DNA of 64,000 bases from Henricia sp. BOLD:AAB3569 (lineage: Eukaryota; Echinodermata; Asteroidea; Spinulosida; Echinasteridae). The DNA lies in NCBI GenBank assembly GCA_037783545.1, contig JBBELK010000573.1:434001-498000 (forward strand), in the 5' to 3' direction. The notes beneath the pieces were generated by a model. The model saw nothing but the letters and a program-made list of their open reading frames with translations. It was not told the DNA's origin and searched no databases. Below are positions 1 through 64,000 of the stretch, piece after piece; the stretch's first letter is position 1; each line of letters opens with the position of its first letter. Made by a program: the position numbers and the translations under genes.

Positions 1-68
1 AGTTTTTTTCTAAACTTTGAAATTTCTCTGCCATTTCCCGGCGAAAGTCTGTCAATTTTTTATGACAA
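1..68. repeat. Partial monomer at left window edge
   Basis: The window opens at monomer phase 231 (agttttttt), so the first 68 bases are the 3' end of a monomer whose start lies outside. It carries seven Ts in the first T run where six is usual. The array therefore continues to the left. At the right edge, base 64,000 coincides with the last base of a monomer by chance of the cut, so the array probably continues there too. Confidence 0.95.
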
Positions 69-2000
69 GTGCGCAATATAGAGAGTTTGGAGCATGCAAA
101 ATTTGAAGTTCGTCGGAACATTTTTCAACCTCCAAATTTGCCGACGTTTGGACCACACTTTGACCAAATTGCCGAGCCAAACTGCGGTGCGTTAACGACA
201 GTCCGAATGACTGAGCATGCGCACAACTCAGGAGTACCCCAAAGAGGTGTGTACAGACAGCCACGGTTTGCGTGTGAGCAGTCAGGAAGCCCCAACCCAG
301 TTTTTTTCTAAACTTTGAAATTTCTCTGCCATTTCCCGGCGAAAGTCTGTCAATTTTGTATGACAAGTGCGCAATATAGAGAGTTTGGAGCATGCAAAAT
401 TTGAAGTTCGTCGGAACATTTTTCGACCTCCAAATTTGCCGACGTTTGGACCACACTTTGACCAAATTGCCGAGCCAAACTGCGGTGCGTTAACGACAGT
501 CCGAATGACTGAGCATGCGCACAACTCAGGAGTACCCCAAAGAGGTGTGTACAGACAGCCACGGTTTGCGTGAGAGCAGTCAGGAAGCCTCAACCCAGTT
601 TTTTCTAAACTTTGAAATTTCTCTGCCATTTCCCGGCGAAAGTCTGTCAATTTTTTATGACAAGTGCGCAATATAGAGAGTTTAGGGCATGCAAAATTTG
701 AAGTTCGTCGGAACATTTTTCGACCTCCAAATTTGCCGACGTTTGGACCACACTTTGACCAAATTGCCGAGCCAAACTGCGGTGCGTTAACGACAGTCCG
801 AATGACTGAGCATGCGCACAACTCAGGAGTACCCCAAAGAGGTGTGTACAGACAGCCACGGTTTGCGCGAGAGCAGTCAGGAAGCCTCAACCCAGTTTTT
901 TTCTAAACTTTGAAATTTCTCTGCCATTTCCCGGCGAAAGTCTGTCAATTTTTTTATGACAAGTGCGCACTATAGAGAGTTTAGGGCATGCAAAATTTGA
1001 AGTTCGTCGGAACATTTTTCGACCTCCAAATTTTCCGACGTTTGGACCACACTTTGACCAAATTGCCGAGCCAAACTGCGGTGCGTTAACGACAGTCCGA
1101 ATGACTGAGCATGCGCACAACTCAGGAGTACCCCAAAGAGGTGTGTACAGACAGCCACGGTTTGCGTGTGAGCAGTCAGGAAGCCCCAACCCAGTTTTTT
1201 TTCTAAACTTTGAAATTTCTCTGCCATTTCCCGGCGAAAGTCTGTCAATTTTTTATGACAAGTGCGCAATATAGAGAGTTTGGAGCATGCAAAATTTGAA
1301 GTTCGTCGGAACATTTTTCGACCTCCAAATTTGCCGACGTTTGGACCACACTTTGACCAAATTGCCGAGCCAAACTGCAGTGCGTTAACGACAGTCCGAA
1401 TGACTGAGCATGCGCACAACTCAGGAGTACCCCAAAGAGGTGTGTACAGACAGCCACGGTTTGCGTGTGAGCAGTCAGGAAGCCCCAACCCAGTTTTTTT
1501 CTAAACTTTGAAATTTCTCTGCCATTTCCCTGCGAAAGTCTGTCAATTTTTTATGACAAGTGCGCAATATAGAGAGTTTGGAGCATGCAAAATTTGAAGT
1601 TCGTCGGAACATTTTTCGACCTCCAAATTTGCCGACGTTTGGACCACACTTTGACCAAATTGCCGAGCCAAACTGCGGTGCGTTAACGACAGTCCGAATG
1701 ACTGAGCATGCGCACAACTCAGGAGTACCCCAAAGAGGTGTGTACAGACAGCCACGGTTTGCGTGAGAGCAGTCAAGAAGCCTCAACCCAGTTTTTTCTA
1801 AACTTTGACATTTCTCTGCCATTTTCCGGCGAAAGTCTGTCAATTTTTTATGACAAGTGCGCAATATAGAGAGTTTAGGGCATGCAAAATTTGAAGTTCG
1901 TCGGAACATTTTTCGACCTCCAAATTTGCCGACGTTTGGACCACACTTTGACCAAATTGCCGAGCCAAACTGCGGTGCGTTAACGACAGTCCGAATGACT
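69..2000. repeat. Left-edge monomer subfamily (ggagc type)
   Basis: Four of the first six monomers (69, 367, 1,262, 1,560) read gtttggagcatgc at phase 17-29 where nearly all other copies read gtttagggcatgc. Several also read gcgtgtgagcag and ccccaaccc near phases 202-228 (69, 963, 1,262). I saw neither combination further right. Spacing is irregular here (297-299 bp) because T-run length varies. Marker order does not match the neighbouring 36-monomer block, so this is a distinct domain of the array; whether it is older or nearer an array edge cannot be told from this window. Confidence 0.85.
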
Positions 2001-3044
2001 GAGCATGCGCACAACTCAGGAGTACCCCAAAGAGGTGTGTACAGACAGCCACGGTTTGCGTGAGAGCAGTCAGGAAGCCTCAACCCAGTTTTTTTCTAAA
2101 CTTTGAAATTTCTCTGCCATTTCCCGGCGAAAGTCTGTCAATTTTGTATGACAAGTGCGCAATATAGAGAGTTTAGGGCATGCAAAATTTGAAGTTCGTC
2201 GGAACATTAATCGACCTCCAAATTTGCCGACGTTTGGACCACACTTTGACCAAATTGCCGGCCAAACTGCGGTGCGTTAACGACAGTCCGAATGACTGAG
2301 CATGCGCACAACTCAGGAGTACCCCAAAGAGGTGTGTACAGACAGCCACGGTTTGCGCGAGAGCAGTCAGGAAGCCTCAACCCAGTTTTTTCTAAACTTT
2401 GAAATTTCTCTGCCATTTCCCGGCGAAAGTCTGTCAATTTTTTATGACAAGTGCGCAATATAGAGAGTTTAGGGCATGCAAAATTTGAAGTTCGTCGGAA
2501 CATTTTTCGACCTCCAAATTTGCCGACGTTTGGACCACACTTTGACCAAATTGCCGAGCCAAACTGCGGTGCGTTAACGACAGTCCGAATGACTGAGCAT
2601 GCGCACAACTCAGGAGTACCCCAAAGAGGTGTGTACAGACAGCCACGGTTTGCGTGAGAGCAGTCAGGAAGCCTCAACCCAGTTTTTTCTAAACTTTGAC
2701 ATTTCTCTGCCATTTCCCGGCGAAAGTCTGTCAATTTTTTATGACAAGTGCGCAATATAGAGAGTTTAGGGCATGCAAAATTTGAAGTTCGTCGGAACAT
2801 TTTTCGACCTCCAAATTTGCCGACGTTTGGACCACACTTTGACCAAATTGCCGAGCCAAACTGCGGTGCGTTAACGACAGTCCGAATGACTGAGCATGCG
2901 CACAACTCAGGAGTACCCCAAAGAGGTGTGTACAGACAGCCACGGTTTGCGTGAGAGCAGTCAGGAAGCCTCAACCCAGTTTTTTCTAAACTTTGAAATT
3001 TCTCTTCCATTTCCCGGCGAAAGTCTGTCAATTTTGTATGACAA

Positions 3045-6016
3045 GTGCGCAATATAGAGAGTTTAGGGCATGCAAAATTTGAAGTTCGTCGGAACATTTT
3101 TCAACCTCCAAATTTGCCGACGTTTGGACCACACTTTGACCAAATTGCCGAGCCAAACTGCGGTGCGTTAACGACAGTCCGAATGACTGAGCATGCGCAC
3201 AACTCAGGAGTACCCCAAAGAGGTGTGTACAGACAGCCACGGTTTGCGCGAGAGCAGTCAGGAAGCCTCAACCCAGTTTTTTCTAAACTTTGAAATTTCT
3301 CTGCCATTTCCCGGCGAAAGTCTGTCAATTTGTTATGACAAGTGCGCAATATAGAGAGTTTAGGGCATGCAAAATTTGAAGTTCGTCGGAACATTTTCCG
3401 ACCTCCAAATTTGCCGACGTTTGGACCACACTTTGACCAAATTGCCGAGCCAAACTGCGGTGCGTTAACGACAGTCCGAATGACTGAGCATGCGCACAAC
3501 TCAGGAGTACCCCAAAGAGGTGTGTACAGACAGCCACGGTTTGCGTGAGAGCAGTCAGGAAGCCTCAACCCAGCTTTTTCTAAACTTTGAAATTTCTCTG
3601 CCATTTCCCGGCGAAAGTCTGTCAATTTTTTATGACAAGTGCGCAATATAGAGAGTTTAGGGCATGCAAAATTTGAAGTTCGTCGGAACATTTTTCGACC
3701 TCCAAATTTGCCGACGTTTGGACCACACTTTGACCAAATTGCCGAGCCAAACTGCGGTGCGTTAACGACAGTCCGAATGACTGAGCATGCGCACAACTCA
3801 GGAGTACCCCAAAGAGGTGTGTACAGACAGCCACGGTTTGCGCGAGAGCAGTCAGGAAGCCTCAACCCATTTTTTTTCTAAACTTTGAAATTTCTCTGCC
3901 ATTTCCCGGCGAAAGTCTGTCAATTTTTTATGACAAGTGCGCAATATAGAGAGTTTAGGGCATGCAAAATTTGAAGTTCGTCGGAACATTTTTCGACCTC
4001 CAAATTTGCCGACGTTTGGACCACATTTTGACCAAACTGCCGAGCCAAACTGCGGTGCGTTAACGACAGTCCGAATGACTGAGCATGCGCACAACTCAGG
4101 AGTACCCCAAAGAGGTGTGTACAGACAGCCACGGTTTGCGTGAGAGCAGTCAGGAAGCCTCAACCCAGTTTTTTCTAAACTTTGAAATTTCTCTTCCATT
4201 TCCCGGCGAAAGTCTGTCAATTTTGTATGACAAGTGCGCAATATAGAGAGTTTAGGGCATGCAAAATTTGAAGTTCGTCGGAACATTTTTCGACCTCCAA
4301 ATTTGCCGACGTCACTTGACCAAATTGCCGAGACAAACTGCGGTGCGTTAACGACAGTCCGAATGACTGAGGCATGCGCACAACTCAGGAGTACCCCAAA
4401 GAGGTGTGTACAGACAGCCACGGTTTGCGTGAGGAGCAGTCAGGAAGCCTCAACCCAGTTTTTTCTAAACTTTGAAATTTCTCTTCCATTTCCCGGCGAA
4501 AGTCTGTCAATTTTGTATGACAAGTGCGCAATATAGAGAGTTTAGGGCATGCAAAATTTGAAGTTCGTCCGGAACATTATTCAACCTCCAAATTTGCCGA
4601 CGTTTGGACCACACTTTTGACCAATTGCCGAGCCAAACTGCGGTGCGTTAACGACAGTCCGAATGACTGAGCATGCGCACAACTCAGGAGTACCCCAAAG
4701 AGGTGTGTACAGACAGCCACGGTTTGCGCGAGAGCAGTCAGGAAGCCTCCTTAACCCAGTTTTTTCTAAACTTTGAAATTTCTCTGCCATTTCCCGGCGA
4801 AAGGTCTGTCAATTTGTTATGACAAGTGCGGCAATATAGAGAGTTTAGGGCATGCAAAATTTGAAGTTCGTCGGAACATTTTCCGACCTCCAAATTTGCC
4901 GACGTTTGGACCACACTTTGACCAAATTGCCGAGCCAAACTGCGGTGCGTTAACGACAGTCCGAATGACTGAGCATGCGCACAACTCAGGAGTACCCCAA
5001 AGAGGTGTGTACAGACAGCCACGGTTTGCGTGAGAGCAGTCAGGAAGCCTCAACCCAGCTTTTTCTAAACTTTGAAATTTCTCTGCCATTTCCCGGCGAA
5101 AGTCTGTCAATTTTTTATGACAAGTGCGCAATATAGAGAGTTTAGGGCATGCAAAATTGAAGTTCGTCGGAACATTTTTCGACCTCCAAATTTGCCGACG
5201 TTTGGACCACACTTTGACCAAAATTGCCGAGCCAAACTGCGGTGCGTTAACGACAGTCCGAATGACTGAGCATGCGCACAACTCAGGAGTACCCCAAAGA
5301 GGTGTGTACAGACAGCGCACGGTTTGCGCGAGAGCAGTCAGGAAGCCTCAACCCATTTTTTTTCTAAACTTTGAAATTTCTCTGCCATTTCCCGGCGAAA
5401 GTCTGTCAATTTTTTATGACAAGTGCGCAATATAGAGAGTTTAGGGCATGCAAAATTTGAAGTTCGTCGGAACATTTTTCGACCTCCAAATTTGCCGACG
5501 TTTGGACCACATTTTGACCAAACTGCCGAGCCAAACTGCGGTGCGTTAACGACAGTCCGAATGACTGAGCATGCGCACAACTCAGGAGTACCCCAAAGAG
5601 GTGTGTACAGACAGCCACGGTTTGCGTGAGAGCAGTCAGGAAGCCTCAACCCAGTTTTTTCTAAACTTTGAAATTTCTCTTCCATTTCCCGGCGAAAGTC
5701 TGTCAATTTTTTATGACAAGTGCGCAATATAGAGAGTTTAGGGCATGCAAAATTTGAAGTTCGTCAAAACATTTTTCGACCTCCAAATTTGCCGACGTTT
5801 GGACCACACTTTGACCAAATTGCCGAGCCAAACTGCGGTGCGTTAACGACAGTCCGAATGACTGAGCATGCGCACAACTCAGGAGTACCCCAAAGAGGTG
5901 TGTACAGACAGCCACGGTTTGCGTGAGAGCAGTCAGGAAGCCTCAACCCAGTTTTTTCTAAACTTTGAAATTTCTCTGCCATTTCCCGGCGAAAGTCTGT
6001 CAATTTTTTATGACAA
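3045..6016. repeat. Nested five-monomer duplication in copy 1
   Basis: Monomers from 3,045 (Qt, Cc, Kc, Tt, Te) are followed by a second run from 4,524 (Qt, Cc, Kc, Tt, Rq). Four of five types match in order, including the rare Tt monomer with its eight-T junction (cccatttttttt) just before it. In the cleaner second 10.7-kb copy the same pair starts at 13,742 and 15,228, a spacing of 1,486 bp. This small duplication is present in both 10.7-kb copies, so it predates the large one. Confidence 0.88.
4310..5320. other. Cluster of small indels, possible unpolished patch
   Basis: About twelve small indels fall in this 1-kb stretch, against almost none elsewhere in the array. Compared with the copy 10,697 bp downstream they are: loss of 9 bp near 4,313; single-base gains near 4,371, 4,433, 4,570 and 4,617; a loss near 4,625; a gain of 3 near 4,749; gains near 4,803 and 4,830; a loss near 5,157; gains near 5,222 and 5,316. 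One base change lies near 4,580. The net length change is exactly zero: the 4,234-5,423 and 14,931-16,120 intervals are both 1,189 bp. Most gains lengthen a short run of one base, as errors in a single long read do. Assembly error is the first explanation to consider. Confidence 0.8.
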
Positions 6017-6313
6017 GTGCGCAATATAGAGAGTTTAGGGCATGCAAAATTTGAAGTTCGTCGGAACATTTTTCGACCTCCAAATTTGCCGACGTTTGGA
6101 CCACACTTTGACCAAATTGCCGAGCCAAACTGCGGTGCGTTAACGACAGTCCGAATGACTGAGCATGCGCACAACTCAGGAGTACCCCAAAGAGGTGTGT
6201 ACAGACAGCCACGGTTTGCGTGAGAGCAGTCAGGAAGCCTCAACCCAGTTTTTTCTAAACTTTGACATTTCTCTGCCATTTCCCGGCGAAAGTCTGTCAA
6301 TTTTTTATGACAA

Positions 6314-8393
6314 GTGCGCAATATAGAGAGTTTAGGGCATGCAGAATTTGAAGTTCGTCGGAACATTTTTCGACCTCCAAATTTGCCGACGTTTGGACCA
6401 CACTTTGACCAAATTGCCGAGCCAAACTGCGGTGCGTTAACGACAGTCCGAATGACTGAGCATGCGCACAACTCAGGAGTACCCCAAAGAGGTGTGTACA
6501 GACAGCCACGGTTTGCGTGAGAGCAGTCAGGAAGCCTCAACCCAGTTTTTTCTAAACTTTGAAATTTCTCTTCCATTTCCCGGCGAAAGTCTGTCAATTT
6601 TGTATGACAAGTGCGCAATATAGAGAGTTTAGGGCATGCAAAATTTGAAGTTCGTCGGAACATTTTTCGACCTCCAAATTTGCCGACGTTTGGACCACAC
6701 TTTGACCAAATTGCCGAGACAAACTGCGGTGCGTTAACGACAGTCCGAATGACTGAGCATGCGCACAACTCAGGAGTACCCCAAAGAGGTGTGTACAGAC
6801 AGCCACGGTTTGCGTGAGAGCAGTCAGGAAGCCTCAACCCAGTTTTTTTCTAAACTTTGAAATTTCTCTGCTATTTCCCGGCGAAAGTCTGTCAATTGTT
6901 TATGACAAGTGCGCAATATAGAGAGTTTAGGGCATGCAAAATTTGAAGTTCGTCGGAACATTTTTCGACCTCCAAATTTGCCGACGTTTGGACCACACTT
7001 TGACCAAATTGCCGAGCCAAACTGCGGTGCGTTAACGACAGTCCGAATGACTGAGCATGCGCACAACTCAGGAGTACCCCAAAGAGGTGTGTACAGACAG
7101 CCACGGTTTGCGCGAGAGCAGTCAGGAAGCCTCAACCTAGTTTTTTCTAAACTTTGAAATTTCTCTGCCATTTCCCGGCGAAAGTCTGTCAATTTGTTAT
7201 GACAAGTGCACAATATAGAGAGTTTAGGGCATGCAAAATTTGAAGTTCGTCGGAACATTTTCCGACCTCCAAATTTGCCGACGTTTGGACCACACTTTGA
7301 CCAAATTGCCGAGCCAAACTGCGGTGCGTTAACGACAGTCCGAATGACTGAGCATGCGCACAACTCAGGAGTACCCCAAAGAGGTGTGTACAGACAGCCA
7401 CGGTTTGCGTGAGAGCAGTCAGGAAGCCTCAACCCAGCTTTTTCTAAACTTTGAAATTTCTCTGCCATTTCCCGGCGAAAGTCTGTCAATTTTTTATGAC
7501 AAGTGCGCAATATAGAGAGTTTAGGGCATGCAAAATTTGAAGTTCGTCGGAACATTTTTCGACCTCCAAATTTGCCGACGTTTGGACCACACTTTGACCA
7601 AATTGCCGAGCCAAACTGCGGTGCGTTAACGACAGTCCGAATGACTGAGCATGCGCACAACTCAGGAGTACCCCAAAGAGGTGTGTACAGACAGCCACGG
7701 TTTGCGTGAGAGCAGCCAGGAAGCCTCAACCCAGTTTTTTCTAAACTTTTAAATTTCTCTGCCATTTCCCGGCGAAAGTCTGTCAATTTTTTATGACAAG
7801 TGCGCAATATAGAGAGTTTAGGGCATGCAAAATTTGAAGTTCGTCGGAACATTTTTCGACCTCCAAATTTGCCGACGTTTGGACCACACTTTGACCAAAT
7901 TGCCGAGCCAAACTGCGGTGCGTTAACGACAGTCCGAGTGACTGAGCATGCGCACAACTCAGGAGTACCCCAAAGAGGTGTGTACAGACAGCCACGGTTT
8001 GCGTGAGAGCAGTCAGGAAGCCTCAACCCAGTTTTTTCTAAACTTTGAAATTTCTCTGCCATTTCCCGGCGAAAGTCTGTCAATTTTTTATGACAAGTGC
8101 GCAATATAGAGAGTTTAGGGCATGCAAAATTTGAAGTTCGTCGGAACATTTTTCAACCTCCAAATTTGCCGACGTTTGGACCACACTTTGACCAAATTGC
8201 CGAGCCAAACTGCGGTGCGTTAACGACAGTCCGAATGACTGAGCATGCGCACAACTCAGGAGTACCCCAAAGAGGTGTGTACAGACAGCCACGGTTTGCG
8301 TGAGAGCAGTCAGGAAGCCTCAACCCAGTTTTTTCTAAACTTTGAAATTTCTCTGCCATTTCCCGGCGAAAGTCTGTCAATTTTTTATGACAA
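6314..8393. repeat. Seven-monomer module, first instance in copy 1
   Basis: The module Eg, Te, Lc, Ca, Kc, Vs, Qs runs through seven monomers here and recurs at 10,771-12,851, a spacing of 4,457 bp (15 monomers). The instances share the rare aacctag junction after Lc and gcacaat in the next monomer. In the second 10.7-kb copy the equivalents start at 17,011 and 21,469. Monomers between the instances differ in type, so this is a repeated module inside a longer unit, not a simple tandem pair. Confidence 0.88.
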
Positions 8394-10770
8394 GTGCGCA
8401 ATATAGAGAGTTTAGGGCATGCAAAATTTGAAGTTCGTCGGAACATTTTTCGACCTCCAAATTTGCCGACGTTTGGACCACACTTTGACCAAATTGCCGA
8501 GCCAAACTGCGGTGCGTTAACGACAGTCCGAATGACTGAGCATGCGCACAACTCAGGAGTACCCCAAAGAGGTGTGTACAGACAGCCACGGTTTGCGTGA
8601 GAGCAGCCAGGAAGCCTCAACCCAGTTTTTTCTAAACTTTTAAATTTCTCTGCCATTTCCCGGCGAAAGTCTGTCAATTTTTTATGACAAGTGCGCAATA
8701 TAGAGAGTTTAGGGCATGCAAAATTTGAAGTTCGTCGGAACATTTTTCGACCTCCAAATTTGCCGACGTTTGGACCACACTTTGACCAAATTGCCGAGCC
8801 AAACTGCGGTGCGTTAACGACAGTCCGAGTGACTGAGCATGCGCACAACTCAGGAGTACCCCAAAGAGGTGTGTACAGACAGCCACGGTTTGCGTGAGAG
8901 CAGTCAGGAAGCCTCAACCCAGTTTTTTCTAAACTTTGAAATTTCTCTGCCATTTCCCGGCGAAAGTCTGTCAATTTTTTATGACAAGTGCGCAATATAG
9001 AGAGTTTAGGGCATGCAAAATTTAAAATTCGTCGGAACATTTTTCAACCTCCAAATTTGCCGACGTTTGGACCACACTTTGACCAAATTGCCGAGCCAAA
9101 CTGCGGTGCGTTAACGACAGTCCGAATGACTGAGCATGCGCACAACTCAGGAGTACCCCAAAGAGGTGTGTACAGACAGCCACGGTTTGCGTGAGAGCAG
9201 TCAGGAAGCCTCAACCCAGTTTTTTCTAAACTTTGAAATTTCTCTGCCATTTCCCGGCGAAAGTCTGTCAATTTTTTATGACAAGTGCGCAATATAGAGA
9301 GTTTAGGGCATGCAAAATTTGAAGTTCGTCGGAACATTTTTCGACCTCCAAATTTGCCGACGTTTGGACCACACTTTGACCAAATTGCCGAGCCAAACTG
9401 CGGTGCGTTAACGACAGTCCGAATGACTGAGCATGCGCACAACTCAGGAGTACCCCAAAGAGGTGTGTACAGACAGCCACGGTTTGCGTGAGAGCAGTCA
9501 GGAAGCCTCAACCCAGTTTTTTCTAAACTTTGAAATTTCTCTGCCATTTCCCGGCGAAAGTCTGTCAATTTTTTATGACAAGTGCGCAATATAGAGAGTT
9601 TAGGGCATGCAAAATTTGAAGTTCGTCGGAACATTTTTCGACCTCCAAATTTGCCGACGTTTGGACCACACTTTGACCAAATTGCCGAGCCAAACTGCGG
9701 TGCGTTAACGACAGTCCGAATGACTGAGCATGCGCACAACTCAGGAGTACCCCAAAGAGGTGTGTACAGACAGCCACGGTTTGCGTGAGAGCAGTCAGGA
9801 AGCCTCAACCCATTTTTTTTCTAAACTTTGAAATTTCTCTGCTATTTCCCGGCGAAAGTCTGTCAATTGTTTATGACAAGTGCGCAATATAGAGAGTTTA
9901 GGGCATGCAAAATTTGAAGTTCGTCGGAACATTTTTCGACCTCCAAATTTGCCGACGTTTGGACCACACTTTGACCAAATTGCCGAGCCAAACTGCGGTG
10001 CGTTAACGACAGTCCGAATGACTGAGCATGCGCACAACTCAGGAGTACCCCAAAGAGGTGTGTACAGACAGCCACGGTTTGCGTGAGAGCAGTCAGGAAG
10101 CCTCAACCCAGTTTTTTCTAAACTTTGAAATTTCTCTTCCATTTCCCGGCGAAAGTCTGTCAATTTTGTATGACAAGTGCGCAATATAGAGAGTTTAGGG
10201 CATGCAAAATTTGAAGTTCGTCGGAACATTTTTCGACCTCCAAATTTGCCGACGTTTGGACCACACTTTGACCAAATTGCCGAGACAAACTGCGGTGCGT
10301 TAACGACAGTCCGAATGACTGAGCATGCGCACAACTCAGGAGTACCCCAAAGAGGTGTGTACAGACAGCCACGGTTTGCGTGAGAGCAGTCAGGAAGCCT
10401 CAACCCAGTTTTTTCTAAACTTTGAAATTTCTCTTCCATTTCCCGGCGAAAGTCTGTCAATTTTTTATGACAAGTGCGCAATATAGAGAGTTTAGGGCAT
10501 GCAAAATTTAAAGTTCGTCGGAACATTTTTCGACCTCCAAATTTGCCGACGTTTGGACCACACTTTGACCAAATTGCCGAGCCAAACTGCGGTGCGTTAA
10601 CGACAGTCCGAATGACTGAGCATGCGCACAACTCAGGAGTACCCCAAAGAGGTGTGTACAGACAGCCACGGTTTGCGTGAGAGCAGTCAGGAAGCCTCAA
10701 CCCAGTTTTTTCTAAACTTTGACATTTCTCTGCCATTTCCCGGCGAAAGTCTGTCAATTTTTTATGACAA

Positions 10771-12851
10771 GTGCGCAATATAGAGAGTTTAGGGCATGCA
10801 GAATTTGAAGTTCGTCGGAACATTTTTCGACCTCCAAATTTGCCGACGTTTGGACCACACTTTGACCAAATTGCCGAGCCAAACTGCGGTGCGTTAACGA
10901 CAGTCCGAATGACTGAGCATGCGCACAACTCAGGAGTACCCCAAAGAGGTGTGTACAGACAGCCACGGTTTGCGTGAGAGCAGTCAGGAAGCCTCAACCC
11001 AGTTTTTTCTAAACTTTGAAATTTCTCTTCCATTTCCCGGCGAAAGTCTGTCAATTTTGTATGACAAGTGCGCAATATAGAGAGTTTAGGGCATGCAAAA
11101 TTTGAAGTTCGTCGGAACATTTTTCGACCTCCAAATTTGCCGACGTTTGGACCACACTTTGACCAAATTGCCGAGACAAACTGCGGTGCGTTAACGACAG
11201 TCCGAATGACTGAGCATGCGCACAACTCAGGAGTACCCCAAAGAGGTGTGTACAGACAGCCACGGTTTGCGTGAGAGCAGTCAGGAAGCCTCAACCCAGT
11301 TTTTTTCTAAACTTTGAAATTTCTCTGCTATTTCCCGGCGAAAGTCTGTCAATTGTTTATGACAAGTGCGCAATATAGAGAGTTTAGGGCATGCAAAATT
11401 TGAAGTTCGTCGGAACATTTTTCGACCTCCAAATTTGCCGACGTTTGGACCACACTTTGACCAAATTGCCGAGCCAAACTGCGGTGCGTTAACGACAGTC
11501 CGAATGACTGAGCATGCGCACAACTCAGGAGTACCCCAAAGAGGTGTGTACAGACAGCCACGGTTTGCGCGAGAGCAGTCAGGAAGCCTCAACCTAGTTT
11601 TTTCTAAACTTTGAAATTTCTCTGCCATTTCCCGGCGAAAGTCTGTCAATTTGTTATGACAAGTGCACAATATAGAGAGTTTAGGGCATGCAAAATTTGA
11701 AGTTCGTCGGAACATTTTCCGACCTCCAAATTTGCCGACGTTTGGACCACACTTTGACCAAATTGCCGAGCCAAACTGCGGTGCGTTAACGACAGTCCGA
11801 ATGACTGAGCATGCGCACAACTCAGGAGTACCCCAAAGAGGTGTGTACAGACAGCCACGGTTTGCGTGAGAGCAGTCAGGAAGCCTCAACCCAGCTTTTT
11901 CTAAACTTTGAAATTTCTCTGCCATTTCCCGGCGAAAGTCTGTCAATTTTTTATGACAAGTGCGCAATATAGAGAGTTTAGGGCATGCAAAATTTGAAGT
12001 TCGTCGGAACATTTTTCGACCTCCAAATTTGCCGACGTTTGGACCACACTTTGACCAAATTGCCGAGCCAAACTGCGGTGCGTTAACGACAGTCCGAATG
12101 ACTGAGCATGCGCACAACTCAGGAGTACCCCAAAGAGGTGTGTACAGACAGCCACGGTTTGCGTGAGAGCAGCCAGGAAGCCTCAACCCAGTTTTTTCTA
12201 AACTTTTAAATTTCTCTGCCATTTCCCGGCGAAAGTCTGTCAATTTTTTATGACAAGTGCGCAATATAGAGAGTTTAGGGCATGCAAAATTTGAAGTTCG
12301 TCGGAACATTTTTCGACCTCCAAATTTGCCGACGTTTGGACCACACTTTGACCAAATTGCCGAGCCAAACTGCGGTGCGTTAACGACAGTCCGAGTGACT
12401 GAGCATGCGCACAACTCAGGAGTACCCCAAAGAGGTGTGTACAGACAGCCACGGTTTGCGTGAGAGCAGTCAGGAAGCCTCAACCCAGTTTTTTCTAAAC
12501 TTTGAAATTTCTCTGCCATTTCCCGGCGAAAGTCTGTCAATTTTTTATGACAAGTGCGCAATATAGAGAGTTTAGGGCATGCAAAATTTGAAGTTCGTCG
12601 GAACATTTTTCAACCTCCAAATTTGCCGACGTTTGGACCACACTTTGACCAAATTGCCGAGCCAAACTGCGGTGCGTTAACGACAGTCCGAATGACTGAG
12701 CATGCGCACAACTCAGGAGTACCCCAAAGAGGTGTGTACAGACAGCCACGGTTTGCGTGAGAGCAGTCAGGAAGCCTCAACCCAGTTTTTTTCTAAACTT
12801 TGAAATTTCTCTGCCATTTCCCGGCGAAAGTCTGTCAATTTTGTATGACAA
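10771..12851. repeat. Seven-monomer module, second instance in copy 1
   Basis: This is the same seven types in order as at 6,314-8,393 and ends exactly where the second 10.7-kb copy takes over. Its last monomer has a seven-T run where the earlier instance has six, because the junction to the Dl monomer at 12,852 brings in that run. The location of the 36-monomer breakpoint in or next to this module suggests the module supplied the homology for the large unequal exchange; that is inference. Confidence 0.8.
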
Positions 12852-15800
12852 GTGCGCAATATAGAGAGTTTAGGGCATGCAAAATTTGAAGTTCGTCGGA
12901 ACATTAATCGACCTCCAAATTTGCCGACGTTTGGACCACACTTTGACCAAATTGCCGGCCAAACTGCGGTGCGTTAACGACAGTCCGAATGACTGAGCAT
13001 GCGCACAACTCAGGAGTACCCCAAAGAGGTGTGTACAGACAGCCACGGTTTGCGCGAGAGCAGTCAGGAAGCCTCAACCCAGTTTTTTCTAAACTTTGAA
13101 ATTTCTCTGCCATTTCCCGGCGAAAGTCTGTCAATTTTTTATGACAAGTGCGCAATATAGAGAGTTTAGGGCATGCAAAATTTGAAGTTCGTCGGAACAT
13201 TTTTCGACCTCCAAATTTGCCGACGTTTGGACCACACTTTGACCAAATTGCCGAGCCAAACTGCGGTGCGTTAACGACAGTCCGAATGACTGAGCATGCG
13301 CACAACTCAGGAGTACCCCAAAGAGGTGTGTACAGACAGCCACGGTTTGCGTGAGAGCAGTCAGGAAGCCTCAACCCAGTTTTTTCTAAACTTTGACATT
13401 TCTCTGCCATTTCCCGGCGAAAGTCTGTCAATTTTTTATGACAAGTGCGCAATATAGAGAGTTTAGGGCATGCAAAATTTGAAGTTCGTCGGAACATTTT
13501 TCGACCTCCAAATTTGCCGACGTTTGGACCACACTTTGACCAAATTGCCGAGCCAAACTGCGGTGCGTTAACGACAGTCCGAATGACTGAGCATGCGCAC
13601 AACTCAGGAGTACCCCAAAGAGGTGTGTACAGACAGCCACGGTTTGCGTGAGAGCAGTCAGGAAGCCTCAACCCAGTTTTTTCTAAACTTTGAAATTTCT
13701 CTTCCATTTCCCGGCGAAAGTCTGTCAATTTTGTATGACAAGTGCGCAATATAGAGAGTTTAGGGCATGCAAAATTTGAAGTTCGTCGGAACATTTTTCA
13801 ACCTCCAAATTTGCCGACGTTTGGACCACACTTTGACCAAATTGCCGAGCCAAACTGCGGTGCGTTAACGACAGTCCGAATGACTGAGCATGCGCACAAC
13901 TCAGGAGTACCCCAAAGAGGTGTGTACAGACAGCCACGGTTTGCGCGAGAGCAGTCAGGAAGCCTCAACCCAGTTTTTTCTAAACTTTGAAATTTCTCTG
14001 CCATTTCCCGGCGAAAGTCTGTCAATTTGTTATGACAAGTGCGCAATATAGAGAGTTTAGGGCATGCAAAATTTGAAGTTCGTCGGAACATTTTCCGACC
14101 TCAAAATTTGCCGACGTTTGGACCACACTTTGACCAAATTGCCGAGCCAAACTGCGGTGCGTTAACGACAGTCCGAATGACTGAGCATGCGCACAACTCA
14201 GGAGTACCCCAAAGAGGTGTGTACAGACAGCCACGGTTTGCGTGAGAGCAGTCAGGAAGCCTCAACCCAGCTTTTTCTAAACTTTGAAATTTCTCTGCCA
14301 TTTCCCGGCGAAAGTCTGTCAATTTTTTATGACAAGTGCGCAATATAGAGAGTTTAGGGCATGCAAAATTTGAAGTTCGTCGGAACATTTTTCGACCTCC
14401 AAATTTGCCGACGTTTGGACCACACTTTGACCAAATTGCCGAGCCAAACTGCGGTGCGTTAACGACAGTCCGAATGACTGAGCATGCGCACAACTCAGGA
14501 GTACCCCAAAGAGGTGTGTACAGACAGCCACGGTTTGCGCGAGAGCAGTCAGGAAGCCTCAACCCATTTTTTTTCTAAACTTTGAAATTTCTCTGCCATT
14601 TCCCGGCGAAAGTCTGTCAATTTTTTATGACAAGTGCGCAATATAGAGAGTTTAGGGCATGCAAAATTTGAAGTTCGTCGGAACATTTTTCGACCTCCAA
14701 ATTTGCCGACGTTTGGACCACATTTTGACCAAACTGCCGAGCCAAACTGCGGTGCGTTAACGACAGTCCGAATGACTGAGCATGCGCACAACTCAGGAGT
14801 ACCCCAAAGAGGTGTGTACAGACAGCCACGGTTTGCGTGAGAGCAGTCAGGAAGCCTCAACCCAGTTTTTTCTAAACTTTGAAATTTCTCTTCCATTTCC
14901 CGGCGAAAGTCTGTCAATTTTGTATGACAAGTGCGCAATATAGAGAGTTTAGGGCATGCAAAATTTGAAGTTCGTCGGAACATTTTTCGACCTCCAAATT
15001 TGCCGACGTTTGGACCACACTTTGACCAAATTGCCGAGACAAACTGCGGTGCGTTAACGACAGTCCGAATGACTGAGCATGCGCACAACTCAGGAGTACC
15101 CCAAAGAGGTGTGTACAGACAGCCACGGTTTGCGTGAGAGCAGTCAGGAAGCCTCAACCCAGTTTTTTCTAAACTTTGAAATTTCTCTTCCATTTCCCGG
15201 CGAAAGTCTGTCAATTTTGTATGACAAGTGCGCAATATAGAGAGTTTAGGGCATGCAAAATTTGAAGTTCGTCGGAACATTTTTCAACCTCCAAATTTGC
15301 CGACGTTTGGACCACACTTTGACCAAATTGCCGAGCCAAACTGCGGTGCGTTAACGACAGTCCGAATGACTGAGCATGCGCACAACTCAGGAGTACCCCA
15401 AAGAGGTGTGTACAGACAGCCACGGTTTGCGCGAGAGCAGTCAGGAAGCCTCAACCCAGTTTTTTCTAAACTTTGAAATTTCTCTGCCATTTCCCGGCGA
15501 AAGTCTGTCAATTTGTTATGACAAGTGCGCAATATAGAGAGTTTAGGGCATGCAAAATTTGAAGTTCGTCGGAACATTTTCCGACCTCCAAATTTGCCGA
15601 CGTTTGGACCACACTTTGACCAAATTGCCGAGCCAAACTGCGGTGCGTTAACGACAGTCCGAATGACTGAGCATGCGCACAACTCAGGAGTACCCCAAAG
15701 AGGTGTGTACAGACAGCCACGGTTTGCGTGAGAGCAGTCAGGAAGCCTCAACCCAGCTTTTTCTAAACTTTGAAATTTCTCTGCCATTTCCCGGCGAAAG

Positions 15801-18800
15801 TCTGTCAATTTTTTATGACAAGTGCGCAATATAGAGAGTTTAGGGCATGCAAAATTTGAAGTTCGTCGGAACATTTTTCGACCTCCAAATTTGCCGACGT
15901 TTGGACCACACTTTGACCAAATTGCCGAGCCAAACTGCGGTGCGTTAACGACAGTCCGAATGACTGAGCATGCGCACAACTCAGGAGTACCCCAAAGAGG
16001 TGTGTACAGACAGCCACGGTTTGCGCGAGAGCAGTCAGGAAGCCTCAACCCATTTTTTTTCTAAACTTTGAAATTTCTCTGCCATTTCCCGGCGAAAGTC
16101 TGTCAATTTTTTATGACAAGTGCGCAATATAGAGAGTTTAGGGCATGCAAAATTTGAAGTTCGTCGGAACATTTTTCGACCTCCAAATTTGCCGACGTTT
16201 GGACCACATTTTGACCAAACTGCCGAGCCAAACTGCGGTGCGTTAACGACAGTCCGAATGACTGAGCATGCGCACAACTCAGGAGTACCCCAAAGAGGTG
16301 TGTACAGACAGCCACGGTTTGCGTGAGAGCAGTCAGGAAGCCTCAACCCAGTTTTTTCTAAACTTTGAAATTTCTCTTCCATTTCCCGGCGAAAGTCTGT
16401 CAATTTTTTATGACAAGTGCGCAATATAGAGAGTTTAGGGCATGCAAAATTTGAAGTTCGTCAAAACATTTTTCGACCTCCAAATTTGCCGACGTTTGGA
16501 CCACACTTTGACCAAATTGCCGAGCCAAACTGCGGTGCGTTAACGACAGTCCGAATGACTGAGCATGCGCACAACTCAGGAGTACCCCAAAGAGGTGTGT
16601 ACAGACAGCCACGGTTTGCGTGAGAGCAGTCAGGAAGCCTCAACCCAGTTTTTTCTAAACTTTGAAATTTCTCTGCCATTTCCCGGCGAAAGTCTGTCAA
16701 TTTTTTATGACAAGTGCGCAATATAGAGAGTTTAGGGCATGCAAAATTTGAAGTTCGTCGGAACATTTTTCGACCTCCAAATTTGCCGACGTTTGGACCA
16801 CACTTTGACCAAATTGCCGAGCCAAACTGCGGTGCGTTAACGACAGTCCGAATGACTGAGCATGCGCACAACTCAGGAGTACCCCAAAGAGGTGTGTACA
16901 GACAGCCACGGTTTGCGTGAGAGCAGTCAGGAAGCCTCAACCCAGTTTTTTCTAAACTTTGACATTTCTCTGCCATTTCCCGGCGAAAGTCTGTCAATTT
17001 TTTATGACAAGTGCGCAATATAGAGAGTTTAGGGCATGCAGAATTTGAAGTTCGTCGGAACATTTTTCGACCTCCAAATTTGCCGACGTTTGGACCACAC
17101 TTTGACCAAATTGCCGAGCCAAACTGCGGTGCGTTAACGACAGTCCGAATGACTGAGCATGCGCACAACTCAGGAGTACCCCAAAGAGGTGTGTACAGAC
17201 AGCCACGGTTTGCGTGAGAGCAGTCAGGAAGCCTCAACCCAGTTTTTTCTAAACTTTGAAATTTCTCTTCCATTTCCCGGCGAAAGTCTGTCAATTTTGT
17301 ATGACAAGTGCGCAATATAGAGAGTTTAGGGCATGCAAAATTTGAAGTTCGTCGGAACATTTTTCGACCTCCAAATTTGCCGACGTTTGGACCACACTTT
17401 GACCAAATTGCCGAGACAAACTGCGGTGCGTTAACGACAGTCCGAATGACTGAGCATGCGCACAACTCAGGAGTACCCCAAAGAGGTGTGTACAGACAGC
17501 CACGGTTTGCGTGAGAGCAGTCAGGAAGCCTCAACCCAGTTTTTTTCTAAACTTTGAAATTTCTCTGCTATTTCCCGGCGAAAGTCTGTCAATTGTTTAT
17601 GACAAGTGCGCAATATAGAGAGTTTAGGGCATGCAAAATTTGAAGTTCGTCGGAACATTTTTCGACCTCCAAATTTGCCGACGTTTGGACCACACTTTGA
17701 CCAAATTGCCGAGCCAAACTGCGGTGCGTTAACGACAGTCCGAATGACTGAGCATGCGCACAACTCAGGAGTACCCCAAAGAGGTGTGTACAGACAGCCA
17801 CGGTTTGCGCGAGAGCAGTCAGGAAGCCTCAACCTAGTTTTTTCTAAACTTTGAAATTTCTCTGCCATTTCCCGGCGAAAGTCTGTCAATTTGTTATGAC
17901 AAGTGCACAATATAGAGAGTTTAGGGCATGCAAAATTTGAAGTTCGTCGGAACATTTTCCGACCTCCAAATTTGCCGACGTTTGGACCACACTTTGACCA
18001 AATTGCCGAGCCAAACTGCGGTGCGTTAACGACAGTCCGAATGACTGAGCATGCGCACAACTCAGGAGTACCCCAAAGAGGTGTGTACAGACAGCCACGG
18101 TTTGCGTGAGAGCAGTCAGGAAGCCTCAACCCAGCTTTTTCTAAACTTTGAAATTTCTCTGCCATTTCCCGGCGAAAGTCTGTCAATTTTTTATGACAAG
18201 TGCGCAATATAGAGAGTTTAGGGCATGCAAAATTTGAAGTTCGTCGGAACATTTTTCGACCTCCAAATTTGCCGACGTTTGGACCACACTTTGACCAAAT
18301 TGCCGAGCCAAACTGCGGTGCGTTAACGACAGTCCGAATGACTGAGCATGCGCACAACTCAGGAGTACCCCAAAGAGGTGTGTACAGACAGCCACGGTTT
18401 GCGTGAGAGCAGCCAGGAAGCCTCAACCCAGTTTTTTCTAAACTTTTAAATTTCTCTGCCATTTCCCGGCGAAAGTCTGTCAATTTTTTTATGACAAGTG
18501 CGCAATATAGAGAGTTTAGGGCATGCAAAATTTGAAGTTCGTCGGAACATTTTTCGACCTCCAAATTTGCCGACGTTTGGACCACACTTTGACCAAATTG
18601 CCGAGCCAAACTGCGGTGCGTTAACGACAGTCCGAGTGACTGAGCATGCGCACAACTCAGGAGTACCCCAAAGAGGTGTGTACAGACAGCCACGGTTTGC
18701 GTGAGAGCAGTCAGGAAGCCTCAACCCAGTTTTTTCTAAACTTTGAAATTTCTCTGCCATTTCCCGGCGAAAGTCTGTCAATTTTTTATGACAAGTGCGC

Positions 18801-21800
18801 AATATAGAGAGTTTAGGGCATGCAAAATTTGAAGTTCGTCGGAACATTTTTCAACCTCCAAATTTGCCGACGTTTGGACCACACTTTGACCAAATTGCCG
18901 AGCCAAACTGCGGTGCGTTAACGACAGTCCGAATGACTGAGCATGCGCACAACTCAGGAGTACCCCAAAGAGGTGTGTACAGACAGCCACGGTTTGCGTG
19001 AGAGCAGTCAGGAAGCCTCAACCCAGTTTTTTCTAAACTTTGAAATTTCTCTGCCATTTCCCGGCGAAAGTCTGTCAATTTTTTATGACAAGTGCGCAAT
19101 ATAGAGAGTTTAGGGCATGCAAAATTTGAAGTTCGTCGGAACATTTTTCGACCTCCAAATTTGCCGACGTTTGGACCACACTTTGACCAAATTGCCGAGC
19201 CAAACTGCGGTGCGTTAACGACAGTCCGAATGACTGAGCATGCGCACAACTCAGGAGTACCCCAAAGAGGTGTGTACAGACAGCCACGGTTTGCGTGAGA
19301 GCAGCCAGGAAGCCTCAACCCAGTTTTTTCTAAACTTTTAAATTTCTCTGCCATTTCCCGGCGAAAGTCTGTCAATTTTTTATGACAAGTGCGCAATATA
19401 GAGAGTTTAGGGCATGCAAAATTTGAAGTTCGTCGGAACATTTTTCGACCTCCAAATTTGCCGACGTTTGGACCACACTTTGACCAAATTGCCGAGCCAA
19501 ACTGCGGTGCGTTAACGACAGTCCGAGTGACTGAGCATGCGCACAACTCAGGAGTACCCCAAAGAGGTGTGTACAGACAGCCACGGTTTGCGTGAGAGCA
19601 GTCAGGAAGCCTCAACCCAGTTTTTTCTAAACTTTGAAATTTCTCTGCCATTTCCCGGCGAAAGTCTGTCAATTTTTTATGACAAGTGCGCAATATAGAG
19701 AGTTTAGGGCATGCAAAATTTAAAATTCGTCGGAACATTTTTCAACCTCCAAATTTGCCGACGTTTGGACCACACTTTGACCAAATTGCCGAGCCAAACT
19801 GCGGTGCGTTAACGACAGTCCGAATGACTGAGCATGCGCACAACTCAGGAGTACCCCAAAGAGGTGTGTACAGACAGCCACGGTTTGCGTGAGAGCAGTC
19901 AGGAAGCCTCAACCCAGTTTTTTCTAAACTTTGAAATTTCTCTGCCATTTCCCGGCGAAAGTCTGTCAATTTTTTATGACAAGTGCGCAATATAGAGAGT
20001 TTAGGGCATGCAAAATTTGAAGTTCGTCGGAACATTTTTCGACCTCCAAATTTGCCGACGTTTGGACCACACTTTGACCAAATTGCCGAGCCAAACTGCG
20101 GTGCGTTAACGACAGTCCGAATGACTGAGCATGCGCACAACTCAGGAGTACCCCAAAGAGGTGTGTACAGACAGCCACGGTTTGCGTGAGAGCAGTCAGG
20201 AAGCCTCAACCCAGTTTTTTCTAAACTTTGAAATTTCTCTGCCATTTCCCGGCGAAAGTCTGTCAATTTTTTATGACAAGTGCGCAATATAGAGAGTTTA
20301 GGGCATGCAAAATTTGAAGTTCGTCGGAACATTTTTCGACCTCCAAATTTGCCGACGTTTGGACCACACTTTGACCAAATTGCCGAGCCAAACTGCGGTG
20401 CGTTAACGACAGTCCGAATGACTGAGCATGCGCACAACTCAGGAGTACCCCAAAGAGGTGTGTACAGACAGCCACGGTTTGCGTGAGAGCAGTCAGGAAG
20501 CCTCAACCCATTTTTTTTCTAAACTTTGAAATTTCTCTGCTATTTCCCGGCGAAAGTCTGTCAATTGTTTATGACAAGTGCGCAATATAGAGAGTTTAGG
20601 GCATGCAAAATTTGAAGTTCGTCGGAACATTTTTCGACCTCCAAATTTGCCGACGTTTGGACCACACTTTGACCAAATTGCCGAGCCAAACTGCGGTGCG
20701 TTAACGACAGTCCGAATGACTGAGCATGCGCACAACTCAGGAGTACCCCAAAGAGGTGTGTACAGACAGCCACGGTTTGCGTGAGAGCAGTCAGGAAGCC
20801 TCAACCCAGTTTTTTCTAAACTTTGAAATTTCTCTTCCATTTCCCGGCGAAAGTCTGTCAATTTTGTATGACAAGTGCGCAATATAGAGAGTTTAGGGCA
20901 TGCAAAATTTGAAGTTCGTCGGAACATTTTTCGACCTCCAAATTTGCCGACGTTTGGACCACACTTTGACCAAATTGCCGAGACAAACTGCGGTGCGTTA
21001 ACGACAGTCCGAATGACTGAGCATGCGCACAACTCAGGAGTACCCCAAAGAGGTGTGTACAGACAGCCACGGTTTGCGTGAGAGCAGTCAGGAAGCCTCA
21101 ACCCAGTTTTTTCTAAACTTTGAAATTTCTCTTCCATTTCCAGGCGAAAGTCTGTCAATTTTTTATGACAAGTGCGCAATATAGAGAGTTTAGGGCATGC
21201 AAAATTTAAAGTTCGTCGGAACATTTTTCGACCTCCAAATTTGCCGACGTTTGGACCACACTTTGACCAAATTGCCGAGCCAAACTGCGGTGCGTTAACG
21301 ACAGTCCGAATGACTGAGCATGCGCACAACTCAGGAGTACCCCAAAGAGGTGTGTACAGACAGCCACGGTTTGCGTGAGAGCAGTCAGGAAGCCTCAACC
21401 CAGTTTTTTCTAAACTTTGACATTTCTCTGCCATTTCCCGGCGAAAGTCTGTCAATTTTTTATGACAAGTGCGCAATATAGAGAGTTTAGGGCATGCAGA
21501 ATTTGAAGTTCGTCGGAACATTTTTCGACCTCCAAATTTGCCGACGTTTGGACCACACTTTGACCAAATTGCCGAGCCAAACTGCGGTGCGTTAACGACA
21601 GTCCGAATGACTGAGCATGCGCACAACTCAGGAGTACCCCAAAGAGGTGTGTACAGACAGCCACGGTTTGCGTGAGAGCAGTCAGGAAGCCTCAACCCAG
21701 TTTTTTCTAAACTTTGAAATTTCTCTTCCATTTCCCGGCGAAAGTCTGTCAATTTTGTATGACAAGTGCGCAATATAGAGAGTTTAGGGCATGCAAAATT

Positions 21801-23394
21801 TGAAGTTCGTCGGAACATTTTTCGACCTCCAAATTTGCCGACGTTTGGACCACACTTTGACCAAATTGCCGAGACAAACTGCGGTGCGTTAACGACAGTC
21901 CGAATGACTGAGCATGCGCACAACTCAGGAGTACCCCAAAGAGGTGTGTACAGACAGCCACGGTTTGCGTGAGAGCAGTCAGGAAGCCTCAACCCAGTTT
22001 TGTTCTAAACTTTGAAATTTCTCTGCTATTTCCCGGCGAAAGTCTGTCAATTGTTTATGACAAGTGCGCAATATAGAGAGTTTAGGGCATGCAAAATTTG
22101 AAGTTCGTCGGAACATTTTTCGACCTCCAAATTTGCCGACGTTTGGACCACACTTTGACCAAATTGCCGAGCCAAACTGCGGTGCGTTAACGACAGTCCG
22201 AATGACTGAGCATGCGCACAACTCAGGAGTACCCCAAAGAGGTGTGTACAGACAGCCACGGTTTGCGCGAGAGCAGTCAGGAAGCCTCAACCTAGTTTTT
22301 TCTAAACTTTGAAATTTCTCTGCCATTTCCCGGCGAAAGTCTGTCAATTTGTTATGACAAGTGCACAATATAGAGAGTTTAGGGCATGCAAAATTTGAAG
22401 TTCGTCGGAACATTTTCCGACCTCCAAATTTGCCGACGTTTGGACCACACTTTGACCAAATTGCCGAGCCAAACTGCGGTGCGTTAACGACAGTCCGAAT
22501 GACTGAGCATGCGCACAACTCAGGAGTACCCCAAAGAGGTGTGTACAGACAGCCACGGTTTGCGTGAGAGCAGTCAGGAAGCCTCAACCCAGCTTTTTCT
22601 AAACTTTGAAATTTCTCTGCCATTTCCCGGCGAAAGTCTGTCAATTTTTTATGACAAGTGCGCAATATAGAGAGTTTAGGGCATGCAAAATTTGAAGTTC
22701 GTCGGAACATTTTTCGACCTCCAAATTTGCCGACGTTTGGACCACACTTTGACCAAATTGCCGAGCCAAACTGCGGTGCGTTAACGACAGTCCGAATGAC
22801 TGAGCATGCGCACAACTCAGGAGTACCCCAAAGAGGTGTGTACAGACAGCCACGGTTTGCGTGAGAGCAGCCAGGAAGCCTCAACCCAGTTTTTTCTAAA
22901 CTTTTAAATTTCTCTGCCATTTCCCGGCGAAAGTCTGTCAATTTTTTATGACAAGTGCGCAATATAGAGAGTTTAGGGCATGCAAAATTTGAAGTTCGTC
23001 GGAACATTTTTCGACCTCCAAATTTGCCGACGTTTGGACCACACTTTGACCAAATTGCCGAGCCAAACTGCGGTGCGTTAACGACAGTCCGAGTGACTGA
23101 GCATGCGCACAACTCAGGAGTACCCCAAAGAGGTGTGTACAGACAGCCACGGTTTGCGTGAGAGCAGTCAGGAAGCCTCAACCCAGTTTTTTCTAAACTT
23201 TGAAATTTCTCTGCCATTTCCCAGCGAAAGTCTGTCAATTTTTTATGACAAGTGCGCAATATAGAGAGTTTAGGGCATGCAAAATTTGAAGTTCGTCGGA
23301 ACATTTTTCAACCTCCAAATTTGCCGACGTTTGGACCACACTTTGACCAAATTGCCGAGCCAAACTGCGGTGCGTTAACGACAGTCCGAATGAC
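12697..23394. repeat. 36-monomer higher-order repeat, copy 2 (10,698 bp)
   Basis: This is a direct, adjacent copy of the block at 2,000-12,696. Outside the noisy stretch of copy 1, the differences I found by eye are few: cctcaaaat near 14,102, one extra T near 18,484, ccaggcg near 21,141, a G within the T run near 22,002, and cccagcg near 23,222. That is on the order of five changes in 10.7 kb, so the duplication is very recent or the array is being homogenised at this scale. The match ends before the T run near 23,483, which has six Ts where copy 1 has seven. Confidence 0.93.
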
Positions 23395-26300
23395 TGAGCA
23401 TGCGCACAACTCAGGAGTACCCCAAAGAGGTGTGTACAGACAGCCACGGTTTGCGTGAGAGCAGTCAGGAAGCCTCAACCCAGTTTTTTCTAAACTTTGA
23501 AATTTCTCTGCCATTTCCCGGCGAAAGTCTGTCAATTTTTTATGACAAGTGCGCAATATAGAGAGTTTAGGGCATGCAAAATTTGAAGTTCGTCGGAACA
23601 TTTTTCGACCTCCAAATTTGCCGACGTTTGGACCACACTTTGACCAAATTGCCGAGCCAAACTGCGGTGCGTTAACGACAGTCCGAATGACTGAGCATGC
23701 GCACAACTCAGGAGTACCCCAAAGAGGTGTGTACAGACAGCCACGGTTTGCGTGAGAGCAGCCAGGAAGCCTCAACCCAGTTTTTTCTAAACTTTTAAAT
23801 TTCTCTGCCATTTCCCGGCGAAAGTCTGTCAATTTTTTATGACAAGTGCGCAATATAGAGAGTTTAGGGCATGCAAAATTTGAAGTTCGTCGGAACATTT
23901 TTCGACCTCCAAATTTGCCGACGTTTGGACCACACTTTGACCAAATTGCCGAGCCAAACTGCGGTGCGTTAACGACAGTCCGAGTGACTGAGCATGCGCA
24001 CAACTCAGGAGTACCCCAAAGAGGTGTGTACAGACAGCCACGGTTTGCGTGAGAGCAGTCAGGAAGCCTCAACCCAGTTTTTTCTAAACTTTGAAATTTC
24101 TCTGCCATTTCCCGGCGAAAGTCTGTCAATTTTTTATGACAAGTGCGCAATATAGAGAGTTTAGGGCATGCAAAATTTAAAGTTCGTCGGAACATTTTTC
24201 AACCTCCAAATTTGCCGACGTTTGGACCACACTTTGACCAAATTGCCGAGCCAAACTGCGGTGCGTTAACGACAGTCCGAATGACTGAGCATGCGCACAA
24301 CTCAGGAGTACCCCAAAGAGGTGTGTACAGACAGCCACGGTTTGCGTGAGAGCAGTCAGGAAGCCTCAACCCAGTTTTTTCTAAACTTTGAAATTTCTCT
24401 GCCATTTCCCGGCGAAAGTCTGTCAATTTTTTATGACAAGTGCGCAATATAGAGAGTTTAGGGCATGCAAAATTTGAAGTTCGTCGGAACATTTTTCGAC
24501 CTCCAAATTTGCCGACGTTTGGACCACACTTTGACCAAATTGCCGAGCCAAACTGCGGTGCGTTAACGACAGTCCGAATGACTGAGCATGCGCACAACTC
24601 AGGAGTACCCCAAAGAGGTGTGTACAGACAGCCACGGTTTGCGTGAGAGCAGTCAGGAAGCCTCAACCCAGTTTTTTCTAAACTTTGAAATTTCTCTGCC
24701 ATTTCCCGGCGAAAGTCTGTCAATTTTTTATGACAAGTGCGCAATATAGAGAGTTTAGGGCATGCAAAATTTGAAGTTCGTCGGAACATTTTTCGACCTC
24801 CAAATTTGCCGACGTTTGGACCACACTTTGACCAAATTGCCGAGCCAAACTGCGGTGCGTTAACGACAGTCCGAATGACTGAGCATGCGCACAACTCAGG
24901 AGTACCCCAAAGAGGTGTGTACAGACAGCCACGGTTTGCGTGAGAGCAGTCAGGAAGCCTCAACCCAGTTTTTTTCTAAACTTTGAAATTTCTCTGCTAT
25001 TTCCCGGCGAAAGTCTGTCAATTGTTTATGACAAGTGCGCAATATAGAGAGTTTAGGGCATGCAAAATTTGAAGTTCGTCGGAACATTTTTCGACCTCCA
25101 AATTTGCCGACGTTTGGACCACACTTTGACCAAATTGCCGAGCCAAACTGCGGTGCGTTAACGACAGTCCGAATGACTGAGCATGCGCACAACTCAGGAG
25201 TACCCCAAAGAGGTGTGTACAGACAGCCACGGTTTGCGTGAGAGCAGTCAGGAAGCCTCAACCCAGTTTTTTCTAAACTTTGAAATTTCTCTTCCATTTC
25301 CCGGCGAAAGTCTGTCAATTTTGTATGACAAGTGCGCAATATAGAGAGTTTAGGGCATGCAAAATTTGAAGTTCGTCGGAACATTTTTCGACCTCCAAAT
25401 TTGCCGACGTTTGGACCACACTTTGACCAAATTGCCGAGACAAACTGCGGTGCGTTAACGACAGTCCGAATGACTGAGCATGCGCACAACTCAGGAGTAC
25501 CCCAAAGAGGTGTGTACAGACAGCCACGGTTTGCGCGAGAGCAGTCAGGAAGCCTCAACCCAGTTTTTTCTAAACTTTGAAATTTCTCTGCCATTTCCCG
25601 GCGAAAGTCTGTCAATTTGTTATGACAAGTGCACAATATAGAGAGTTTAGGGCATGCAAAATTTGAAGTTCGTCGGAACATTTTCCGACCTCCAAATTTG
25701 CCGACGTTTGGACCACACTTTGACCAAATTGCCGAGCCAAACTGCGGTGCGTTAACGACAGTCCGAATGACTGAGCATGCGCACAACTCAGGAGTACCCC
25801 AAAGAGGTGTGTACAGACAGCCACGGTTTGCGTGAGAGCAGCCAGGAAGCCTCAACCCAGTTTTTTCTAAACTTTTAAATTTCTCTGCCATTTCCCAGCG
25901 AAAGTCTGTCAATTTTTTATGACAAGTGCGCAATATAGAGAGTTTAGGGCATGCAAAATTTGAAGTTCGTCGGAACATTTTTCGACCTCCAAATTTGCCG
26001 ACGTTTGGACCACACTTTGACCAAATTGCCGAGCCAAACTGCGGTGCGTTAACGACAGTCCGAGTGACTGAGCATGCGCACAACTCAGGAGTACCCCAAA
26101 GAGGTGTGTACAGACAGCCACGGTTTGCGTGAGAGCAGTCAGGAAGCCTCAACCCAGTTTTTTCTAAACTTTGAAATTTCTCTGCCATTTCCCGGCGAAA
26201 GTCTGTCAATTTTTTATGACAAGTGCGCAATATAGAGAGTTTAGGGCATGCAAAATTTGAAGTTCGTCGGAACATTTTTCAACCTCCAAATTTGCCGACG

Positions 26301-27410
26301 TTTGGACCACACTTTGACCAAATTGCCGAGCCAAACTGCGGTGCGTTAACGACAGTCCGAATGACTGAGCATGCGCACAACTCAGGAGTACCCCAAAGAG
26401 GTGTGTACAGACAGCCACGGTTTGCGTGAGAGCAGTCAGGAAGCCTCAACCCAGTTTTTTCTAAACTTTGAAATTTCTCTGCCATTTCCCGGCGAAAGTC
26501 TGTCAATTTTTTATGACAAGTGCGCAATATAGAGAGTTTAGGGCATGCAAAATTTGAAGTTCGTCGGAACATTTTTCGACCTCCAAATTTGCCGACGTTT
26601 GGACCACACTTTGACCAAATTGCCGAGCCAAACTGCGGTGCGTTAACGACAGTCCGAATGACTGAGCATGCGCACAACTCAGGAGTACCCCAAAGAGGTG
26701 TGTACAGACAGCCACGGTTTGCGTGAGAGCAGCCAGGAAGCCTCAACCCAGTTTTTTCTAAACTTTTAAATTTCTCTGCCATTTCCCGGCGAAAGTCTGT
26801 CAATTTTTTATGACAAGTGCGCAATATAGAGAGTTTAGGGCATGCAAAATTTGAAGTTCGTCGGAACATTTTTCGACCTCCAAATTTGCCGACGTTTGGA
26901 CCACACTTTGACCAAATTGCCGAGCCAAACTGCGGTGCGTTAACGACAGTCCGAGTGACTGAGCATGCGCACAACTCAGGAGTACCCCAAAGAGGTGTGT
27001 ACAGACAGCCACGGTTTGCGTGAGAGCAGTCAGGAAGCCTCAACCCAGTTTTTTCTAAACTTTGAAATTTCTCTGCCATTTCCCGGCGAAAGTCTGTCAA
27101 TTTTTTATGACAAGTGCGCAATATAGAGAGTTTAGGGCATGCAAAATTTAAAGTTCGTCGGAACATTTTTCAACCTCCAAATTTGCCGACGTTTGGACCA
27201 CACTTTGACCAAATTGCCGAGCCAAACTGCGGTGCGTTAACGACAGTCCGAATGACTGAGCATGCGCACAACTCAGGAGTACCCCAAAGAGGTGTGTACA
27301 GACAGCCACGGTTTGCGTGAGAGCAGTCAGGAAGCCTCAACCCAGTTTTTTCTAAACTTTGAAATTTCTCTGCCATTTCCCGGCGAAAGTCTGTCAATTT
27401 TTTATGACAA
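22064..27410. repeat. Mosaic of 10- and 11-monomer spaced blocks
   Basis: Starting from successive Lc monomers the order is: Lc, Ca, Kc, Vs, Qs, Na, Vs, Ks, Na, Na (22,064, ten monomers, of which the first five end copy 2 of the 36-mer); Lc, Te, Ca, Vs, Qs, Na, Vs, Ks, Na, Eg, Te (25,035, eleven monomers, running to 28,302). The run Vs, Qs, Na, Vs, Ks recurs at a spacing of 2,971 bp (22,955 and 25,926). The second block lacks Kc and has a Te monomer between Lc and Ca, so it looks like an unequal-exchange product of the same parts. The Vs monomer at 25,926 and the Qs monomer at 23,252 share a preceding cccagcgaaag variant. Confidence 0.82.
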
Positions 27411-30400
27411 GTGCGCAATATAGAGAGTTTAGGGCATGCAAAATTTGAAGTTCGTCGGAACATTTTTCGACCTCCAAATTTGCCGACGTTTGGACCACAC
27501 TTTGACCAAATTGCCGAGCCAAACTGCGGTGCGTTAACGACAGTCCGAATGACTGAGCATGCGCACAACTCAGGAGTACCCCAAAGAGGTGTGTACAGAC
27601 AGCCACGGTTTGCGTGAGAGCAGTCAGGAAGCCTCAACCCAGTTTTTTCTAAACTTTGACATTTCTCTGCCATTTCCCGGCGAAAGTCTGTCAATTTTTT
27701 ATGACAAGTGCGCAATATAGAGAGTTTAGGGCATGCAGAATTTGAAGTTCGTCGGAACATTTTTCGACCTCCAAATTTGCCGACGTTTGGACCACACTTT
27801 GACCAAATTGCCGAGCCAAACTGCGGTGCGTTAACGACAGTCCGAATGACTGAGCATGCGCACAACTCAGGAGTACCCCAAAGAGGTGTGTACAGACAGC
27901 CACGGTTTGCGTGAGAGCAGTCAGGAAGCCTCAACCCAGTTTTTTCTAAACTTTGAAATTTCTCTTCCATTTCCCGGCGAAAGTCTGTCAATTTTGTATG
28001 ACAAGTGCGCAATATAGAGAGTTTAGGGCATGCAAAATTTGAAGTTCGTCGGAACATTTTTCGACCTCCAAATTTGCCGACGTTTGGACCACACTTTGAC
28101 CAAATTGCCGAGACAAACTGCGGTGCGTTAACGACAGTCCGAATGACTGAGCATGCGCACAACTCAGGAGTACCCCAAAGAGGTGTGTACAGACAGCCAC
28201 GGTTTGCGTGAGAGCAGTCAGGAAGCCTCAACCCAGTTTTTTTCTAAACTTTGAAATTTCTCTGCTATTTCCCGGCGAAAGTCTGTCAATTGTTTATGAC
28301 AAGTGCGCAATATAGAGAGTTTAGGGCATGCAAAATTTGAAGTTCGTCGGAACATTTTTCGACCTCCAAATTTGCCGACGTTTGGACCACACTTTGACCA
28401 AATTGCCGAGCCAAACTGCGGTGCGTTAACGACAGTCCGAATGACTGAGCATGCGCACAACTCAGGAGTACCCCAAAGAGGTGTGTACAGACAGCCACGG
28501 TTTGCGCGAGAGCAGTCAGGAAGCCTCAACCCAGTTTTTTCTAAACTTTGAAATTTCTCTGCCATTTCCCGGCGAAAGTCTGTCAATTTGTTATGACAAG
28601 TGCACAATATAGAGAGTTTAGGGCATGCAAAATTTGAAGTTCGTCGGAACATTTTCCGACCTCCAAATTTGCCGACGTTTGGACCACACTTTGACCAAAT
28701 TGCCGAGCCAAACTGCGGTGCGTTAACGACAGTCCGAATGACTGAGCATGCGCACAACTCAGGAGTACCCCAAAGAGGTGTGTACAGACAGCCACGGTTT
28801 GCGTGAGAGCAGTCAGGAAGCCTCAACCCAGCTTTTTCTAAACTTTGAAATTTCTCTGCCATTTCCCTGCGAAAGTCTGTCAATTTTTTATGACAAGTGC
28901 GCAATATAGAGAGTTTAGGGCATGCAAAATTTGAAGTTCGTCGGAACATTTTTCGACCTCCAAATTTGCCGACGTTTGGACCACACTTTGACAAAATTGC
29001 CGAGCCAAACTGCGGTGCGTTAACGACAGTCCGAATGACTGAGCATGCGCACAACTCAGGAGTACCCCAAAGAGGTGTGTACAGACAGCCACGGTTTGCG
29101 TGAGAGCAGCCAGTAAGCCTCAACCCAGTTTTTTCTAAACTTTTAAATTTCTCTGCCATTTCCCGGCGAAAGTCTGTCAATTTTTTATGACAAGTGCGCA
29201 ATATAGAGAGTTTAGGGCATGCAAAATTTGAAGTTCGTCGGAACATTTTTCGACCTCCAAATTTGCCGACGTTTGGACCACACTTTGACCAAATTGCCGA
29301 GCCAAACTGCGGTGCGTTAACGACAGTCCGAGTGACTGAGCATGCGCACAACTCAGGAGTACCCCAAAGAGGTGTGTACAGACAGCCACGGTTTGCGCGA
29401 GAGCAGTCAGGAAGCCTCAACCCAGTTTTTTCTAAACTTTGAAATTTCTCTGCCATTTCCCGGCGAAAGTCTGTCAATTTGTTATGACAAGTGCACAATA
29501 TAGAGAGTTTAGGGCATGCAAAATTTGAAGTTCGTCGGAACATTTTCCGACCTCCAAATTTGCCGACGTTTGGACCACACTTTGACCAAATTGCCGAGCC
29601 AAACTGCGGTGCGTTAACGACAGTCCGAATGACTGAGCATGCGCACAACTCAGGAGTACCCCAAAGAGGTGTGTACAGACAGCCACGGTTTGCGTGAGAG
29701 CAGTCAGGAAGCCTCAACCCAGCTTTTTCTAAACTTTGAAATTTCTCTGCCATTTCCCTGCGAAAGTCTGTCAATTTTTTATGACAAGTGCGCAATATAG
29801 AGAGTTTAGGGCATGCAAAATTTGAAGTTCGTCGGAACATTTTTCGACCTCCAAATTTGCCGACGTTTGGACCACACTTTGACAAAATTGCCGAGCCAAA
29901 CTGCGGTGCGTTAACGACAGTCCGAATGACTGAGCATGCGCACAACTCAGGAGTACCCCAAAGAGGTGTGTACAGACAGCCACGGTTTGCGTGAGAGCAG
30001 CCAGTAAGCCTCAACCCAGTTTTTTCTAAACTTTTAAATTTCTCTGCCATTTCCCGGCGAAAGTCTGTCAATTTTTTATGACAAGTGCGCAATATAGAGA
30101 GTTTAGGGCATGCAAAATTTGAAGTTCGTCGGAACATTTTTCGACCTCCAAATTTGCCGACGTTTGGACCACACTTTGACCAAATTGCCGAGCCAAACTG
30201 CGGTGCGTTAACGACAGTCCGAGTGACTGAGCATGCGCACAACTCAGGAGTACCCCAAAGAGGTGTGTACAGACAGCCACGGTTTGCGTGAGAGCAGTCA
30301 GGAAGCCTCAACCCAGTTTTTTCTAAACTTTGAAATTTCTCTGCCATTTCCCGGCGAAAGTCTGTCAATTTTTTATGACAAGTGCGCAATATAGAGAGTT

Positions 30401-32758
30401 TAGGGCATGCAAAATTTGAAGTTCGTCGGAACATTTTTCAACCTCCAAATTTGCCGACGTTTGGACCACACTTTGACCAAATTGCCGAGCCAAACTGCGG
30501 TGCGTTAACGACAGTCCGAATGACTGAGCATGCGCACAACTCAGGAGTACCCCAAAGAGGTGTGTACAGACAGCCACGGTTTGCGTGAGAGCAGTCAGGA
30601 AGCCTCAACCCAGTTTTTTCTAAACTTTGAAATTTCTCTGCCATTTCCCGGCGAAAGTCTGTCAATTTTTTATGACAAGTGCGCAATATAGAGAGTTTAG
30701 GGCATGCAAAATTTGAAGTTCGTCGGAACATTTTTCGACCTCCAAATTTGCCGACGTTTGGACCACACTTTGACCAAATTGCCGAGCCAAACTGCGGTGC
30801 GTTAACGACAGTCCGAATGACTGAGCATGCGCACAACTCAGGAGTACCCCAAAGAGGTGTGTACAGACAGCCACGGTTTGCGTGAGAGCAGCCAGGAAGC
30901 CTCAACCCAGTTTTTTCTAAACTTTTAAATTTCTCTGCCATTTCCCGGCGAAAGTCTGTCAATTTTTTTATGACAAGTGCGCAATATAGAGAGTTTAGGG
31001 CATGCAAAATTTGAAGTTCGTCGGAACATTTTTCGACCTCCAAATTTGCCGACGTTTGGACCACACTTTGACCAAATTGCCGAGCCAAACTGCGGTGCGT
31101 TAACGACAGTCCGAGTGACTGAGCGTGCGCACAACTCAGGAGTACCCCAAAGAGGTGTGTACAGACAGCCACGGTTTGCGTGAGAGCAGTCAGGAAGCCT
31201 CAACCCAGTTTTTTCTAAACTTTGAAATTTCTCTGCCATTTCCCGGCGAAAGTCTGTCAATTTTTTATGACAAGTGCGCAATATAGAGAGTTTAGGGCAT
31301 GCAAAATTTGAAGTTCGTCGGAACATTTTTCAACCTCCAAATTTGCCGACGTTTGGACCACACTTTGACCAAATTGCCGAGCCAAACTGCGGTGCGTTAA
31401 CGACAGTCCGAATGACTGAGCATGCGCACAACTCAGGAGTACCCCAAAGAGGTGTGTACAGACAGCCACGGTTTGCGCGAGAGCAGTCAGGAAGCCTCAA
31501 CCCAGTTTTTTCTAAACTTTGAAATTTCTCTGCCATTTCCCGGCGAAAGTCTGTCAATTTGTTATGACAAGTGCGCAATATAGAGAGTTTAGGGCATGCA
31601 AAATTTGAAGTTCGTCGGAACATTTTCCGACCTCCAAATTTGCCGACGTTTGGACCACACTTTGACCAAATTGCCGAGCCAAACTGCGGTGCGTTAACGA
31701 CAGTCCGAATGACTGAGCATGCGCACAACTCAGGAGTACCCCAAAGAGGTGTGTACAGACAGCCACGGTTTGCGTGAGAGCAGTCAGTAAGCCTCAACCC
31801 AGCTTTTTCTAAACTTTGAAATTTCTCTGCCATTTCCCGGCGAAAGTCTGTCAATTTTTTATGACAAGTGCGCAATATAGAGAGTTTAGGGCATGCAAAA
31901 TTTGAAGTTCGTCGGAACATTTTTCGACCTCCAAATTTGCCGACGTTTGGACCACACTTTGACCAAATTGCCGAGCCAAACTGCGGTGCGTTAACGACAG
32001 TCCGAATGACTGAGCATGCGCACAACTCAGGAGTACCCCAAAGAGGTGTGTACAGACAGCCACGGTTTGCGTGAGAGCAGCCAGGAAGCCTCAACCCAGT
32101 TTTTTCTAAACTTTTAAATTTCTCTGCCATTTCCCGGCGAAAGTCTGTCAATTTTTTATGACAAGTGCGCAATATAGAGAGTTTAGGGCATGCAAAATTT
32201 GAAGTTCGTCGGAACATTTTTCGACCTCCAAATTTGCCGACGTTTGGACCACACTTTGACCAAATTGCCGAGCCAAACTGCGGTGCGTTAACGACAGTCC
32301 GAGTGACTGAGCATGCGCACAACTCAGGAGTACCCCAAAGAGGTGTGTACAGACAGCCACGGTTTGCGTGAGAGCAGTCAGGAAGCCTCAACCCAGTTTT
32401 TTCTAAACTTTGAAATTTATCTGCCATTTCCCGGCGAAAGTCTGTCAATTTTTTATGACAAGTGCGCAATATAGAGAGTTTAGGGCATGCAAAATTTGAA
32501 GTTCGTCGGAACATTTTTCAACCTCCAAATTTGCCGACGTTTGGACCACAATTTGACCAAATTGCCGAGCCAAACTGCGGTGCGTTAACGACAGTCCGAA
32601 TGACTGAGCATGCGCACAACTCAGGAGTACCCCAAAGAGGTGTGTACAGACAGCCACGGTTTGCGTGAGAGCAGTCAGGAAGCCTCAACCCAGTTTTTTC
32701 TAAACTTTGAAATTTCTCTGCCATTTCCCGGCGAAAGTCTGTCAATTTTTTATGACAA
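27411..32758. repeat. 18-monomer higher-order repeat (5,348 bp)
   Basis: Order: Na, Eg, Te, Lc, Ca, Kc, Vs, Ca, Kc, Vs, Qs, Na, Vs, Qs, Cc, Kc, Vs, Qs. It matches the next block (32,759-37,215) once one copy of Ca, Kc, Vs is set aside. Rare shared markers are gacaaaattgcc (28,991; 34,339), gagcgtgcgc (31,122; 35,579), gtcagtaagcc (31,783; 36,240) and acaatttgacc with tttatctgcc in the last monomer. The true left breakpoint lies between about 27,204 and 27,611; the ends given follow monomer phase. Confidence 0.9.
28600..30381. repeat. Three-monomer tandem duplication (2 x 891 bp)
   Basis: Ca, Kc, Vs at 28,600-29,490 is repeated at 29,491-30,381 with rare markers intact: ccctgcgaaag, gacaaaattgcc and agccagtaagcc. 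The equivalent part of the next block (33,948-34,838) has it once. The Vs monomer at the junction (29,194) ends in gcgcgag, like the Lc monomer at 28,303, while the second Vs (30,085) ends in gcgtgag. That places the exchange point between phases 137 and 205 of the junction monomer. Confidence 0.9.
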
Positions 32759-35700
32759 GTGCGCAATATAGAGAGTTTAGGGCATGCAAAATTTGAAGTT
32801 CGTCGGAACATTTTTCGACCTCCAAATTTGCCGACGTTTGGACCACACTTTGACCAAATTGCCGAGCCAAACTGCGGTGCGTTAACGACAGTCCGAATGA
32901 CTGAGCATGCGCACAACTCAGGAGTACCCCAAAGAGGTGTGTACAGACAGCCACGGTTTGCGTGAGAGCAGTCAGGAAGCCTCAACCCAGTTTTTTCTAA
33001 ACTTTGACATTTCTCTGCCATTTCCCGGCGAAAGTCTGTCAATTTTTTATGACAAGTGCGCAATATAGAGAGTTTAGGGCATGCAGAATTTGAAGTTCGT
33101 CGGAACATTTTTCGACCTCCAAATTTGCCGACGTTTGGACCACACTTTGACCAAATTGCCGAGCCAAACTGCGGTGCGTTAACGACAGTCCGAATGACTG
33201 AGCATGCGCACAACTCAGGAGTACCCCAAAGAGGTGTGTACAGACAGCCACGGTTTGCGTGAGAGCAGTCAGGAAGCCTCAACCCAGTTTTTTCTAAACT
33301 TTGAAATTTCTCTTCCATTTCCCGGCGAAAGTCTGTCAATTTTGTATGACAAGTGCGCAATATAGAGAGTTTAGGGCATGCAAAATTTGAAGTTCGTCGG
33401 AACATTTTTCGACCTCCAAATTTGCCGACGTTTGGACCACACTTTGACCAAATTGCCGAGACAAACTGCGGTGCGTTAACGACAGTCCGAATGACTGAGC
33501 ATGCGCACAACTCAGGAGTACCCCAAAGAGGTGTGTACAGACAGCCACGGTTTGCGTGAGAGCAGTCAGGAAGCCTCAACCCAGTTTTTTTCTAAACTTT
33601 GAAATTTCTCTGCTATTTCCCGGCGAAAGTCTGTCAATTGTTTATGACAAGTGCGCAATATAGAGAGTTTAGGGCATGCAAAATTTGAAGTTCGTCGGAA
33701 CATTTTTCGACCTCCAAATTTGCCGACGTTTGGACCACACTTTGACCAAATTGCCGAGCCAAACTGCGGTGCGTTAACGACAGTCCGAATGACTGAGCAT
33801 GCGCACAACTCAGGAGTACCCCAAAGAGGTGTGTACAGACAGCCACGGTTTGCGCGAGAGCAGTCAGGAAGCCTCAACCCAGTTTTTTCTAAACTTTGAA
33901 ATTTCTCTGCCATTTCCCGGCGAAAGTCTGTCAATTTGTTATGACAAGTGCACAATATAGAGAGTTTAGGGCATGCAAAATTTGAAGTTCGTCGGAACAT
34001 TTTCCGACCTCCAAATTTGCCGACGTTTGGACCACACTTTGACCAAATTGCCGAGCCAAACTGCGGTGCGTTAACGACAGTCCGAATGACTGAGCATGCG
34101 CACAACTCAGGAGTACCCCAAAGAGGTGTGTACAGACAGCCACGGTTTGCGTGAGAGCAGTCAGGAAGCCTCAACCCAGCTTTTTCTAAACTTTGAAATT
34201 TCTCTGCCATTTCCCTGCGAAAGTCTGTCAATTTTTTATGACAAGTGCGCAATATAGAGAGTTTAGGGCATGCAAAATTTGAAGTTCGTCGGAACATTTT
34301 TCGACCTCCAAATTTGCCGACGTTTGGACCACACTTTGACAAAATTGCCGAGCCAAACTGCGGTGCGTTAACGACAGTCCGAATGACTGAGCATGCGCAC
34401 AACTCAGGAGTACCCCAAAGAGGTGTGTACAGACAGCCACGGTTTGCGTGAGAGCAGCCAGTAAGCCTCAACCCAGTTTTTTCTAAACTTTTAAATTTCT
34501 CTGCCATTTCCCGGCGAAAGTCTGTCAATTTTTTATGACAAGTGCGCAATATAGAGAGTTTAGGGCATGCAAAATTTGAAGTTCGTCGGAACATTTTTCG
34601 ACCTCCAAATTTGCCGACGTTTGGACCACACTTTGACCAAATTGCCGAGCCAAACTGCGGTGCGTTAACGACAGTCCGAGTGACTGAGCATGCGCACAAC
34701 TCAGGAGTACCCCAAAGAGGTGTGTACAGACAGCCACGGTTTGCGTGAGAGCAGTCAGGAAGCCTCAACCCAGTTTTTTCTAAACTTTGAAATTTCTCTG
34801 CCATTTCCCGGCGAAAGTCTGTCAATTTTTTATGACAAGTGCGCAATATAGAGAGTTTAGGGCATGCAAAATTTGAAGTTCGTCGGAACATTTTTCAACC
34901 TCCAAATTTGCCGACGTTTGGACCACACTTTGACCAAATTGCCGAGCCAAACTGCGGTGCGTTAACGACAGTCCGAATGACTGAGCATGCGCACAACTCA
35001 GGAGTACCCCAAAGAGGTGTGTACAGACAGCCACGGTTTGCGTGAGAGCAGTCAGGAAGCCTCAACCCAGTTTTTTCTAAACTTTGAAATTTCTCTGCCA
35101 TTTCCCGGCGAAAGTCTGTCAATTTTTTATGACAAGTGCGCAATATAGAGAGTTTAGGGCATGCAAAATTTGAAGTTCGTCGGAACATTTTTCGACCTCC
35201 AAATTTGCCGACGTTTGGACCACACTTTGACCAAATTGCCGAGCCAAACTGCGGTGCGTTAACGACAGTCCGAATGACTGAGCATGCGCACAACTCAGGA
35301 GTACCCCAAAGAGGTGTGTACAGACAGCCACGGTTTGCGTGAGAGCAGCCAGGAAGCCTCAACCCAGTTTTTTCTAAACTTTTAAATTTCTCTGCCATTT
35401 CCCGGCGAAAGTCTGTCAATTTTTTTATGACAAGTGCGCAATATAGAGAGTTTAGGGCATGCAAAATTTGAAGTTCGTCGGAACATTTTTCGACCTCCAA
35501 ATTTGCCGACGTTTGGACCACACTTTGACCAAATTGCCGAGCCAAACTGCGGTGCGTTAACGACAGTCCGAGTGACTGAGCGTGCGCACAACTCAGGAGT
35601 ACCCCAAAGAGGTGTGTACAGACAGCCACGGTTTGCGTGAGAGCAGTCAGGAAGCCTCAACCCAGTTTTTTCTAAACTTTGAAATTTCTCTGCCATTTCC

Positions 35701-37215
35701 CGGCGAAAGTCTGTCAATTTTTTATGACAAGTGCGCAATATAGAGAGTTTAGGGCATGCAAAATTTGAAGTTCGTCGGAACATTTTTCAACCTCCAAATT
35801 TGCCGACGTTTGGACCACACTTTGACCAAATTGCCGAGCCAAACTGCGGTGCGTTAACGACAGTCCGAATGACTGAGCATGCGCACAACTCAGGAGTACC
35901 CCAAAGAGGTGTGTACAGACAGCCACGGTTTGCGCGAGAGCAGTCAGGAAGCCTCAACCCAGTTTTTTCTAAACTTTGAAATTTCTCTGCCATTTCCCGG
36001 CGAAAGTCTGTCAATTTGTTATGACAAGTGCGCAATATAGAGAGTTTAGGGCATGCAAAATTTGAAGTTCGTCGGAACATTTTCCGACCTCCAAATTTGC
36101 CGACGTTTGGACCACACTTTGACCAAATTGCCGAGCCAAACTGCGGTGCGTTAACGACAGTCCGAATGACTGAGCATGCGCACAACTCAGGAGTACCCCA
36201 AAGAGGTGTGTACAGACAGCCACGGTTTGCGTGAGAGCAGTCAGTAAGCCTCAACCCAGCTTTTTCTAAACTTTGAAATTTCTCTGCCATTTCCCGGCGA
36301 AAGTCTGTCAATTTTTTATGACAAGTGCGCAATATAGAGAGTTTAGGGCATGCAAAATTTGAAGTTCGTCGGAACATTTTTCGACCTCCAAATTTGCCGA
36401 CGTTTGGACCACACTTTGACCAAATTGCCGAGCCAAACTGCGGTGCGTTAACGACAGTCCGAATGACTGAGCATGCGCACAACTCAGGAGTACCCCAAAG
36501 AGGTGTGTACAGACAGCCACGGTTTGCGTGAGAGCAGCCAGGAAGCCTCAACCCAGTTTTTTCTAAACTTTTAAATTTCTCTGCCATTTCCCGGCGAAAG
36601 TCTGTCAATTTTTTATGACAAGTGCGCAATATAGAGAGTTTAGGGCATGCAAAATTTGAAGTTCGTCGGAACATTTTTCGACCTCCAAATTTGCCGACGT
36701 TTGGACCACACTTTGACCAAATTGCCGAGCCAAACTGCGGTGCGTTAACGACAGTCCGAGTGACTGAGCATGCGCACAACTCAGGAGTACCCCAAAGAGG
36801 TGTGTACAGACAGCCACGGTTTGCGTGAGAGCAGTCAGGAAGCCTCAACCCAGTTTTTTCTAAACTTTGAAATTTATCTGCCATTTCCCGGCGAAAGTCT
36901 GTCAATTTTTTATGACAAGTGCGCAATATAGAGAGTTTAGGGCATGCAAAATTTGAAGTTCGTCGGAACATTTTTCAACCTCCAAATTTGCCGACGTTTG
37001 GACCACAATTTGACCAAATTGCCGAGCCAAACTGCGGTGCGTTAACGACAGTCCGAATGACTGAGCATGCGCACAACTCAGGAGTACCCCAAAGAGGTGT
37101 GTACAGACAGCCACGGTTTGCGTGAGAGCAGTCAGGAAGCCTCAACCCAGTTTTTTCTAAACTTTGAAATTTCTCTGCCATTTCCCGGCGAAAGTCTGTC
37201 AATTTTTTATGACAA
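32759..37215. repeat. 15-monomer higher-order repeat (4,457 bp)
   Basis: Order: Na, Eg, Te, Lc, Ca, Kc, Vs, Qs, Na, Vs, Qs, Cc, Kc, Vs, Qs. It follows directly on the 18-monomer block and matches it, apart from the missing three-monomer insert, with no other base difference noticed by eye. Its closing Qs monomer (36,919) carries the same acaatttgacc as the one closing the previous block (32,462), while the monomer before the first block (27,114) lacks it. The match ends between about 37,009 and 37,416. No Lc, Ca, Kc or Eg monomer appears to the right. Confidence 0.9.
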
Positions 37216-37813
37216 GTGCGCAATATAGAGAGTTTAGGGCATGCAAAATTTGAAGTTCGTCGGAACATTTTTCGACCTCCAAATTTGCCGACGTTTGGAC
37301 CACACTTTGACCAAATTGCCGAGCCAAACTGCGGTGCGTTAACGACAGTCCGAATGACTGAGCATGCGCACAACTCAGGAGTACCCCAAAGAGGTGTGTA
37401 CAGACAGCCACGGTTTGCGCGAGAGCAGTCAGGAAGCCTCAACCCAGTTTTTTCTAAACTTTAAAATTTCTCTGCCATTTCCCGGCGAAAGTCTGTCAAT
37501 TTTTTATGACAAGTGCGCAATATAGAGAGTTTAGGGCATGCAAAATTTGAAGTTCGTCGGAACATTTTTCGACCTCCAAATTTGCCGACGTTTGGACCAC
37601 ACTTTGACCAAATTGCCGAGCCAAACTGCGGTGCGTTAACGACAGTCCGAATGACTGAGCATGCGCACAACTCAGGAGTACCCCAAAGAGGTGTGTACAG
37701 ACAGCCACGGTTTGCGCGAGAGCAGTCAGGAAGCCTCAACCCAGTTTTTTCTAAACTTTGAAATTTCTCTGCCATTTCCCGGCGAAAGTCTGTCAATTTT
37801 TTATGACAAGTGC

Positions 37814-37897
37814 GCAATATTGAGAGTTTAGGGCATGCAAAATTTGAAGTTCGTCGCAATATAGAGAGTTTAGGGCATGCAAAATTTGAAGTTCGTC
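37814..37897. repeat. 42-bp tandem duplication inside one monomer
   Basis: The segment from gcaatat to gttcgtc (phase 5-46) occurs twice in a row at 37,814-37,855 and 37,856-37,897. The copies differ by one base (gcaatattgag versus gcaatatagag). The monomer at 37,810 is therefore 339 bp, the longest in the window. The flanks share little beyond cgtcg/gcgc, so a replication slip or end-joining event is as likely as recombination. Being a multiple of three, it does not close the frames that run through. Confidence 0.95.
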
Positions 37898-39336
37898 GGA
37901 ACATTTTTCGACCTCCAAATTTGCCGACGTTTGGACCACACTTTGACCAAATTGCCGAGCCAAACTGCGGTGCGTTAACGACAGTCCGAATGACTGAGCA
38001 TGCGCACAACTCAGGAGTACCCCAAAGAGGTGTGTACAGACAGCCACGGTTTGCGTGAGAGCAGTCAGGAAGCCTCAACCCAGTTTTTTCTAAACTTTGA
38101 AATTTCTCTGCCATTTCCCGGCGAAAGTCTGTAAATTTTTTATGACAAGTGCGCAATATAGAGAGTTTAGGGCATGCAAAATTTGAAGTTCGTCGGAACA
38201 TTTTTCGACCTCCAAATTTGCCGACGTTTGGACCACACTTTGACCAAATTGCCGAGCCAAACTGCGGTGCGTTAACGACAGTCCGATTGACTGAGCATGC
38301 GCACAACTCAGGAGTACCCCAAAGAGGTGTGTACAGACAGCCACGGTTTGCGCGAGAGCAGTCAGGAAGCCTCATCCCAGTTTTTTCTAAACTTTGAAAT
38401 TTCTCTGCCATTTCCCGGCGAAAGTCTGTCAATTTTTTATGACAAGTGCGCAATATAGAGAGTTTAGGGCATGCAAAATTTGAAGTTCGTCGGAACATTT
38501 TTCGACCTCCAAATTTGCCGACGTTTGGACCACACTTTGACCAAATTGCCGAGCCAAACTGCGGTGCGTTAACGACAGTCCGAATGACTGAGCATGCGCA
38601 CAACTCAGGAGTACCCCAAAGAGGTGTGTACAGACAGCCACGGTTTGCGTGAGAGCAGTCAGGAAGCCTCAACCCAGTTTTTTCTAAACTTTGAAATTTC
38701 TCTGCCATTTCCCGGCGAAAGTCTGTAAATTTTTTATGACAAGTGCGCAATATAGAGAGTTTAGGGCATGCAAAATTTGAAGTTCGTCGGAACATTTTTC
38801 GACCTCCAAATTTGCCGACGTTTGGACCACACTTTGACCAAATTGCCGAGCCAAACTGCGGTGCGTTAACGACAGTCCGATTGACTGAGCATGCGCACAA
38901 CTCAGGAGTACCCAAAAGAGGTGTGTACAGACAGCCACGGTTTGCGCGAGAGCAGTCAGGAAGCCTCATCCCAGTTTTTTCTAAACTTTGAAATTTCTCT
39001 GCCATTTCCCGGCGAAAGTCTGTCAATTTTTTATGACAAGTGCGCAATATAGAGAGTTTAGGGCATGCAAAATTTGAAGTTCGTCGGAACATTTTTCGAC
39101 CTCCAAATTTGCCGACGTTTGGACCACACTTTGACCAAATTGCCGAGCCAAACTGCGGTGCGTTAACGACAGTCCGAATGACTGAGCATGCGCACAACTC
39201 AGGAGTACCCCAAAGAGGTGTGTACAGACAGCCACGGTTTGCGGGAGAGCAGTCAGGAAGCCTCAACCCAGTTTTTTCTAAACTTTGAAATTTCTCTGCC
39301 ATTTCCCGGCGAAAGTCTGTCAATTTTGTTATGACA
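37898..39336. repeat. Two-monomer tandem duplication (594-bp spacing)
   Basis: Monomers at 38,149 and 38,743 share gtctgtaaat just before them and, inside, ccgattgac and ctcatccc. Monomers at 38,446 and 39,040 are the plain partners. The pair repeats at 594 bp. Private changes are a preceding one-base difference in cccaaaag near 38,912 and gcgggag near 39,242. The ccgattgac variant is one of few that alter the RTGAC part of the motif at phase 139-148. Confidence 0.9.
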
Positions 39337-42009
39337 AGTGCGCAATATAGAGAGTTTAGGGCATGCAAAATTTGAAGTTCGTCGGAACATTTTTCGACCT
39401 CCAAATTTGCCGACGTTTGGACCACACTTTGACCAAATTGCCGAGCCAAACTGCGGTGCGTTAACGACAGTCCGAATGACTGAGCATGCGCACAACTCAG
39501 GAGTACCCCAAAGAGGTGTGTACAGACAGCCACGGTTTGCGCGAGAGCAGTCAGGAAGCCTCAACCCAGTTGTTTCTAAACTTTGAAATTTCTCTGCCAT
39601 TTCCCGGCGAAAGTCTGTCAATTTTTTATGACAAGTGCGCAATATAGAGAGTTTAGGGCATGCAAAATTTGAAGTTCGTCGGAACATTTTTCGACCTCCA
39701 AATTTGCCGACGTTTGGACCACACTTTGACCAAATTGCCGAGCCAAACTGCGGTGCGTTAACGACAGTCCGAATGACTGAGCATGCGCACAACTCAGGAG
39801 TACCCCAAAGAGGTGTGTACAGACAGCCCGGTTTGCGTGAGAGCAGTCAGGAAGCCTCAACCCAGTTTTTTCTAAACTTTGAAATTTCTCTGCCATTTCC
39901 CGGCGAAAGTCTGTCAATTTTTTATGACAAGTGCGCAATATAGAGAGTTTAGGGCATGCACAATTTGAAGTTCGTCGGAACATTTTTCGACCTCCAAATT
40001 CGCCGACGTTTGGACCACACTTTGACCAAATTGCCGAGCCAAACTGCGGTGCGTTAACGACAGTCCGAATGACTGAGCATGCGCACAACTCAGGAGTACC
40101 CCAAAGAGGTGTGTACAGACAGCCACGGTTTGCGTGAGAGCAGTCAGGAAGCCTCAACCCAGTTTTTTCTAAACTTTGAAATTTCTCTGCCATTTCCCGG
40201 CGAAAGTCTGTCAATTTTTTATGACAAGTGCGCAATATAGAGAGTTTAGGGCATGCAAAATTTGAAGTTCGTCGGAACATTTTTCGACCTCCAAATTTGC
40301 CGACGTTTGGACCACACTTTGACCAAATTGCCGAGCCAAACTGCGGTGCGTTAACGACAGTCCGAATGACTGAGCATGCGCACAACTCAGGAGTACCCCA
40401 AAGAGGTGTGTACAGACAGCCACGGTTTGCGCGAGAGCAGTCAGGAAGCCTCAACCCAGTTTTTTCTAAACTTTGAAATTTCTCTGCCATTTCCCGGCGA
40501 AAGTCTGTCAATTTTTTATGACAAGTGCGCAATATAGAGAGTTTAGGGCATGCAAAATTTGAAGTTCGTCGGAACATTTTTCGACCTCCAAATTTGCCGA
40601 CGTTTGGACCACACTTTGACCAAATTGCCGAGCCAAACTGCGGTGCGTTAACGACAGTCCGAATGACTGAGCATGCGCACAACTCAGGAGTACCCCAAAG
40701 AGGTGTGTACAGACAGCCACGGTTTGCGCGAGAGCAGTCAGGAAGCCTCAACCCAGTTGTTTCTAAACTTTGAAATTTCTCTGCCATTTCCCGGCGAAAG
40801 TCTGTCAATTTTTTATGACAAGTGCGCAATATAGAGAGTTTAGGGCATGCAAAATTTGAAGTTCGTCGGAACATTTTTCGACCTCCAAATTTGCCGACGT
40901 TTGGACCACACTTTGACCAAATTGCCGAGCCAAACTGCGGTGCGTTAACGACAGTCCGAATGACTGAGCATGCGCACAACTCAGGAGTACCCCAAAGAGG
41001 TGTGTACAGACAGCCATGGTTTGCGTGAGAGCAGTCAGGAAGCCTCAACCCAGTTTTTTCTAAACTTTGAAATTTCTCTGCCATTTCCCGGCGAAAGTCT
41101 GTCAATTTTTTATGACAAGTGCGCAATATAGAGAGTTTAGGGCATGCAAAATTTGAAGTTCGTCGGAACATTTTTCGACCTCCAAATTTGCCGACGTTTG
41201 GACCACGCTTTGACCAAATTGCCGAGCCAAACTGCGGTGCGTTAACGACAGTCCGAATGACTGAGCATGCGCACAACTCAGGAGTACCCCAAAGAGGTGT
41301 GTACAGACAGCCACGGTTTGCGCGAGAGCAGTCAGGAAGCCTCAACCCAGTTTTTTCTAAACTTTGAAATTTCTCTGCCATTTCCCGGCGAAAGTCTGTC
41401 AATTTTTTATGACAAGTGCGCAATATAGAGAGTTTAGGGCATGCAAAATTTGAAGTTCGTCGGAACATTTTTCGACCTCCAAATTTGCCGACGTTTGGAC
41501 CACACTTTGACCAAATTGCCGAGCCAAACTGCGGTGCGTTAACGACAGTCCGAATGACTGAGCATGCGCACAACTCAGGAGTACCCCAAAGAGGTGTGTA
41601 CAGACAGCCACGGTTTGCGCGAGAGCAGTCAGGAAGCCTCAACCCAGTTGTTTCTAAACTTTGAAATTTCTCTGCCATTTCCCGGCGAAAGTCTGTCAAT
41701 TTTTTATGACAAGTGCGCAATATAGAGAGTTTAGGGCATGCAAAATTTGAAGTTCGTCGGAACATTTTTCGACCTCCAAATTTGCCGACGTTTGGACCAC
41801 ACTTTGACCAAATTGCCGAGCCAAACTGCGGTGCGTTAACGACAGTCCGAATGACTGAGCATGCGCACAACTCAGGAGTACCCCAAAGAGGTGTGTACAG
41901 ACAGCCACGGTTTGCGTGAGAGCAGTCAGGAAGCCTCAACCCAGTTTTTTCTAAACTTTGAAATTTCTCTGCCATTTCCCGGCGAAAGTCTGTCAATTTT
42001 TTATGACAA
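39040..42009. repeat. Three-monomer repeat, three instances around one extra monomer
   Basis: A cagttgtttct variant in the T run precedes the monomers at 39,635, 40,822 and 41,713. In each case it follows two monomers ending gcgcgag (or gcgggag at 39,040), and the third ends gcgtgag. The last two instances are adjacent (40,228-41,118 and 41,119-42,009, 891 bp each). The first is set off by an extra monomer at 39,931 carrying gcacaattt and aattcgcc. Private changes include catggttt near 41,018 and cacgctttgacc near 41,207. Confidence 0.86.
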
Positions 42010-42345
42010 GTGCGCAATATAGAGAGTTTAGGGCATGCAAAATTTGAAGTTCGTCGGAACATTTTTCGACCTCCAAATTTGCCGACGTTTGGACCACACT
42101 TTGACCAAATTGCCGAGCCAAACTGCGGTGCGTTAACGACAGTCCGAATGACTGAGCATGCGCACAACTCAGGAGTACCCCAAAGAGGTGTGTACAGACA
42201 GCCACGGTTTGCGTGAGAGCAGTCAGGAAGCCTCAACCCAGTTTTTTCTAAACTTTGAAATTTCTCTGCCATTTCCCGGCGAAAGTCTGTCAATTTTTTA
42301 TGACAAGTGCGCAATATAGAGAGTTTAGGGCATGCAAAATTTGAA

Positions 42346-42362
42346 GTTCGTCGGAACATTTT
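42346..42362 (+). other. CENP-B-box-like half site (phase 40-56)
   Basis: Each consensus monomer reads TTCGTCGGAA at phase 41-50. The mammalian CENP-B box core is TTCG, four bases, A, two bases, CGGG. The TTCG and the spaced A match, and the bases between are close to the usual TTGG, but the CGGG part is replaced by ATTT. Two monomers (42,644-42,653 and 44,426-44,435) read TTCGTTGGAA, the exact left half of the common human box, still without CGGG. Binding is therefore not supported by the sequence; it is a resemblance only. Confidence 0.3.
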
Positions 42363-42369
42363 TCGACCT

Positions 42370-42415
42370 CCAAATTTGCCGACGTTTGGACCACACTTTG
42401 ACCAAATTGCCGAGC
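42370..42415. repeat. Internal short direct repeat within the monomer
   Basis: CCAAATTTGCCGACG (phase 64-78) and CCAAATTGCCGAGC (phase 96-109) are near-copies 32 bp apart, with TTTGG between them at phase 79-83. Further CCAAA words sit at phase 109 and 171. This hints that the 297-bp unit grew partly from a shorter motif, and it allows small CCAAA/TTTGG hairpins. The evidence is suggestive only. Confidence 0.5.
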
Positions 42416-42444
42416 CAAACTGCGGTGCGTTAACGACAGTCCGA

Positions 42445-42454
42445 ATGACTGAGC
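42445..42454 (+). other. RTGACNNNGC match in every monomer (phase 139-148)
   Basis: ATGACTGAGC fits the antioxidant response element core RTGACNNNGC bound by CNC-bZIP/small Maf dimers in animals. The Vs variant (gtgactgagc) keeps the match; the ccgattgac variant at 38,286 and 38,880 loses the R. A ten-base degenerate match in a multi-copy repeat is expected by chance for some factor, so function is not implied. If bound, the array would offer about 200 sites. Confidence 0.3.
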
Positions 42455-42461
42455 ATGCGCA
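42450..42461 (-). other. NRF1-like site, one mismatch (phase 144-155)
   Basis: Read on the minus strand the segment is TGCGCATGCTCA, which matches YGCGCAYGCGCR at 11 of 12 positions; the mismatch is T for G at position 10. It overlaps GCATGC and the RTGACNNNGC match. The gagcgtgcgc variant at 31,122 and 35,579 keeps the same score. Nothing in the window shows use of this site. Confidence 0.25.
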
Positions 42462-42538
42462 CAACTCAGGAGTACCCCAAAGAGGTGTGTACAGACAGCC
42501 ACGGTTTGCGTGAGAGCAGTCAGGAAGCCTCAACCCAG

Positions 42539-42596
42539 TTTTTTCTAAACTTTGAAATTTCTCTGCCATTTCCCGGCGAAAGTCTGTCAATTTTTT
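42539..42596. other. Paired T runs, the main length-variable sites
   Basis: Two six-T runs stand at phases 233-238 and 285-290. Most deviations from 297 bp come from these: seven or eight Ts at the first (for example 302, 3,870, 9,813, 12,785, 20,511) and seven at the second (18,484, 30,963, 35,421, 57,743, 59,826, 62,800, 63,691). The lengths are inherited with the higher-order repeats, so they are mostly copied, not random read noise. Each one-base change also shifts or closes the long open frames. Confidence 0.8.
42569..42581. other. Near-palindrome with E2F-like ends (phase 263-275)
   Basis: TTTCCCGGCGAAA is almost self-complementary. Each end is one base away from the E2F consensus TTTSSCGC. 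Its CpGs are a variable spot: cccagcg, ccctgcg, cccgacg, ccaggcg and cctggcg all occur, so the site is not strictly conserved between monomers, which argues against strong constraint. Confidence 0.25.
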
Positions 42597-42603
42597 ATGA
42601 CAA

Positions 42604-44385
42604 GTGCGCAATATAGAGAGTTTAGGGCATGCACAATTTGAAATTCGTTGGAACATTTTTCGACCTCCAAATTTGCCGACGTTTGGAGCACACTTTGACC
42701 AAATTGCCGAGCCAAACTGCGGTGCGTTAACGACAGTCCGAGTGACTGAGCATGCGCACAACTCAGGAGTACTCCAAAGAGGTGTGTACAGACAGCCACG
42801 GTTTGCGCGAGAGCAGTCAGGAAGCCTCAACCCAGTTTTTTCTAAACTTTGAAATTTCTCTGCCATTTCCCGGCGAAAGTCTGTCAATTTTTTATGACAA
42901 GTGCGCAATATAGAGAGTTTAGGGCATGCAAAATTTGAAGTTCGTCGGAACATTTTTCGACCTCCAAATTTGCCGACGTTTGGACCACACTTTGACCAAA
43001 TTGCCGAGCCAAACTGCGGTGCGTTAACGACAGTCCGAATGACTGAGCATGCGCACAACTCAGGAGTACCCCAAAGAGGTGTGTACAGACAGCCACGGTT
43101 TGCGTGAGAGCAGTCAGGAAGCCTCAACCCAGTTTTTTCTAAACTTTGAAATTTCTCTGCCAATTCCCGGCGAAAGTCTGTCAATTTTTTATGACAAGTG
43201 CGCAATATAGAGAGTTTAGGGCATGCAAAATTTGAAGTTCGTCGGAACATTTTTCGACCTCCAAATTTGCCGACGTTTGGACCACACTTTGACCAAATTG
43301 CCGAGCCAAACTGCGGTGCGTTAACGACAGTCCGAATGACTGAGCATGCGCACAACTCAGGAGTATCCCAAAGAGGTGTGTACAGACAGCCACGGTTTGC
43401 GTGAGAGCAGTCAGGAAGCCTCAACCCAGTTTTTTCTAAACTTTGAAATTTCTCTGCCATTTCCCGGCGAAAGTCTGTCAATTTTTTATGACAAGTGCGC
43501 AATATAGAGAGTTTAGGGCATGCAAAATTTGAAGTTCGTCGGAACATTTTTCGACCTCCAAATTTGCCGACGTTTGGACCACACTTTGACCAAATTGCCG
43601 AGCCAAACTGCGGTGCGTTAACGACAGTCCGAATGACTGAGCATGCGCACAACTCAGGAGTACCCCAAAGAGGTGTGTACAGACAGCCACGGTTTGCGTG
43701 AGAGCAGTCAGGAAGCCTCAACCCAGTTTTTTCTAAACTTTGAAATTGCTCTGCCATTTCCCGGCGAAAGTCTGTCAATTTTTTATGACAAGTGCGCAAT
43801 ATAGAGAGTTTAGGGCATGCAAAATTTGAAGTTCGTCGGAACATTTTTCGACCTCCAAATTTGCCGACGTTTGGACCACACTTTGACCAAATTGCCGAGC
43901 CAAACTGCGGTGCGTTAACGACAGTCCGAATGACTGAGCATGCGCACAACTCAGGAGTACCCCAAAGAGGTGTGTACAGACAGCCACGGTTTGCGTGAGA
44001 GCAGTCAGGAAGCCTCAACCCAGTTTTTTCTAAACTTTGAAATTTCTCTGCCATTTCCCGGCGAAAGTCTGTCAATTTTTTATGACAAGTGCGCAATATA
44101 GAGAGTTTAGGGCATGCAAAATTTGAAGTTCGTCGGAACATTTTTCGACCTCCAAATTTGCCGACGTTTGGACCACACTTTGACCAAATTGCCGAGCCAA
44201 ACTGCGGTGCGTTAACGACAGTCCGAATGACTGAGCATGCGCACAACTCAGGAGTACCCCAAAGAGGTGTGTACAGACAGCCACGGTTTGCGTGAGAGCA
44301 GTCAGGAAGCCTCAACCCAGTTTTTTCTAAACTTTGAAATTTCTCTGCCATTTCCCGGCGAAAGTCTGTCAATTTTTTATGACAA
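42604..44385. repeat. Six-monomer higher-order repeat, copy 1 (1,782 bp)
   Basis: Opens with a distinctive monomer: gcacaattt, ttcgttgg, ccgagtgac, gtactcc and gcgcgag. Later markers are gccaattccc (43,161) and gaaattgctc (43,743). All recur 1,782 bp downstream. This copy has private changes at gaaattcg (42,641), gagcacact (42,687) and gtatccca (43,364). Confidence 0.92.
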
Positions 44386-46168
44386 GTGCGCAATATAGAG
44401 AGTTTAGGGCATGCACAATTTGAAGTTCGTTGGAACATTTTTCGACCTCCAAATTTGCCGACGTTTGGACCACACTTTGACCAAATTGCCGAGCCAAACT
44501 GCGGTGCGTTAACGACAGTCCGAGTGACTGAGCATGCGCACAACTCAGGAGTACTCCAAAGAGGTGTGTACAGACAGCCACGGTTTGCGCGAGAGCAGTC
44601 AGGAAGCCTCAACCCAGTTTTTTCTAAACTTTGAAATTTCTCTGCCATTTCCCGGCGAAAGTCTGTCAATTTTTTATGACAAGTGCGCAATATAGAGAGT
44701 TTAGGGCATGCAAAATTTGAAGTTCGTCGGAACATTTTTCGACCTCCAAATTTGCCGACGTTTGGACCACACTTTGACCAAATTGCCGAGCCAAACTGCG
44801 GTGCGTTAACGACAGTCCGAATGACTGAGCATGCGCACAACTCAGGAGTACCCCAAAGAGGTGTGTACAGACAGCCACGGTTTGCGTGAGAGCAGTCAGG
44901 AAGCCTCAACCCAGTTTTTTCTAAACTTTGAAATTTCTCTGCCAATTCCCGGCGAAAGTCTGTCAATTTTTTATGACAAGTGCGCAATATAGAGAGTTTA
45001 GGGCATGCAAAATTTGAAGTTCGTCGGAACATTTTTCGACCTCCAAATTTGCCGACGTTTGGACCACACTTTGACCAAATTGCCGAGCCAAACTGCGGTG
45101 CGTTAACGACAGTCCGAATGACTGAGCATGCGCACAACTCAGGAGTACCCCAAAGAGGTGTGTACAGACAGCCACGGTTTGCGTGAGAGCAGTCAGGAAG
45201 CCTCAACCCAGTTTTTTCTAAACTTTGAAATTTCTCTGCCATTTCCCGGCGAAAGTCTGTCAATTTTTTATGACAAGTGCGCAATATAGAGAGTTTAGGG
45301 CATGCAAAATTTGAAGTTCGTCGGAACATTTTTCGACCTCCAAATTTGCCGACGTTTGGACCACACTTTGACCAAATTGCCGAGCCAAACTGCGGTGCGT
45401 TAACGACAGTGCCAATGACTGAGCATGCGCACAACTCAGGAGTACCCCAAAGAGGTGTGTACAGACAGCCACGGTTTGCGTGAGAGCAGTCAGGAAGCCT
45501 CAACCCAGTTTTTTCTAAACTTTGAAATTGCTCTGCCATTTCCCGGCGAAAGTCTGTCAATTTTTTATGACAAGTGCGCAATATAGAGAGTTTAGGGCAT
45601 GCAAAATTTGAAGTTCGTCGGAACATTTTTCGACCTCCAAATTTGCCGACGTTTGGACCACACTTTGACCAAATTGCCGAGCCAAACTGCGGTGCGTTAA
45701 CGACAGTCCGAATGACTGAGCATGCGCACAACTCAGGAGTACCCCAAAGAGGTGTGTACAGACAGCCACGGTTTGCGTGAGAGCAGTCAGGAAGCCTCAA
45801 CCCAGTTTTTTCTAAACTTTGAAATTTCTCTGCCATTTCCCGGCGAAAGTCTGTCAATTTTTTATGACAAGTGCGCAATATAGAGAGTTTAGGGCATGCA
45901 AAATTTGAAGTTCGTCGGAACATTTTTCGACCTCCAAATTTGCCGACGTTTGGACCACACTTTGACCAAATTGCCGAGCCAAACTGCGGTGCGTTAACGA
46001 CAGTCCGAATGACTGAGCATGCGCACAACTCAGGAGTACCCCAAAGAGGTATGTACAGACAGCCACGGTTTGCGTGAGAGCAGTCAGGAAGCCTCAACCC
46101 AGTTTTTTCTAAACTTTGAAATTTCTCTGCCATTTCCCGGCGAAAGTCTGTCAATATTTTTATGACAA
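44386..46168. repeat. Six-monomer higher-order repeat, copy 2 (1,783 bp)
   Basis: Same marker order as 42,604-44,385 at a spacing of 1,782 bp. Private changes are acagtgccaatg (45,407), ggtatgtac (46,049) and an altered T run (caatattttta, 46,154), which adds one base. About half a dozen differences in 1.8 kb make this pair clearly more diverged than the 10.7-kb pair, hence older or less homogenised. Confidence 0.92.
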
Positions 46169-48249
46169 GTGCGCAATATAGAGAGTTTAGGGCATGCAAA
46201 ATTTGAAGTTCGTCGGAACATTTTTCGACCTCCAAATTTGCCGACGTTTGGACCACACTTTGACCAAATTGCCGAGCCAAACTGCGGTGCGTTAACGACA
46301 GTCCGAATGACTGAGCATGCGCACAACTCAGGAGTACCCCAAAGAGGTGTGTACAGACAGCCACGGTTTGCGTGAGAGCAGTCAGGAAGCCTCAACCCAG
46401 TTTTTTCTAAACTTTGAAATTTATCTGCCATTTCCCGGCGAAAGTCTGTCAATTTTTTATGACAAGTGCGCAATATAGAGAGTTTAGGGCATGCAAAATT
46501 TGAAGTTCGTCGGAACATTTTTCGACCTCCAAATTTGCCGACGTTTGGACCACACTTTGACCAAATTGCCGAGCCAAACTGCGTTGCGTTAACGACAGTC
46601 CGAATGACTGAGCATGCGCACAACTCAGGAGTACCCCAAAGAGGTGTGTACAGACAGACACGGTTTGCGTGAGAGCAGTCAGGAAGCCTCAACCCAGTTT
46701 TTTCTAAACTTTGAAATTTCTCTGCCATTTCCCGGCGAAAGTCTGTCAATTTTTTATGACAAGTGCGCAATATAGAGAGTTTAGTAAATGCAAAATTTGA
46801 AGATCGTCGGAACATTTTTCGACCTCCAAATTTGCCGACGTTTGGACCACACTTTGACCAAATTGCCGAGCCAAACTGCGGTGCGTTGACGACAGTCCGA
46901 ATGACTGAGCATGCGCACAACTCAGGAGTACCCCAAAGAGGTGTGTACAGACAGCCACGGTTTGCGGGAGAGCAGTCAGGAAGCCTCAACCCAGTTTTTT
47001 CTAAACTTTGAAATTTCTCTGCCATTTCCCGGCGAAAGTCTGTCAATTTTTTATGACAAGTGCGCAATACAGAGAGTTTAGGGCATGCAAAATTTGAAGT
47101 TCGTCGGAAAATTTTTCGACCTCCAAATTTGCCGACGTTTGGACCACACTTTGACCAAATTGCCGAGCCAAACTGCGGTGCGTTAACGACAGTCCGAATG
47201 ACTGAGCATGCGCACAACTCAGGAGTACCCCAAAGAGGTGTGTACAGACAGCCACGGTTTGCGCGAGAGCAGTCAGGAAGCCTCAACCCAGTTTTTTCTA
47301 AACTTTGAAATTTCTCTGCCATTTCCCGGCGAAAGTCTGTCAATTTTTTTAGGACAAGTGCGCAATATAGAGAGTTTAGGGCATGCAAAATTTGAAGTTC
47401 GTCGGAACATTTTTCGACCTCCAAATTTGCCGACGTTTGGACCACACTTTGACCAAATTGCCAAGCCAAACTGCGGTGCGTTAACGACAGTCCGAATGAC
47501 TGAGCATGCGCACAACTCAGGAGTACCCCAAAGAGGTGTGTACAGACAACCACGGTTTGCGCGAGAGCAGTCAGGAAGCCTCAACCCAGTTTTTTCTAAA
47601 CTTTGAAATTTCTCTGCCATTTCCCGGCGAAAGTCTGTCAATTTTTTATGACAAGTGCGCAATATAGAGAGTTTAGGGCATGCAAAATTTGAAGTTCGTC
47701 GGAACATTTTTCGACCTCCAAATTTGCCGACGTTTGGACCACACTTTGACCAAATTGCCGAGCCAAACTGCGGTGCGTTAACGACAGTCCGAATGACTGA
47801 GCATGCGCACAACTCAGGAGTACCCCAAAGAGGTGTGTACAGACAGCCACGGTTTGCGTGAGAGCAGTCAGGAAGCCTCAACCCAGTTTTTTCTAAACTT
47901 TGAAATTTCTCTGCCATTTCCCGGCGAAAGTCTGTCAATTTGTTATGACAAGTGCACAATATAGAGAGTTTAGGGCATGCAAAATTTGAAGTTCATCGGA
48001 ACATTTTTCGACCTCCAAATTTGCCGACGTTTGGACCACACTTTGACCAAATTGCCGAGCCAAACTGCGGTGCGTTAACGACAGTCCGAATGACTGAGCA
48101 TGCGCACAACTCAGGAGTACCCCAAAGAGGTGTGTACAGACAGCCACGGTTTGCGTGAGAGCAGTCAGGAAGCCTCAACCCAGTTTTTTTCTAAACTTTG
48201 AAATTTCTCTGCCATTTCCCGGCGAAAGTCTGTCAATTTTTTATGACAA
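46169..48249. repeat. Seven monomers with scattered private variants
   Basis: No higher-order period is visible. Variants are mostly unique: ctgcgttgcg and cagacacgg (46,466 copy), tttagtaaatgc, agatcg and gttgacg (46,763), atacagag and ggaaaatt (47,060), ttaggacaag, gccaagcc and acaacca (47,346-47,551), ttgttatg with gcacaat and ttcatcgg (47,952). This stretch looks less recently homogenised than its neighbours. Confidence 0.8.
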
Positions 48250-51200
48250 GTGCGCAATATAGAGAGTTTAGGGCATGCAAAATTTGAAGTTCGTCGGAAC
48301 ATTTTTCGACCTCCAAATTTGCCGACGTTTGGACCACACTTTGACCAAATTGCCGAGCCAAACTGCAGTGCGTTAACGACAGTCCGAATGACTGAGCATG
48401 CGCACAACTCAGGAGTACCCCAAAGAGGTGTGTACAGACAGCCACGGTTTGCGTGAGAGCAGTCAGAAGGCCTCAACCCAGTTTATTCTAAACTTTGAAA
48501 TTTCTCTGCCATTTCCCGGCGAAAGTCTGTCAATTTTTTATGACAAGTGCGCAATTCAGAGAGTTTAGGGCATGCAAAATTTGAAGTTCGTCGGAACATT
48601 TTTCGACCTCCAAATTTGCCGACGTTTGGACCACACTTTGACCAAATTGCCGAGCCAAACTGCGGTGCGTTAACGACAGTCCGAATGACTGAGCATGCGC
48701 ACAACTCAGGAGTACCCCAAAGAGGTGTGTACAGACAGCCACGGTTTGCGCGAGAGCAGTCAGGAAGCCTCAACCCAGTTTTTTCTAAACTTTGAAATTT
48801 CTCTGCCATTTCCCGGCGAAAGTCTGTCAATTTTTTATGACAAGTGCGCAATATAGAGAGTTTATGGCATGCAAAATTTGAAGTTCGTCGGAACATTTTT
48901 CGACCTCCAAATTTGCCGACGTTTGGACCACACTTTGACCAAATTGCCGAGCCAAACTGCGGTGCGTTAACGACAGTCCGAATGACTGAGCATGCGCACA
49001 ACTCAGGAGTACCGCAAAGAGGTGTGTACAGACAGCCACGGTTTGCGTGAGAGCCGTCAGGAAGCCTCAACCCAGTTTTTTTTTAACTTTGAAATTTCTC
49101 TGCCATTTCCCGGCGAAAGTCTGTCAATTTTTTATGACAAGTGCGCAATATAGAGAGTTTAGGGCATGCAAAATTTAAAGTTCGTCGGAACATTTTTCGA
49201 CCTCCAAATTTGCCGACGTTTGGACCACACTTTGACCAAATTGCCGAGCCAAACTGCGGTGCGTTAACGACAGTCCGAATGACTGAGCATGCGCACAACT
49301 CAGGAGTACCCCAAAGAGGTGTGTACAGACAGCCACGCTTTGCGCGAGAGCAGTCAGGAAGCCTCAACCCAGTTTTTTCTAAACTTTGAAATTTCTCTGC
49401 CATTTCCCGGCGAAAGTCTGTCAATTTTTTATGACAAGTGCGCAATATAGAGAGTTTATGGCATGCAAAATTTGAAGTTCGTCGGAACATTTTTCGACCT
49501 CCAAATTTGCCGACGTTTGGACCACACTTTGACCAAATTGCCGAGCCAAACTGCAGTGCGTTAACGACAGTCCGAATGACTGAGCATGCGCACAACTCAG
49601 GAGTACCCCAAAGAGGTGTGTACAGACAGCCACGGTTTGCGTGAGAGCAGTCAGAAGGCCTCAACCCAGTTTTTTCTAAACTTTGAAATTTCTCTGCCAT
49701 TTCCCGGCGAAAGTCTGTCAATTTTTTATGACAAGTGCGCAATTCAGAGAGTTTAGGGCATGCAAAATTTGAAGTTCGTCGGAACATTTTTCGACCTCCA
49801 AATTTGCCGACGTTTGGACCACACTTTGACCAAATTGCCGAGCCAAACTGCGGTGCGTTAACGACAGTCCGAATGACTGAGCATGCGCACAACTCAGGAG
49901 TACCCCAAATAGGTGTGTACAGACAGCCACGGTTTGCGCGAGAGCAGTCAGGAAGCCTCAACCCAGTTTTTTCTAAACTTTGAAATTTCTCTGCCATTTC
50001 CCGGCGAAAGTCTGTTAATTTTTTATGACAAGTGCGCAATATAGAGAGTTTAGGGCATGCAAAATTTGAAGTTCGTCGGAACATTTTTCGACCTCCAAAT
50101 TTGCCGACGTTTGGACCACACTTTGACCAAATTGCCGAGCCAAACTGCAGTGCGTTAACGACAGTCCGAATGACTGAGCATGCGCACAACTCAGGAGTAC
50201 CCCAAAGAGGTGTGTACAGACAGCCACGGTTTGCGTGAGAGCAGTCAGAAGGCCTCAACCCAGTTTTTTCTAAACTTTGAAATTTCTCTGCCATTTCCCG
50301 GCGAAAGTCTGTCAATTTTTTATGACAAGTGCGCAATTCAGAGAGTTTAGGGCATGCAAAATTTGAAGTTCGTCGGAACATTTTTCGACCTCCAAATTTG
50401 CCGACGTTTGGACCACACTTTGACCAAATTGCCGAGCCAAACTGCGGTGCGTTAACGACAGTCCGAATGACTGAGCATGCGCACAACTCAGGAGTACCCC
50501 AAATAGGTGTGTACAGACAGCCACGGTTTGCGCGAGAGCAGTCAGGAAGCCTCAACCCAGTTTTTTCTAAACTTTGAAATTTCTCTGCCATTTCCCGGCG
50601 AAAGTCTGTTAATTTTTTATGACAAGTGCGCAATATAGAGAGTTTAGGGCATGCAAAATTTGAAGTTCGTCGGAACATTTTTCGACCTCCAAAATTGCCG
50701 ACGTTTGGACCACACTTTGACCAAATTGCCGAGCCAAACTGCGGTGCGTTAACGACAGTCCGAATGACTGAGCATGCGCACAACTCAGGAGTACCCCAAA
50801 GAGGTGTGTACAGACAGCCACGGTTTGCGTGAGAGCAGTCAGGAAGCCTCAACCCAGTTTTTTCTAAACTTTGAAATTTCTCTGCCATTTCCCGGCGAAA
50901 GTCTGTCAATTTTGTATGACAAGTGCGCAATATAGAGAGTTTAGGGCATGCAAAATTTGAAGTTCGTCGGAACATTTTTCGACCTCCAAATTTGCCGACG
51001 TTTGGACCACACTTTGACCAAATTGCCGAGCCAAACTGCGGTGCGTTAACGACAGTCCGAATGACTGAGCATGCGCACAACTCAGGAGTACCCCAAAGAG
51101 GTGTGTACAGACAGCCACGGTTTGCGCGAGAGCAGTCAGGAAGCCTCAACCCAGTTTTTTCTAAACTTTGAAATTTCTCTGCCATTTCCCGGCGAAAGTC

Positions 51201-53896
51201 TGTCAATTTTTTATGACAAGTGCGCAATATAGAGAGTTTATGGCATGCAAAATTTGAAGTTCGTCGGAACATTTTTCGACCTCCAAATTTGCCGACGTTT
51301 GGACCACACTTTGACCAAATTGCCGAGCCAAACTGCGGTGCGTTAACGACAGTCCGAATGACTGAGCATGCGCACAACTCAGGAGTACCCCAAAGAGGTG
51401 TGTACAGACAGCCACGGTTTGCGTGAGAGCCGTCAGGAAGCCTCAACCCAGTTTTTTTTAAACTTTGAAATTTCTCTGCCATTTCCCGGCGAAAGTCTGT
51501 CAATTTTTTATGACAAGTGCGCAATATAGAGAGTTTAGGGCATGCAAAATTTAAAGTTCGTCGGAACATTTTTCGACCTCCAAATTTGCCGACGTTTGGA
51601 CCACACTTTGACCAAATTGCCGAGCCAAACTGCGGTGCGTTAACGACAGTCCGAATGACTGAGCATGCGCACAACTCAGGAGTACCCCAAAGAGGTGTGT
51701 ACAGACAGCCACGCTTTGCGCGAGAGCAGTCAGGAAGCCTCAACCCAGTTTTTTCTAAACTTTGAAATTTCTCTGCCATTTCCCGGCGAAAGTCTGTCAA
51801 TTTTTTATGACAAGTGCGCAATATAGAGAGTTTATGGCATGCAAAATTTGAAGTTCGTCGGAACATTTTTCGACCTCCAAATTTGCCGACGTTTGGACCA
51901 CACTTTGACCAAATTGCCGAGCCAAACTGCGGTGCGTTAACGACAGTCCGAATGACTGAGCATGCGCACAACTCAGGAGTACCCCAAAGAGGTGTGCACA
52001 GACAGCCACGCTTTGCGCGAGAGCAGTCAGGAAGCCTCAACCCAGTTTTTTTCTAAACTTTGAAATTTCTCTGCCATTTCCCGGCGAAAGTCTGTCAATT
52101 TTTTATGACAAGTGCGCAATATAGAGAGTTTATGGCATGCAAAATTTGAAGTTCGTCGGAACATTTTTCGACCTCCAAATTTGCCGACGTTTGGACCACA
52201 CTTTGACCAAATTGCCGAGCCAAACTGCGGTGCGTTAACGACAGTCCGAATGACTGAGCATGCGCACAACTCAGGAGTACCCCAAAGAGGTGTGTACAGA
52301 CAGCCACGGTTTGCGTGAGAGCCGTCAGGAAGCCTCAACCCAGTTTTTTCTAAACTTTGAAATTTCTCTGCCATTTCCCGGCGAAAGTCTGTCAATTTTT
52401 TATGACAAGTGCGCAATATAGAGAGTTTAGGGCATGCAAAATTTAAAGTTCGTCGGAACATTTTTCGACCTCCAAATTTGCCGACGTTTGGACCACACTT
52501 TGACCAAATTGCCGAGCCAAACTGCGGTGCGTTAACGACAGTCCGAATGACTGAGCATGCGCACAACTCAGGGGTACCACAAAGAGGTTTGTACAGACAG
52601 CCACGGTTTGCGCGAGAACAGTCAGGAAGCCTCAACCCAGTTTTTTTCTAAACTTTGAAATTTCTCTGCCATTTCCCGGCGAAAGTCTGTCATTTTTTTA
52701 TGACAAGTGCGCAATATAGAGAGTTTAGGGCATGCAAAATTTGAAGTTCGTCGGAACATTTTTCGACCTCAAAATTTGCCGACGTTTGGACCACACTTTG
52801 ACCAAATTGCCGAGCCAAACTGCGGTGCGTTAACGACAGTCCGAATGACTGAGCATGCGCACAACTCAGGAGTACCCCAAAGAGGTGTGTATACAGACAG
52901 CCACGGTTTGCGTGAGAGCAGTCAGGAAGCCTCAACCCAGTTTTTTCTAAACTTTGAAATTTCTCTGCCATTTCCCGGCGAAAGTCTGTCAATTTTTTAT
53001 GACAAGTGCGCAATATAGAGAGTTTAGGGCATGCAAAATTTGAAGTTCGTCGGAACATTTTTCGACCTCCAAATTTGCCGACGTTTGGACCACACTTTGA
53101 CCAAATTGCCGAGCCAAACTGCGGTGCGTTAACGACAGTCCGAATGACTGAGCATGCGCACAACTCAGGAGTACCCCAAAGAGGTGTGTACAGACAGCCA
53201 CGGTTTGCGCGAGAGCAGTCAGGAAGCCTCAACCCAGTTTTTTCTAAACTTTGAAATTTCTCTGCCATTTCCCGGCGAAAGTCTGTCAATTTTTTATGAC
53301 AAGTGCGCAATATAGAGAGTTTAGGGCATGCAAAATTTGAAGTTCGTCGGAACATTTTTGGACCTCCAAATTTGCCGACGTTTGGACCACACTTTGACCA
53401 AATTGCCGAGCCAAACTGCGGTGCGTTAACGACAGTCCGAATGACTGAGCATGCGCACAACTCAGGAGTACCCCAAAGAGGTGTGTACAGACAGCCACGG
53501 TTTGCGTGAGAGCCGTCAGGAAGCCTCAACCCAGTTTTTTCTAAACTTTGAAATTTCTCTGCCATTTCCCGGCGAAAGTCTGTCAATTTTTTATGACAAG
53601 TGCGCAATATAGAGAGTTTAGGGCATGCAAAATTTAAAGTTCGTCGGAACATTTTTCGACCTCCAAATTTGCCGACGTTTGGACCACACTTTGACCAAAT
53701 TGCCGAGCCAAACTGCGGTGCGTTAACGACAGTCCGAATGACTGAGCATGCGCACAACTCAGGAGTACCCCAAAGAGGTGTGTACAGACAGCCACGGTTT
53801 GCGCGAGAGCAGTCAGGAAGCCTCAACCCAGTTTTTTCTAAACTTTGAAATTTCTCTGCCATTTCCCGACGAAAGTCTGTCAATTTTTTATGACAA
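48250..53896. repeat. Mosaic domain with shuffled linked variants
   Basis: Variants that recur here: tttatggc (48,844; 49,438; 51,220; 51,814; 52,112), tttaaagttc (49,141; 51,517; 52,409; 53,600), attcagag (48,547; 49,735; 50,329), ctgcagtg with cagaaggcc (48,250; 49,438; 50,032), cacgctttg (49,141; 51,517; 51,814), agccgtcagg (48,844; 51,220; 52,112; 53,303). The pair at 49,735-50,328 repeats at 594 bp with aaataggtg and gtctgttaat intact. The tttatggc, tttaaagttc, tttatggc triplet at 48,844 recurs at 51,220, 2,376 bp (eight monomers) on. Several monomers join the left of one type to the right of another. Confidence 0.85.
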
Positions 53897-56800
53897 GTGC
53901 GCAATATAGAGAGTTTAGGGCATGCAAAATTTGAAGTTCGTCGGAACATTTTTCGACCTCCAAATTTGCCGACGTTTGGACCACACTTTGACCAAATTGC
54001 CGAGCCAAACTGCGGTGCGTTAACGACAGTCCGAATGACTGAGCATGCGCACAACTCAGGAGTACCCCAAAGAGGTGTGTACAGACAGCCACGGTTTGCG
54101 TGAGAGCAGTCAGGAAGCCTCAACCCAGTTTTTTCTAAACTTTGGAATTTCTCTGCCATTTCCCGACGAAAGTCTGTCAATTTTTTATGACAAGTGCGCA
54201 ATATAGAGAGTTTAGGGCATGCAAAATTTGAAGTTCGTCGGAACATTTTTCGACCTCCAAATTTGCCGACGTTTGGACCACACTTTGACCAAATTGCCGA
54301 GCCAAACTGCGGTGCGTTAACGACAGTCCGAATGACTGAGCATGCGCACAACTCAGGAGTACCCCAAAGAGGTGTGTACAGACAGCCACGGTTTGCGCGA
54401 GAGCAGTCAGGAAGCCTCAACCCAGTTTTTTCTAAACTTTTAAATTTCTCTGCCATTTCCCTGCGAAAGTCTGTCAATTTTTTATGACAAGTGCGCAATA
54501 TAGAGAGTTTAGGGCATGCAAAATTTGAAGTTCGTCGGAACATTTTTCGACCTCCAAATTTGCCGACGTTTGGACCACACTTTGACCAAATTGCCGAGCC
54601 AAACTGCGGTGCGTTAACGACAGTCCGAATGACTGAGCATGCGCACAACTCAGGAGTACCCCAAAGAGGTGTGTACAGACAGCCACGGTTTGCGTGAGAG
54701 CAGTCAGGAAGCCTCAACCCAGTTTTTTCTAAACTTTGAAATTTCTCTGCCATTTCCCGGCGAAAGTCTGTCAATTTTTTATGACAAGTGCGCAATATAG
54801 AGAGTTTAGGGCATGCAAAATTTGAAGTTCGTCGGAACATTTTTCGACCTCCAAATTTGCCGACGTTTGGACCACACTTTGACCAAATTGCCGAGCCAAA
54901 CTGCGGTGCGTTAACGACAGTCCGAATGACTGAGCATGCGCACAACTCAGGAGTACCCCAAAGAGGTGTGTACAGACAGCCACGGTTTGCGCGAGAGCAG
55001 TCAGGAAGCCTCAACCCAGTTTTTTCTAAACTTTGAAATTTCTCTGCCATTTCCCGGCGAAAGTCTGTCAATTGTTTATGACAAGTGCGCAATATAGAGA
55101 GTTTAGGGCATGCAAAATTTGAAGTTCGTCGGAACATTTTTCGACCTCCAAATTTGCCGACGTTTGGACCACACTTTGACCAAATTGCCGAGCCAAACTG
55201 CGGTGCGTTAACGACAGTCCGAATGACTGAGCATGCGCACAACTCAGGAGTACCCCAAAGAGGTGTGTACAGACAGCCACGGTTTGCGTGAGAGCAGTCA
55301 GGAAGCCTCAACCCAGTTTTTTCTAAACTTTGAAATTTCTCTGCCATTTCCCGGCGAAAGTCTGTCAATTTGTTATGACAAGTGCGCAATATAGAGAGTT
55401 TAGGGCATGCAAAATTTGAAGTTCGTCGGAACATTTTTCGACCTCCAAATTTGCCGACGTTTGGACCACACTTTGACCAAATTGCCGAGCCAAACTGCGG
55501 TGCGTTAACGACAGTCCGAATGACTGAGCATGCGCACAACTCAGGAGTACCCCAAAGAGGTGTGTACAGACAGCCACGGTTTGCGCGAGAGCAGTCAGGA
55601 AGCCTCAACCCAGTTTTTTCTAAACTTTGAAATTTCTCTGCCATTTCCCGGCGAAAGTCTGTCAATTTTTTATGACAAGTGCGCAATATAGAGAGTTTAG
55701 GGCATGCAAAATTTGAAGTTCGTCGGAACATTTTTCGACCTCCAAATTTGCCGACGTTTGGACCACACTTTGACCAAATTGCCGAGCCAAACTGCGGTGC
55801 GTTAACGACAGTCCGAATGACTGAGCATGCGCACAACTCAGGAGTACCCCAAAGAGGTGTGTACAGACAGCCACGGTTTGCGTGAGAGCAGTCAGGAAGC
55901 CTCAACCCAGTTTTTTCTAAACTTTGAAATTTCTCTGCCATTTCCCGGCGAAAGTCTGTCAATTTTTTATGACAAGTGCGCAATATAGAGAGTTTAGGGC
56001 ATGCAAAATTTGAAGTTCGTCGGAACATTTTTCGACCTCCAAATTTGCCGACGTTTGGACCACACTTTGACCAAATTGCCGAGCCAAACTGCGGTGCGTT
56101 AACGACAGTCCGAATGACTGAGCATGCGCACAACTCAGGAGTACCCCAAAGAGGTGTGTACAGACAGCCACGGTTTGCGTGAGAGCAGTCAGGAAGCCTC
56201 AACCCAGTTTTTTCTAAACTTTGAAATTTCTCTGCCATTTCCCGGCGAAAGTCTGTCAATTTTTTATAACAAGTGCGCAATATAGAGAGTTTAGGGCATG
56301 CAAAATTTGAAGTTCGTCGGAACATTTTTCGACCTCCAAATTTGCCGACGTTTGGACCACACTTTGACCAAATTGCCGAGCCAAACTGCGGTGCGTTAAC
56401 GACAGTCCGAATGACTGAGCATGCGCACAACTCAGGAGTACCCCAAAGAGGTGTGTACAGACAGCCACGGTTTGCGCGAGAGCAGTCAGGAAGCCTCAAC
56501 CCAGTTTTTTCTAAACTTTGAAATTTCTCTGCCATTTCCCGGCGAAAGTCTGTCAATTTTTTATGACAAGTGCGCAATATAGAGAGTTTAGGGCATGCAA
56601 AATTTGAAGTTCGTCGGAACATTTTTCGACCTCCAAATTTGCCGACGTTTGGACCACACTTTGACCAAATTGCCGAGCCAAACTGCGGTGCGTTAACGAC
56701 AGTCCGAATGACTGAGCATGCGCACAACTCAGGAGTACCCCAAAGAGGTGTGTACAGACAGCCACGGTTTGCGTGAGAGCAGTCAGGAAGCCTCAACCCA

Positions 56801-57163
56801 GTTTTTTCTAAACTTTGAAATTTCTCTGCCATTTCCCGGCGAAAGTCTGTCAATTTTTTATGACAAGTGCGCAATATAGAGAGTTTAGGGCATGCAAAAT
56901 TTGAAGTTCGTCGGAACATTTTTCGACCTCCAAATTTGCCGACGTTTGGACCACACTTTGACCAAATTGCCGAGCCAAACTGCGGTGCGTTGACGACAGT
57001 CCGAATGACTGAGCATGCGCACAACTCAGGAGTACCCCAAAGAGGTGTGTACAGACAGCCACGGTTTGCGTGAGAGCAGTCAGGAAGCCTCAACCCAGTT
57101 TTTTCTAAACTTTGAAATTTCTCTGCCATTTCCTGGCGAAAGTCTGTCAATTTTTTATAACAA
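53897..57163. repeat. Eleven near-consensus monomers
   Basis: Few variants and no clear higher-order period: cccgacgaaag before 53,897 and 54,194, acttttaaatt with ccctgcg before 54,491, ttgtttatg before 55,085, ttgttatg before 55,382, ttataacaag before 56,273, gttgacg in 56,867. Monomers ending gcgcgag and gcgtgag alternate irregularly. Each unit here is exactly 297 bp. Confidence 0.85.
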
Positions 57164-59244
57164 GTGCGCAATATAGAGAGTTTAGGGCATGCAAAATTTG
57201 AAGTTCGTCGGAACATTTTTCGACCTCCAAATTTGCCGACGTTTGGACCACACTTTGACCAAATTGCCGAGCCAAACTGCGGTGCGTTAACGACAGTCCG
57301 AATGACTGAGCATGCGCACAACTCAGGAGTACCCCAAAGAGGTGTGTACAGACAGCCATAGTTTGCGTGAGAGCAGTCAGGAAGCCTCAACCCAGTTTTT
57401 TCTAAACTTTGAAATTTCTCTGCCATTTCCCGGCGAAAGTCTGTCAATTTTTTATGACAAGTGCGCAATATAGAGAGTTTAGGGCATGCAAAATTTGAAG
57501 CTCGTCGGAAATTTTTTCGACCTCCAAATTTGCCGACGTTTGGACCACACTTTGACCAAATTGCCGAGCCAAACTGCGGTGCGTTAACGACAGTCCGAAT
57601 GACTGAGCATGCGCACAACTCAGGAGTACCCCAAAGAGGTGTGTACAGACAGCCACGGTTTGCGTGAGAGCAGTCAGGAAGCCTCAACCCAGTTTTTTCT
57701 AAACTTTGAAATTTCTCTGCCATTTCCCGGCGAAAGTCTGTCAATTTTTTTATGACAAGTGCGCAATATAGAGAGTTTAGGGCATGCAAAATTTGAAGTT
57801 CGTCGGAACATTTTTCGACCTCCAAATTTGCCGACGTTTGGACCACACTTTGACCAAATTGCCGAGCCAAACTGCGGTGCGTTATCGACAGTCCGAATGA
57901 CTGAGCATGCGCACAACTTAGGAGTACCCCAAAGAGGTGTGTACAGACAGCCACGGTTTGCGCGAGAGCAGTCAGGAAGCCACAACCCAGTTTTTTTCTA
58001 AACTTTGAAATTTCTCTGCCATTTCCCGGCGAAAGTCTGTCAATTTTTTATGACAAGTGCGCAATATAGAGAGTTTAGGGCATGCACAATTTGAAGTTCG
58101 TCGGAACATTTTTCGACCTCCAAATTTGCCGACGTTTGGACCACACTTTGACCAAATTGCCGAGCCAAACTGCGGTGCGTTAACGACAGTCCGAATGACT
58201 GAGCATGCGCACAACTCAGGAGTACCCCAAAGAGGTGTGTACAGACAGCCACGGTTTGCGCGAGAGCAGTCAGGAAGCCTCAACCCAGTTTTTTCTAAAC
58301 TTTGAAATTTCTCTGCCATTTCCCGGCGAAAGTCTGTCAATTTTTTATGACAAGTGCGCAATATAGAGAGTTTAGGGCATGCAAAATTTGAAGTTCGTCG
58401 GAACATTTTTCGACCTCCAAATTTGCCGACGTTTGGACCACACTTTGACCAAATTGCCGAGCCAAACTGCGGTGCGTTAACGACAGTCCGAATGACTGAG
58501 CATGCGCACAACTCAGGAGTACCCCAAAGAGGTGTGTACAGACAGCCACGGTTTGCGTGAGAGCAGTCAGGAAGCCTCAACCCAGTTTTTTCTAAACTTT
58601 GAAATTTCTCTGCCATTTCCCGGCGAGAGTCTGTCAATTTGTTATGACAAGTGCGCAATATAGAGAGTTTAGGGCATGCAAAATTTGAAGTTCGTCGGAA
58701 CATTTTTCGACCTCCAAATTTGCCGACGTTTGGACCACACTTTGACCAAATTGCCGAGCCAAACTGCGGTGCGTTAACGACAGTCCAAATGACTGAGCAT
58801 GCGCACAACGCAGGAGTACCCCAAAGAGGTGTGTACAGACAGCCACGGTTTGCGTGAGAGCAGTCAGGAACCCTCAACCCAGTTTTTTCTAAACTTTGAA
58901 ATTTCTCTGCCATTTCCCGGCGAAAGTCTGTCAATTTTTTATGACAAGTGCGCAATATAGAGAGTTTAGGGCATGCAAAATTTGAAGTTCGTCGGAACAT
59001 TTTTCGACCTCCAAATTTGCCGACGTTTGGACCACACTTTGACCAAATTGCCGAGCCAAACTGCGGTGCGTTAACGACAGTCCGAATGACTGAGCATGCG
59101 CACAACTCAGGAGTACCCCAAAGAGGTGTGTACATACAGCCACGGTTTGCGTGAGAGCAGTCAGGAAGCCTCAACCCAGTTTTTTCTAAACTTTGAAATT
59201 TCTCTGCCATTTCCCGGCGAAAGTCTGTCAATTTTTTATGACAA
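57164..59244. repeat. Seven-monomer higher-order repeat, copy 1 (2,081 bp)
   Basis: Marker order: gccatagttt (57,164 monomer); gaagctcg with ggaaatttttt (57,461); a seven-T run, gttatcgac, aacttagg and gccacaaccc (57,759); gcacaattt (58,057); plain (58,354); gcgagagtc, ttgttatg, gtccaaatg, aacgcagg and gaaccctc (58,651); tacatacag (58,948). All recur 2,081 bp downstream. The left breakpoint lies between 57,163 (ataac here, atgac in copy 2) and 57,358. Confidence 0.94.
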
Positions 59245-61325
59245 GTGCGCAATATAGAGAGTTTAGGGCATGCAAAATTTGAAGTTCGTCGGAACATTTT
59301 TCGACCTCCAAATTTGCCGACGTTTGGACCACACTTTGACCAAATTGCCGAGCCAAACTGCGGTGCGTTAACGACAGTCCGAATGACTGAGCATGCGCAC
59401 AACTCAGGAGTACCCCAAAGAGGTGTGTACAGACAGCCATAGTTTGCGTGAGAGCAGTCAGGAAGCCTCAACCCAGTTTTTTCTAAACTTTGAAATTTCT
59501 CTGCCATTTCCCGGCGAAAGTCTGTCAATTTTTTATGACAAGTGCGCAATATAGAGAGTTTAGGGCATGCAAAATTTGAAGCTCGTCGGAAATTTTTTCG
59601 ACCTCCAAATTTGCCGACGTTTGGACCACACTTTGACCAAATTGCCGAGCCAAACTGCGGTGCGTTAACGACAGTCCGAATGACTGAGCATGCGCACAAC
59701 TCAGGAGTACCCCAAAGAGGTGTGTACAGACAGCCACGGTTTGCGTGAGAGCAGTCAGGAAGCCTCAACCCAGTTTTTTCTAAACTTTGAAATTTCTCTG
59801 CCATTTCCCGGCGAAAGTCTGTCAATTTTTTTATGACAAGTGCGCAATATAGAGAGTTTAGGGCATGCAAAATTTGAAGTTCGTCGGAACATTTTTCGAC
59901 CTCCAAATTTGCCGACGTTTGGACCACACTTTGACCAAATTGCCGAGCCAAACTGCGGTGCGTTATCGACAGTCCGAATGACTGAGCATGCGCACAACTT
60001 AGGAGTACCCCAAAGAGGTGTGTACAGACAGCCACGGTTTGCGCGAGAGCAGTCAGGAAGCCACAACCCAGTTTTTTTCTAAACTTTGAAATTTCTCTGC
60101 CATTTCCCGGCGAAAGTCTGTCAATTTTTTATGACAAGTGCGCAATATAGAGAGTTTAGGGCATGCACAATTTGAAGTTCGTCGGAACATTTTTCGACCT
60201 CCAAATTTGCCGACGTTTGGACCACACTTTGACCAAATTGCCGAGCCAAACTGCGGTGCGTTAACGACAGTCCGAATGACTGAGCATGCGCACAACTCAG
60301 GAGTACCCCAAAGAGGTGTGTACAGACAGCCACGGTTTGCGCGAGAGCAGTCAGGAAGCCTCAACCCAGTTTTTTCTAAACTTTGAAATTTCTCTGCCAT
60401 TTCCCGGCGAAAGTCTGTCAATTTTTTATGACAAGTGCGCAATATAGAGAGTTTAGGGCATGCAAAATTTGAAGTTCGTCGGAACATTTTTCGACCTCCA
60501 AATTTGCCGACGTTTGGACCACACTTTGACCAAATTGCCGAGCCAAACTGCGGTGCGTTAACGACAGTCCGAATGACTGAGCATGCGCACAACTCAGGAG
60601 TACCCCAAAGAGGTGTGTACAGACAGCCACGGTTTGCGTGAGAGCAGTCAGGAAGCCTCAACCCAGTTTTTTCTAAACTTTGAAATTTCTCTGCCATTTC
60701 CCGGCGAGAGTCTGTCAATTTGTTATGACAAGTGCGCAATATAGAGAGTTTAGGGCATGCAAAATTTGAAGTTCGTCGGAACATTTTTCGACCTCCAAAT
60801 TTGCCGACGTTTGGACCACACTTTGACCAAATTGCCGAGCCAAACTGCGGTGCGTTAACGACAGTCCAAATGACTGAGCATGCGCACAACGCAGGAGTAC
60901 CCCAAAGAGGTGTGTACAGACAGCCACGGTTTGCGTGAGAGCAGTCAGGAACCCTCAACCCAGTTTTTTCTAAACTTTGAAATTTCTCTGCCATTTCCCG
61001 GCGAAAGTCTGTCAATTTTTTATGACAAGTGCGCAATATAGAGAGTTTAGGGCATGCAAAATTTGAAGTTCGTCGGAACATTTTTCGACCTCCAAATTTG
61101 CCGACGTTTGGACCACACTTTGACCAAATTGCCGAGCCAAACTGCGGTGCGTTAACGACAGTCCGAATGACTGAGCATGCGCACAACTCAGGAGTACCCC
61201 AAAGAGGTGTGTACATACAGCCACGGTTTGCGTGAGAGCAGTCAGGAAGCCTCAACCCAGTTTTTTCTAAACTTTGAAATTTCTCTGCCATTTCCCGGCG
61301 AAAGTCTGTCAATTTTTTATGACAA
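59245..61325. repeat. Seven-monomer higher-order repeat, copy 2 (2,081 bp)
   Basis: Direct adjacent copy of 57,164-59,244 with every rare marker preserved and no internal difference noticed by eye. The match ends between tacatacag at 61,212 and 61,520, where the next monomer reads gccacgg, not gccatag. Near identity makes this one of the youngest events in the window. Confidence 0.94.
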
Positions 61326-62216
61326 GTGCGCAATATAGAGAGTTTAGGGCATGCAAAATTTGAAGTTCGTCGGAACATTTTTCGACCTCCAAATTTGCCG
61401 ACGTTTGGACCACACTTTGACCAAATTGCCGAGCCAAACTGCGGTGCGTTAACGACAGTCCGAATGACTGAGCATGCGCACAACTCAGGAGTACCCCAAA
61501 GAGGTGTGTACAGACAGCCACGGTTTGCGCGAGAGCAGTCAGGAAGCCTCAACCCAGTTTTTTCTAAACTTTGAAATTTCTCTGCCATTTCCCGGCGAAA
61601 GTCTGTCAATTTTTTATGACAAGTGCGCAATATAGAGAGTTTAGGGCATGCAAAATTTGAAGTTCGTCGGAACATTTTTCGACCTCCAAATTTGCCGACG
61701 TTTGGACCACACTTTGACCAAATTGCCGAGCCAAACTGCGGTGCGTTAACGACAGTCCGAATGACTGAGCATGCGCACAACTCAGGAGTACCCCAAAGAG
61801 GTGTGTACAGACAGCCACGGTTTGCGTGAGAGCAGTCAGGAAGCCTCAACCCAGTTTTTTCTAAACTTTGAAATTTCTCTGCCATTTCCCGGCGAAAGTC
61901 TGTCAATTTTTTATGACAAGTGCGCAATATAGAGAGTTTAGGGAATGCAAAATTTGAAGTTCGTCGGAACATTTTTCGACCTCCAAATTTGCCGACGTTT
62001 GGACCACACTTTGACCAAATTGCCGAGCCAAACTGCGGTGCGTTAACGACAGTCCGAATGACTGAGCATGCGCACAACTCAGGAGTACCCCAAAGAGGTG
62101 TGTACAGACAGCCACGGTTTGCGTGAGAGCAGTCAGGAAGCCTCAACTTAGTTTTTTCTAAACTTTGAAATTTCTCTGCCATTTCCCGGCGAAAGTCTGT
62201 CAATTTTTTATAACAA
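61326..62216. repeat. Three linking monomers
   Basis: Close to consensus: the first ends gcgcgag, the third has gtttagggaatgc, which removes the first GCATGC, and a caacttag junction. Their order before a gccatag monomer resembles that of the three monomers at 56,273-57,163, so this stretch may be a further copy of that region at a spacing of about 5,053 bp. Confidence 0.75.
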
Positions 62217-64000
62217 GTGCGCAATATAGAGAGTTTAGGGCATGCAAAATTTGAAGTTCGTCGGAACATTTTTCGACCTCCAAATTTGCCGACGTTTGGA
62301 CCACACTTTGACCAAATTGCCGAGCCAAACTGCGGTGCGTTAACGACAGTCCGAATGACTGAGCATGCGCACAACTCAGGAGTACCCCAAAGAGGTGTGT
62401 ACAGACAGCCATAGTTTGCGTGAGAGCAGTCAGGAAGCCTCAACCCAGTTTTTTCTAAACTTTGAAATTTCTCTGCCATTTCCCGGCGAAAGTCTGTCAA
62501 TTTTTTATGACAAGTGCGCAATATAGAGAGTTTAGGGCATGCAAAAGTTGAAGCTCGTCGGAACATTTTTCGACCTCCAAATTTGCCGACGTTTGGACCA
62601 CACTTTGACCAAATTGCCGAGCCAAACTGCGGTGCGTTAACGACAGTCCGAATGACTGAGCATGCGCACAACTCAGGAGTACCCCAAAGAGGTGTGTACA
62701 GACAGCCACGGTTTGCGTGAGAGCAGTCAGGAAGCCTCAACCCAGTTTTTTCTAAACTTTGAAATTTCTCTGCCATTTCCCGGCGAAAGTCTGTCAATTT
62801 TTTTATGACAAGTGCGCAATATAGAGAGTTTAGGGCATGCAAAATTTGAAGTTCGTCGGAACATTTTTCGACCTCCAAATTTGCCGACGTTTGGACCACA
62901 CTTTGACCAAATTGCCGAGCCAAACTGCGGTGCGTTAACGACAGTCCGAATGACTGAGCATGCGCACAACTCAGGAGTACCCCAAAGAGGTGTGTACAGA
63001 CAGCCACGGTTTGCGTGAGAGCAGTCAGGAAGCCTCAACCCAGTTTTTTCTAAACTTTGAAATTTATCTGCCATTTCCCGGCGAAAGTCTGTCAATTTTT
63101 TATAACAAGTGCGCAATATAGAGAGTTTAGGGCATGCAAAATTTGAAGTTCGTCGGAACATTTTTCGACCTCCAAATTTGCCGACGTTTGGACCACACTT
63201 TGACCAAATTGCCGAGCCAAACTGCGGTGCGTTAACGACAGTCCGAATGACTGAGCATGCGCACAACTCAGGAGTACCCCAAAGAGGTGTGTACAGACAG
63301 CCATAGTTTGCGTGAGAGCAGTCAGGAAGCCTCAACCGAGTTTTTTCTAAACTTTGAAATTTCTCTGCCATTTCCCGGCGAAAGTCTGTCAATTTTTTAT
63401 GACAAGTGCGCAATATAGAGAGTTTAGGGCATGCAAAATTTGAAGCTCGTCGGAACATTTTTCGACCTCCAAATTTGCCGACGTTTGGACCACACTTTGA
63501 CCAAATTGCCGAGCCAAACTGCGGTGCGTTAACGACAGTCCGAATGACTGAGCATGCGCACAACTCAGGAGTACCCCAAAGAGGTGTGTACAGACAGCCA
63601 CGGTTTGCGTGAGAGCAGTCAGGAAGCCTCAACCCAGTTTTTTCTAAACTTTGAAATTTCTCTGCCATTTCCCGGCGAAAGTCTGTAAATTTTTTTATGA
63701 CAAGTGCGCAATATAGAGAGTTTAGGGCATGCAAAATTTGAAGTTCGTCGGAACATTTTTCGACCTCCAAATTTGCCGACGTTTGGACCACACTTTGACC
63801 AAATTGCCGAGCCAAACTGCGGTGCGTTAACGACAGTCCGAATGACTGAGCATGCGCACAACTCAGGAGTACCCCAAAGAGGTGTGTACAGACAGCCACG
63901 GTTTGCGCGAGAGCAGTCAGGAAGCCACAACCCAGTTTTTTCTAAACTTTGAAATTTCTCTGCCATTTCCCGGCGAAAGTCTGTCAATTTTTTATGACAA
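62217..64000. repeat. Three-monomer tandem duplication (2 x 892 bp)
   Basis: Two triplets at 62,217-63,108 and 63,109-64,000 share this order: ttataacaag with gccatagttt; gaagctcg; a seven-T run before the third. Private changes include aaaagttgaag (62,514 copy), tttatctg (63,063), caaccgag (63,334), gtctgtaaat (63,683) and gccacaaccc (63,924). The same three types also stand at 57,164 and 59,245, so this triplet occurs four times in the last 7 kb. Confidence 0.9.

Follow-up and report, generated by a model that had tools for sequence, protein, structure and literature searches.

A probable recent tandem duplication of 36 monomers in a 297-bp satellite array of the sea star Henricia sp.

Two adjoining, nearly identical blocks of 36 monomers, 10,697 bp each, lie within a very large array of a 297-bp satellite in the sea star Henricia sp., and they are probably the product of a recent, real and in-register tandem duplication. 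Such a duplication would most likely be an ordinary process of satellite arrays. The window, by which we mean the whole 64,000-bp stretch of DNA analysed, corresponds to positions 434001-498000 of contig C573 (JBBELK010000573.1), and all features are given on its forward strand. The first copy occupies 1916..12612, with an end that can be placed anywhere in 12612-12785. The second copy occupies 12613..23309, with an end placeable anywhere in 23309-23482, and the flank downstream of it carries on an internal 15-monomer unit of the block.

The window is a single satellite from end to end (1..64000; TRF: period 297, 215.2 copies, 97% matches), made of B-type monomers (see below) in one orientation, and the array extends beyond the window on both sides of the contig. 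The 216 anchors found in the window delimit 215 monomers with 111 distinct sequences, at a mean pairwise edit distance of 5.2 per 297 bp (less than 2%). The same satellite fills C573 224001-561853, where the contig ends, with 1,120 forward anchors, no reverse anchors and few short inserts, and six samples from positions 1-202,000 (14 kb in total) all consist of it. Across the draft genome assembly (740.7 Mb in 2,104 contigs), a 45-mer from the core of the monomer has 139,885 exact matches (71,979 forward and 67,906 reverse). If each match represents one monomer of about 297 bp, the satellite would total about 41.5 Mb or 5.6% of the genome, which is best read as about 41 Mb or more (5-6%), as monomers altered within the exact 45-mer escape the count. 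On the basis of its abundance, the 297-bp repeat may be a major satellite of this animal and is a candidate for a centromeric sequence. The mitochondrial genes of the assembly point to an echinoderm, probably a sea star. COX1 on a 16,221-bp contig yields PRMNNMSFWL when AAA is translated as Asn and PRMNKMSFWL under the invertebrate code, which favors the echinoderm mitochondrial code. Each mitogenome also has three matches to the ND2/4/5 family, two on the strand of COX1 and a third, taken as nad2, on the opposite strand, an inversion typical of sea stars.

The first-pass annotation had measured the block against alphoid units, a frame that is not borne out. Alpha satellite monomers are about 171 bp long, and a subset of them contains the CENP-B box motif NTTCGNNNNANNCGGGN. 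The period of 297 bp, together with 0 matches to NTTCGNNNNANNCGGGN on either strand of the window, rules out an alphoid identity. An Rfam search of the window returned 0 families at the gathering threshold. Within the portions of the literature on sea star and echinoderm satellite DNA that were available, no published description of a 297-bp echinoderm satellite was found; the literature on 297-bp satellite DNA and centromeres yielded one paper on tobacco, and a starfish is named in the reference list and data table of another source, as far as its available part goes (PMC10153287).

Variants were counted over C573 224001-561853, which holds 1,119 monomers; 34 of these fall outside 280-310 bp and were omitted, leaving 1,085. 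The distance matrix includes these 34 by means of a crude scoring rule, and neither it nor the diagonal scores take account of length variation in T tracts. The A and B types are told apart by four linked sites (79, 81, 265, and 282): 651 of the 1,085 monomers have none of the four variants, 397 have all four, and 37 have a mixture. Contig C573 is nearly all A-type at about 224-404 kb and B-type in the window and beyond, and the zone directly upstream of the window, at about 404-434 kb, is mixed, with a five-monomer BAAAA pattern. The samples from the other part of the contig are B-type at 1-122 kb (n=4), mixed at 160 kb (n=1), and A-type at 200 kb (n=1).

Monomer length also varies. The window contains a single monomer of 339 bp (37751-38089), in which a 42-bp segment is tandemly duplicated, and seven short 119-bp anchor spacings occur within 9 kb at C573 405532-414274, the example at 405532 being a monomer with an internal deletion. 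On contig C3 (2191003-2195742), at least 17 exact matches to the satellite 45-mer are nearly all spaced at 295 bp instead of 297 bp, apparently a length variant of the satellite. Non-satellite inserts are present in contig C573 as well. One of about 740 bp occurs three times (328236, 334935, and 345500), with two of the three identical, and ends in AAAT-like units; by its sequence it resembles a retroposon end. Two others, of about 290 bp at 285833 and 700 bp at 377459, have a common 3' end sequence, and about 12 bp of satellite sequence is repeated at the flanks of the insert at 285833, like a target-site duplication.

Monomers 7-42 of the window (2096-12792) match monomers 43-78 (from 12793) in the same order, at a lag of 36 monomers and a shift of 10,697 bp, and exact identity at the base level begins at 1916/12613. 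The best diagonal score is 34.5; when the 215 monomers of the window were put in random order 300 times, no score exceeded 8.0, and therefore the match is not due to chance. The shift equals 36 x 297 + 5, which preserves the monomer phase. Similarity at this lag falls away sharply outside the block: going outwards, the differences per monomer are 3, 6, 6, and 8 upstream, and 6, 2, 3, and 4 downstream. The copies are thus adjacent, in register and abruptly bounded, which are the features of a tandem duplication.

The blocks were compared monomer by monomer, as MAFFT applied to the whole 10.7-kb blocks slipped by whole monomers and returned 3,025 mostly false differences. Outside one noisy kilobase, four substitutions separate the copies in the 9,727 clean bp compared (copy 1/copy 2: 3406/14103, 10444/21142, 11304/22002, and 12525/23223), along with T-tract length differences of 1 bp at 7786 and 12786. 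These six account for all but 26 of the 32 differing alignment columns, the others lying in 4312-5317 (23) and in the flanking monomer at 1798 (3). Three of the four substitutions involve states that occur elsewhere in the array (123A, 3 in all; 29A, 18; 30A, 4), and the one at 22002 is a singleton within a T tract. In all four cases it is copy 2, never copy 1, that seems to have the derived state. The first-pass annotation had described two such adjoining blocks at this spacing, with about five differences outside the noisy kilobase, and had proposed, among other readings, that a large block was duplicated very recently; the lag-36 match and the in-register copies with so few clean substitutions uphold these claims.

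The noisy kilobase of copy 1 (4312..5317) has the character of read error. With T tracts excluded, the singletons in the four monomers concerned (4175-5363) comprise 19 indel columns and 1 substitution; the corresponding numbers for the remaining 1,081 regular monomers of C573 224001-561853 (338 kb) are 23 and 125. Fisher's test on this split gives p = 1.4e-12, a value that is too small because the columns are not independent; seven of the 19 belong to one 8-bp deletion, and about 13 separate events are represented. The patch is the densest singleton-indel spot in the 338 kb, since any four-monomer stretch elsewhere has at most three such columns. Beneath the indels, the marker variants of copy 2 follow in the same order with few departures, among them, at monomer 4465, 113A and a deletion of 1 bp. 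We reject genuine divergence, or conversion by a more distant monomer, as the source of the patch because the singletons are dominated by indels and the underlying markers are those of copy 2. The kilobase is therefore better seen as a patch of unpolished, probably thinly covered read sequence than as sequence diversity. Read as polishing noise, it no longer counts as divergence, and most of what seemed to separate the copies disappears; it also suggests that few reads stand behind this part of copy 1.

The monomer at the junction of the two copies (12495..12792) is apparently chimeric. In a comparison of markers with the monomers at 23193 and 1798, it agrees with the former in 117A and with the latter in 290+T, and it lacks the 11C and 27T of monomer 1798. 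It disagrees with monomer 23193 in lacking 30A, and this counts against a duplication in that a later mutation or conversion is needed. Furthermore, 290+T is a T-tract length variant that is seen 199 times, and so carries low weight as a marker. Because the missing 30A calls for one later change and 290+T is common, the chimeric-looking junction offers a fair, not a strong, fit to an unequal exchange that fell somewhere from position 117 to position 290.

In such an exchange, sister chromatids or homologues would have paired out of register, or a broken fork would have re-invaded its template out of register. The crossover or template switch, falling within a single monomer at some point in this 117-290 interval, would have fused the 5' portion of what is now monomer 23193 with the 3' portion of monomer 1798, giving rise to both the chimeric monomer at 12495 and the doubled segment. 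We infer this mechanism and a correct assembly at this locus, with no role for selection or special machinery. In the available part of one account, unequal crossing over is named as one cause of the variability of human centromeres (PMC11062924).

Duplications of this kind are found elsewhere in the same contig. An exact repeat of 10,818 bp lies at C573 330216/340781 with a shift of 10,565 bp (33 monomers), and is both longer and cleaner than the block in the window. This duplication (330216-351598) resembles the window's in its array, kind and size of event, but differs in being exact over its length, in containing the ~740-bp non-satellite insert, and in its A-type monomers. Adjoining block duplications of 11 monomers (419149) and 8 monomers (390967) are also present. 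In all, the 338 kb contains 55 runs of at least five monomers with at most one difference per monomer, at lags of 1-59; these runs overlap and are not independent events. In favor of a duplication, then, are the two copies themselves, their near-identity, their phase, the chimeric-looking junction, and the nested and other block duplications seen in the assembly.

The first-pass annotation rightly kept an assembly duplication as an alternative. The assembly may contain one 10.7-kb block twice over, either because of a read that was chimeric or of poor quality or because the versions of the two haplotypes were laid head to tail; we consider this unlikely, though far from negligible. The raw-read-like kilobase of copy 1 is what such an artefact might leave behind. 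In addition, all four substitutions are assigned to copy 2 by our reading of the variants, which would be odd if the copies were equally old. The draft state of the assembly (2,104 contigs) points in the same direction. Contig C955 contains three COX1 copies along with ND genes at a spacing of 16,221 bp, apparently mitogenomes arranged head to tail, and this arrangement is likely an assembly artefact. Since the spacing equals the length of the 16,221-bp mitogenome contig, tandem over-assembly probably does occur in this assembly. However, the copies are separated by four clean substitutions, three of them in states known elsewhere in the array, and the junction has no long overlap at which a mis-join could form. 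A mis-join of that type is hard to picture because similarity upstream of 1916 ends at once. As for haplotypes, heterozygosity in sea stars is usually far above the difference of about 0.04% between the copies.

The block has an internal structure of its own. If every recurrent monomer type is written as a letter and all other monomers as dots, the string for copy 2 is "bcdefagjefaghcijklmnomnpccqj.ijklmn."; copy 1 gives the same string, but with dots at its two noisiest monomers and an o at the last place. The series efag occurs twice at a lag of five monomers (2986..5660, as 2986-4174 and 4465-5660), the second crossing the noisy kilobase, and the pair is clean in copy 2 (13683-14871 and 15169-16357). 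Seven monomers at 6255..8334 occur again at 10712-12792 in copy 1 (lag 15; 4,457 bp), and a fuller, 14-monomer version of this repeat relates 16952-21112 to 21410-25569. The series ijklmn is present twice in the block at a lag of 15. Its ijkl portion forms a sub-unit that appears six times in 6255..35373, with starts near 6255, 10712, 16952, 21410, 27649 (taken as 27352 plus one monomer), and 32997. The spacings are 15, 21, 15, 21, and 18 monomers, and the 36 monomers of the block are therefore the sum of 15 and 21. Directly after copy 2, the types run m n r c c q, close to the m n p c c q expected as the remainder of an interrupted 15-monomer unit.

Related material exists on other contigs. 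Stretches of C1693 (4,000 bp) and C414 (3,500 bp) have closely similar marker monomers that form a cassette of nine monomers, in which the order is kept with one extra monomer relative to the block. A second sample of C414, 233 kb away, has all but two of the monomers of the cassette and shares private variants with it. The recurrence on C414 and C1693 may reflect duplication over a long range, or the cassette may be a 9-mer higher-order repeat in dispersed form. The block thus appears to be built from older, broken higher-order material.

Whether the block is a higher-order repeat depends on the definition. The strict sense of the term asks for at least three head-to-tail copies of a multi-monomer unit, and there are two full copies here; a third was sought at lag 72 in the window and was not found, the agreement there being limited to one run of five consecutive identical monomers. 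In the loose sense, which asks for at least two copies whose likeness to each other far exceeds that among the monomers of a unit, the block does belong, given four substitutions per 9,727 bp between copies versus the mean of 5.2 per 297 bp between monomers. A genuine 36-mer repeat with more copies, either collapsed in the assembly or located on other contigs, is very improbable, despite the six occurrences of ijkl and the order kept in the 9-monomer cassettes of C1693 and C414. Along with the missing third copy, the markers of the block are rare: by exact matching, which makes the counts lower bounds, 148T+159C is found at 7 places genome-wide (four in the block), 113A+114A at 17 (two in the block), and 105A+106A at 6 (two in the block). 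The same observations speak against strong homogenisation at the scale of the block, as had been suggested earlier. Satellites undergo conversion, and the monomers at 23193 and 25867 both have 30A although their types do not correspond, but the homogenisation of two older neighboring blocks by long-tract gene conversion with no duplication is scarcely credible, as one duplication would more simply explain a 10.7-kb tract that covers the full set of 36 monomers, stops abruptly at its ends and has a junction of chimeric appearance.

Very long units with few copies have been described in alphoid DNA, at least in the available parts of the reports cited here, and beside them the length of the present unit, which the first-pass annotation had called uncommon, does not stand out. 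Human chromosome 21 (T2T-CHM13) has a 52-mer in two copies that are 0.2% apart, for which the authors state that there is no read-level validation (PMC12385485). The block resembles this 52-mer in that a very long series of monomers is present twice with hardly any change, and by the loose two-copy sense applied to it, the block would qualify as a higher-order repeat. Unlike the alphoid monomers of the 52-mer, which are 17.7% apart within the unit, the 297-bp monomers here are less than 2% apart. The cascading 59-mer of orangutan chromosome 13 is likewise a long unit with repeated monomer types within it, although it is alphoid and has eight copies (six canonical and two variant) that are 0.1% apart, in contrast to the two copies of a non-alphoid block here (PMC11276891). 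In pea CEN6, large portions of satellite arrays are duplicated inside the array and appear as long parallel lines in dot plots, similar to the block in the window (PMC10027222). The pea duplications with a stated size measure 306 kb and 5.2 Mb, and two duplications are present in nanopore scaffolds and missing from HiFi contigs. That system differs in that it concerns plant satellites in a manually curated ultra-long nanopore assembly.

A tentative extension of the preferred reading, a recent tandem duplication, is that the block may be a higher-order repeat being born in an abundant echinoderm satellite: a 9-monomer cassette, with markers common to three contigs, would have broken up into units of 15, 18, and 21 monomers, and one 15 + 21 pair would only recently have been doubled to give the 36-mer copies. 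In practical terms, the block serves as a caution that a "divergent" kilobase within a satellite block can be an unpolished read patch. Ultimately, it represents a well-legible but ordinary case of satellite array growth, in which single-base markers reveal duplications nested at the scales of 5, 15/21, and 36 monomers and the newest junction can be placed to within about 170 bp.
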